A stretch of DNA of 41,140 bases from Candidatus Methylacidiphilales bacterium (GTDB lineage: Bacteria > Verrucomicrobiota > Verrucomicrobiia > Methylacidiphilales > CAZTYG01), in the NCBI GenBank assembly GCA_033875315.1, contig JANRJG010000018.1, positions 1-41,140 of the forward strand, given 5' to 3'. How positions within the stretch are numbered: the stretch's first letter is position 1; each line of letters begins with the position of its first letter. The notes beneath the pieces are model-generated. The model had not been told where the DNA came from and searched no databases. It saw only the letters and a list, made by a program, of their open reading frames with translations. Shown piece by piece: positions 1-41,140 of this stretch. Position numbers and translations under genes: made by a program.

Positions 1-125
1 TTCTGCGCAAAGCATCGGCCAGAACTTGGAAGGAGCTGATCTCAGCCCTCAAAGAAGCCATCGAATCCTTCACCCCGGAGCACTGTGCCAACTTCTTCTC
101 TCATGCCAACTACGAAGCTAATTAA
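1..125 (+). CDS. IS630-family transposase, 3' end only (cut by window edge)
   Basis: An open frame enters from the left edge and stops at TAA 123-125. The roughly 40 visible residues read as LRKASARTW, then a helix, then FTPEHCANFFSHANYE. That tail is typical of IS630-family (Tc1/mariner-like DDE) transposases, which end in a Phe-rich segment close to 'F.HAGY'. The catalytic DDE domain lies outside the window, so activity cannot be judged. Shortly after the stop, at about 126-141, the sequence ends in GTGCTC followed by TA. This looks like the right end of the element, because the family inserts at TA dinucleotides. The family call rests only on the C-terminal pattern. Confidence 0.6.
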   Translation, partial: LRKASARTWKELISALKEAIESFTPEHCANFFSHANYEAN

Positions 126-142
126 GTGGAAAGTGCTCTAAA
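126..142. repeat. Probable right terminal inverted repeat of the IS630-type element
   Basis: Just after the transposase stop, the inward-reading strand begins TA-GAGCACTTTCCAC. This resembles the ends of the TA-flanked element at 30250-30537, which read TA-GAGCGCTTTGCG and TA-GAGCATTTGGC inward. The left end is outside the window, so the boundary is inferred from the TA and this similarity. Confidence 0.4.
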
Positions 143-157
143 CCACTGTCCTTGTCT

Positions 158-177
158 CCGGGGAATCCCTTCCCCGG
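158..177. repeat. 20-bp near-palindrome, copy 1
   Basis: CCGGGGAA-TCCC-TTCCCCGG forms a perfect 8-bp stem. An identical 20-mer occurs at 30568-30587. Both copies lie shortly downstream of an IS630-like TA-flanked end. It may be a dispersed palindromic repeat or a terminator-like hairpin; no T-tract follows it here. Confidence 0.5.
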
Positions 178-271
178 TGTCTCAGGCCTCTGGAGAAACG
201 GGGATGCTGACTACCCTCTATGGGCGTCGCTCGCGTTCATTTCCACTCCAAAGGCCTTTCCCCGGGCAAGA

Positions 272-889
272 TCAATTGGCGTATTTGACACTGCACCCAT
301 AGGCCTGGGTGCTGGCCGTGGTCACGGGTTTGCCCGCCAACACTTCCTCCACCGCCGCCTTGACATGGTTGGTGGCCTTCGGCACATCCGCGGAGTCGGT
401 GGATTTGATGGAGTCGATCGCCCCGGCATAAACGAGCTTGCCCGCGGGATCGATGACGAACATGTGCGGGGTGGTGCGTGCCTGGTAGAGCCTGCCCACC
501 TTGCCATCTTCATCGAGCAAGACGGCCGTGGGAGCGGCCCCCTTCTCCGAGGTGGTTTTGTTCCAGTCCGTGGGGCTCAGATGTCCCTGTTTACCCGGGG
601 CGGACGAGCAAATGCTGAGCCAGACCACGCCTTTGGAGGTGGTGTCCTTCTGCAGGGCCTGCATCGATCCCCCGCTGTAATGTTTGACCACGAAGGGACA
701 GCCATGGTTGATCCATTCCAACACCACGGTTTTCCCCTTGAAGTCGGAAAGATTGTGGGACTTTCCCTGGGTATCGGTCAGGGTGAATCCCGGGGCCGGT
801 TTGCCAACTTCCGCGGCCATGGACAGCTGGGGAAGGGTGATCAGCATCGCGGTGAAGGCGAAGCGCATGAGGAGGGAGGAGGTGTTCAT
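272..889 (-). CDS. Secreted thioredoxin-like/redoxin-domain protein
   Basis: The 205-residue product starts MNTSSLLMRF and has a signal peptide ending near MAA (about residue 26). A redoxin (AhpC/TSA, TlpA-like) domain follows, with the opening GKPAPGFTLTDTQGK. The active-site region is NHGCPFVVKHY: the first Cys is present, but the second Cys of a CxxC pair is replaced by Val. A further Cys sits in the C-terminal YGCSVKY. This pattern fits the CPF-type extracytoplasmic thioredoxin-like proteins, and the two distant cysteines may form the redox pair (inference). No strong Shine-Dalgarno precedes the ATG; the start was chosen because it gives a clean signal peptide. The gene follows groEL on the same strand but is separated from it by a terminator, so it is probably a separate unit. 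Its substrate is unknown. Confidence 0.8.
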   Translation of the reverse strand: MNTSSLLMRFAFTAMLITLPQLSMAAEVGKPAPGFTLTDTQGKSHNLSDFKGKTVVLEWINHGCPFVVKHYSGGSMQALQKDTTSKGVVWLSICSSAPGKQGHLSPTDWNKTTSEKGAAPTAVLLDEDGKVGRLYQARTTPHMFVIDPAGKLVYAGAIDSIKSTDSADVPKATNHVKAAVEEVLAGKPVTTASTQAYGCSVKYAN

Positions 890-974
890 GAGTTTTATCG
901 GTGTTGGGGTGCAGGGGTAGGGTTTGTTCGGGACACAAGTAGCAAAAGAAAAGCAAAGCGCCAGAGGGGTGGAC

Positions 975-1008
975 AAAAAAAAGGCGGCCCGGTGAGGGGC
1001 CGCCTTTT
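975..1008 (-). terminator. Intrinsic terminator of the dnaK-groES-groEL operon
   Basis: A GC-rich stem, AAGGCGGCCC at 981-990 pairing with GGGCCGCCTT at 997-1006 around a 6-nt loop, is followed on the minus strand by a run of eight T (A-run at 975-982 on the plus strand). It lies just after the groEL stop, as expected for Rho-independent termination. The T-rich flank on the other side is only four bases, so bidirectional action is less likely. Confidence 0.85.
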
Positions 1009-1037
1009 CAATTTTGCGTTTGGAGACGCGGACTAGA

Positions 1038-2714
<1,677 letters not shown>

Positions 2715-3011
2715 TTATTCGATCACACCGAGGATGTCGTCCTCGCGCATGACCAGATATTTGTCACCATCGATGGTGATTTCCGTTCCGCCGTATTTGC
2801 TGTAAAGCACGCGGTCGCCCTTCTTGACTTCGAAAGGAAGAAGTTTGCCCGCTTCATCGCGTTTGCCGGCGCCCAAGGCGACGACTTTGCCTTCCTGGGG
2901 TTTTTCCTTGGCGGTATCGGGGATGATGATCCCGCCTTTTTTGACTTCGGACTCTTCGATGGTGGAGACCAGCACGCGGTCGCCCATCGGTTTGAACTTA
3001 ACGTCTGCCAT
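2715..3011 (-). CDS. groES: Co-chaperonin GroES (Hsp10)
   Basis: The 98-residue product is the lid of the GroEL folding chamber. It has the usual length for the family and the expected segments: the N-terminal PMGDRVLV strand, a mobile-loop region [19 protein letters not shown] containing the GGIIIP contact motif for Gro[16 protein letters not shown], then [14 protein letters not shown] and a C-terminal [14 protein letters not shown] precedes the ATG. It lies between dnaK and groEL with short spacers (85 and 42 bases), so the three genes are most likely one heat-shock transcript. Confidence 0.97.
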
Positions 3012-3096
3012 ACGTAGTTACTCCTGTGGTTGGTTGTTGTTTGAGGACTTCATGCCCCGCCGGAAAACGGCCGTCGGGGCGCTGAAATTTCGTAAA

Positions 3097-5040
3097 TTAC
3101 TTCTTATCGCCCTGGTCTTTGTCGATGACCTCGAAGTCGGCATCGACCACGTCGTCGTCCTTCTCCTTCTTCTGCGCTGAGGGGCCGCCTGCCTGGGCCG
3201 CCTCGGGGCCGCCCGTGGGGGCGTTCTGGGCGGCTTTCTGGTAAAGCTCGGCCGAAACTTCCTGGAGCTTGGCGGTGAGGGCCTCGGTGGACGACTTCAT
3301 CACGTCGGAGTCATCACCTTTGACGGCTTCCTTGGCCTTTTCGATGAGGGACTCGAGTTCCTTTTTCTTGGAATCGTCGATCTTGTCGCCTTGTTCCTTG
3401 ATGAGCTTCTCGGCGGCGAAGGCGATGTTGTCGCAGCCATTGCGGATCTCGACCTTTTCCTTGGCCTTCTTGTCGTCCTCGGCGTGGGCTTCGGCGTCCT
3501 TGACCATCTTGTCGATTTCTCCCTTGTCGAGGTTGCTCGATCCGGTGATGGAGATTTTTTGTTCCTTGCCCGTGCCGAGGTCCTTGGCATGGACATTGAG
3601 GATGCCGTTGGCGTCGATGTCGAAGGTCACTTCGATCTGCGGCACACCGCGGGGGGCGGGCGGAATGCCATCGAGGTGGAACTTGCCGAGCGACTTGTTG
3701 TCCTTGGCCAGAGGGCGTTCACCCTGGAGGACATGGATGTCGACGCCGGGCTGATTGTCCGAGGCGGTGCTGAAGGTCTGTGACTTTTTGGTCGGGATCG
3801 TCGTGTTGCGGGGGATCATGGGTGTGGCCTGACTGCCCATGGTTTCGATGGCGAGGGTGAGCGGGGTGACGTCGAGGAGGAGAACATCGGAGACGTCGCC
3901 CTTGAGCACGCCCCCCTGGATGGCGGCGCCGATGGCCACGACTTCGTCCGGATTGACGCCTTTGTGGGGTTCCTTGTTGACCAGCTTGTGGGCGATCTCA
4001 ACGATCTTGGGCATGCGGGTCATGCCGCCCACCAGCACCAGTTCATCGACCTGGGAGGCGGAAAGCTTGGCGTCCTTGAGGCAGGCCTCCACAGGCTTGA
4101 TCGAACGTTGGGCCAGCTCATCAGTAAGCTGTTCCAGTTTGGCCCGGGTCATCTTGACCTGGATGTGCTTCGGGCCGGTGGCGTCAGCGGTGATGAAGGG
4201 AAGGTTGATCTCGTATTCCTGCGAGGATGAAAGGGCTATCTTGGCCTTTTCGGCTTCTTCCTTGATGCGCTGCATCGCATCCGACTGCCCACGCAGGTCG
4301 ATGGTGTTTTCTTTTTTGAATTCGGCCACGATGTAGTCGATGACGGCGTTGTCCCAGTCATCGCCACCGAGATGGGTGTCCCCATTGGTGGCGAGCACTT
4401 CGAAGACCCCATCGGCGATGGAGAGGATGGAAATGTCGAAGGTGCCTCCACCAAGGTCGTAGACGGCAATTTTTTCGTCTTTGGTCTTTTCCAGACCGTA
4501 GGCGAGCGAAGCGGCGGTGGGTTCGTTGACGATGCGGAGGACTTCCAGTCCGGCGATTTTTCCGGCGTCCTTGGTGGCCTGGCGCTGGCTGTCATTGAAA
4601 TAGGCCGGGACGGTGATGACCGCTTGCGTGATTTTTTCACCGAGTTTGGATTCGGCATCGGCCTTGAGTTTGGACAGGATGAAGGAGGAGACTTCCTCGG
4701 GGGTGAAAACCTTCTTCTCCCCTTTGACCTCGACTTCGACACAAGCCGAGCCGTTTTTGCCCTCGACGACTTTGTAGGGGAGACGTTTGATTTCTTCCTG
4801 AACCTCGGAGAATTTGCGGCCGATCAGGCGCTTGACCGAGAAGACGGTGTTTTTCGAATTGGTGACCGCCTGGCGTTTGGCGGCCTGACCGACCACGCGC
4901 TCGCCGCTTTTGGTGAATGCGACAATGGAAGGGGTGGTGCGGGCGCCCTCGGCATTTTCAAGGACAACGGCTTTGCCGGCTTCCATGACGGCCATGCACG
5001 AGTTGGTCGTGCCCAAATCAATTCCTAATACGCGGCTCAT
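3097..5040 (-). CDS. dnaK: Molecular chaperone DnaK (Hsp70)
   Basis: This 647-residue Hsp70 binds and releases unfolded polypeptides in an ATP cycle with DnaJ and GrpE. The nucleotide-binding domain (about 1-385) shows [10 protein letters not shown] at the phosphate-1 loop, [13 protein letters not shown] at phosphate-2 and [12 protein letters not shown] in the adenosine motif. The linker [12 protein letters not shown] leads to the substrate-binding domain (about 395-505), then the helical lid and an acidic tail with [10 protein letters not shown]. After the linker the usual LGG segment reads [13 protein letters not shown]-like, slightly different from E. coli. GGGAG precedes the ATG. It is first in the operon with groES and groEL; grpE and dnaJ are not in the window. 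A candidate promoter and a short palindrome lie upstream. Confidence 0.97.
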
Positions 5041-5124
5041 ATAAATTACTCCCTTTGATGTGACCCTGTGTGGATCTCCTATGTTAAGTGCATTTCAAGT
5101 GCCAACTCATTTGAGAACAATAGC

Positions 5125-5137
5125 GTTGATAATCAAC
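5125..5137. promoter_or_regulatory. Perfect short palindrome near the dnaK start region (candidate operator)
   Basis: GTTGAT-A-ATCAAC is a perfect 6+1+6 palindrome. It sits where transcription would begin if the candidate dnaK promoter at 5144-5172 is used. It is not a CIRCE element (TTAGCACTC-N9-GAGTGCTAA). Which protein might bind it is unknown. Confidence 0.3.
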
Positions 5138-5143
5138 ATGTTA

Positions 5144-5172
5144 TGAATACATCGGCAAGCAATATGCGTCAA
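5144..5172 (-). promoter_or_regulatory. Candidate sigma70-type promoter for dnaK
   Basis: On the minus strand TTGACG (5172-5167) is separated by exactly 17 bases from TATTCA (5149-5144). The -35 box is close to consensus and the -10 box is weak. It would give a 5' leader of about 100 bases to the dnaK ATG. A transcript map would decide. Confidence 0.3.
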
Positions 5173-5263
5173 ATTGTCCCGCTTGAATTGCCAATCTGGG
5201 ACAAAATGGGCTTGGGTCATGATTCCATTGCCAATGGCGGAGTGGCTTTGCCATGCTCCCATT

Positions 5264-6136
5264 ATGAAAAGCCTGACCGCACAAGTTCTCCGTGCCACCC
5301 CCGATGTTTTGGGAGAAGGACCTGTCTGGCATGATGGGGCTTTTTGGTGGATCGACATCGAGTCGCGCAAGCTGCAAAGGCTGCACCCGGACGGTGACTA
5401 CCGGTCTTGGGACACCGGGGAACGCGTGGGTTGCGCCATCCCGGCGGCCGATGGGTCCTGGATTCTGGGCTTGGAGAACAGCCTCAGCCAACTTCATCCC
5501 GCGACCGGAACCATCAGCGTTCTGGCTCCATTGAACAAGCCTCCGGGAGACCATCGCTTCAACGACGGCAAGTGCGATCCGCGCGGACGCCTGCTGGTGG
5601 GCACAATGAGCCTGGCCGCCCCACCCATGACCTCGTCGTTCTACCGCTATGTCGGAGGCCAGGCGTTGACTGAATTGTTCAGCGGCATCGGCACCTCTAA
5701 CGGACTGGCCTGGTCAGCCGACGGTGCATCGCTTTATTACATCGACAGTAAAACGGGTAGGATCGATGTCTGCGATTACGATTTGGAAACGGGCACTCCT
5801 TCGAACCGGCGTCCTCTGGTTCAAGCCGCCCCGACGGGAAGGCCGGACGGCATGTGCATCGATGCCGCAGGAAACCTTTGGTCAGGCCACTGGGGAGGCT
5901 GGGCGGTGCGTTGTTACCATGGGCGGACGGGCGAATGTCTTGCCGAAATTCCCATCCCCTGCGCCAACGTCACCTCATGCTGTTTCGGCGGGCCGGATCT
6001 TGCGCACTTGTACATCACCACGGCTTCCAAGGGATTGACCCCCGAAGAACACCAAGCCCAACCGGGCGCCGGCAGGGTCTTTATCGCCGAGCCCGGCGTC
6101 ACCGGCCAGCCGGTTCCCCTCTTCCAAGAGGGTTAA
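5264..6136 (+). CDS. SMP-30/gluconolactonase-family sugar lactonase
   Basis: The product (290 residues from the ATG giving MKSLTAQVL) belongs to the SMP-30/gluconolactonase/LRE-like six-bladed propeller family, which hydrolyses aldonolactones with a divalent metal. The expected metal ligands are visible: Glu18 in GEGPVW, Asn146 in SNGLAWS and Asp195 in RPDGMCID. They lie close to the human SMP30 positions 18, 154 and 204. HRFNDGKCDPRGR is also typical. There is no signal peptide, so it is probably cytosolic. An upstream in-frame start would add about 30 atypical residues and is less likely. It is followed 82 bases later by an FAH-family gene. The pair fits a non-phosphorylating route of sugar lactone, then aldonate, then 2-keto-3-deoxy acid. 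The exact sugar is not determined by sequence. Confidence 0.88.
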   Translation: MKSLTAQVLRATPDVLGEGPVWHDGAFWWIDIESRKLQRLHPDGDYRSWDTGERVGCAIPAADGSWILGLENSLSQLHPATGTISVLAPLNKPPGDHRFNDGKCDPRGRLLVGTMSLAAPPMTSSFYRYVGGQALTELFSGIGTSNGLAWSADGASLYYIDSKTGRIDVCDYDLETGTPSNRRPLVQAAPTGRPDGMCIDAAGNLWSGHWGGWAVRCYHGRTGECLAEIPIPCANVTSCCFGGPDLAHLYITTASKGLTPEEHQAQPGAGRVFIAEPGVTGQPVPLFQEG

Positions 6137-6218
6137 GCCTGTCTGAACCAGACGGAGCGAACGAGTCGCTGATCCCAAAGGGGCTTGCGGTCACAGGGCG
6201 GGAGGCCAATCTGGCTAG

Positions 6219-7025
6219 ATGAAGATCGTCCGCTTCCTTGATCTGGAAGGCCAAATCCGTTTCGGCCTGCCCACCGTTCCCGGCAAAGCCCGCCTCCTCG
6301 CCCACCACCCCCTGGAAAGCCTGGACCTCCTCGATCGGGAAATCACCCTCGGAAAGCTCCTGGCCCCCCTCACCCCGTCCGCCATCCTCTGCGTCGGCCT
6401 GAATTACCGGAAACACGCGGAAGAAACCGGGGCAAAAATCCCCGAACACCCGATCCTCTTCATGAAATCACCCACCGCCGTCCAGCATCCCGGCGACCCC
6501 ATCCTCCTGCCAAGGCACTTGCAGAGCAACGAGGTCGATTACGAAGCCGAACTGGCTGTGGTCATCGGCAGAACCTGCAAAAATGCGACCCGTGCGAACG
6601 CGCTGGACCATGTGCTCGGCTACACCTGCGCCAATGATGTCAGCGCCCGCGACTGGCAGAAGCATGGCGGGGGCGGTCAGTGGTGCCGGGGCAAGGGCTT
6701 CGACACTTTTTGCCCGCTCGGTCCATGGATCGTGACCCGAGACGAAATCCCCAACCCGAACCAGCTCCGACTCCAGACGCGCGTCAATGGTGAGACGCTC
6801 CAGGATTCCAACACCGCCGACATGATCTTCGACGTCCCCGCGCTGATCGAATTCCTCAGCGGCAGCACCACCCTGGCGCCCGGAACCGTCATCCTGACCG
6901 GCACTCCAAGCGGCGTCGGCATGGCCCGGGAACCCAAGCGATGGCTGCTGCCAAAAGACCGAGTCGAGATTGAAATCGAACAGATCGGGGTGTTGGAAAA
7001 CCCGGTGGCAGAAGAACCCGTTTGA
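6219..7025 (+). CDS. Fumarylacetoacetate-hydrolase-family enzyme (2-keto-3-deoxy sugar-acid type)
   Basis: This 268-residue protein of the FAH family cleaves or hydrolyses beta-keto or 2-keto-3-deoxy acids with Mg or Mn. The core has CVGLNYRKHAEE near 58-69, FMKSP near 81-85, the metal-binding pair Glu109/Glu111 in EVDYEAELAVVIG, Asp140 in CANDVSARD, and the C-terminal ILTGTPSGVG. The compact size and GLNYRKHA motif resemble members acting on 2,4-diketo-3-deoxy-L-fuconate or similar compounds, rather than true FAH of tyrosine breakdown. Its position behind a sugar lactonase and near a FucP-type symporter supports a sugar-acid role. No clear Shine-Dalgarno is seen before the ATG, and the spacer contains no obvious terminator. 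The substrate is inferred. Confidence 0.85.
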   Translation: MKIVRFLDLEGQIRFGLPTVPGKARLLAHHPLESLDLLDREITLGKLLAPLTPSAILCVGLNYRKHAEETGAKIPEHPILFMKSPTAVQHPGDPILLPRHLQSNEVDYEAELAVVIGRTCKNATRANALDHVLGYTCANDVSARDWQKHGGGGQWCRGKGFDTFCPLGPWIVTRDEIPNPNQLRLQTRVNGETLQDSNTADMIFDVPALIEFLSGSTTLAPGTVILTGTPSGVGMAREPKRWLLPKDRVEIEIEQIGVLENPVAEEPV

Positions 7026-7085
7026 AACGGGCATGACGGAAGGCTTTGTGCCTATACAGATCTGGCTGCCACGAGGACAAGAAGA

Positions 7086-7157
<72 letters not shown>

Positions 7158-7245
7158 CGGCGAAAATGAAAAACCTACAATCGACCACCCGGTCGATGCA
7201 AGCGGGAATATCTGCGGAGCAGGGCCGGAAACCGATGATCCCCCC

Positions 7246-7259
7246 AAAGGATTCGAATC
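7246..7259. repeat. T-arm-like palindrome downstream of the symporter gene
   Basis: AGGATTCGAATCCT is a 14-bp perfect palindrome that looks like a tRNA T arm (GGxTTCGAAxCC). On the minus strand it comes right after the symporter stop and is followed by TTGGGGGGA. The rest of a tRNA is not present. It could be a tRNA 3' remnant (as left by integration) or part of a terminator hairpin; I cannot separate these. Confidence 0.3.
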
Positions 7260-7263
7260 CTCT

Positions 7264-8754
7264 TCAATGGCCTTTGGTGCCCTGCAGGCCGACCACGCCC
7301 GAGGATCCACTCAGTCGGACCCAATTGAATCCATAAGCTGCGACAGCCAGGAAGCAGACCAGGGGGACGACAAAACCTGTGGACATCCCGTGTTCATCGG
7401 CGACATGGCCCATGAGTTTGGGCACGATGGCCCCGCCCATGATGGCCATGACAATGTAGGAAGAGGCCCGTTTGGCCCGGGCGCCCAGCCCGTGGATGCC
7501 AAGGGCGAAGATGGTGGGGAACATGATCGACATGAAGAAGTAACTAAGAAACACCGCCACCACGGAAACCCAACCCCACTTGAGCATGACGAGAAGACAG
7601 GCCAAAACGTTGATGGCCGCATAGAGGCCCAAAATGTGGTGGGCGGGAAATTTCTTCAACAAAGCCGCTCCGGTGAACCGACCGACTAGAAAACAGACGA
7701 AGCCGACCGATGCGAGTGTGGAAGCGGTCTTATTGCTGATCTCGACCGGGGTCTGGGAAGTCATGTAGTTGATGAAGTAGGCAAAAATCCCCGACTGGGC
7801 GGCGACATAAAAAAACTGGGTCAGGGTGGCCGAGGAAAAATGCGGGTGCGACCAAATGCTCTGCTGGCCGAATCGGTGTGCTTTCAAACCGACCACGAAG
7901 GCAGAGATGACAAAGGCCAGGGCCGTGGAGCCCAGGAAAAACCAGAGCCCATGGCTCTCATCGGGATCGAAGACCGCGGCAATGGCGGTGAAGATCATGC
8001 CAAAAGAGGCGGCCAGAACCACCAGATTGGCCCAGACCAAGGCCACGGCGAGGGCGCTCATTCCACTGCCAGAAGAAGCATTCGCAGCCACATCCGCCTC
8101 GTCCATGTGGTAATCGTCGGTTGTCTTGATGTCCGGCAGTTCAACTCTCCAAAAAATCAGGGCCAGAACCAGCACAATGACTCCGACTGCCGCGTAGGGA
8201 ATCCACAGGGTCTGGGCTCCGGTGCTGTGCCCCTGGGCGTCGGTTGAGTAGAAAAACATGGCTCCGGCGATGGGACCAAAGATCCAACCAATGCCGTTGC
8301 AGGACTGGGCCAGGTTGATCCGGGTGGCGGCGAATTGCTTGGGTCCCAGCACCGTGGTGTAGGGGTTGGCCACAGTTTCCAGGAAGGTCAGACCGGAGGC
8401 GATGAAACAGACACCAAGGAGGAATGACCAGAAGGTGGCCAGATGGGTGGCAGCGATGAACCAAAAGCCCCCCGCGGCCACCATGACCAGACCGGTGATG
8501 ATGCCTCCTTTGTAACCTAGCTTGGAAGCCAGCCATCCCGCAGGCAGGGCCATCAGGAAATAACCCAGATAATGCGCAAATTGAACCCAGGCGGATTGCG
8601 AAAGATTCAGCCCCAGTTCTTCCTGGAAGTGCTTGTCCATCACATCGATCATCCCGTTCAGAAAACCCCAAAGCAGGAACAGGGAGGAAACCAGGATAAA
8701 GGTGACAAGACGATTTTTCCCGTCTTCAGTTCGGAACAGGTCGGAGTGAATCAT
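7264..8754 (-). CDS. MFS sugar:H+ symporter of the FHS/FucP family
   Basis: This integral inner-membrane transporter has about 12 hydrophobic segments and 496 residues from the start MIHSDLF. The early segment LLWGFLNGMIDVMDKHF and QFAHYLGYFLMALPAG are characteristic of the fucose-galactose-glucose:H+ symporter family. TFLETVANPYTTVLGP matches the FucP segment holding the essential Glu (Glu135 in E. coli). The most likely cargo is L-fucose or a related neutral sugar. There is an insertion-like hydrophilic stretch near the middle (LPDIKTTDDYHMDEAD). The start is ambiguous: another in-frame ATG 17 codons upstream exists, and neither has a good Shine-Dalgarno. It is divergent from a PAS-AraC regulator, which probably controls it, and lies next to lactonase and FAH genes that could process the sugar. 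Confidence 0.88.
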   Translation of the reverse strand: MIHSDLFRTEDGKNRLVTFILVSSLFLLWGFLNGMIDVMDKHFQEELGLNLSQSAWVQFAHYLGYFLMALPAGWLASKLGYKGGIITGLVMVAAGGFWFIAATHLATFWSFLLGVCFIASGLTFLETVANPYTTVLGPKQFAATRINLAQSCNGIGWIFGPIAGAMFFYSTDAQGHSTGAQTLWIPYAAVGVIVLVLALIFWRVELPDIKTTDDYHMDEADVAANASSGSGMSALAVALVWANLVVLAASFGMIFTAIAAVFDPDESHGLWFFLGSTALAFVISAFVVGLKAHRFGQQSIWSHPHFSSATLTQFFYVAAQSGIFAYFINYMTSQTPVEISNKTASTLASVGFVCFLVGRFTGAALLKKFPAHHILGLYAAINVLACLLVMLKWGWVSVVAVFLSYFFMSIMFPTIFALGIHGLGARAKRASSYIVMAIMGGAIVPKLMGHVADEHGMSTGFVVPLVCFLAVAAYGFNWVRLSGSSGVVGLQGTKGH

Positions 8755-8792
8755 AATTTTGTTTGCGATTTCTCCATCATTATCCATTTGCG

Positions 8793-8818
8793 CCAAACAT
8801 GGCAATCATGGTTTGTGG
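8793..8818. promoter_or_regulatory. Candidate operator in the symporter/AraC divergent region
   Basis: The 177-base intergenic region between the divergent symporter and AraC-type genes contains CCAAACATG at 8793-8801 and CATGGTTTG at 8807-8815. This is an imperfect inverted repeat that also contains a CATGG repeat. It sits about 40 bases upstream of the symporter start on the minus strand. Binding by the neighbouring regulator is an inference from position only. Confidence 0.3.
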
Positions 8819-8931
8819 AAGGCGATTTCATCCGGCCTGCCTTGGCATCGGAAGGCTTTTCTCATCGATTTGCAGATTGTGAAATTCCAAATTCTGCCGT
8901 AATTATCCTATTTAAGAGGCCTTTGCCATCC

Positions 8932-9774
8932 ATGCCACTCACGAAGCAACCCCGCACAACGTCCACTCCTGCTTTCCCCCGCCGGGGCCTCCGAGTCGCC
9001 CCGCCCTTCGATAGCACCCGGTTCCTCCTCAGTCTGGAGCCCTGCCGTCATATTGAAGAATTGGTCGGACTCCTGCCCGATTCCAATTACTTTGCCAAAG
9101 ACTCGAGGGGCCGCTTTGTGCTCATGGACGACGGGTTTGTCGCCATGCTCGGCTGCACCGGCCGCGAGCAGGTCATCGGGCGGACCGATTATGATTTTTT
9201 CCCCAAGGAGACCGCCCGCCAGTACGTCGCTGACGACCGCCGGGTCATGGCCTCGGGAATGGCGCTTCGCCGCCATCCGGAACCGGTGCCCGACCGCGAC
9301 CTCACCTTTCATTGGTGGCTGGTCAACAAGGTCCCCTTGCGCGACCGCAAGGGCATGGTCGTTGGGGTGGCCGGACTCATGTCACGAATGCAGAGCGAAC
9401 CCGACACTTCGCTATATGGCGATAGCATGTTGCCCGTTCTGAGCCATATCGGCCGCACCTATGGCCAACCGGTCAAGGTCCCGGAACTCGCCCGGCTGGC
9501 CGGCTTATCGGTGCGTTCCTTTGAGCGTCATTTTCAAAAAATGTTCCAAACCTCGCCCATCCGCTACGTCAATCTCGTCCGCCTCCAGGCTGCCCGCCAG
9601 CGCTTGATCCGCTCGGCCCTCAGTCTGGCAGAAATCGCCTCATCCTGTGGTTTCTACGACCAAAGCCACATGACCGCCCTTTTCACCCGGCACTTCGGCC
9701 TGAGCCCACGCCGGTACCGCCTCGCCCATGATTTTTCCCAACCCCGTCAGTCCTTGCCACCCCCCTCGCGTTGA
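8932..9774 (+). CDS. AraC-family transcriptional regulator with PAS-like sensor domain
   Basis: The product has 280 residues from MPLTKQPRT. An N-terminal PAS-like domain at about 40-150 contains NYFAKDSRGRFVLMD and IGRTDYDFFPKETA, a pattern seen in small-ligand PAS regulators. A C-terminal AraC/XylS double helix-turn-helix follows at about 165-268, with ELARLAGLSVRSFERHFQKMF in the first part and LAEIASSCGFYDQSHMTALFTRHFG in the second. AAGAGG lies about 12 bases before the ATG. The divergent arrangement with the FucP-type symporter suggests it regulates that gene and perhaps the adjacent catabolic genes or the downstream oxidoreductase cluster. PAS-AraC pairs of this kind are frequent in Verrucomicrobiota beside carbohydrate genes. 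The ligand is unknown. Confidence 0.88.
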   Translation: MPLTKQPRTTSTPAFPRRGLRVAPPFDSTRFLLSLEPCRHIEELVGLLPDSNYFAKDSRGRFVLMDDGFVAMLGCTGREQVIGRTDYDFFPKETARQYVADDRRVMASGMALRRHPEPVPDRDLTFHWWLVNKVPLRDRKGMVVGVAGLMSRMQSEPDTSLYGDSMLPVLSHIGRTYGQPVKVPELARLAGLSVRSFERHFQKMFQTSPIRYVNLVRLQAARQRLIRSALSLAEIASSCGFYDQSHMTALFTRHFGLSPRRYRLAHDFSQPRQSLPPPSR

Positions 9775-9858
9775 CGTTTTTTTCATAAAAGCGGTCGCTT
9801 ATTTCCAAGATTTTTTCAATGAATTGGTTTATATTTCATAAATTCTAAGGTGGGCTGC

Positions 9859-11178
9859 ATGCAACGTCGTTCCTTTCTCCAGCTTTTGGCCGCTTCTTCC
9901 CTAGGGGTCGGCTTCCCTTCCCTCGTGAAGGCTCAAACTCTGGGCATGGGCGGCGGGACCGCACCTTCCAACCGCATCACGCTCGCACTCGTCGGAGCTG
10001 GCAACCAGGGCCCCAGTGACATGCGCAATGCCATGTCCCAACCAGGCCTGCAGGTGGTTGCCATCTGCGATCCCGACCGGCAGCGCCGCCTCAAGGTCAA
10101 AACCTCGGTCGATGAAACCTATCAGGTGGCGGCCGGCGAAAAGGGCTGCGCCGACTACAACCACCCCATGGAAGCCATCCAGCATCCCGATCTGGATGCG
10201 GTCCTCATCGCCACCCCAGACCATTGGCATGCCCTCGCCACCCTCTGGGCCGCCCGGGCGGGCAAACACATTTATCTCGAAAAGCCCGTCACCCATCACA
10301 TCGCCGAAGGCCGCCCGATGATCAAGGCCGTCGAAAGGGCGGGCATCGTCTGCCAGGTCGGTTGCCAGCAGCGTTCCAGCAGCGAATTCATCCGCGCCAT
10401 CGATTTGGTCCGGAACGGTTTCCTCGGCCGTATCCAAAAAATCGAGGTTGGCCTGCCCGGATTCAGTGACGGCAAACCCCCGATACCTTTCGGACCCCAA
10501 CCGATCCCCGAGGGCTTCGACTACGATATCTGGGTCGGGCCGGCCCCGTTTCTGGGTTACCACCCCGAACGCTGCCATTATAAATGGCGCTGGAACCTCA
10601 ACTTCGGCGGCGGACAACTCGCTGACTGGATCGAACACCACTACGACATCGCGGCCCTGGCCATGAACGTCGCCGGAACCCAACCCGTGGCCATTCGTGA
10701 AGCCAGCGCCGAGTTCGTCCGCCAGAATCCGCTCTACGATGTCCCAACCAGTTATTCTTTCCAAGCCCACTACGCCGATAACACCGTCCTTCACGTCTCC
10801 TCGAAGTTTCCCGGAGGCATCCGTTTCGAAGGCGATGCCGGTTGGCTCACCGTCACCCGCGGCCAGATGAATTACAGTTCCGAGGTCCTCCGACGCGCCG
10901 TCATCCCCAGCCACCTCTCCATAGCCCCCGAACCGAAGTCGCACATGGCTTCCTTCCTCGATGCCATCCGCACCGGGTGCAAAAACAACGCCCCCTTGGA
11001 CGAGGCCCATAACATCGCCACCGTCGCCCACCTCGCCAATGCCGCCCTGCGCAGCAACCGCAGCGAGCTTCTCTGGGACCCCGCAACGGAATCCCTGCAG
11101 GAATCCCTCCCAGAGGCCTCCGATGCCGCCCGCATCCTCACGCGCACCTACCGAGCCCCTTATGTCCTTCCCGCCTGA
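9859..11178 (+). CDS. Tat-exported Gfo/Idh/MocA-family oxidoreductase (first copy)
   Basis: The 439-residue product starts MQRRSFLQLLAASSLGVG, a twin-arginine signal, so it is folded in the cytosol with its NAD(P) cofactor and then exported. The Rossmann fold begins at ITLALVGAGNQG. The family's catalytic EKP is in HIYLEKPVTHH, and a substrate-site segment reads GGGQLADWIEHHYDIA, with the usual D..xH..D arrangement. AAGG lies about 10 bases before the chosen ATG; a GTG three codons upstream is possible. Such exported members oxidise sugars, sugar alcohols or glycosides, often at C3. It is first in a run whose next gene (DUF1080) overlaps its stop, so the two proteins are probably made together. 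The substrate is unknown. Confidence 0.88.
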   Translation: MQRRSFLQLLAASSLGVGFPSLVKAQTLGMGGGTAPSNRITLALVGAGNQGPSDMRNAMSQPGLQVVAICDPDRQRRLKVKTSVDETYQVAAGEKGCADYNHPMEAIQHPDLDAVLIATPDHWHALATLWAARAGKHIYLEKPVTHHIAEGRPMIKAVERAGIVCQVGCQQRSSSEFIRAIDLVRNGFLGRIQKIEVGLPGFSDGKPPIPFGPQPIPEGFDYDIWVGPAPFLGYHPERCHYKWRWNLNFGGGQLADWIEHHYDIAALAMNVAGTQPVAIREASAEFVRQNPLYDVPTSYSFQAHYADNTVLHVSSKFPGGIRFEGDAGWLTVTRGQMNYSSEVLRRAVIPSHLSIAPEPKSHMASFLDAIRTGCKNNAPLDEAHNIATVAHLANAALRSNRSELLWDPATESLQESLPEASDAARILTRTYRAPYVLPA

Positions 11179-11968
11179 TTCCCGTTTCAAACCGGCCCTG
11201 GCCAATAAACTGGGCCGCGTCTTCATCCTCGTGCTGACCTGGGCCCCCGCGCTCCCCCTCCTGGCATGGAATCCCCCCGAAGCAGTGACGGCGTGGAAAT
11301 TCAACGACCCCACCCGCCCCCTTCCAGCCGTGGTGGAGCCCCTCCCCGAATCCACCTTGGTGGCACGCAGCACGCCGCCCCCCGGTGCGGAAGTGCTCTT
11401 CTCCGGTGACTCCCTTTCTTCCTGGAACCCCACCAAGTGGAAAATCGGGAACGGCATCCTCGAATGCGTTCCCGGCTCGGGTTCCCTCACCTCGATCAAA
11501 GGCTACGGCTCCTGCCGCCTGCACCTCGAGTGGAGCACGCCCTCCACCCCGCCGCTGAAAACCGGCCAGAACCGTGGCAACAGCGGGATCTTCTTCATGG
11601 GAAAATACGAGGTCCAGATACTCGACACCTTCGACAATCCGACCTACGCCGATGGCATCGCGGGTGCGGTATACGGCCAATACCCCCCCACCGTCAACCC
11701 CATCCGTCCCCCCGGGCAATGGCAGTTCTATGACATCGAATTCCACCGACCGGTCTTCGACGCAACAGGGCTCCTTATCCGTCCCGCCACCCTGACCGTT
11801 GATTTCAACGGCCATCGCGTTCAAGACCGGGTTGAACTCACCGGCCCTACCAATCCACCCGGCCGCAAGCCTTACCAACCCCACCCCGACGCCCTCCCGA
11901 TTTCCATCCAGGATCACAAGGAAATCGTCCGCTTCCGCAACATCTGGATCCTGCCCATCCCCGACTAG
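11162..11968 (+). CDS. Secreted DUF1080 (3-keto-glycoside hydrolase/lyase-like) protein
   Basis: The 268-residue product has a signal anchor around residues 20-35 and a DUF1080 lectin-like fold. Family hallmarks are clear: LFSGDSLSSWNP, QNRGNSGIFFMGKYEVQILD and YPPTVNPIRPPGQWQFYDIEF. Characterised members of this family act on 3-keto glycosides made by Gfo/Idh oxidoreductases, as in the Bacteroides keto-glycoside pathway. That fits the genetic setting here. Its ATG overlaps the end of the oxidoreductase gene by 17 bases, indicating translational coupling. The next gene (ThuA-HEAT) begins 7 bases after its stop. I cannot tell hydrolase from lyase activity by sequence. Confidence 0.86.
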   Translation: MSFPPDSRFKPALANKLGRVFILVLTWAPALPLLAWNPPEAVTAWKFNDPTRPLPAVVEPLPESTLVARSTPPPGAEVLFSGDSLSSWNPTKWKIGNGILECVPGSGSLTSIKGYGSCRLHLEWSTPSTPPLKTGQNRGNSGIFFMGKYEVQILDTFDNPTYADGIAGAVYGQYPPTVNPIRPPGQWQFYDIEFHRPVFDATGLLIRPATLTVDFNGHRVQDRVELTGPTNPPGRKPYQPHPDALPISIQDHKEIVRFRNIWILPIPD

Positions 11969-11975
11969 GCCGCCC

Positions 11976-14873
11976 ATGTCCTCCGACCGCTTTCCCCACT
12001 TTATCCTGGTCACCTGCTGGGCGCTAGGGCTTGCCCTGTCTCCCGCCAGCGGGCAATCGCCCACACCTTCAGCACCCACGCCCAAACCTCCACCCCCACC
12101 CCCCACCCCCGAACAACTGGCCCGGGTGGATAAGGCCCTGCCCTCCGCTCCCACCGCCAAACCCCTGAAACCCCGTCGCCTCCTCGTTTTTTCCCGCACC
12201 GAGGGCTTCGTCCATTCGTCCATCCCAATCGGCGAGGCCATGCTCACCCGCCTCGGCTCGGCGACCGGCGCCTACACCGCCGTGGTGAGCAAAGAAATGG
12301 ATGCCTTCACTCCGGAATCGCTCAACTCATTCGACGCTATCCTCTTCCTGAACAGCACGGGCCTCAAATTCGAGAATCCCGCCCACCGCAAAGCCCTGCT
12401 CGACTTCGTCGCCTCCGGCAGGGGCGTCGCCGGTCTCCATGCCGCAACCGACAACTTCCCCAACTGGCCGGAAGGCCAGGCCCTCATCGGCGGTCTCTTC
12501 CATGGCCACCCCTGGGGCTCCGGCGACCTTGTCGCCATCAAACTCGATGATCCCTCACACGTCATCAACCGCGCCTTCGACGGAAAAGGCTTTTGGCTCA
12601 AGGAAGAAATCTATCAAATGCGCGATCCCTACAGCCGGGAGAAGCTCCGGGTGGTTGCCAGTCTCGACATGGACAAACCGGAAAACGCCCGGCCCCCGGA
12701 AAAAATCAAGCGCAGCGACAACGACTTTCCCATCAGTTGGATCAAGAATGAGGGCCCGGGCCGCGTCTTCTACACCTCCCTCGGACACCGCGAGGACATC
12801 TACTGGGTCCCGCAAATTGTCCGCCATATCCTCGACGGCATCCAGTTCGCCCTCGGGGATCTGGCCGCGGACGCCGTGCCCTCGGCCAAAATCCCATCCC
12901 CGCCACTCCCCGCCCCGGCCCCGGCCGACAAAACCACGCTGCAAGAAATGGTAGACGGAAAAAAAACCACCACTGCAGCTGCATCTGCACCTGCCCCGGC
13001 CTCCACCGAAACTCCCGCCGACACCTCCATCGGGGAGGACGCGCTTTACCAAGCACTCAGGGCCTACCAGTTCGACCAACCCGCCGAACCCCTCGTCCAG
13101 TTGCACCAACTCATCCGGCAGAAAAAACCCGCGGACCGTGCCGCCGATGAAGCCAAACTGCTCGCCGTCGCCAGCGACCCATCCCTCAACTCCTGGTCCC
13201 GCCAATCCGCCCTGCGCATGCTCCAGCTCATGGCCGGCCCGGCCTCCGTGCCCGCCTTGGAAAAAATGGCCCCGGATTCCGTCGTCTGCGATGAGGCTAT
13301 CCGGTTGCTATCTTGGATCACCGACCCCACAGCCACCGAGGCCCTGATCCGCCTTGCTGGCCATGAATCCGAGGTCGTGCGCCTGCCCGCCCTCCAGGCC
13401 CTCCGCACCCGCCCGACTCCGGAGGCCATTCGAACCCTTTCCCAAGCGGCACAGTCCGCGGAAACGTCCACTGCATTGGCCGCCGTGGAAAGCCTCACCG
13501 CCATCGCCTCCCCCCAGTCGTATCAAGCACTGGTCTCCAACGCGAAATCCCTCTCCCCCCAAGCCACCCTCGAAGCCGCCCTCCTCACCTGGCAGCAGAG
13601 CCCTCAACCCGCCCGGGACACGTTCGCCGCAACAGCCGCCGCCCTGGCCCGGAAACACCTCGCGTCCGATGCCGATACCTCTGCGCGGTTGCTGGCCGCC
13701 AAACTGCTTTTGGCCACAGAGGGTGACAAAGCCCTGCCCGAACTGATTCCCTTGCTCGGCGGCCAAACCCCGCCCCGTCTGGCCATGGCCTTGGCCCAAG
13801 ACGTCCTGACCACCCGCACCCCCCAAGCCCTCCAAGCCTTGGCCGGTGCGCTTCCCAACGCCATTCCCGCCGCCCAATCCGCCCTTCTCAATGCCGCCCG
13901 CGATCTCCATGAATCCGCCTTCCGTCCCCTCCTCCTCCTCGGCACCTCCCTCCCCGATCCGGCGCTCGCTTCGGCCAGCCTCCAGGGACTGGCCCTGATC
14001 GGCGATCCCCAGGATGACGCGATGCTGCTCGCCGCATTGAACAACCCGGCGGGCGACGCAACATCCGCCCGACGCGCCCTGCGTATGGCCCGGTCTCCAT
14101 CCATCATCCCGCTGCTCCGCACCAGTCTGGAGCAATCCCTGCAAACAAGCACACCGTCAATTCTAACACTGCTCTGCTCCATTCTCGGCGACCGACAGGA
14201 CCGGGAGGCCTTTCCCCTCCTGCTGAAGGCCTGCGAATCCCCGGACGACGGCGCACGCGCCGCAGCCTTCCAGGCCCTGGCCACCCTGGCCCGTCCCGGC
14301 GATCTCCCGCTCTTTCTAAAAATCTCCGACAAGGCCCGCAAATCAGCAGAGCGCCGCGAATGGCGCAAAGCGCTCAACACCACTGCCGCCACCCACCCTT
14401 CCCCGACCGAAGCAGTCCAACTCCTGGAAACCGCGTTGTCCGACCCGGCCCATCCAGCACGCCCGGATTTCATCGGCGCCCTCACCCTGGTCGCCACCCC
14501 GGAAGCCACAGCCCGGTTGCAAAACCTCCTGGCATCCAATGACGCCAACCAGCGCAAGGATGTCCTGCGCGCCCTTTCGGCCTCGCGCAGCCAGGGTGCC
14601 CAGGACCTGCTCCTGCAAGCCGCGGAATCATCCACCGCCGAGGATGAAAAAATCCTCGCCCTGCGCGGCGCCCTTGATGCCATCGGCAGCCGAGAAGTAC
14701 CCGCCGATAAGGTCCCGGCCTACCGCAAGGCCTGGAGCCTGGCCCAACGCCAGGAAGAAAAGGACGCCATCCTCGCCGCCTTGCGCGATATGCCCCGGGT
14801 ACGCACGGCGGTCACACTCCTGAAGGAAATCGAACCTCCCGCACCTGCGGCGGCTCCGCAAACCTCACAATAA
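11976..14873 (+). CDS. Secreted ThuA-domain protein with long HEAT-repeat C-terminus
   Basis: This 965-residue protein has a signal peptide (MSSDRFPHFILVTCWALGLA...ASG), a proline-rich linker PKPPPPPPTPEQ, and a ThuA domain at about 65-300. Motifs are LLVFSRTEGFVHSSIP, GVAGLHAATDNF, GGLFHGHPWG and GRVFYTSLGHRED. ThuA is a glutamine-amidotransferase-like fold linked to trehalose and other sugar use. An Ala/Pro linker leads to about 600 residues of alpha-helical HEAT-like repeats (for example LIRLAGHESEVVRLPALQAL). Planctomycetes and Verrucomicrobia often fuse such parts to cytochrome c, but no CxxCH heme motif is present here. It lies between DUF1080 and DoxX in the same orientation with short gaps (7 and 11 bases). 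It may be a scaffold or ligand-binding part of the exported sugar-oxidation system. Confidence 0.82.
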   Translation: MSSDRFPHFILVTCWALGLALSPASGQSPTPSAPTPKPPPPPPTPEQLARVDKALPSAPTAKPLKPRRLLVFSRTEGFVHSSIPIGEAMLTRLGSATGAYTAVVSKEMDAFTPESLNSFDAILFLNSTGLKFENPAHRKALLDFVASGRGVAGLHAATDNFPNWPEGQALIGGLFHGHPWGSGDLVAIKLDDPSHVINRAFDGKGFWLKEEIYQMRDPYSREKLRVVASLDMDKPENARPPEKIKRSDNDFPISWIKNEGPGRVFYTSLGHREDIYWVPQIVRHILDGIQFALGDLAADAVPSAKIPSPPLPAPAPADKTTLQEMVDGKKTTTAAASAPAPASTETPADTSIGEDALYQALRAYQFDQPAEPLVQLHQLIRQKKPADRAADEAKLLAVASDPSLNSWSRQSALRMLQLMAGPASVPALEKMAPDSVVCDEAIRLLSWITDPTATEALIRLAGHESEVVRLPALQALRTRPTPEAIRTLSQAAQSAETSTALAAVESLTAIASPQSYQALVSNAKSLSPQATLEAALLTWQQSPQPARDTFAATAAALARKHLASDADTSARLLAAKLLLATEGDKALPELIPLLGGQTPPRLAMALAQDVLTTRTPQALQALAGALPNAIPAAQSALLNAARDLHESAFRPLLLLGTSLPDPALASASLQGLALIGDPQDDAMLLAALNNPAGDATSARRALRMARSPSIIPLLRTSLEQSLQTSTPSILTLLCSILGDRQDREAFPLLLKACESPDDGARAAAFQALATLARPGDLPLFLKISDKARKSAERREWRKALNTTAATHPSPTEAVQLLETALSDPAHPARPDFIGALTLVATPEATARLQNLLASNDANQRKDVLRALSASRSQGAQDLLLQAAESSTAEDEKILALRGALDAIGSREVPADKVPAYRKAWSLAQRQEEKDAILAALRDMPRVRTAVTLLKEIEPPAPAAAPQTSQ

Positions 14874-14884
14874 ATCCATCCACT

Positions 14885-15430
14885 ATGAATCCCAACCCAT
14901 CCCAGACACCGACATCCGAACCCGTCCGCTTTCTCGGCTGCTCCGGCCAAACCCTCGCCTTCCTCAGTCTCCGTCTCTGGCTCGGACTGCGCGCCCTGGT
15001 CACCGGTTTGGAAAAATTCGCCGCCAAAGTCAACATCCAGGAACCCCTGCTCGACGCCCAGGGCCAGCCCGACCCCAGCGGGGCGGTGGTAGAAATCGAA
15101 AAAAAGGTCTACGGACTCTCCCATTACCATGCGGTGCCGGAATCACTCCAAACGAAATTCGCCGGTGAACCCCTCCTCCCCGGCATCTTCACCGGGCCTT
15201 TCTACGCCGCCCTGGGTCCGATCCTCATCCTCCTCGGCCTTCTGCTCCTGGCCGGCATCTGCACCCGCCTCAGCCTCGTCGGCATGGCCCTTCTCTACAC
15301 CATGCTCACCTTCGGGCTGATGCTCATCGGACAAGACCAGGGCGTTTCCTGGCTGGCCATCCACATCGCGCTCGTCGCCCTCTCCCTCTCCTGGGTCGAG
15401 CACAACCGTTTCACCTTGACCCGCTCATGA
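14885..15430 (+). CDS. DoxX-like integral membrane protein
   Basis: This 181-residue protein has a first hydrophobic segment around 25-45 (LAFLSLRLWLGLRALVTGLEKF), a periplasmic-looking loop with KKVYGLSHYHAVPESL, and three clustered hydrophobic segments at about 100-175. RLWLGLRALVTGLEKF and the four-helix layout match the DoxX family. Named members are small membrane subunits of quinone-reducing enzymes such as thiosulfate:quinone oxidoreductase. Its stop overlaps the next start (ATGA), so it is coupled to the second Tat oxidoreductase. A role in moving electrons from the exported oxidoreductases to quinone is a hypothesis from context only. Confidence 0.75.
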   Translation: MNPNPSQTPTSEPVRFLGCSGQTLAFLSLRLWLGLRALVTGLEKFAAKVNIQEPLLDAQGQPDPSGAVVEIEKKVYGLSHYHAVPESLQTKFAGEPLLPGIFTGPFYAALGPILILLGLLLLAGICTRLSLVGMALLYTMLTFGLMLIGQDQGVSWLAIHIALVALSLSWVEHNRFTLTRS

Positions 15431-16767
15431 ACTCCGCCCAACCCGGCTCCCACGCTTCCTCCCCTCTCACCCGCCGCGACTTCCTCGGCTATTCCACCGG
15501 AGCCGCCCTCACCCTGGCCACCACCCCGTCCCTCTTCTCCATCACCCCCCCGGATGGCGCCAAGCCCCTCCGCCTCGCCCTGGTCGGCTTCGGCGCCCAG
15601 GGCCGCGTCCTGGCCGAGGCCATCGTCAAAGTCCCGGGCATCCAGGTCGTTGCCCTCTGCGACATCTGGGACTATGCCCGTGAATACGGGCGGCGCTTCT
15701 TCAAATCCAACGGCACCGAAACCAACGGATACCGCGACCTGGAAGAATTGCTGGCCAAAGAAAAAGACCTGGACGCCGCCATCGTCGCTACCCCCGATGT
15801 TTTCCATGCCCCCCACACCATCGCCTGTCTTCAAGCGGGGTTGCATGTTTACTGCGAAAAGATGATGTCCAACACCGTCGAGGGGGCCCGCAGTATGGTC
15901 CAGGCGATGAAGACCACCGGGCGATTGCTCCAGATCGGCCACCAGCGGCGGAGCAACCCACGATACCTCGTGGCCCGCAACCGCCTTCTCTTGGAAGCCC
16001 GCATCACCGGCCGCTTGACTGCCGCCCACGCCCAATGGAACCGCGCCGTCTCCGAGGACCTCGGCTGGCCGAAAAAAGCCGCCATTCCCGACGACGTGCT
16101 CAAGCACTACGGCTTTCCCGACATGCACACCTTCCGCAACTGGCGTTGGTTCAAAAAGTTTGGCGGCGGTCCGCTCTCCGACCTCGGGGCCCACCAAATT
16201 GACATCCTCAGTTGGTTCTTTGACCGCCTGCCCAGCACCGTCATCGCCAGTGGCGGCAGTGACTACTACAAAAACCACGAGTGGTTCGACAATGCCATGG
16301 TCATTTACGAATACCCGCTGCCCGAGGGCACGGCCCGTGCGTTCTACCAGGTACAGACCACCACCAGTTCCGGTGGCGGCTACTTCGAACAATTCATGGG
16401 CACCGAGGGCACACTCAAAATCTCGGAAAACCCCAACCTCACGGTGATCTACCGTGAAGCATCCGCCCCTTCGTGGGAGGAATGGGTGCGCAAGAACTAT
16501 CTCCGCGTCAACGCCGCCCCGGCCCCCGACCCCGACGCCAAAGTGGACGCCCGCGAAACCGCCGCACTCGCCACCTACAAGCTTCCCGTGGTCACCAACA
16601 AGGCCATCCACCAATACCACCTGGAAAACTTCTTCCAAAGCATCCGCGGCAAGGCCACTCTCAATTGCCCCTCCGACGAGGCCTTCCGCAGTGAATACCC
16701 CATTTTCAAAGCCATCGAGGCGGTGGAAACCCGCCAGTTGGTCCAAATCCAAGAACCCTCCGTTTGA
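15427..16767 (+). CDS. Tat-exported Gfo/Idh/MocA-family oxidoreductase (second copy)
   Basis: The 446-residue product has the twin-arginine motif LTRRDFLGYSTGAALTLA and is probably exported with bound NAD(P). The Rossmann motif is LALVGFGAQGRV. At the catalytic position it reads VYCEKMMSN, so the Lys of the family's EKP is kept but Pro is replaced by Met. The second motif, GGGPLSDLGAHQIDILSW, is canonical. A long aromatic-rich stretch follows (MHTFRNWRWFKKFGGG), as in many exported members. It differs clearly from the first copy at 9859, so the two may act on different substrates or form a heteromer. The ATG overlaps the DoxX stop by 4 bases, and the discoidin-like gene starts 2 bases after its stop, so the three are co-translated. 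Confidence 0.88.
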   Translation: MNSAQPGSHASSPLTRRDFLGYSTGAALTLATTPSLFSITPPDGAKPLRLALVGFGAQGRVLAEAIVKVPGIQVVALCDIWDYAREYGRRFFKSNGTETNGYRDLEELLAKEKDLDAAIVATPDVFHAPHTIACLQAGLHVYCEKMMSNTVEGARSMVQAMKTTGRLLQIGHQRRSNPRYLVARNRLLLEARITGRLTAAHAQWNRAVSEDLGWPKKAAIPDDVLKHYGFPDMHTFRNWRWFKKFGGGPLSDLGAHQIDILSWFFDRLPSTVIASGGSDYYKNHEWFDNAMVIYEYPLPEGTARAFYQVQTTTSSGGGYFEQFMGTEGTLKISENPNLTVIYREASAPSWEEWVRKNYLRVNAAPAPDPDAKVDARETAALATYKLPVVTNKAIHQYHLENFFQSIRGKATLNCPSDEAFRSEYPIFKAIEAVETRQLVQIQEPSV

Positions 16768-16768
16768 T

Positions 16769-17461
16769 ATGAAAACCACCCCCATCCCATCCATCCCATC
16801 GATTCCCACCCTCCTCCTCGCCATCCTCGCGCTCTCCCTTGGCCCCACCCGGCTGCCCGCCGCCGACAAGGTCCCGCTGGTCACCGAATTGCCCAAGCCC
16901 CTCATCATCGGAACTCCGGTGCCCATGAAGGTGGAGAACCTTGAAGCCCCCCGCAGCGGCAAACGCCCCGATTTCCTCGTCCCGGCCACCGCCAAAAACC
17001 TCGCCCTCAAAAAACCCGTCACCAGCAGCGACCCCCAACCGCTCCTCGGCGATCCCGAACTGGTGACCGACGGCGACAAGGACGGAGCCGAAGGCAGCTA
17101 CGTCGAACTGGCCAAGGGCACCCAATGGGTTCAGATCGATCTCGGCAGCCCGGCCGAGATCAACGCCCTCCTTGTGTGGCACTTCCACGCCCAGGCCCGC
17201 GTTTATTACGGTGTCGTGGTCCAAGTGTCCAATGACCCTGACTTCATTTCCGGCGTGACCACCGTTTTCAATAACGACATCAAGAATGTCACCGGCAAGG
17301 GTGCGGGCAAAGATCCCACCTATGTCGAAACCTATGAAGGCCGCCTCATCGATGCCAAAGGAGTGAAGGGTCGCTACGTCCGGCTTTACAGCCAGGGAAA
17401 CACCGCCAACGCGATGAACCATTACATCGAGGTGGAAGTGTGGGGCACCCCGGCCAATTAG
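16769..17461 (+). CDS. Secreted discoidin (F5/8 type C)-like domain protein
   Basis: The 230-residue product begins with a signal peptide (MKTTPIPSIPSIPTLLLAILAL...LPA). The C-terminal part, about 75-228, resembles a discoidin/F5-8C carbohydrate-binding fold: NLALKKPVTSSD at the entrance, ELVTDGDKDG, QWVQIDLGSPAEINALLVWH and RYVRLYSQG. Such domains bind glycans. The gene starts 2 bases after the second Tat oxidoreductase (TGATATG), so it may supply substrate binding for that exported enzyme. No catalytic residues are evident. It is the last gene of the cluster, and a hairpin lies about 40 bases after its stop. Confidence 0.75.
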   Translation: MKTTPIPSIPSIPTLLLAILALSLGPTRLPAADKVPLVTELPKPLIIGTPVPMKVENLEAPRSGKRPDFLVPATAKNLALKKPVTSSDPQPLLGDPELVTDGDKDGAEGSYVELAKGTQWVQIDLGSPAEINALLVWHFHAQARVYYGVVVQVSNDPDFISGVTTVFNNDIKNVTGKGAGKDPTYVETYEGRLIDAKGVKGRYVRLYSQGNTANAMNHYIEVEVWGTPAN

Positions 17462-17498
17462 GGCGTTCTGCGTTTGATCTGCTCATCGTTGTCGTACT

Positions 17499-17523
17499 CT
17501 TTCTCTCGGGGATGGAGAGAAAG
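17499..17523. terminator. Hairpin after the oxidoreductase cluster (possible terminator)
   Basis: CTTTCTCTC at 17499-17507 pairs perfectly with GAGAGAAAG at 17515-17523 across a 7-base loop. It lies in the 109-base gap between the discoidin-like gene and the next gene. No T-run follows, so it may be a weak terminator or an mRNA-end structure rather than a classical intrinsic terminator. Confidence 0.4.
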
Positions 17524-17570
17524 GGCACAAGATCGAGTAAGAGAAACGAGTGGGAATGGCTGCCAATTGA

Positions 17571-19088
17571 ATGGATAATACTCTAAACCCCACTCCGCCC
17601 CATTCTGCCAGCCGTCCGGCATGGCGGGTAGGGCTGTCCGGTTTCGTATTTCTGTTCCTGGCCCTGGTCCTCTCTGCGTTTTCCCTGCGCCTCCTCCGGA
17701 TCGAAAACCGTCCGTTCCACACCGACGAAGCGGTCAACGCACAGCTCCTGGAAGACCTCAACCGCGAGGGGGTGTTCCACTACCGCGCCAACGACCACCA
17801 CGGCCCCCTGCTCTTTTACGTCACCGCCCCGCTCCTGCGCATTGCCGGAATCACCCGCACCGACGACATGCAGGCCTGGATGCTGCGGATTGTTCCCGTC
17901 CTCGCCGGGACCGCTTTGGTGGCGGCGGCGGCCTTGTTCAGGCCCTGGCTCGGAACCCCCGCCGCCCTGGCAACCGCCGCCCTCCTGGCCCTGGCCGCCC
18001 CCTTTGTTTATTACAGCGGAATCTTCATCCACGAAACCCTCTTGGTGCTTCTGCTCCTGTGTTGGATCTCTATGGTTTGGCGCTGGCGACAAACCGGTTC
18101 GGTCTTCACGGCCGCGCTCGCCGGATGGATCACCGGCCTGATGCTGGCCACCAAGGAAACCGCCGCCCCCATCCTCATCCTGGGTGGTCTGGCCCTGCTC
18201 CCGGGCACCCGCCTTCCACCGACGACCTGGTTCCGCGGGGCGGCCGCCGCGCTTGTGCTGGCTTTCCTCACCACCTTGCTTTTATACAGTGATTTTGGCC
18301 GTCAGCCGGACCAGGCCTTTGCCCTGCTGGATGCCGTGACCCACCAATGGGGCCGTGCCACCGGCACCGATCACGCCCACCCTTGGTCGACCTACCTTTC
18401 GTGGATGTTCCTGCCCTCCCCCATCGGCTTCCCATGGAGCAGTTGGATCATGGTCGCCGGCCTGATCACCGCCTTCCCGTGCCTCCGCCATGATCCCCTG
18501 CCCCGGGCACTGACCCTCTTCGCCCTTCTCCTCCTGTTGTTCTTTTCCACCCTTCCCTACAAGACACCCTGGCTGCAACTGGCCTTTTGGTTGCCAGCCT
18601 TGCCCGTGGCCGCACTCGGCTGGTCGCTCCTACTCCACCGCCACCCCCGCGTCGCTTGGACTGCCGCCGCCCTGGCCCTCGTGCTCATGGGACTGGAAAC
18701 CTCCAGCCGCTGCCTTCGTTTCGACGCCGATCCACGCAACCCACTGGCCTACTCCCCCAGCAGCCCCGACTTGGAACGCCTGCAACGGGACCTGGCTGTC
18801 CTGGCCCACAAACCCACAGCACCCAACGGCCAAACCAAGCCCGGTGAATTCATCATCCAAGTCATCGCCCCCGACTACTGGCCCCTGCCCTGGACTTTGC
18901 GCCACCATCCAAATACCGGATTTTGGAACACCCCGCCCACAACCCTCCTGCCCGGCCTGGTCCTGGCGGCGCCGGAATTTCTGGGCGCCCTCGACCTCGT
19001 GCCTCCGCTGACCCCTTACGAGATCCGCCCCGGCCTGACCCTCTTCCTCGGACGCTCCCCTTCATCAACCTCTCCCCCGCTTCCATGA
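17571..19088 (+). CDS. Agl23-like membrane glycosyltransferase-family protein
   Basis: This 505-residue polytopic membrane protein has about a dozen hydrophobic segments. Near the first loop it has ENRPFHTDEAVNAQLL and then YRANDHHGPLLFY, followed by GLMLATKETAAPIL. These motifs match the 'flippase activity-associated protein Agl23' group (TIGR03663), relatives of the GT-C/PMT-type mannosyltransferases in which an acidic residue in the first outer loop is catalytic. It probably transfers or handles lipid-linked sugars on the outer face of the membrane. The ATG is just inside a new transcriptional segment after a 109-base gap. Its stop overlaps the ApbE start (ATGA), so the two are coupled. 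The acceptor is unknown. Confidence 0.78.
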   Translation: MDNTLNPTPPHSASRPAWRVGLSGFVFLFLALVLSAFSLRLLRIENRPFHTDEAVNAQLLEDLNREGVFHYRANDHHGPLLFYVTAPLLRIAGITRTDDMQAWMLRIVPVLAGTALVAAAALFRPWLGTPAALATAALLALAAPFVYYSGIFIHETLLVLLLLCWISMVWRWRQTGSVFTAALAGWITGLMLATKETAAPILILGGLALLPGTRLPPTTWFRGAAAALVLAFLTTLLLYSDFGRQPDQAFALLDAVTHQWGRATGTDHAHPWSTYLSWMFLPSPIGFPWSSWIMVAGLITAFPCLRHDPLPRALTLFALLLLLFFSTLPYKTPWLQLAFWLPALPVAALGWSLLLHRHPRVAWTAAALALVLMGLETSSRCLRFDADPRNPLAYSPSSPDLERLQRDLAVLAHKPTAPNGQTKPGEFIIQVIAPDYWPLPWTLRHHPNTGFWNTPPTTLLPGLVLAAPEFLGALDLVPPLTPYEIRPGLTLFLGRSPSSTSPPLP

Positions 19089-19942
19089 AGGACGCCCCCC
19101 TTGTCCCCACCGTGGTCCATCGCCACGAGGCCATGGCCACTTGGTTCGAAGTGCGCCTGGCCACAGACGACCCCGCCTACGCCGCCGCGGCCGCCCGCGA
19201 AGTTTTCCGGTTGGTCGACCGCTGTGAATCCCTGTTGAGCCGCTACCGAGAAGACAGCGAGATTTGCCAGATTGGGCGACTGTCCTCCGGGCAAAGTTTG
19301 CGTTTGTCCTTGGAAACCTTTGCCTGCCTGCGTTTGGCTCTGGATCTCAGCCAGGCCACCCACGGGGCTTTCGATCCCGCACTGGGTGCACCCGAACCGG
19401 ACCAACCCCTGCCGGAGCAGCGTGGTCGTATCATACTGGACGGAGCCACCCTCACCGCCACCCTCGAGGGTCCCCCGGTTCATCTTGATCTAGGTGCCAT
19501 TGGCAAGGGCCATGCCCTTGATCTCGGGGCGGCGATCCTACGGGAATGGGAAATGGACCACGCCCTGCTGGTGGCGGGAGGCAGCAGCCTTCTCGCCCTC
19601 GAAACCCCACCCGGGCGGGCGGGGTGGGAGATTGGCCTGAGCCATGATTCGGGCATTCTCTTGAACGATGCCGCCCTCGGAGCCTCGGGTGGAGCCGTGC
19701 AGGGCCCCCATATCCTTGATCCCCGCACCGGTCAACCGGCCCACCGGCACCATCGCACTTGGGCCCACGCCGGTTCGGCCGCAGAAGCCGACGCCCTTTC
19801 CACAGCGGCCATGTTGCTCACAGAAGATGCCCTGCGGGAGATCACAATCAGCCATCCCGCTTGGAGCTTTGCCTGGCTGGATCGGGAAGACCAGTCCAAA
19901 CCGGAGAGTGTCGGTACCTTTCCGCTGTTACCCCATGCGTAA
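19085..19942 (+). CDS. apbE: FAD:protein FMN transferase (ApbE-like)
   Basis: The 285-residue product transfers FMN from FAD onto Thr/Ser of target flavoproteins. Motifs are present in order: HRHEAMATWFEVRL at the start, SLLSRYREDSEICQIG, ATHGAFDPALG, and the nucleotide-binding LDLGAIGKG at 134-142. Near the end AEADALSTAAMLL carries the metal-binding Asp. Length is near the family norm. There is no signal peptide or lipobox, so this copy would act in the cytosol, unlike many exported ApbE proteins. Its start overlaps the Agl23-like stop by 4 bases. No obvious flavinylated partner (FMN-binding or PepSY domain) lies in the window, so its target must be elsewhere. Confidence 0.85.
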   Translation: MKDAPLVPTVVHRHEAMATWFEVRLATDDPAYAAAAAREVFRLVDRCESLLSRYREDSEICQIGRLSSGQSLRLSLETFACLRLALDLSQATHGAFDPALGAPEPDQPLPEQRGRIILDGATLTATLEGPPVHLDLGAIGKGHALDLGAAILREWEMDHALLVAGGSSLLALETPPGRAGWEIGLSHDSGILLNDAALGASGGAVQGPHILDPRTGQPAHRHHRTWAHAGSAAEADALSTAAMLLTEDALREITISHPAWSFAWLDREDQSKPESVGTFPLLPHA

Positions 19943-19945
19943 CCT

Positions 19946-20794
19946 ATGCATAACCAAGCAAGCACCATGAATTACCAACTCCACGCCGCTGCCAATCACT
20001 TGGAAGTCACCCGCGACGGCCAGCCCGTCGGCCTTTACCACACCGGCGACCCCTTCAAGCCGCATTGGCACCCGTTGCGTTCGCCCGCGGGCCACATCGT
20101 CACCCTGGCCCGGCCGCACGACCACCTCCACCACAAGGGCCTGATGTATGTGCTGCGCACCAGCCGCTACAATTTCATGGAGGAGGCGAATCTCCGACCC
20201 GGTGAGGAAGTCGGCCGCCAGATCCATCTGCGCTTCGAGGATGTGGTATCCGCCGGCCCGGCGGTTTCCTGGACCGAACATCTGGAATGGCGCGGCGGGG
20301 CCGGACACGAGCCGGTCTTCCGGGAAATCCGCCGCCAAAATATTTCCACCGCTCCCTCCGGCGGCCTTCTGCTGGCCTGGCACTCCAGCCTGACCGCGGT
20401 CTCCGACCTGAGCCTGATCCAAAGCGAATGGAGCCGCCCCAACAAGGACGGCGTCCTGATCAATTACCATGGCCTGGTCATCCGCCTGCCCCGCGAATGG
20501 TGTGGCACGGGGAACTTCGGCTTCGCCGCCGACGGGGTGCCAATGCCCGCCGCCGATGCCTTCGGCACCCGGGTCCGGGAGGCCACTTACTACGGCGCCA
20601 TGGACGGCCCGGAGGAGCTGACCTTCGCCTCGGTCACCTTGCGCCAACATCAGGACCACCGACTCTGCCTGCGCGACGCCCCTTTTGCCTGGATGACGAT
20701 GGGACCGACCAATGGCGGCCCGCTGGAGATCGCCGCCGGCCATGTGTTCGAGGAACGCTACGAAGTGGAAATCCGCGACGGCAAGCCGTTTTGA
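19946..20794 (+). CDS. PmoA-like (DUF6807) family protein
   Basis: The 282-residue product starts 3 bases after the apbE stop; a second ATG (MNYQL) 7 codons later is equally possible. The His-rich stretch RPHDHLHHKGLMY and the beta-rich body, with an aromatic-His sequence near its end (FAWMTMGPTNGG), match the family annotated as 'methane oxygenase PmoA', now DUF6807. Despite that name, it is unrelated to the membrane methane monooxygenase. Members occur beside carbohydrate and Gfo/Idh genes in Verrucomicrobia and Bacteroidetes; their reaction is not established. The His cluster could bind a metal. There is no signal peptide, so it is probably cytosolic. Confidence 0.8.
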   Translation: MHNQASTMNYQLHAAANHLEVTRDGQPVGLYHTGDPFKPHWHPLRSPAGHIVTLARPHDHLHHKGLMYVLRTSRYNFMEEANLRPGEEVGRQIHLRFEDVVSAGPAVSWTEHLEWRGGAGHEPVFREIRRQNISTAPSGGLLLAWHSSLTAVSDLSLIQSEWSRPNKDGVLINYHGLVIRLPREWCGTGNFGFAADGVPMPAADAFGTRVREATYYGAMDGPEELTFASVTLRQHQDHRLCLRDAPFAWMTMGPTNGGPLEIAAGHVFEERYEVEIRDGKPF

Positions 20795-20815
20795 TTCCTA
20801 AGCCGAAAAATTCAG

Positions 20816-20983
20816 TTCACCGCTAAGGACACGAAGATCGCAAAGTAAAACTCCGGGCAAGGAGAGATTTATAAAGCAATTTAATTGCTTTGCCGATGCA
20901 TTGAGACACATGGATCGGTGATTCGAGCATAGACCTACTACAAGCCCTAATTACTTCGCGACCTTGGCGCACTTCGTGGTGGA
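20816..20983. repeat. 168-bp element with about 33-bp inverted ends
   Basis: The left end 20816-20848 and the reverse complement of 20951-20983 resemble each other: both begin TTCACC or TCCACC, contain a (G)ACACGAAG or CGCCAAG core, then TCGC(A/G)AAGTAA. Between them is a hairpin, AAAGCAAT-TTA-ATTGCTTT (20873-20891). It fills the intergenic region between convergent genes and looks like a small non-coding dispersed repeat or MITE-like element. No open frame of note is inside. Copy number in the genome is not visible. Confidence 0.45.
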
Positions 20984-21004
20984 CTGCCTTCTTCCGTCTT
21001 AGGC

Positions 21005-22549
21005 TCAGGAAAAACGGAACGGCCCGAAATCGGCATAGCCTCCGGGGGCGCTGTCCTTCCGGCGGGAACAAAACAAGCCCACCCTCGCCCCCATCCATCC
21101 GCCCTCGCGGGTGACGTAGGTCTCCAGCACCGGATTCCACGCTCCGGCCCCGGCGGCATAACTGAACCGGCAAAGCGCGTGCGGGAAGACTTCCATCCTC
21201 AGACTGACCACGGGCTCCCCCCAATCCACCGTGCGGAGCGGCCGGGTGTCGGCGGTCATGCGGAAGACACGCGCCCCCGCCTTCTGTTCCAGGCCGATGA
21301 AGGCCGATCCCCCGCCCCCGACCACCGCCAGGCCGGCCACCCCATCCCCGGTCAGGCCGGAAAGATCGAGCACGGTTTCTACCGCGAACGAACGGGCCGG
21401 GAATTTCTGCCCGAGAAAATGGGGACAGCGACCAATGTCGTCGCCGTCATCTTCTTGGGCGAAAAGGCGCAGCCAACCCGGCCGGGCCGCGGGCGAAACC
21501 CATTCCGGCCGGTGGTTGGCCTGCCATTGCCACTGCAACCCTAACTTCTTCGAAGAAAAGTCATCCGACGAGGCCGGGATGACGACCGGCCCCGGGGGCA
21601 GGTCCGGCTTCCGATGGACGGCCACCGGCTCACCGATGCCATTGCCATCGTGGTCGAGGCCGATCTTCGGCCATCCGTCCTCCCAAGAGACAGGTTGGAG
21701 GTGGACGATGCGGCCAAAAGGCCCGCAGTCCTGGAAATGAAGGAACCACCACTCGCCGTTGGGCAGATCCACCAGGGCCCCTTGGTGCGGGCCGTTGACT
21801 GCCGTGACGCCGGTTTCCAGGACGATTTTCTCCTCGTAGGGGCCCCAGATCGAAGAGGAACGAAAGGCCACCTGCCAGCCATTCTGGACCCCGCCACCGG
21901 GTGCCATGAGGAGATACCTGCCGCCCATCTTGTGCATCTTCGGTCCCTCGAGATAGGGGTGGTGCGGGGTGTGGATGACTTCGCGGCCCTCGCCCAGCAG
22001 CCGGGTGCAGTCGGGCGACATCGGACGGATGTGGATGCGTTCTTTTTTTCCCGCCCGGGAATTGGCGTAGGCGTGGAGCAGGTAGGCTTGGCCATCGTCG
22101 TCCCAGAATGGACAAGGATCGATCCAGCCCTTGGCTTCCTGCAGGCACCAGGGTTCGCTCCATTCTCCCCCGGGATGGTCGGCGCTGGTGACGTAGATGC
22201 CCTCATCGGGCATGGGGAAAAAGATCCAGAATTTGCCCGCGTGATGGCGGATGGCAGGAGCCCAGACCCCGCAGCCGGGCCTGACCTTCTCATAACTGGG
22301 ATGCGGCACCTGTCGCAGGGCATGGTTTACCAGGCGCCAGTTGACCAGGTCCTTGGAGTGCAGGATGGGCAGGCCGGGTGTGCAGGTGAAACTCGACGAC
22401 GTCATCCAGAAGTCGTCACCCACGCGGATGACGTCCGGGTCAGAGTAGTCGGCGTGGATCAGGGGGTTGAGGTAGGTGCCATCGCCCCGGTCGGGAATCC
22501 AGGGATAAGCGCGGGCGACGGAGGAAACAGGAACGCCCGGGGTTACCAT
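21005..22549 (-). CDS. Glycoside hydrolase family 43 protein (beta-xylosidase/alpha-L-arabinofuranosidase type)
   Basis: This 514-residue protein has an N-terminal five-bladed GH43 propeller (about 24-330) and a C-terminal beta-sandwich of about 150 residues like the one in GH43 beta-xylosidases. The three catalytic acids can be assigned: Asp37 in YSDPDVIR (base), Asp144 in GWIDPCPF (pKa modulator) and Glu201 in YLEGPKMH (acid). No signal peptide is seen, so it may act in the cytosol or be exported another way. The ATG overlaps the stop of the upstream pseudopilin gene as ATGGTAA, without its own Shine-Dalgarno, so translation is coupled. The exact linkage cleaved (xylan, arabinan or other) is not resolved. 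Confidence 0.86.
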   Translation of the reverse strand: MVTPGVPVSSVARAYPWIPDRGDGTYLNPLIHADYSDPDVIRVGDDFWMTSSSFTCTPGLPILHSKDLVNWRLVNHALRQVPHPSYEKVRPGCGVWAPAIRHHAGKFWIFFPMPDEGIYVTSADHPGGEWSEPWCLQEAKGWIDPCPFWDDDGQAYLLHAYANSRAGKKERIHIRPMSPDCTRLLGEGREVIHTPHHPYLEGPKMHKMGGRYLLMAPGGGVQNGWQVAFRSSSIWGPYEEKIVLETGVTAVNGPHQGALVDLPNGEWWFLHFQDCGPFGRIVHLQPVSWEDGWPKIGLDHDGNGIGEPVAVHRKPDLPPGPVVIPASSDDFSSKKLGLQWQWQANHRPEWVSPAARPGWLRLFAQEDDGDDIGRCPHFLGQKFPARSFAVETVLDLSGLTGDGVAGLAVVGGGGSAFIGLEQKAGARVFRMTADTRPLRTVDWGEPVVSLRMEVFPHALCRFSYAAGAGAWNPVLETYVTREGGWMGARVGLFCSRRKDSAPGGYADFGPFRFS

Positions 22550-23325
22550 CGGTAGTAGAGACGGTTGGCAGAGTCGTAACTATCATATTCCGGATGGGCC
22601 GGAATGGATTGATCACCAGCTATCGACTCAACGTGAAAATCTGCAAAGAGATAATAAGCCTTGCCATCGCGCGAAACCCGATTGCTTGTCTCTATATTAT
22701 CCTTAAAGACAGCAGATTCTCTCGGGATAAAATCATGTCCACCATTTCGGTTTTTTTCACCAACGAGCACTAGCTTACTGCGATTGGGAGACTTGGATAT
22801 GCTGCCGTAAAACGGACTTGCCCCAGGCACATTGTTTGCCCACAAAAATTGGTTCATTCCCCAAGCAGTTCCCCAGTAATACTGAGTATTGGAGTTATAA
22901 CTCTTACCTGCGGGCATTTTGGCAAAAGTCTTCGAATACCAGACCGAACGTCGTTGCCAGTTGTATTGCGATGAAGTGTTGAATTTGCCGTCGGGCGGCA
23001 TCATGCGGTCCACGTCTTCCATAAAGTTGGCGTCCGCGTGCCCTTTAGTTGGAGACGGATCGTCTAGCATCTCACCATTTTTGGAAGAATAGCGGTTGTT
23101 CGGTAGTCTTCCTTTATCTGCCTCAAAATTGGCGAGGGCCTGCCCGATTTGCTTCAAATTATTCAAATCATTGGTATTGGCCGCCGCCCGGAGAGACTTC
23201 TGCAGGGCAGGAAGGGCCAATCCGGCCAGTAGGCCGATGACCACAATCACCACCAAAAGTTCAACCAAGGTAAAACCTGAAATTGTCGCACCTCGTTCAA
23301 TGGCACTACGCAGGTTGCTTTTCAT
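22543..23325 (-). CDS. Pseudopilin with DUF1559-like C-terminus (type II secretion/type IV pilus-like)
   Basis: The 260-residue product has a class III leader, ATISG-FTLVELLVVIVVIGLL, with Glu at mature position 5, followed by the long N-terminal helix (LPALQKSLRAAANTN). This matches GspG/PilA-type pseudopilins. The C-terminal part contains YYLFADFHVESIAG, an H-x9-DG-like motif as in DUF1559 proteins that are very abundant in Planctomycetes and Verrucomicrobia. The soluble domain is AT-richer than the flanking genes. It overlaps the GH43 gene (ATGGTAA) and lies opposite the cassette A gene across a 185-base divergent region. It may present or help secrete the coupled enzyme; that is an inference. 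Confidence 0.86.
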   Translation of the reverse strand: MKSNLRSAIERGATISGFTLVELLVVIVVIGLLAGLALPALQKSLRAAANTNDLNNLKQIGQALANFEADKGRLPNNRYSSKNGEMLDDPSPTKGHADANFMEDVDRMMPPDGKFNTSSQYNWQRRSVWYSKTFAKMPAGKSYNSNTQYYWGTAWGMNQFLWANNVPGASPFYGSISKSPNRSKLVLVGEKNRNGGHDFIPRESAVFKDNIETSNRVSRDGKAYYLFADFHVESIAGDQSIPAHPEYDSYDSANRLYYRW

Positions 23326-23510
23326 TTGTTTGCATCAAGCCTATTTGTCCACTCCCCGTTTCCAAGGAAAATCATTACGCTTTTGCTCTAGATAAGGAGC
23401 AGTCTTCTCCGTTTTTGGTCTCATGCAATTTTTTGGCATTGTTTGTATTCCAACGCAAATCTTAGACAAAAACGTCTTGTTTTCGCCTTAAATCACCATT
23501 ACATTAATCT
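23326..23510. promoter_or_regulatory. AT-rich divergent intergenic region between the pseudopilin and cassette A
   Basis: This 185-base stretch is clearly AT-rich compared with the rest of the window and separates two divergent pilin-type genes. It must hold promoters for both. I did not find a convincing -35/-10 pair with standard spacing, nor a repeat or terminator. There is no RNA gene that I can recognise. Confidence 0.35.
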
Positions 23511-26500
23511 GTGGTGACGCTAAAACATTTACTTTGTAAATCTAAGGTATGGATATCTGCCTTGGGTCGTGAGCGTTCATCGGGGTTCGTTTTGGTCTCG
23601 GTGCTGTTGTTGTTGGCACTGGTCACGGTCTTGGTGGTTTCGACCCTGCTGATTTCGCAAATTGAACGCCGCGCGGCGGCGCAATCGGCCAAAACCGAAT
23701 CGGCCCGCCAGAATGCGCTATTCGCCCTGGACGTGGCGCTCAACCAATTGCAAAAAGAAGCCGGCCCCGACCAGCGCATCACCGCCCGGGCAGACATCCT
23801 CGACAGCACCCCCTCCAGCAGCACCATCGAAGGCGTCAACCAACCCTACTGGTCCGGGGTGTGGAAGACCGGCAACGCCTCGTTGGACGTGGGGGCCACC
23901 CCACAACGCACCACCAGCCTGGGCAGCCTGACCCCGACCGCGGCGGACAAAGCAGGCAAAGCCGCCTGGCTGGTTTCCAACCCCGCTCCCTCGACCCCGA
24001 TCAGCCCGCTGACCTGGACCGGCTCCACCACCGGCAACAGCACCACCCGCACAGCGGTGGTCATGGCCAGGCGATACGGCTCCTCCAGTGCCACCGTGTC
24101 CGTGCCGCTCGTACCCGTTCTGGGGAATGCCTCCGCCAGTACCACCAACGCAACCGGCGGCTATGCCTATTGGGTCAGCGATGAGGGCATCAAGGCCCGC
24201 GCTAATTTGTATAATCCCAATCTAGATGCGCCTACTTCCAGCCGCCTGGTTGAGAGTCAACTTCAGTTCTTTGCTCCTTCTGCACAAGCAGTTCACAAGT
24301 TTTTACCCTCACCATTCAATATCGATTTTCGCGGCAATGCTACACTTGTGCGAGTGGTGACTTTGCCGGCGATCCGTTGGCTGACTTCGAGCGGCGCAAC
24401 TGTTTTCGATGCGCCTGAATTTGAGCCAGACATGACCCTGTATAGCGCAGGCGTTTTGGCTGATGTTCGCAATGGCGGATTAAAAAAAGACCTAACGGCC
24501 GCATTCGAAGACGGACAAGGAGCCTTCTCTTCCGGAAATATGAGCCGTTTGTTGGCGTTTTCCAATAACTTGAACAATTTTACCAGTACTCCGAACAGCG
24601 GCAAGGTTTACGCTGTTACACCCATCAGCGGGAGTTACTTCAACGGTTACGCCAATGGGCATGCAATTGATGGTATGAGGTGGATGTCACTCTATAATTA
24701 CTACAATCTTTACAAATCCAGCGCAACAACGCCATCTGGATTGACCGCCAGTGGCACCAGTCCAAGCGGTGTTGGCAGTCCTTCCGCATCACCTATCCTG
24801 CAGGTCCGCAACTACAACATTGACGGGAATTTTGAGGGAACAAGCAACGCCAACCGGCTCATCAGGGACAACATTAGCGCACGTGTCATCGGCTGGCAGA
24901 TGCACATAGGCATCCAAAGCTATCAGGATGCCATTGATAGCCGCTGGAAAATCAAACTGCTGATGATGCCAGGCCTGGTTCTCTACAATCCCTACAACGT
25001 CCGATTAACCCACCAATCCGATTTCCAATACCAGTGGAGCGGATGGTACAATTTGAACGCCGGCTTCGACACGCTTCAGTTCGCCCTGGGAAGCAATACC
25101 CCAGCCAACCAATTCAATATCAATCCGCTGCAAAATTTTTCTCTGAGCGCAAACGGCGCTCAAGGTGATTTGGGTGCAGGTGTAACGAGCAATGGATTTG
25201 CTACTGCCGCAAACGCTGCCATCACCATGGAACCGGGTGAGATCAAAATTTTTGGCCTCAACCGAGTAGTCGACCCGGCAATAGGCAGCGACAATTTCGG
25301 GACCCTGCAAAACTTTTTTAGCCCGGATTTTTATCATGCCATTGATCTGAAGAGGATACCACTGACGATGTGGAGTGCAGGAGCAAACACAACGAACGGC
25401 ACTGTTTTTCACGGCACTGCTAGCGGGGCAGATTCTGTTCTTCTACGAAGGGTCTTTCCTCGCATACGCACGAACGATGGAAGATTCAATGCACACTACA
25501 GGCTGCCCAATTCCTCGCCTAACCCTGCTACGGGTGCTTGGAATCTTTGGCCCCAAGGCGGCTCGACTGGCAGCCAGTATCTCACCCAGATGTATCTCAA
25601 TGACATTACAGTCACCCCCTTGGCTTCTCCACTCAACTTGGGCCCCATATCCTCCCTGACCCAGCCCATTAAATTCATGACTTACACAGTTTGGATGAAG
25701 GGAACAAACAGCGCGCAAGACCTTGACGGTAGTGGGACGATTGTAGCCCGACCGGCTCCGGTTTTTGCGTCTGCGGGCAGTCTCTGGAATCCAATCGGAA
25801 CGGATATACGAAATCCCCCCATCGACTTGCAGGTTTCCGTGGGCCGCTTTCCGATGGACAAAGCGAGTTTGAACTCGACTCCCGGCCCGGCATCCAGTGT
25901 GCGTAGTTACTGGGGTGACTCAGTAACGGGAGGAGAAACGCAAATTGTTTTGAAAGAAGTGCCCAGGCAACCGTTGATCTCGTTGGGGCAGTTTATGCAT
26001 AGCAATCCGTCCTACAACCCCAACCGTTCGGGTTCGGTCTTGCGTAGCGCCACTCTGTATCCTGTCGGTGGATCTTGGGCTTCTTCTTTTGTGCCGCGAG
26101 ACAAGGCCGTCGAAACCAGCCTTAGCGGAATAAATACAGGTTTTAATACAGTAGGAGAGGGAGGGTCAAATGTAACGGCCATACCTATAGGCGGCCCCAT
26201 CCAATGCGTCGATGACTCCTTCCTCGCCAATCAGGCTCTCTTCGATACCTATTTCTTCTCTACAGTGCCCTCACTTTTCCAGCAATCAAACAACTCGCTC
26301 TATCCTCCGCGTAATACGGTTTTTGATTCGAGCTACGTGGCTTCGGGCAATCCCCTACCCAACAGTCGTCACCGCTTCTACTCCAAAAATGGAGTGAATC
26401 CTCAAATAAGCGCCCTGCGCGACTTCGACCGTGCGGCAGCCAGCTTAATGCTCGAAGGAGCATTCAATGTAAACTCCACATCTGTCAATGCTTGGGTGGC

Positions 26501-27239
26501 TCTGCTTTCCAGCTTGTCCAATAACAGGCTGCTCGCAACGGATGGGACGGAAGTATCCTTGAACGGACTCAATCCAATTCCACGCTTCCTCCATCCTCTT
26601 TATGGGGGCACTACTTCAGTCAATACTCCTTGGGGAGGCGTTCGGGCACTTACTGATGCGGAAGTGCGCGAACTTGCTGAAAAGATTGTGGAGCAAGTCA
26701 AGAACCGGGGCCCATTCCTGTCCATGGCTGATTTTTTGAATAGGCGACTGGTGGCCAATGGAACGAACGGTCTATACGGTGCACTTCAAGCCGCGCTGGA
26801 AGCATCCTCTGTAAACAATGCTGTCAAGGCAGCTGTGGGACGGACCACTGACATTCCCAGTTCAACCGTGGCAACTGCCATTCTTTTGGACACAACAAGC
26901 CTGCCAAGTAACACGGCTACAGGGGTGCCGGGCTACCTGATGCAACAGGACATTGTACAATGCTTCGCTCCCTTGATGTCGGCACGCTCTGACACGTTCG
27001 TTGTCCGATGTTACGGAGAAAGCCGAAACCCGGCCACAGGAACCGTTGAAGGAAAAGCGTGGGGTGAGTGCGTAATCCAACGCCTACCAGATTATGTCGA
27101 CCAAGCCGATCCAGCTTTGACCTCGGGAGCAAGCCTGGGAGACGCCGCACCATTGAATTCCCTGAATACCAACAACCAGAATTATGGACGTAGGTTTAAA
27201 GTGATTTCATTCCGCTGGCTTGATCCGGAGTCGATCTAA
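23511..27239 (+). CDS. Verru_Chthon cassette protein A; giant GspK-like pseudopilin
   Basis: This 1242-residue protein begins with GTG (23511; another GTG at 23514), with no ATG nearby. The leader RERSSG-FVLVSVLLLLALVTVLV is pilin-like but lacks Glu at mature position 5 (Ser instead), as in GspK/PilX. Near 1045-1085 the segment LTDAEVRELAEKIVEQV...GPFLSMADFLNRR resembles the helical 'GPF.S' domain of GspK. Size and context match the Verru_Chthon_A family. Usual GspK is about 320 residues, so this one is about four times longer. From about 24190 the base composition drops: 40 G/C in 24061-24120 but 28 in 24481-24540. It lies 5 bases before the next secreted-protein gene. A tip or surface role is inferred. 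Confidence 0.85.
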   Translation: MVTLKHLLCKSKVWISALGRERSSGFVLVSVLLLLALVTVLVVSTLLISQIERRAAAQSAKTESARQNALFALDVALNQLQKEAGPDQRITARADILDSTPSSSTIEGVNQPYWSGVWKTGNASLDVGATPQRTTSLGSLTPTAADKAGKAAWLVSNPAPSTPISPLTWTGSTTGNSTTRTAVVMARRYGSSSATVSVPLVPVLGNASASTTNATGGYAYWVSDEGIKARANLYNPNLDAPTSSRLVESQLQFFAPSAQAVHKFLPSPFNIDFRGNATLVRVVTLPAIRWLTSSGATVFDAPEFEPDMTLYSAGVLADVRNGGLKKDLTAAFEDGQGAFSSGNMSRLLAFSNNLNNFTSTPNSGKVYAVTPISGSYFNGYANGHAIDGMRWMSLYNYYNLYKSSATTPSGLTASGTSPSGVGSPSASPILQVRNYNIDGNFEGTSNANRLIRDNISARVIGWQMHIGIQSYQDAIDSRWKIKLLMMPGLVLYNPYNVRLTHQSDFQYQWSGWYNLNAGFDTLQFALGSNTPANQFNINPLQNFSLSANGAQGDLGAGVTSNGFATAANAAITMEPGEIKIFGLNRVVDPAIGSDNFGTLQNFFSPDFYHAIDLKRIPLTMWSAGANTTNGTVFHGTASGADSVLLRRVFPRIRTNDGRFNAHYRLPNSSPNPATGAWNLWPQGGSTGSQYLTQMYLNDITVTPLASPLNLGPISSLTQPIKFMTYTVWMKGTNSAQDLDGSGTIVARPAPVFASAGSLWNPIGTDIRNPPIDLQVSVGRFPMDKASLNSTPGPASSVRSYWGDSVTGGETQIVLKEVPRQPLISLGQFMHSNPSYNPNRSGSVLRSATLYPVGGSWASSFVPRDKAVETSLSGINTGFNTVGEGGSNVTAIPIGGPIQCVDDSFLANQALFDTYFFSTVPSLFQQSNNSLYPPRNTVFDSSYVASGNPLPNSRHRFYSKNGVNPQISALRDFDRAAASLMLEGAFNVNSTSVNAWVALLSSLSNNRLLATDGTEVSLNGLNPIPRFLHPLYGGTTSVNTPWGGVRALTDAEVRELAEKIVEQVKNRGPFLSMADFLNRRLVANGTNGLYGALQAALEASSVNNAVKAAVGRTTDIPSSTVATAILLDTTSLPSNTATGVPGYLMQQDIVQCFAPLMSARSDTFVVRCYGESRNPATGTVEGKAWGECVIQRLPDYVDQADPALTSGASLGDAAPLNSLNTNNQNYGRRFKVISFRWLDPESI

Positions 27240-27244
27240 ATTGA

Positions 27245-28039
27245 ATGAAAAATATGAACCCTTTATTTCACCTCACTTTCATGGCTTTAGTGCTCTCTGC
27301 AGCTCCAGTCAAGAGTCAGATAACTTCAGCGAAACCATCATTCAAGGCCTTGGCATGGACGGAAGATATTTCTGACCTCTATTACGCTGATAGTCATGAC
27401 ACTTCCAAAGTTCTACCAATCAGTCTTTACACTCATGCAAGATCGGACTCCTACTACTTCAACTCAGGCATGACTGTCCTGCGTTTTTTCCGCCAGAACA
27501 CCGATCCGGCCTCCAAAGAGCCTTATATTGAAGTCGCCAATGTTGATTTACAAGATGTCGGACCCAAGCCACTACTGATTTTTTTCCGTGATAAAAAAGA
27601 TCCAACCAGATATCAAATCGTGGCCTTGCCAGATGATTTGGCTTCTTTCGGAAGCGGAACCTACAAATTCGTCAATTACACAAGCGGTCCTGTGAGGATC
27701 AACCTGGGATCAGACAAGGCGGATCTTGCGCCACGCGAGGCCAAAGTGGTGAAGGGCAAGCCGCGCACCATCGCCGGCGTGCCTAACGTTCTGGATGTCC
27801 AAGTTGTGACGGGCAAACCACCACAAACTCGGCAGGCTTTCGGGAACATCTGGGCATACAAAGAAACCTTGCGCCAGCTCGTATTCATCGTTGAAACCGG
27901 CCCCGGCCCCGGCCCCATGAATGTCGAAGTGAAACGTATTTCAGAGGATCCTAATTTCGTTCCTTTGCCCCCCAAGCCTGTCACTGCTTCAGCAGCTCCT
28001 TCTACGCAAGCCAATGAGACTCCTAGCAACCCTCAGTAA
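27245..28039 (+). CDS. Secreted protein of unknown function inside the Verru_Chthon cassette
   Basis: The 264-residue product has a signal peptide (MKNMNPLFHLTFMALVLSAAPVKSQ). A beta-rich domain follows (KALAWTEDISDLYYADSH; VLPISLYTHARSDSYYF; PLLIFFRDKKDPTRYQIVALPDD), then a region with NYTSGPVRINLG and KPRTIAGVPN. The last 40 residues are Pro/Ala/Ser-rich and probably disordered. I do not recognise a named domain. It starts 5 bases after cassette protein A and is followed by the prepilin D gene, so it belongs to the same transcript. The first two thirds share the lower GC of the body of A. It may be a periplasmic partner of the pilin-like proteins. Confidence 0.75.
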   Translation: MKNMNPLFHLTFMALVLSAAPVKSQITSAKPSFKALAWTEDISDLYYADSHDTSKVLPISLYTHARSDSYYFNSGMTVLRFFRQNTDPASKEPYIEVANVDLQDVGPKPLLIFFRDKKDPTRYQIVALPDDLASFGSGTYKFVNYTSGPVRINLGSDKADLAPREAKVVKGKPRTIAGVPNVLDVQVVTGKPPQTRQAFGNIWAYKETLRQLVFIVETGPGPGPMNVEVKRISEDPNFVPLPPKPVTASAAPSTQANETPSNPQ

Positions 28040-28052
28040 ACAGGTGATCCCA

Positions 28053-28727
28053 GTGAAAAAGAATAAACATTTTAGTAAACGCAACTCCGCCTTCTCCCTA
28101 GTCGAACTGTTGGTGGTCATGGCCATCATCACGGTCATGGCCGGGGTGGGCATGGCGGTTTTCCGCGGCGGCACGGCCTCCAGTGGCGGACGCGAGGCTT
28201 CCACCATCGCCTACTCCCTCTTCAACGCCGCCCGCACCGAGGCCATCCTCCGTCAATCCCCCGCCCGCGTCATCGTCGACACCGTTTACAATTCCGGCCG
28301 GCCGGAGAACTACCTCCGCCGCATCAGCATCGCCGCCCTGCGCAGCAGGGAGGACACCACCAACCCGGCCGTGGTCCTCGATGCCGATGGCAATACCGAC
28401 CCCGCCATCGCTTCCAACTGGTCGCAAATACAGAAGTGGGTCTTCCTCTCCCAGGGGGTCTACTACGACGCGGACTACAGCAAACCCACCGGCACCATGG
28501 ACATCACGTTCGCCGGCTCGGGCGCGCCCACCAGCGGCTATGACTACTACGAATTCTCCGCCAACGGACGCGCGTCGGACCTCCAATTTGTCGTCTCACC
28601 CGGTCTTCTCGTCGGCACCCAGTTCAAGGTCAAAAACGAAGGACAGCTGCGCTACGGCTTTGTCGTCCACTTGTTGGGCCGGATGAGTTTCTTCCCCGAC
28701 GTGGCGTCGATCCCCCCCGTGCTATGA
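28053..28727 (+). CDS. Verru_Chthon cassette protein D; GspH-like minor pseudopilin
   Basis: From the GTG at 28053 the product has 224 residues, with AGGTGAT six bases upstream as Shine-Dalgarno. An ATG at 28014, overlapping the previous gene by 26 bases, is the alternative. The leader reads KRNSA-FSLVELLVVMAIITVMAGVGMAV, with Ala rather than Gly before the cleavage site and Glu at position 5. The rest is a beta-rich globular domain as in GspH/FimT. Order and size match the D member of the cassette. Its stop overlaps the start of B (ATGA), so translation is coupled. GC returns to the high level of the window. Confidence 0.82.
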   Translation: MKKNKHFSKRNSAFSLVELLVVMAIITVMAGVGMAVFRGGTASSGGREASTIAYSLFNAARTEAILRQSPARVIVDTVYNSGRPENYLRRISIAALRSREDTTNPAVVLDADGNTDPAIASNWSQIQKWVFLSQGVYYDADYSKPTGTMDITFAGSGAPTSGYDYYEFSANGRASDLQFVVSPGLLVGTQFKVKNEGQLRYGFVVHLLGRMSFFPDVASIPPVL

Positions 28728-29365
28728 CCCTTCTCCGCCAGTTTCCGAGAAGGACGGGCACACGGGGCTTCAGCCTGGTCGAAGTGGCCCTGTCCCTGGG
28801 CATTGTTGGATTTGGCATCCTCGCCGTCATCGGACTGTTCGGCGCCGCGTTGCAGTCGAACAAGGAAGTGGTCAGTCAGGACGAATCCTTTGCCGTCACC
28901 CGCACCCTGCCCGGCTTCCTCAAAGCCCAGGGATTCAACACGGTGTTTTCTTGGATCACGAGTAATAGCACCATGGATACGAGTGCTACCGCCAGCAATG
29001 CCACCGTGCCGATTTTCGCCTACCACATCGATCCAAGTGGCAGCGGCACCACCCAAAGCCTCCTGGAGGGCGGGGTGCACAGCCTTTTCATCCGCACGGG
29101 CAGCGACTCCGCCTTGGCCACCGAACTCACGCGCCGCAGCGGTCGGCTCTTCCGCATCACCCTCGGGCTCTCCCCGAACATGGCCATCCAAACCTCCGGC
29201 AACAGCAGCTATGTCGCCCGCCCCACCAGTCTGTCCGGCAACGCCACCAGCTATCCCGAAGCCGCCCTGGCGGTGCAAGTGAAAATCTACGAGGTCCAGA
29301 ACACCACCACCAATGTCGCCAAACTCAAACCCGTATTGACCTATGATGCCACCGTGCCGCGTTGA
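28724..29365 (+). CDS. Verru_Chthon cassette protein B; GspI/PilV-like minor pseudopilin
   Basis: The 213-residue product has the leader RRTGTRG-FSLVEVALSLGIVGFGILAVIGLFG. The position-5 Glu and the 'VEVALSLGI' pattern are typical of GspI/PilV-type proteins. A globular domain of about 150 residues follows, rich in Ser/Thr/Asn (TSNSTMDTSATASNATV). It matches the B member of the cassette by size and position. The ATG overlaps the D stop by 4 bases, and its 3' end overlaps the C gene by 23 bases. It is probably processed by prepilin peptidase and inserted in the inner membrane; no peptidase gene is in the window. Confidence 0.82.
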   Translation: MTLLRQFPRRTGTRGFSLVEVALSLGIVGFGILAVIGLFGAALQSNKEVVSQDESFAVTRTLPGFLKAQGFNTVFSWITSNSTMDTSATASNATVPIFAYHIDPSGSGTTQSLLEGGVHSLFIRTGSDSALATELTRRSGRLFRITLGLSPNMAIQTSGNSSYVARPTSLSGNATSYPEAALAVQVKIYEVQNTTTNVAKLKPVLTYDATVPR

Positions 29366-30179
29366 ACAACGTCGCAGTCCGCGGCGGGCCTTCACCCTCA
29401 TCGAGATGTTGGTGGCGGTCACGATCGCCGCCCTCATGGTGGTGATGATGGCCAACCTGACCAACCAAACGGCCACGGTCTCCAAGCGGGCCAACAACAC
29501 CCTCCTGGCCCTGAACGCAGCCAGTGCGGCCCTGGACCTCCTGGTCACCGATCTGGACTCCCTGGCCGCCGTGCGCGGCAGTTCGGAATTCCTCCAAGCC
29601 AGCCCTGATGCCGTGGACACAGTCAACTCGACCCGGCTTTACCTGCTCGCCCTCTCCCCGACCGATGTCACGAATGCCGACCAAGCCGGGCAGGCCCGGG
29701 CGGTTCTTTACCGGGTGGCGAAGCAGAATCCCCTGGGCAGCGGCAGTGGCAACCAGGTCTACGGCCTATACCGCACCGCCCTCAGCGCCAACACCACCTT
29801 CTCGGATGTCATTGGCCTGTCCGACCTGTCCGGCTATGCCTGGTCCGCATCGCCCGTGCGGGACGACTTCCTGGTCGGCAACGTGGCCCAATTCCGGGTG
29901 CTCTTCTACGCGGCCGGAAACAGCAGCGTCACCAACCCCGCCCCGATCAACCTCACCAGCTCCTCCTACCAATCGGTGCGCATCGCCGGAAACAATGTCA
30001 AACTCAACGGGGCCAATTACACCACCTCCACCCCCGCCACGGCCGAGATATCCCTGACCATCCTGGAGGAATCCGGCGCGCTGCTCTTCCGCAACGGCTC
30101 CATCCCCATCGACCGGGCCCTGCGCGAATTTGGCCACACGCTGACCCGCCGGGTCACGCTGCGACAGCCCTTGTTTTGA
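29343..30179 (+). CDS. Verru_Chthon cassette protein C; GspJ/PilW-like minor pseudopilin
   Basis: The 278-residue product starts at one of two adjacent ATGs inside the end of B (23-base overlap). The leader is SPRRA-FTLIEMLVAVTIAALMVVMMANL, with Glu at position 5 and Ala before the cleavage site. The long helix and following domain (LDLLVTDLDSLAAV, YRVAKQNPLGSGSGN) are like GspJ/PilW. It is last in the cassette; a short GC hairpin lies 36 bases after the stop. The gene order A, unknown, D, B, C corresponds to K, x, H, I, J of type II secretion systems. Confidence 0.82.
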   Translation: MMPPCRVEQRRSPRRAFTLIEMLVAVTIAALMVVMMANLTNQTATVSKRANNTLLALNAASAALDLLVTDLDSLAAVRGSSEFLQASPDAVDTVNSTRLYLLALSPTDVTNADQAGQARAVLYRVAKQNPLGSGSGNQVYGLYRTALSANTTFSDVIGLSDLSGYAWSASPVRDDFLVGNVAQFRVLFYAAGNSSVTNPAPINLTSSSYQSVRIAGNNVKLNGANYTTSTPATAEISLTILEESGALLFRNGSIPIDRALREFGHTLTRRVTLRQPLF

Positions 30180-30214
30180 GCAAGCGGCCTTCCCCCGGCG
30201 ATCGATCCCGCCCA

Positions 30215-30234
30215 ACGGGGATGGGAATCCCCGT
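30215..30234 (+). terminator. Hairpin after cassette C (possible terminator)
   Basis: ACGGGGAT at 30215-30222 pairs with ATCCCCGT at 30227-30234 around a GGGA loop. It lies 36 bases after the last cassette gene. No T-run follows, so it is only a possible terminator. Confidence 0.4.
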
Positions 30235-30249
30235 CTACATAGGATTTCC

Positions 30250-30537
30250 TAGAGCGCTTTGCGTTTAATTAGGATTGGTTTCATCTCGTATCTATTATAC
30301 CAAATTGAATTGAGTGGGCGAAAAAGTGCCCTATGGGAGGGCGAAGCTCCTGCTGAGCCGGCCTTGGAATAGAGACATCAAACCGGCTCGGCACGAGCCT
30401 CGCCCTCCCGCTTATTCTGTCGCTCAGTCATTTTAATTTGGCATCACTCGCTCTCGTGCACGTTCTCTCCCATTCAGAGAGCACGCGAATGAAAAAGAGC
30501 ATGAGGACGAGAGGAAGATCAAATGCCAAATGCTCTA
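30250..30537. mobile_element. TA-flanked MITE-like element with IS630-type ends
   Basis: The left end reads TA-GAGCGCTTTGCGTTT (30250-30266). The right end, read inward on the other strand, is TA-GAGCATTTGGCATTT (30537-30521), matching at 13 of 17 positions. Both are similar to the IS630-type end at 126-142 (TA-GAGCACTTTCC). There is no transposase inside, so it would need one in trans. It contains the GAGGGCGA palindrome copy 1. Confidence 0.45.
30299..30434. repeat. Palindromic repeat, copy 1 (GGGAGGGCGA family)
   Basis: The outer ends are TACCAAATTGAATTGAGTGG and, inverted, TGCCAAATTAAAATGACTGA. Inside, 30334-30361 pairs with 30383-30410 (24 of 28 positions), with the core GGGAGGGCGAAGCTCCTG. 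It would form a long stem in DNA or RNA. A second copy lies at 31449-31622 on the other side of the GH16 gene. Confidence 0.65.
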
Positions 30538-30567
30538 GTTCACGGATCCGTTATTCTCATTGTATAG

Positions 30568-30587
30568 CCGGGGAATCCCTTCCCCGG
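30568..30587. repeat. 20-bp near-palindrome, copy 2
   Basis: This copy is identical to 158-177. It sits 30 bases outside the right end of the TA-flanked element and 15 bases from the end of the GH16 gene, where it could also act as a transcript-end hairpin for that gene on the minus strand. Confidence 0.5.
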
Positions 30588-30601
30588 ACCGGATCCCGCC
30601 A

Positions 30602-31411
30602 TCAGGGTGCGGCATCGGGCAACGCATAAACCCGGACGTAGTCGAATTCCGCCACCGATGGCAGCGCGGCATCATCGACCTGCTTCGTGCCACCCAGATG
30701 CGAGGCGATCGAAGTCAACCAAACGTGCTGGGGTCCGTGCTCGAAGACGAAAGGCGTTCCATCTTTCCGCACCGGATTGGCCACGTCCACGGTCTGGACG
30801 GCCTTGCCTTCGAAGTCATACCGGACCGTGGTGGGAGTGAAAAGACAGCCAAAAACGTGGAACCGGGCCGAGAGATCCGGGGTCGTGACGGTTCTGCCAC
30901 CAAAATAGATGTGCTCCCCTTTCCATCGGTGAATATTGACCCCGTAGCTGGTTTTGTGGATGGAATCGTTTTCGATCACGTCCAATTCCTGGTGGGCCGC
31001 ACCAGGACCGGTGCCTCCACTTCCATTGTGCGCCATCATCCAAAACGAGGTGTGCCAACCCCCACCCGGCGGGATTTTCAGCCTCGCCTCGTAGTAACCA
31101 TACTGGAAAGCCTTCCGACTGATGATGCCGCCGCCGGTGTAGGACATGTTTCCGGAAGATTCTTTTTTCAAGTGCAACTTGAGCACGCCCCCTTCCACCG
31201 TGACGTTCTCCGGCTTCTGGGTGCTCCAATGTTTGCTGTCGGTCCGAAAGACCCACTTTGCCCGGTCCAAGACGGTGCCGTCGAATTCATCCGACCAGAC
31301 CAACCGGCTTCCATCGGGCGGCGCCGCAGGCAAAGCCAGGGGAAACATCGCGGGCAAACCCACTAAAAAACACACCACTTTATTCAACGGAACTCTGACT
31401 GTTTTTTTCAT
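30602..31411 (-). CDS. Secreted glycoside hydrolase family 16 protein
   Basis: The 269-residue product has a signal peptide (MKKTVRVPLNKVVCFLVGLPAMFPLALPA) and one GH16 jelly-roll domain. The start LVWSDEFDGTVLDRAKW is typical. The catalytic motif is HQELDVIEN with nucleophile Glu142, Asp144 and acid Glu147 (ExDxxE). Aromatic GGGWHTSFWMM lies just before it. GH16 enzymes cut beta-1,3/1,4-glucans and algal galactans such as agar, porphyran and carrageenan; the subfamily cannot be assigned here. The gene stands alone on the minus strand and is bracketed by two copies of a palindromic element (30299-30434 and 31449-31622). This suggests it may have been acquired or could be moved with them. Confidence 0.88.
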   Translation of the reverse strand: MKKTVRVPLNKVVCFLVGLPAMFPLALPAAPPDGSRLVWSDEFDGTVLDRAKWVFRTDSKHWSTQKPENVTVEGGVLKLHLKKESSGNMSYTGGGIISRKAFQYGYYEARLKIPPGGGWHTSFWMMAHNGSGGTGPGAAHQELDVIENDSIHKTSYGVNIHRWKGEHIYFGGRTVTTPDLSARFHVFGCLFTPTTVRYDFEGKAVQTVDVANPVRKDGTPFVFEHGPQHVWLTSIASHLGGTKQVDDAALPSVAEFDYVRVYALPDAAP

Positions 31412-31448
31412 ATCTTTTGATCTTCTTCTGCTTATTTAGGCTCGTTCT

Positions 31449-31622
31449 CTAATACCAAATCACATGGAGTAGGCGATAAAATGTCTTACGGGAGGGCGAA
31501 GCTCCTGGCTCCCCCGCAAGCGTGCGGGGCTGAGCCGCGTCTGCATACCGGACTGAACCCGGCTCGGCAGGAGCCTCGCCCTCCCGAAGAGCCCGTCACC
31601 CAGTCTACATCATTTGATTTTA
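31449..31622. repeat. Palindromic repeat, copy 2, flanked by direct CTCGTTCT
   Basis: The ends TAATACCAAAT and, inverted, TAAAATCAAAT match at 9 of 11 positions. Inside, 31489-31507 pairs with 31568-31586 at 18 of 19 positions (CGGGAGGGCGA core). An extra hairpin, CCCCGCA-AGCG-TGCGGGG, is in the centre. CTCGTTCT occurs on both sides (31441-31448 and 31623-31630), like a target duplication. Copy 1 has only degenerate versions of these flanks. Confidence 0.6.
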
Positions 31623-31628
31623 CTCGTT

Positions 31629-33479
31629 CTAGAACATAAGCCGGAAGGTTTGATACACGGTGGACGCCGGCTTGACCCGGCCCGGATCGGAGTATCTGCC
31701 CATTTGATAGGCACCGACGGTCACCTCGATGGGGTTTTTTGTGCCCTCCGGAATCTCGGACGGTACGAAGGCCCCTTCGCGGATGATACCGGGCCCCTTC
31801 AAGACAAAGTACCCCACCGGCAGGCCGGACGAACTGGTGGCGTTGAGTGCCACCTTTTCGACCGCGGCCGGGCTGTCGGGAATGGCGGGGAAAGTGATTG
31901 TCTGTGACGGCGCATCCTTGAAGACACCCCCCGGCCACCAGGATATCTGAACCGTCCGCCCGGCCGCGGCATGGGTAGCATCGCCTTCATGGAACACGCG
32001 CAGGAACAACATCTGGAAGCCCCCTTCCGGCGACATGCGGTATGGTTTGAACCGGAGTGTGAAACGGGTCTGCGGCAGCCCACGTTCGTCCACCGCCTCC
32101 TCACGACGGACCACTTCCACCGCACCACCGTGCGGATCGATCTGTAGGGGTATTTTATCCACGGGAAGCGTGGTTTTCCCTGGAAAAAGGACATTTTCCA
32201 GGGTGTGCGGATCGTTCGGGCGCTTGGCGTGTTCCTTGTCCTTCACCGTGCAGACCTCGAAGGGTTTGTCGAACGGATAGGTGGTCAGGGTGAACTGCCC
32301 ATCCTCCTGCAACAAAGCCTGCGGGTCCGGCATGACGGCCATGGAACCATGGGCCAGGCTGATGGGTTTCCCGGCAGGGTCGAGAAAGGTGAACATCCCA
32401 ATATCCTTGCGGGGCTCCCGGCAAACGAGATCAAAGAACGCACGGGCCAAGACCTCGTTCGGATACCAGGCGGCTTTGGCCTTGCTGCCCTTGAAGTCCG
32501 CGTAGGGCGCGGGTTGGGGGAAATCGGCGGGCAACTCCCCGGACACCGGCACGTTCGGATTGACCAACCAGCCGTCGGCCAGGACCGTCTTCTTGAGCGG
32601 ATCACCGGGCTTTTCCGGAAGCCGCATGGCCGCCACCGCATCGAGCCAGTCGGCTGTGAATTGGTAGTTTCTCGGCAGCATGTCAAAATGGCCGCTCATC
32701 ATGTCCCAGCATGTGCCGATCAGTTCATTGCGCGGTTCATACGTGGTTCCGGGGTTGTCGTCGCGGTCGCGTCGGTAGGCCCCAAAAAACGAGGCACTGC
32801 CATGCCCGTGCGGGTAGGCGCTCCACCCGACGGTCTCCTGGCTGGAGGAGGAAATAAACAGGATGGGAACATGATTCATGGCCAAAGCGGGATTGGGGGC
32901 CTTGGCCTTGCCGCTCTCGGCGTAAAAGGCGTATACGTCCGGCATACCCGCCTTGATCGGAAGAATGGCCAGGCATTGCTCTGGATTCCTCATGGCTGCT
33001 TCAAACGGGAAACTCATGTAGGCCGAATGGGCCAGCGGAACGATGGGGGCGGTCGGCAATTCCGGATGGCCGGAGACTTCGGCCAGGGCATTCAGGTAGG
33101 CATCGTAGACGGCGGTTTTGTCCGGGTTGGTGATGTCGTAGTTCAGGTCCTTCAGCATCACCGGCCCGATCTCGCTGCCATTGGGGGTGAGGAGGATCTG
33201 GGCGATGCCGTGCTTGCGGCAGACGGCGCGGATGGCGGGGTGCTGCAGGATGTTCATCGGCAGCCCGTTGTGGATGCCGACCATGACGGCCCGGATGCGG
33301 GGTGTTTTGGGTGGAATCCAGAGATAGGCACCGGAAAGGGCAGAGCCTTTCTCCAGCTTGGTCGGGACAAAGTATTGGTAGATCCGGTTGCTTTCGATGT
33401 CGTCAACGGTCGATTGGGACCTGAGGGACCCGCCAAGGGCCAGGGTGGCCAACAGGATGAGCAGGGGCTTGGTTTTCAT
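31629..33479 (-). CDS. Secreted alpha/beta-hydrolase-like protein of unknown function
   Basis: The 616-residue product starts from MKTKPLLILL, with GAGG seven bases upstream and a clean signal peptide (to about LRSQ). The first half looks like an alpha/beta-hydrolase: LWIPPKTPRIRAVMVGIHNG, IAQILLTPNGSEIG, PIVPLAHSAYMSFPFEAA with a possible nucleophile Ser in the AHSAY elbow, and VPILFISSSSQETVGW. The second half is beta-rich (YPNEVLARAFFDLV; TRFTLRFKPYRMSPEGGFQMLFLRVF) and not recognised. The elbow departs from the usual GxSxG, so activity is uncertain. It is the last gene of the fucosidase-to-hydrolase run, 8 bases after the esterase-LamG gene. A carbohydrate-esterase role is plausible but not shown. 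Confidence 0.7.
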   Translation of the reverse strand: MKTKPLLILLATLALGGSLRSQSTVDDIESNRIYQYFVPTKLEKGSALSGAYLWIPPKTPRIRAVMVGIHNGLPMNILQHPAIRAVCRKHGIAQILLTPNGSEIGPVMLKDLNYDITNPDKTAVYDAYLNALAEVSGHPELPTAPIVPLAHSAYMSFPFEAAMRNPEQCLAILPIKAGMPDVYAFYAESGKAKAPNPALAMNHVPILFISSSSQETVGWSAYPHGHGSASFFGAYRRDRDDNPGTTYEPRNELIGTCWDMMSGHFDMLPRNYQFTADWLDAVAAMRLPEKPGDPLKKTVLADGWLVNPNVPVSGELPADFPQPAPYADFKGSKAKAAWYPNEVLARAFFDLVCREPRKDIGMFTFLDPAGKPISLAHGSMAVMPDPQALLQEDGQFTLTTYPFDKPFEVCTVKDKEHAKRPNDPHTLENVLFPGKTTLPVDKIPLQIDPHGGAVEVVRREEAVDERGLPQTRFTLRFKPYRMSPEGGFQMLFLRVFHEGDATHAAAGRTVQISWWPGGVFKDAPSQTITFPAIPDSPAAVEKVALNATSSSGLPVGYFVLKGPGIIREGAFVPSEIPEGTKNPIEVTVGAYQMGRYSDPGRVKPASTVYQTFRLMF

Positions 33480-33487
33480 CGAAGTCC

Positions 33488-35134
33488 TCACAGGGGGTTG
33501 GGTGTTTTGCGTCTGGGGTCCGCCAGGGCTGCCACCTCTTCAGCGGTCAGGGCATGATCGGCCAGAAAAAGGTCGGAGAAGCGGCCCGAAAAATCTTCGG
33601 CCACCGCGACCCGGGGCCCGATCAGGACGGCATTCTGCAGGGCTTGTTCCGCCACCACCTGACCATTGATGTAGACAATGGCCCGTTCGGGGGAGACGGT
33701 GAAGGCTACGTTAACCCAACCGGAAGGCAGGGGCGTCTTGGTGGTGAGGCTGGCCCCGGCCACATGGAGGGTGAGCACGCCTCCCGGTCCGAAGACCCAT
33801 TTGCAGCCGGTTCCCGTCCCGGTGAGGGTTCCACGTTTATAGAGGGTGCCCGAGGGTTTATCCGGCAAGATCCATGAGGCCACGGTGGTGGCTGTCCCCG
33901 GGTGTGGGCATCCGGAGAGTTCCAATCCGCCCCGGCCCCGGCCCACCTGGATGACCTGTCCGCGCTGCGGGTCGGCGACCAACCCGGCCGTGGTGACCCC
34001 CGCCTTGTCCAGCGCAGGCAGATGCAAGGCCACCCCCTCCCCGGCCTTTCCAGCAATACGACCCTCCGTCATTTGGTCCCCGGCAATGCTCCAACTCCGA
34101 TTTTGCGGGGAATCAGGCTGGAGATTGGCTTTTCCCTGGAGATAACCCATCGAGACCAGGAAGGCGTCAACCGCCCTCATGGCGTCGAGCCATTCCGCTC
34201 CGGTGGAACGGTAGCCGAAGAGAATGAACGCATGCCCGGCCTTGGGCAGGGTGAAGAGGTCGCCACGCACGCCCGCAGCTTTGAGCTTGGCCTGGAATTC
34301 CGAGGAATGCCGCGGATCGACCACGCTGTCCCCCAGGCCATGCAGGAGCAGGGAGGGGGCGGCCTGTGGAGTGATGTTCCACATCGGGGAAATCGCCCGG
34401 GCACGGTCGTTGAGGCCAAGTGCTTCGTTTGCTTCCCAAAACCGCGGTGTGTTGGGGACAAAAGCCCGCCATTTGGGGTCCAGCAGGTCGGTGATGGGAT
34501 TGCAGGGAATGGTGAGGTTGGCCCGGCCGCTGACCGCGAGGTCATCCCCCGGGTTGTCAAATCGATCGATGGTACCGAGACAGGCGGCAAGGTGGCCTCC
34601 GGCGGAATCGCCGATGACGGCGATACGATCGGGGTCGATGCCGAGGCGGTCGGCGTTTTTTCTCAGGGTGCGTAGGGCCGAACGACAATCGGCCAAGAGG
34701 TCGAAAAGACTGGGGCCCTTTTCGAAGGCCTCCTTCTCATTATCCTTATCCGGGCGTGGGACATGGCGGTAGGAAATCGTGACCCCGACCGCACCACGGG
34801 CGGCGAAGTAGCGGGCGTGGGGAGCAAAGACGCCGCCGTCCCAGGCCGAGACATCCCCACCTTTCCATCCCGACCAGGCCCCACCATGGAGGCAGAGGAT
34901 GACCGGACGGCGTCCGCTTTTATCTTCCCCGGCTCTGGGCAGAAATACGGCCATGGGCAAATCGATGCCATCCACCGTTTTGTAGGCCATGCGTTCGTCA
35001 GGCAGGCGGCCATCCGAATCCAAATCCTCCGGATGGATGCGGGTTTCTGAGGCCTGCGTCCATCCCGGAACCAAACACAAGAAGGCGGCGAGGGACATGC
35101 CCAGCCAAGGCAATGGTTGAAAGGTGCCCGGCAT
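33488..35134 (-). CDS. Secreted esterase (BD-FAE-like alpha/beta hydrolase) with C-terminal LamG-like domain
   Basis: The 548-residue product starts from MPGTFQPLPWLGM and has a signal peptide. The esterase domain (about 40-320) has the oxyanion motif LHGGAWSGW (83-86), nucleophile Ser177 in GDSAGGH, probable Asp269 in LGDSVVD and His301 in KAGHAF, so the triad is complete. A LamG/concanavalin-like beta-sandwich follows at about 350-540 (TVASWILPDKPSGTLYK; VNVAFTVSPERAIVYINGQVV). Such enzymes deacetylate or deferuloylate plant and algal polysaccharides, while LamG may bind them. The ATG overlaps the stop of the large upstream gene as TGATG. It is followed after 8 bases by another hydrolase-like gene. 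The ester bond cleaved is unknown. Confidence 0.82.
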   Translation of the reverse strand: MPGTFQPLPWLGMSLAAFLCLVPGWTQASETRIHPEDLDSDGRLPDERMAYKTVDGIDLPMAVFLPRAGEDKSGRRPVILCLHGGAWSGWKGGDVSAWDGGVFAPHARYFAARGAVGVTISYRHVPRPDKDNEKEAFEKGPSLFDLLADCRSALRTLRKNADRLGIDPDRIAVIGDSAGGHLAACLGTIDRFDNPGDDLAVSGRANLTIPCNPITDLLDPKWRAFVPNTPRFWEANEALGLNDRARAISPMWNITPQAAPSLLLHGLGDSVVDPRHSSEFQAKLKAAGVRGDLFTLPKAGHAFILFGYRSTGAEWLDAMRAVDAFLVSMGYLQGKANLQPDSPQNRSWSIAGDQMTEGRIAGKAGEGVALHLPALDKAGVTTAGLVADPQRGQVIQVGRGRGGLELSGCPHPGTATTVASWILPDKPSGTLYKRGTLTGTGTGCKWVFGPGGVLTLHVAGASLTTKTPLPSGWVNVAFTVSPERAIVYINGQVVAEQALQNAVLIGPRVAVAEDFSGRFSDLFLADHALTAEEVAALADPRRKTPNPL

Positions 35135-38100
35135 CAGGGGGTTTTCCTTGGGGTGGCTTTTCCCGGAATCTCCGGCGTTGCCGAAACTTTTACATACCAC
35201 TGGCGAATTTCATCCGGACCCAGGACGCGCCCGTAGACCGAGGCCGAAGCTACTTCGGCGGTGTGGTCGGTGAAGAAATCCAAAGCGTCGGTGGCGAGGG
35301 ATGGGCTGCCCGGCCCTGCCGCCACTTTTTCGCCATTGATATACAAGATCTGGGCGTCGGCGTCCGAAGCCAACACCACATGGGTCCATTCCCCCGGGGC
35401 GACCTTTCCTCCGGAAAACTTGCCGGGCCCCACTTGGATATGGCCCCGGGAAAGGGCGCAGGAAACCGTCTTGTAGGATTTGCCGAAGGCGGTCAAGCCG
35501 TCCTTGCCGAAGAGTTTGCCATCGGCGGATGGACTGCGGAACCAGACCCCCACCGTGATGGCGTTGTCGCGCATGCGCAGCCCGGTGAGCTTGAAGGCGG
35601 AATTTCCCAAGCCCTTGGTCAGGTTGATGTCGACGATCTGACCGGCCTCGCCCGTGGCCTTGGCCGGCTGGGGATTGGCGAGCAGGACACGTCCGACAGA
35701 ACCCGGACCGGAGCCGGGCTTGCCTTCCGGCGCCACCCACACCGCGCACGGTTGCGCATTTGCCATCGGACCCTGCTCACCATTCCATCCGGCAAAGTCC
35801 ACGTGTCCGATCCGGTCGCGCAGGGGGCGGTCGACCAGGGAGAAAGCCACCCGGGCGGGCGGCGTGGCCGCCTGGGCCCGGCCTTGGACATAGGCCGCTG
35901 CCGTCAGGGTGGCGTTCCCGGCCACGGTCACCGGGCCACGATACAAGGTCGCATCCGGGCCCGGATCACGGCCGTCCAGCGTGTAGCGGATCTGTCCCTC
36001 CCGGCCGGCGGGCAACGACAGAACCACCGGTGTCGGACGGAAAATTTCCACCACGGAATCAGCCCGTGCTGCATCCTTCGGGCGGATGTCCACGGTCAAC
36101 GGACGGGATAGCTCCGCGGCCGTGAGGGGCAGGGTCTGGCCGTCAGGATAAGTCACGCTGCCGGCGGCGGGGCTGCTGCCCAGGCGAAGGGAGACCTCAT
36201 GCCATCCGGCCTTCAGTCCGATGCGGCGCAGGGGGAAACGCCCGGGAATGCCCCGTTGCACCACCACCTCGCCATCGATGCGGAGTTGGTTCTGGTAAGC
36301 GGCCCGCAATTCTCCCAACCCGGCACTGGCGCCACGTCGGGAGGGCAGATCAAAGGCATAGATCCCGTCCGCCGGCGCGTGGAACCAGCCATCGTAAACC
36401 CGGACGAGTGCGGGTCGCAGATTGGCTTCCAGGACTTCCGTTTTTTCCTGGCGCAACGGGGGCAATCCCTCGATGTCGAGGTAGTCGGGATCGTGGTTTT
36501 TGTTTTCGCGCTCAAAGATGGAGAGGACCACCCCGGGTTCCATCCAGCCGGGGGCGGGCCGGGCCTCTTTCCAGACCACGGCCGGGGCAAAGGGAGCGGC
36601 GGCGGAAAGCGGGGAAGTGGCCAGGCGGGAATGATCAATGGCCTGATCCGGTCCGGATTCATGCCGGACGGTGACCCGGAACGGCATGAGGTCGGCGGTG
36701 GCCAGGTTCCAATACAGGGGATCGCAAACGATCAGTTCCAAAGGATGCCAGCCAGTTCCGAGGACGGCGGTGCCCCGGCGGACGGCTTGTTGTTGGTGGT
36801 AAACCCCGGTCGAGGCCATCACGGTCTGTCCGGCAACCTGCAAACGCACCGGGCCGCAGGAATCCACGGCGAATTCATGGGCCCCGGGGGCATCGGCCCG
36901 GAACCAGCCCGTGAAGCGGTAGAATCCCTTGACTTGCTTGTCCGTCGCCGCCAAGGGCACGGTGTGCGGCAGCTGGAATCCCGGGGCAAGGGACGTGGAG
37001 ACGGGGGTTTCCCGGTCGAGGTCCGGAAGCATGACCTTATTGGCGCGGAAGAATCCGCGGTCGTCCCACATGACTGTCTTCTTTTCATAAACCCGGACCT
37101 GGAGCCCGGATTGGCTGCCAGCGGGAGGCTGGCTGATTCCTGCGGCGGCGGGCACCTGGATGAAACGCGCTTTGAGCACCGCACCCATGCTTTGTCCGCC
37201 GGGCCAGGCGGGATCCACGATGCGGGCCTGGACCTCGGTGGTCTTCTTGATTTCCAAGGGCGTCTGATAGCGCGGTGACTTGGCGTGGGGCGGGGTACCG
37301 TCGAGGGTGTAGACCACATAGGCCGGAGCCGGAGGCCGGACCCAACCCGCCTGGATCATCCCATCAAACCGGTATTCCGGGACTTCCCCTTCGGCGCGGG
37401 TGGTGCGGGCCTCGTTGACATCGGTGCGCACTCCGCGGACGTCCAGCACCGGGCGGGCCGGCGTCGCCCGGGTGGGAATTTCTCCACCGCTTTTTCCTTC
37501 CCGCTGCATGGCAAAGACCGTGCGCCCGCCGTCAGCTTGGGCGAAACGATAGGTGTCTTTCTGGTCGCCGATGACCACGGACAATTCGCTCCGGTCCCGG
37601 TTCCATTCGGTCACCGGCAGGGGGTCGCCCTGGCGGAAGGGATAGAGCATGACCCGGAACTCCGGCGATTCGGAAATGGCGGGGATGGTCAGGCGGGCGG
37701 AGCCCTTGTAGGGATAGTGCACTTCCACGGGGGTGTTCTCAAGCCGGGGGACCGGATAACCGTAGGGGCTGTTGCGCCAAAGGACGCGCACCAGCAGCAG
37801 GGGATCTCCCTTGGCCGGGGTCAGGCGGCCTGATTTCGGATCACGCGGTGTTCCCTCCAGCCCGAGGATCAGGTCGCTTTGGCGTTTCTCGGAGGGATCG
37901 ACGTTCTGGAACTGGACTTCGGGGATTTTGGCCTCGACCAACCGGGCCCCGTCAGGCACGGAAATGTTCCATTCATAGAGGTGGCTTTTGCCATCCTTGC
38001 GGGCGTCATCCAGGACCAGGACGTAGGGCCTCGCCCCGCGCGCCAGATGGACGGTGCGGTAAGCTTGTTCCACCGGATTGTTGGACTTGTAGTGTTCGAC

Positions 38101-39852
38101 CAGACGGGTCTCCCCGCTCCAGGGTCCGTAATCGGTGTGGGCGTAGCCGTCATCCCATTGGACCGTTCCGGGATGGAAGGCCACCTGGAGGTCGCGGGTG
38201 AGGTCGTAGTTCCCTTCGGCAAATGGCGCATAGTAAGGGATCTTGGCCGACGGGAAGTCGAGCGGATGGACCTGCATGACCTTGGAATGGGAATAGGCAA
38301 TTTTGCCATCGCCGGCCGCGGTGACGCCGAGCGGGCTGTCTTGCACGCCGAGCCAAACGCCGGGGCAGGGCGGCCAGGCCAATCCCTTGCCATCGATGGT
38401 GAGCATGTTCTGCAGGCCGGTGGCCTTGACCGCGAGCATGTCAACGTCGCGGACCCAGTTGACGCCGTGGGCCCAGAGCGTGAGGCGGTTGGTTTCCGAT
38501 CCTTCATGACCCCCGTAGAAAAAGTCCTGCTTGCAGACAAACCCGAGTTTGAGGTCGTCGATGCGGGACGAATTCTTGGCCAGAAGGTATCCACGGGTGT
38601 CGTCCTTCCACGTAAGCGGGAGCTTGAGGGCATCGATGCGGGCCTGGTCGTTCCAGTCCAGGGGCCGGCCCTGTTTGTCGAGCATGCCCTCCTCGGCAAA
38701 GAGCAGGAGCAGATCGGGGGAAATGCCCACCGGATTGGGCCACTTGGCCTTGGGATCGGTCAGGAAATCGTGCGAGGAAAAGGTGGCCCGATAAAGCCAG
38801 TCGTAACCCAGATCGCCGGGATGGAAGTAGCGCATCATCCAGATGACATGGAAGGCCGAGGCCCGCATCTCGTCGCGGATCTGCCAGCGGCCATCCACCC
38901 AGCGGATGGCTTGTTGGAAGAAATTCATCTTGGCGCGGAGGTGGCTGTGTTTGAGGAAATCCCGCTCGCGCCGTCCGACCGCGACAAAGGCGGAGATGTT
39001 GAGCCAACCCTTGATCGACTCGTAGCACATGCCGTCTTTGTTCAGATACCAGTTCAGCATGGCCCGGCACTTGCGCACCGCGAGTTTGAAGACGGCGGGG
39101 TCATAGCCTTTTTCCCCCTCGATGAGCAGGAGAAGACGGATGTATTCCATGCCGAAGCCCTGGTGGTTGTTGATCATGAAGTGCTCGGGGTAGGTCATGA
39201 AGTTGGAGATGCGTCCGCGGGTCAAACGGGCGATGACACGTCGGGCGGATTCGCGTTCCTCCGGTGTCATCCACCCGTGGAGGTAATCGTAGTCGAGCAG
39301 GGCCCAGATTTCCGTCGGCGGATCGGGATCGCCGGAGGCGGTCAGGGATCGTTCCACGCACCACAGGTTGTCCCGGTCGGGCTGGGCGTCGATTTTGTCC
39401 AGCTTGGGTTCAAGGGTTTTGATTTTGCGCACCAAGTCGGCGGCCAGCTTGCGGCCAAGGACATCGTCCTTGGCCACCAGGGCATAGAAGGCGCTGCGGG
39501 ACTCGGACACCCGGGCCCACATGACGCGGAAGGCCGCCGGGGCCTTTTCACCCAGGGCGACCTTGGCCCGGATGCGGTCGACATCCGCGGGTGACAAGAG
39601 AACACGGGGATGGACGCCGGGGGGCGGGACGGACGAGAGCCGGTCGTCGGCGAATGCCGGGTCGAGGTAATCCACCTCCACCTTCGGCGGGGCGGGCCAG
39701 AAGTCGCCGCGCAGCGCATCGGCGGCGGGAAGGATGGCGCGGGGTTTCCACGACGGTTCGCGATAATACCCCTCTGCGGCCGAGATGGCACAGGTAAGTG
39801 CGGAGAGTCCGAGGAGGGTGGTCAGAATGAGTGCGGCAGGCTTGGTGTGCAT
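35134..39852 (-). CDS. Giant secreted heparinase II/III-like multidomain polysaccharide lyase candidate
   Basis: The 1572-residue product has a signal peptide (1-26). A helical region (about 70-400) with HPRVLLSPADVDRIRAK and FMINNHQGFGMEY and a beta-rich region (about 420-770) with GGHEGSETNRLTLWAHGVNW resemble heparinase II/III-type alginate, heparin or oligoalginate lyases. Next come a CHB_HEX-type segment (YVVYTLDGTPP, about 845-900), a PA14-like domain (about 915-1070), a second PA14-like region (1105-1230), another CHB_HEX segment (IRYTLDGRDPGPD, about 1270-1340) and a C-terminal LamG-like domain (about 1345-1560, WTHVVLASDADAQILYING). Possible catalytic Asn/His are in NNHQG. The stop overlaps the esterase start. 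It follows the fucosidase by 22 bases. The exact substrate is open. Confidence 0.75.
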   Translation of the reverse strand: MHTKPAALILTTLLGLSALTCAISAAEGYYREPSWKPRAILPAADALRGDFWPAPPKVEVDYLDPAFADDRLSSVPPPGVHPRVLLSPADVDRIRAKVALGEKAPAAFRVMWARVSESRSAFYALVAKDDVLGRKLAADLVRKIKTLEPKLDKIDAQPDRDNLWCVERSLTASGDPDPPTEIWALLDYDYLHGWMTPEERESARRVIARLTRGRISNFMTYPEHFMINNHQGFGMEYIRLLLLIEGEKGYDPAVFKLAVRKCRAMLNWYLNKDGMCYESIKGWLNISAFVAVGRRERDFLKHSHLRAKMNFFQQAIRWVDGRWQIRDEMRASAFHVIWMMRYFHPGDLGYDWLYRATFSSHDFLTDPKAKWPNPVGISPDLLLLFAEEGMLDKQGRPLDWNDQARIDALKLPLTWKDDTRGYLLAKNSSRIDDLKLGFVCKQDFFYGGHEGSETNRLTLWAHGVNWVRDVDMLAVKATGLQNMLTIDGKGLAWPPCPGVWLGVQDSPLGVTAAGDGKIAYSHSKVMQVHPLDFPSAKIPYYAPFAEGNYDLTRDLQVAFHPGTVQWDDGYAHTDYGPWSGETRLVEHYKSNNPVEQAYRTVHLARGARPYVLVLDDARKDGKSHLYEWNISVPDGARLVEAKIPEVQFQNVDPSEKRQSDLILGLEGTPRDPKSGRLTPAKGDPLLLVRVLWRNSPYGYPVPRLENTPVEVHYPYKGSARLTIPAISESPEFRVMLYPFRQGDPLPVTEWNRDRSELSVVIGDQKDTYRFAQADGGRTVFAMQREGKSGGEIPTRATPARPVLDVRGVRTDVNEARTTRAEGEVPEYRFDGMIQAGWVRPPAPAYVVYTLDGTPPHAKSPRYQTPLEIKKTTEVQARIVDPAWPGGQSMGAVLKARFIQVPAAAGISQPPAGSQSGLQVRVYEKKTVMWDDRGFFRANKVMLPDLDRETPVSTSLAPGFQLPHTVPLAATDKQVKGFYRFTGWFRADAPGAHEFAVDSCGPVRLQVAGQTVMASTGVYHQQQAVRRGTAVLGTGWHPLELIVCDPLYWNLATADLMPFRVTVRHESGPDQAIDHSRLATSPLSAAAPFAPAVVWKEARPAPGWMEPGVVLSIFERENKNHDPDYLDIEGLPPLRQEKTEVLEANLRPALVRVYDGWFHAPADGIYAFDLPSRRGASAGLGELRAAYQNQLRIDGEVVVQRGIPGRFPLRRIGLKAGWHEVSLRLGSSPAAGSVTYPDGQTLPLTAAELSRPLTVDIRPKDAARADSVVEIFRPTPVVLSLPAGREGQIRYTLDGRDPGPDATLYRGPVTVAGNATLTAAAYVQGRAQAATPPARVAFSLVDRPLRDRIGHVDFAGWNGEQGPMANAQPCAVWVAPEGKPGSGPGSVGRVLLANPQPAKATGEAGQIVDINLTKGLGNSAFKLTGLRMRDNAITVGVWFRSPSADGKLFGKDGLTAFGKSYKTVSCALSRGHIQVGPGKFSGGKVAPGEWTHVVLASDADAQILYINGEKVAAGPGSPSLATDALDFFTDHTAEVASASVYGRVLGPDEIRQWYVKVSATPEIPGKATPRKTP

Positions 39853-39874
39853 AAGATATGGGGTGTTGGGTTAC

Positions 39875-41140
39875 TCAGTGTCCGGGTGCGATTCCGGTTC
39901 CGCTGCCCACGGGGGGCACGGATTGTTGGACCGTCGGTTCCGTGCGGATTTCACGATCCTGCAACTCGAGGCAAACGACACTGACCTCCGGATCGGGGGC
40001 GGAGGCGGGAAGCCGCAGCACCACCGAGGATGCGGTCTGTTCGAAAGGAATGGGGGTTTTTTTAGGGTCTGCGAGTAGGTAGACTTTTCTAACTTGGGTG
40101 AGCAGCCCGGAAAGCGTGAAGGGTTGGTTCGGCCATTTCATCAGGTGAAGATACACCCGGCCGGGCTTGGTGGTCGCGCGCCATTCCCAAGAGGGGATAA
40201 ACTTGGGCTGACCTTTGTTATCCTTTTCCGTTTCACTGAAGCGACCGGCCTCGGGACCGAAGGGGGTGGCTTGCGAGCCGTAGATCGCCTCGCCGTTGAC
40301 TTTCATCCAACGTCCCATGGCGCGCAGGCTGTCGATGCTCGGCTGCGGAATGGAGCCCTCGCCATCGGGGCCTACGTTGAGCAGATAATTCCCTCCTTTG
40401 CTGGCGATGTCGCAGAGGTTTCGCAAAAGAGTGGCGTTGGATTTCCAGTTGTGGTCGTAACTTTTGAAGCCCCATGTGTCGTTCATGGTCATGCACGTCT
40501 CCCAATCGCGACCGGGGTAGCCTTGGGGCGGGATGTATTGCTCGGGTGTCTCAGTATCGCCTTGGATACCGCCGCCGAGTCGGTTGTTCATGATCAGGCC
40601 CGGGCGGATTTCCTGAACCACATCGTTGATCTTTTTTGCATGGCTGGGCTGCATCCAGCGACGGGGGGTGTCCCACCAAAGGACGGCGGGAACGTCGGAA
40701 CCATAGCGGGTGAGCAGCTCGCGGGTCTGGGGCACGGCAATCGAGTCGATATAGTCATCGAAACTACCGAGCTGCGCGGGATCCCAGTGGTCAGTGGAAC
40801 GAGGACCGTATTTCCAGCAAGCACCGCCGGGATGGGTCCAGTCCTGGGCCTGGGAATAATAGAATCCGAGCTTCAGCCCGTGTTTGCGGCAGGCGCTGGC
40901 GAGTTCGGCGAGCGGGTCGCGTTTGAAGGGCGTGGCATCGGCGATGTTGAACGGGCTGGCCTTGGAGGGCCACAGGGCGAAGCCGTCGTGGTGCTTGGCG
41001 GTGATGACGATGTATTTCATGCCGGCCTCTTTGGCAAGGACGACCCAGGATTCCGCGTCAAACTTTGTCGGGTTGAATTGGGTGGCGAGCGTCTTGTAAT
41101 CAGCGACGGGGATATCACCGCAATTCATGATCCATTCACC
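39875..41140 (-). CDS. Alpha-L-fucosidase, GH29 (5' end cut by window edge)
   Basis: About 420 residues are visible and the frame continues past the right edge (GEWIMNCGDI), so the start and signal peptide are missing. GH29 features are present: YKTLATQFNPTKFDAESWV, GMKYIVITAKHHDGFALW (the His pair near the active site), LKLGFYYSQAQDW, and AVLWWDTPRR, where the Asp is in the usual nucleophile position. GKGGNYLLNVGPDGEGSIP is also diagnostic. A beta-sandwich-like C-terminal tail follows. It removes terminal alpha-L-fucose from glycans. It is first visible in a co-directional run with the heparinase-like, esterase-LamG and hydrolase genes. Released fucose could enter through the FucP-type symporter encoded at 7264-8754. 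Confidence 0.9.
   Translation of the reverse strand, partial: GEWIMNCGDIPVADYKTLATQFNPTKFDAESWVVLAKEAGMKYIVITAKHHDGFALWPSKASPFNIADATPFKRDPLAELASACRKHGLKLGFYYSQAQDWTHPGGACWKYGPRSTDHWDPAQLGSFDDYIDSIAVPQTRELLTRYGSDVPAVLWWDTPRRWMQPSHAKKINDVVQEIRPGLIMNNRLGGGIQGDTETPEQYIPPQGYPGRDWETCMTMNDTWGFKSYDHNWKSNATLLRNLCDIASKGGNYLLNVGPDGEGSIPQPSIDSLRAMGRWMKVNGEAIYGSQATPFGPEAGRFSETEKDNKGQPKFIPSWEWRATTKPGRVYLHLMKWPNQPFTLSGLLTQVRKVYLLADPKKTPIPFEQTASSVVLRLPASAPDPEVSVVCLELQDREIRTEPTVQQSVPPVGSGTGIAPGH

Follow-up and report, generated by a model that had tools for sequence, protein, structure and literature searches.

It has long been an open question how type II secretion systems select their cargo; one of the contacts proposed is GspK, at the tip of the pseudopilus. 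Minor pseudopilins are placed at the pseudopilus tip, with GspK proposed to occupy the ultimate position and to contact substrates (PMC7541494; XcpVWX structures, PMC6211770). In Myxococcus, one pilus machine is served by alternative tip complexes that are encoded in distinct gene clusters (PMC7541494). No paper treating the Verru_Chthon A-D proteins, or the A-x branch described here, was found in the open-access literature searched; subscription papers may exist.

The window (the whole stretch of DNA analysed, 41,140 nucleotides) contains, between positions 23511 and 30179, five co-directional genes, A, x, D, B and C, with gaps or overlaps of a few bases (Table 1). The products of these genes probably form the complex that primes a type II secretion-like pseudopilus and sits at its tip; in it, A would be GspK, D GspH, B GspI and C GspJ, accompanied by the Sec-exported protein x. 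The same layout had been read in an earlier note as K-x-H-I-J. Its assignments largely hold, but the five-gene arrangement proved to be an exception, and K-x the conserved unit.

Table 1. Positions of the genes and protein segments of the five-gene set in the window, and of the proteins following A in three other cassettes (positions within the named loci).
Feature	Position	Strand	Description
Gene A	23511..27239	+	giant GspK-type minor pseudopilin (predicted), 1242 aa, GTG start
Prepilin leader of A	23511..23585	+	residues 1-25, cut after G25; Ser at mature position 5
GspK core of A, N-terminal part	23586..24230	+	residues 26-240: alpha1 and first strands, DEGIKARAN patch at end; pLDDT mostly >90
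Insertion of A	24231..26390	+	about residues 241-960; exact boundaries inferred from sequence pieces
GspK core of A, C-terminal part	26391..27236	+	residues 961-1242: GAFNVNSTS, GPFLS, closing strands DTFVVRCYGE and RRFKVISFRWL
GPFLS motif of A	26709..26723	+	residues 1067-1071
Gene x	27245..28039	+	264 aa; predicted signal peptide and two beta-sandwich domains
Gene D	28014..28727	+	GspH-type minor pseudopilin (by profile), 237 aa, Glu5 present
Gene B	28724..29365	+	putative GspI-type minor pseudopilin, 213 aa, with Glu5; assignment from size, gene order and elimination
Gene C	29343..30179	+	GspJ-type minor pseudopilin (by profile), 278 aa, Glu5 present
Protein after A, L032	11553-12431		sequence unrelated to x
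Protein after A, L244	10809-11678		sequence unrelated to x
Protein after A, L245	2430-3230		sequence unrelated to x

The features that had first pointed to GspK in protein A were all recovered. Its leader reads ...RSSG/FVLVSVLLL (slash, cleavage site), so that the glutamate expected at mature position 5 is replaced by a serine (Ser30), and Glu5 was found in none of the 74 aligned relatives. The GPFxS motif announced for a helical segment near residues 1045-1085 is present there as GPFLS, one of the best-conserved segments in the family. The length, given beforehand as about four times that of a normal GspK, measures 3.9 times that of the canonical GspK of the same genome (G000:C38, 319 aa). 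The existence of this canonical protein led us to reject the idea that A is the sole GspK of its genome.

Relatives of A were collected by whole-genome searches and by a search of one genome per GTDB species, which returned at least 577, full-length ones among them. The 79 A loci kept were all labelled as Verrucomicrobiota lineages, and no loci related to the A set were found in the viral contigs searched. One locus, L045 (9432-14089, genome G094), has an A split into several frames, with its N-terminal piece on the opposite strand, which suggests a decaying copy or an inversion.

Single-sequence family searches with the proteins of the set gave matches that were mostly at the level of the leader. 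Against the whole-protein GspK model NF037980, A scored 22.8 bits for a cut-off of 130, over the N-terminus only; we therefore name it a divergent GspK-type homologue rather than an NF037980 equivalog. Pfam T2SSK (PF03934) was tried as a detector of GspK and rejected: it matched in 12 of 14 control genomes and did not separate GspK from helix-hairpin-helix-like matches. Profiles were more informative. With GspK proteins from related genomes as the target, the N-terminus of A aligned to GspK at 93% hhalign probability, and four weaker matches followed in the right order, at residues 214-236 (DEGIKARAN), 980-1003 (GAFNVNSTS), 1066-1078 (GPFLSMADFLNRR) and 1132-1175 (DTFVVRCYGE). The C-terminal A profile scored 27.6 against the GspK profile, a value reached by none of 60 column shuffles (15.2 +/- 2.4), while the middle segments did no better than their column shuffles. 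Short segments were used because the whole-length alignment of A to GspK, made with a very low mact, gave an uninformative global path.

The structure of A was then predicted with AlphaFold2 (residues 43-1242, 70 relatives in the alignment). The model had a pTM of 0.86. Its two ends mostly reached pLDDT values over 90, and its middle had low ones. Foldseek alone returned nothing significant with this 1200-residue model, the ETEC GspK chain 3ci0_K being ranked second with an E value of 0.92, and direct searches of PDB sequences with A and its 12-member profile gave nothing relevant. The decisive step was the structural realignment of the Foldseek candidates. Four of them matched with a Z-score above 5, and all four were GspK: the XcpX chains 6utu_C (10.9), 5vtm_X (10.6) and 9a1f_T (10.4), and 3ci0_K (10.2), with 222-240 of 259-295 residues aligned. 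The next-best match (Z 4.4) was Ig/FN3-like and confined to the insertion. Both elements of the GspK fold, the pseudopilin domain and the alpha-domain inserted in it, are present in the model. Structure, N-terminus and 1045-1085 segment, the comparison proposed in the earlier note, thus agree with GspK, and no mismatch was seen for A.

The insertion is predicted to comprise one or more Ig/FN3-like beta domains around residues 454-722, variable and of lower confidence, and a better conserved part around 741-960. Identity between A relatives is 43-48% at the two ends of the core and 15-17% in two parts of the insertion. As GspK structures alone matched its model above Z 5, we conclude from the sequence profiles and the predicted structure that A is a GspK fold carrying a poorly conserved insertion of about 700 residues, the limits between core and insertion being approximate.

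The prepilin leaders of D, B and C are ordinary and, as previously announced, retain Glu5 (AFSLVE, GFSLVE and AFTLIE respectively). Profiles built from the window proteins and their relatives were compared with the canonical GspG, H, I and J of related genomes. Full-length D aligned to GspH at 98.6%, and still at 84% once the leader was removed, with at most 0.5% to G, I and J. Likewise C aligned to GspJ at 97.1% full length and 70% without leader, with at most 0.6% to G, H and I. B gave 94.9% with GspI and 95.2% with GspJ, and no signal without its leader, so that the profile alone cannot separate I from J. The mature sizes are 212, 199 and 263 aa for D, B and C, and the D-B-C-A order found elsewhere in the same genome is the H-I-J-K order of canonical operons in related genomes; given sizes and order, B would be GspI by elimination. 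By sequence comparison, then, D is GspH and C is GspJ, also in leader-free profiles. The proposed resemblance of B to GspI stands in part: the profile places it on the I/J side, and size, order and elimination point to I.

A different reading of these proteins is that they form the tip of a type IV pilus, with A as a PilX-like, B a PilV-like, C a PilW-like and D a FimU-like subunit, and a head, x taking the part of PilY1, serving as adhesin on a retractable pilus. The top NCBIfam match of B is indeed PilV (24.6 bits, above GspI at 12.8), A has a sub-threshold match to PilX_N (PF14341, 13.6 bits for a cut-off of 25.5), and PilX also lacks Glu5. The three minor pilin and PilY1 clusters that serve one machine in M. 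xanthus (PMC7541494) offer a parallel to the multiplied cassettes reported below. We nevertheless consider this reading rather unlikely, because A matches the whole GspK fold, alpha-domain included, and conserves the GspK-type segments GAFNVNSTS and GPFLS, because the match of D to GspH and that of C to GspJ extend past the leader (in a comparison with GspG, H, I and J), and because the D-B-C-A order is that of canonical gsp operons in related genomes. For D, the single-sequence match to Pfam GspH lies just below threshold (20.4 for 21 bits).

The genes had been called a Verru_Chthon cassette, and this did not hold. All four proteins fall far below the NCBIfam cut-offs, with 25.4 bits for 332.3 (A, TIGR02600), 21.2 for 51.4 (B), 28.3 for 256.5 (C) and 18.7 for 70 (D). 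Shared ancestry with the proteins of the formal cassette is nevertheless apparent from profile comparison, in which C aligned at 99.6% over 246 columns, D at 99.4% over 188 columns and B at 98.4%, and window A aligned to Verru_Chthon A at 95% at the N-terminus and more weakly in two further segments. The set is best called, on these alignments, a sister branch of Verru_Chthon and not a member. The same genome also has a formal cassette (G000:C3), in which A (970.9 bits), B (80.6) and D (82.1) are above their cut-offs and C, with 253.1 bits, is just below 256.5. Three more giant-K cassettes of D-B-C-A order lie on contigs C15, C40 and C9. In the other D-B-C-A cassettes of this genome, A is followed by a protein of 266-292 aa whose sequence is unrelated to x (Table 1).

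The neighbourhood of A was examined next. Gene calls in the relatives of A and x are mechanical open reading frames, and some genomes are drafts. Gene x was found directly downstream of A in 70 of the 94 copies with a neighbour in view, and in genome G090 all 23 x matches adjoin A or an A fragment; related genomes have up to about 23 A-x pairs each. In the window D-B-C sits with A, which gives a GspK encoded together with GspH-I-J; this does not hold for most relatives. Of the 50 A copies flanked by 4 kb or more on each side, 45 had no pseudopilin gene within 7 kb, and D-B-C was found at one locus only (L074, with two A copies). As A usually comes with x and without nearby H-I-J, the conserved unit is A-x, that is K-x, not A-x-D-B-C, and the five-gene layout is exceptional. 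The coupling is strong but not universal: no x was found next to A in two of the three K-less genomes described below (G078, G086 and G063). Genome G090 encodes five GspF-type proteins (10 domain matches), and one of its A-x pairs is separated by about 1.6 kb from a gene for a GspF/PilC-type platform protein (L247, 5851-12505).

The distance of most A copies from other pseudopilin genes, and an insertion that dominates the protein, could be taken to mean that A is an inner-membrane-anchored protein with a borrowed pilin-like leader, which takes part in no filament. We regard this as very improbable: a full GspK fold would then have no need to persist, the core residues are the best conserved part of the protein, and H-I-J is kept beside A in the window and at five other loci (L032, L043, L074, L244 and L245).

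Where H-I-J and A are apart, A may still provide the K subunit. In three genomes of one genus (G078, G086 and G063), there is a D-B-C triple that no K adjoins; the gene after it is unrelated. No GspK was recognisable in these genomes at E 1e-5, a threshold that a very divergent GspK could escape. Each has a single GspF protein, and A is present elsewhere in the genome. On this gene content, A probably supplies K in trans. The sole E-F pair of this genus adjoins one pilin gene, a point in favour of the pilus-tip reading.

Protein x matched no family in single-sequence searches. Its model (pLDDT 89.7) shows the signal peptide and both beta-sandwich domains, and the nearest folds, the extracellular domain of PepT1/2 (Z 10.6-12.8) and AlgF domains (Z 8-9), point to no function for the predicted structure. 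One may ask whether x is itself the cargo, A-x being a tip that comes with a dedicated secreted substrate of its own, and the A head a receptor for x only. The predicted signal peptide, the confident fold and the one-to-one coupling with A are compatible with this. Against it, x is a small protein without a catalytic domain, with a fold like that of binding or adaptor domains, and in another cassette of this genome the place of x is taken by a protein of unrelated sequence. We consider x as cargo unlikely, and prefer to see in it a periplasmic or tip-bound partner of A.

Two further aspects of the surroundings can be reported. A GspG-like pilin gene (22543-23325, minus strand), with a weak DUF1559 match and a top match to gspG of 47.6 bits, under the cut-off, is divergent from A at about 190 bases; at L125 a similar pilin gene is likewise divergent from its A. 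The regions on either side of the cassette (8572-22549 and 30602-41128) are rich in carbohydrate-related genes, the flanking families being GH43, GH16, alpha-L-fucosidase, esterase, 3-keto-disaccharide hydrolase, GFO/IDH/MocA oxidoreductases, ThuA and an AraC-type regulator. Across A loci, no convincing enrichment of carbohydrate or regulator genes was seen beside A, and neighbour families near and far from A hardly differ. LacI regulators were the commonest (6 of 109 close to A, 2 of 91 at a distance), a small difference. A LacI-type regulator, recognised by eye, adjoins two giant-K sets with D-B-C (L244, 4329-5429, and L074, 21393-22463).

By analogy with the known systems, A with D-B-C would prime a pseudopilus carrying a head at its tip. 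D, B and C would nest under A and so prime assembly by a shared machine, and the insertion of A would form a large head at the extreme end. We infer a tip position for A, its binding to x, recognition of a cargo or ligand, and exchange of heads: bound to x in the periplasm, the A head would meet a specific cargo, for instance a large secreted enzyme, or an extracellular ligand, and the several A-x pairs of a genome would be alternative heads on few machines. More tentatively, Verrucomicrobiota might possess a 'one piston, many heads' mode of secretion or capture, where a shared H-I-J primer and machine would be fitted in trans with many giant K proteins (up to about 23 per genome), each with its own x and a variable head for a different cargo or polymer; this is possible, but doubtful at present. 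A large variable GspK head, present in up to about 23 copies with an obligate-looking partner, would in any case offer natural variation with which to test cargo choice, and the reading gives the Verru_Chthon A-D and A-x branch families a testable role.

Compared to GspK (XcpX, PulK; PDB 3CI0, 5VTM and 6UTU), A is alike in its Glu5-less prepilin leader, in the complete predicted fold including the alpha-domain, and in its order next to H-I-J. It differs in size, with 1242 aa against about 320, the insertion being added, in a score far under the NF037980 cut-off, in having x as a partner, and in its copy number per genome. D, B and C are alike to GspH, GspI and GspJ in the D-H and C-J profile matches, in sizes and in gene order, whereas they stay under the single-sequence equivalog cut-offs, and B-I is inseparable from B-J by profile.

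With Verru_Chthon A-D (TIGR02600, TIGR02598, TIGR02599 and TIGR02596), the window set has in common a giant Glu5-less A and three pseudopilins with Glu5, and the two A proteins share the N-terminus, the DEGxKA patch and the C-terminus. The three genomes rich in formal Verru_Chthon A (G006, G008 and G123) have no x match, whereas x is the usual companion in the window branch. Minor pilin/PilY1 clusters 1-3 of Myxococcus xanthus resemble our proposal in having several alternative tip sets for one machine, with a large tip protein and a top subunit that lacks Glu5 (PMC7541494). There the head is a separate protein, PilY1, whereas here it would be built into the K-type subunit itself.
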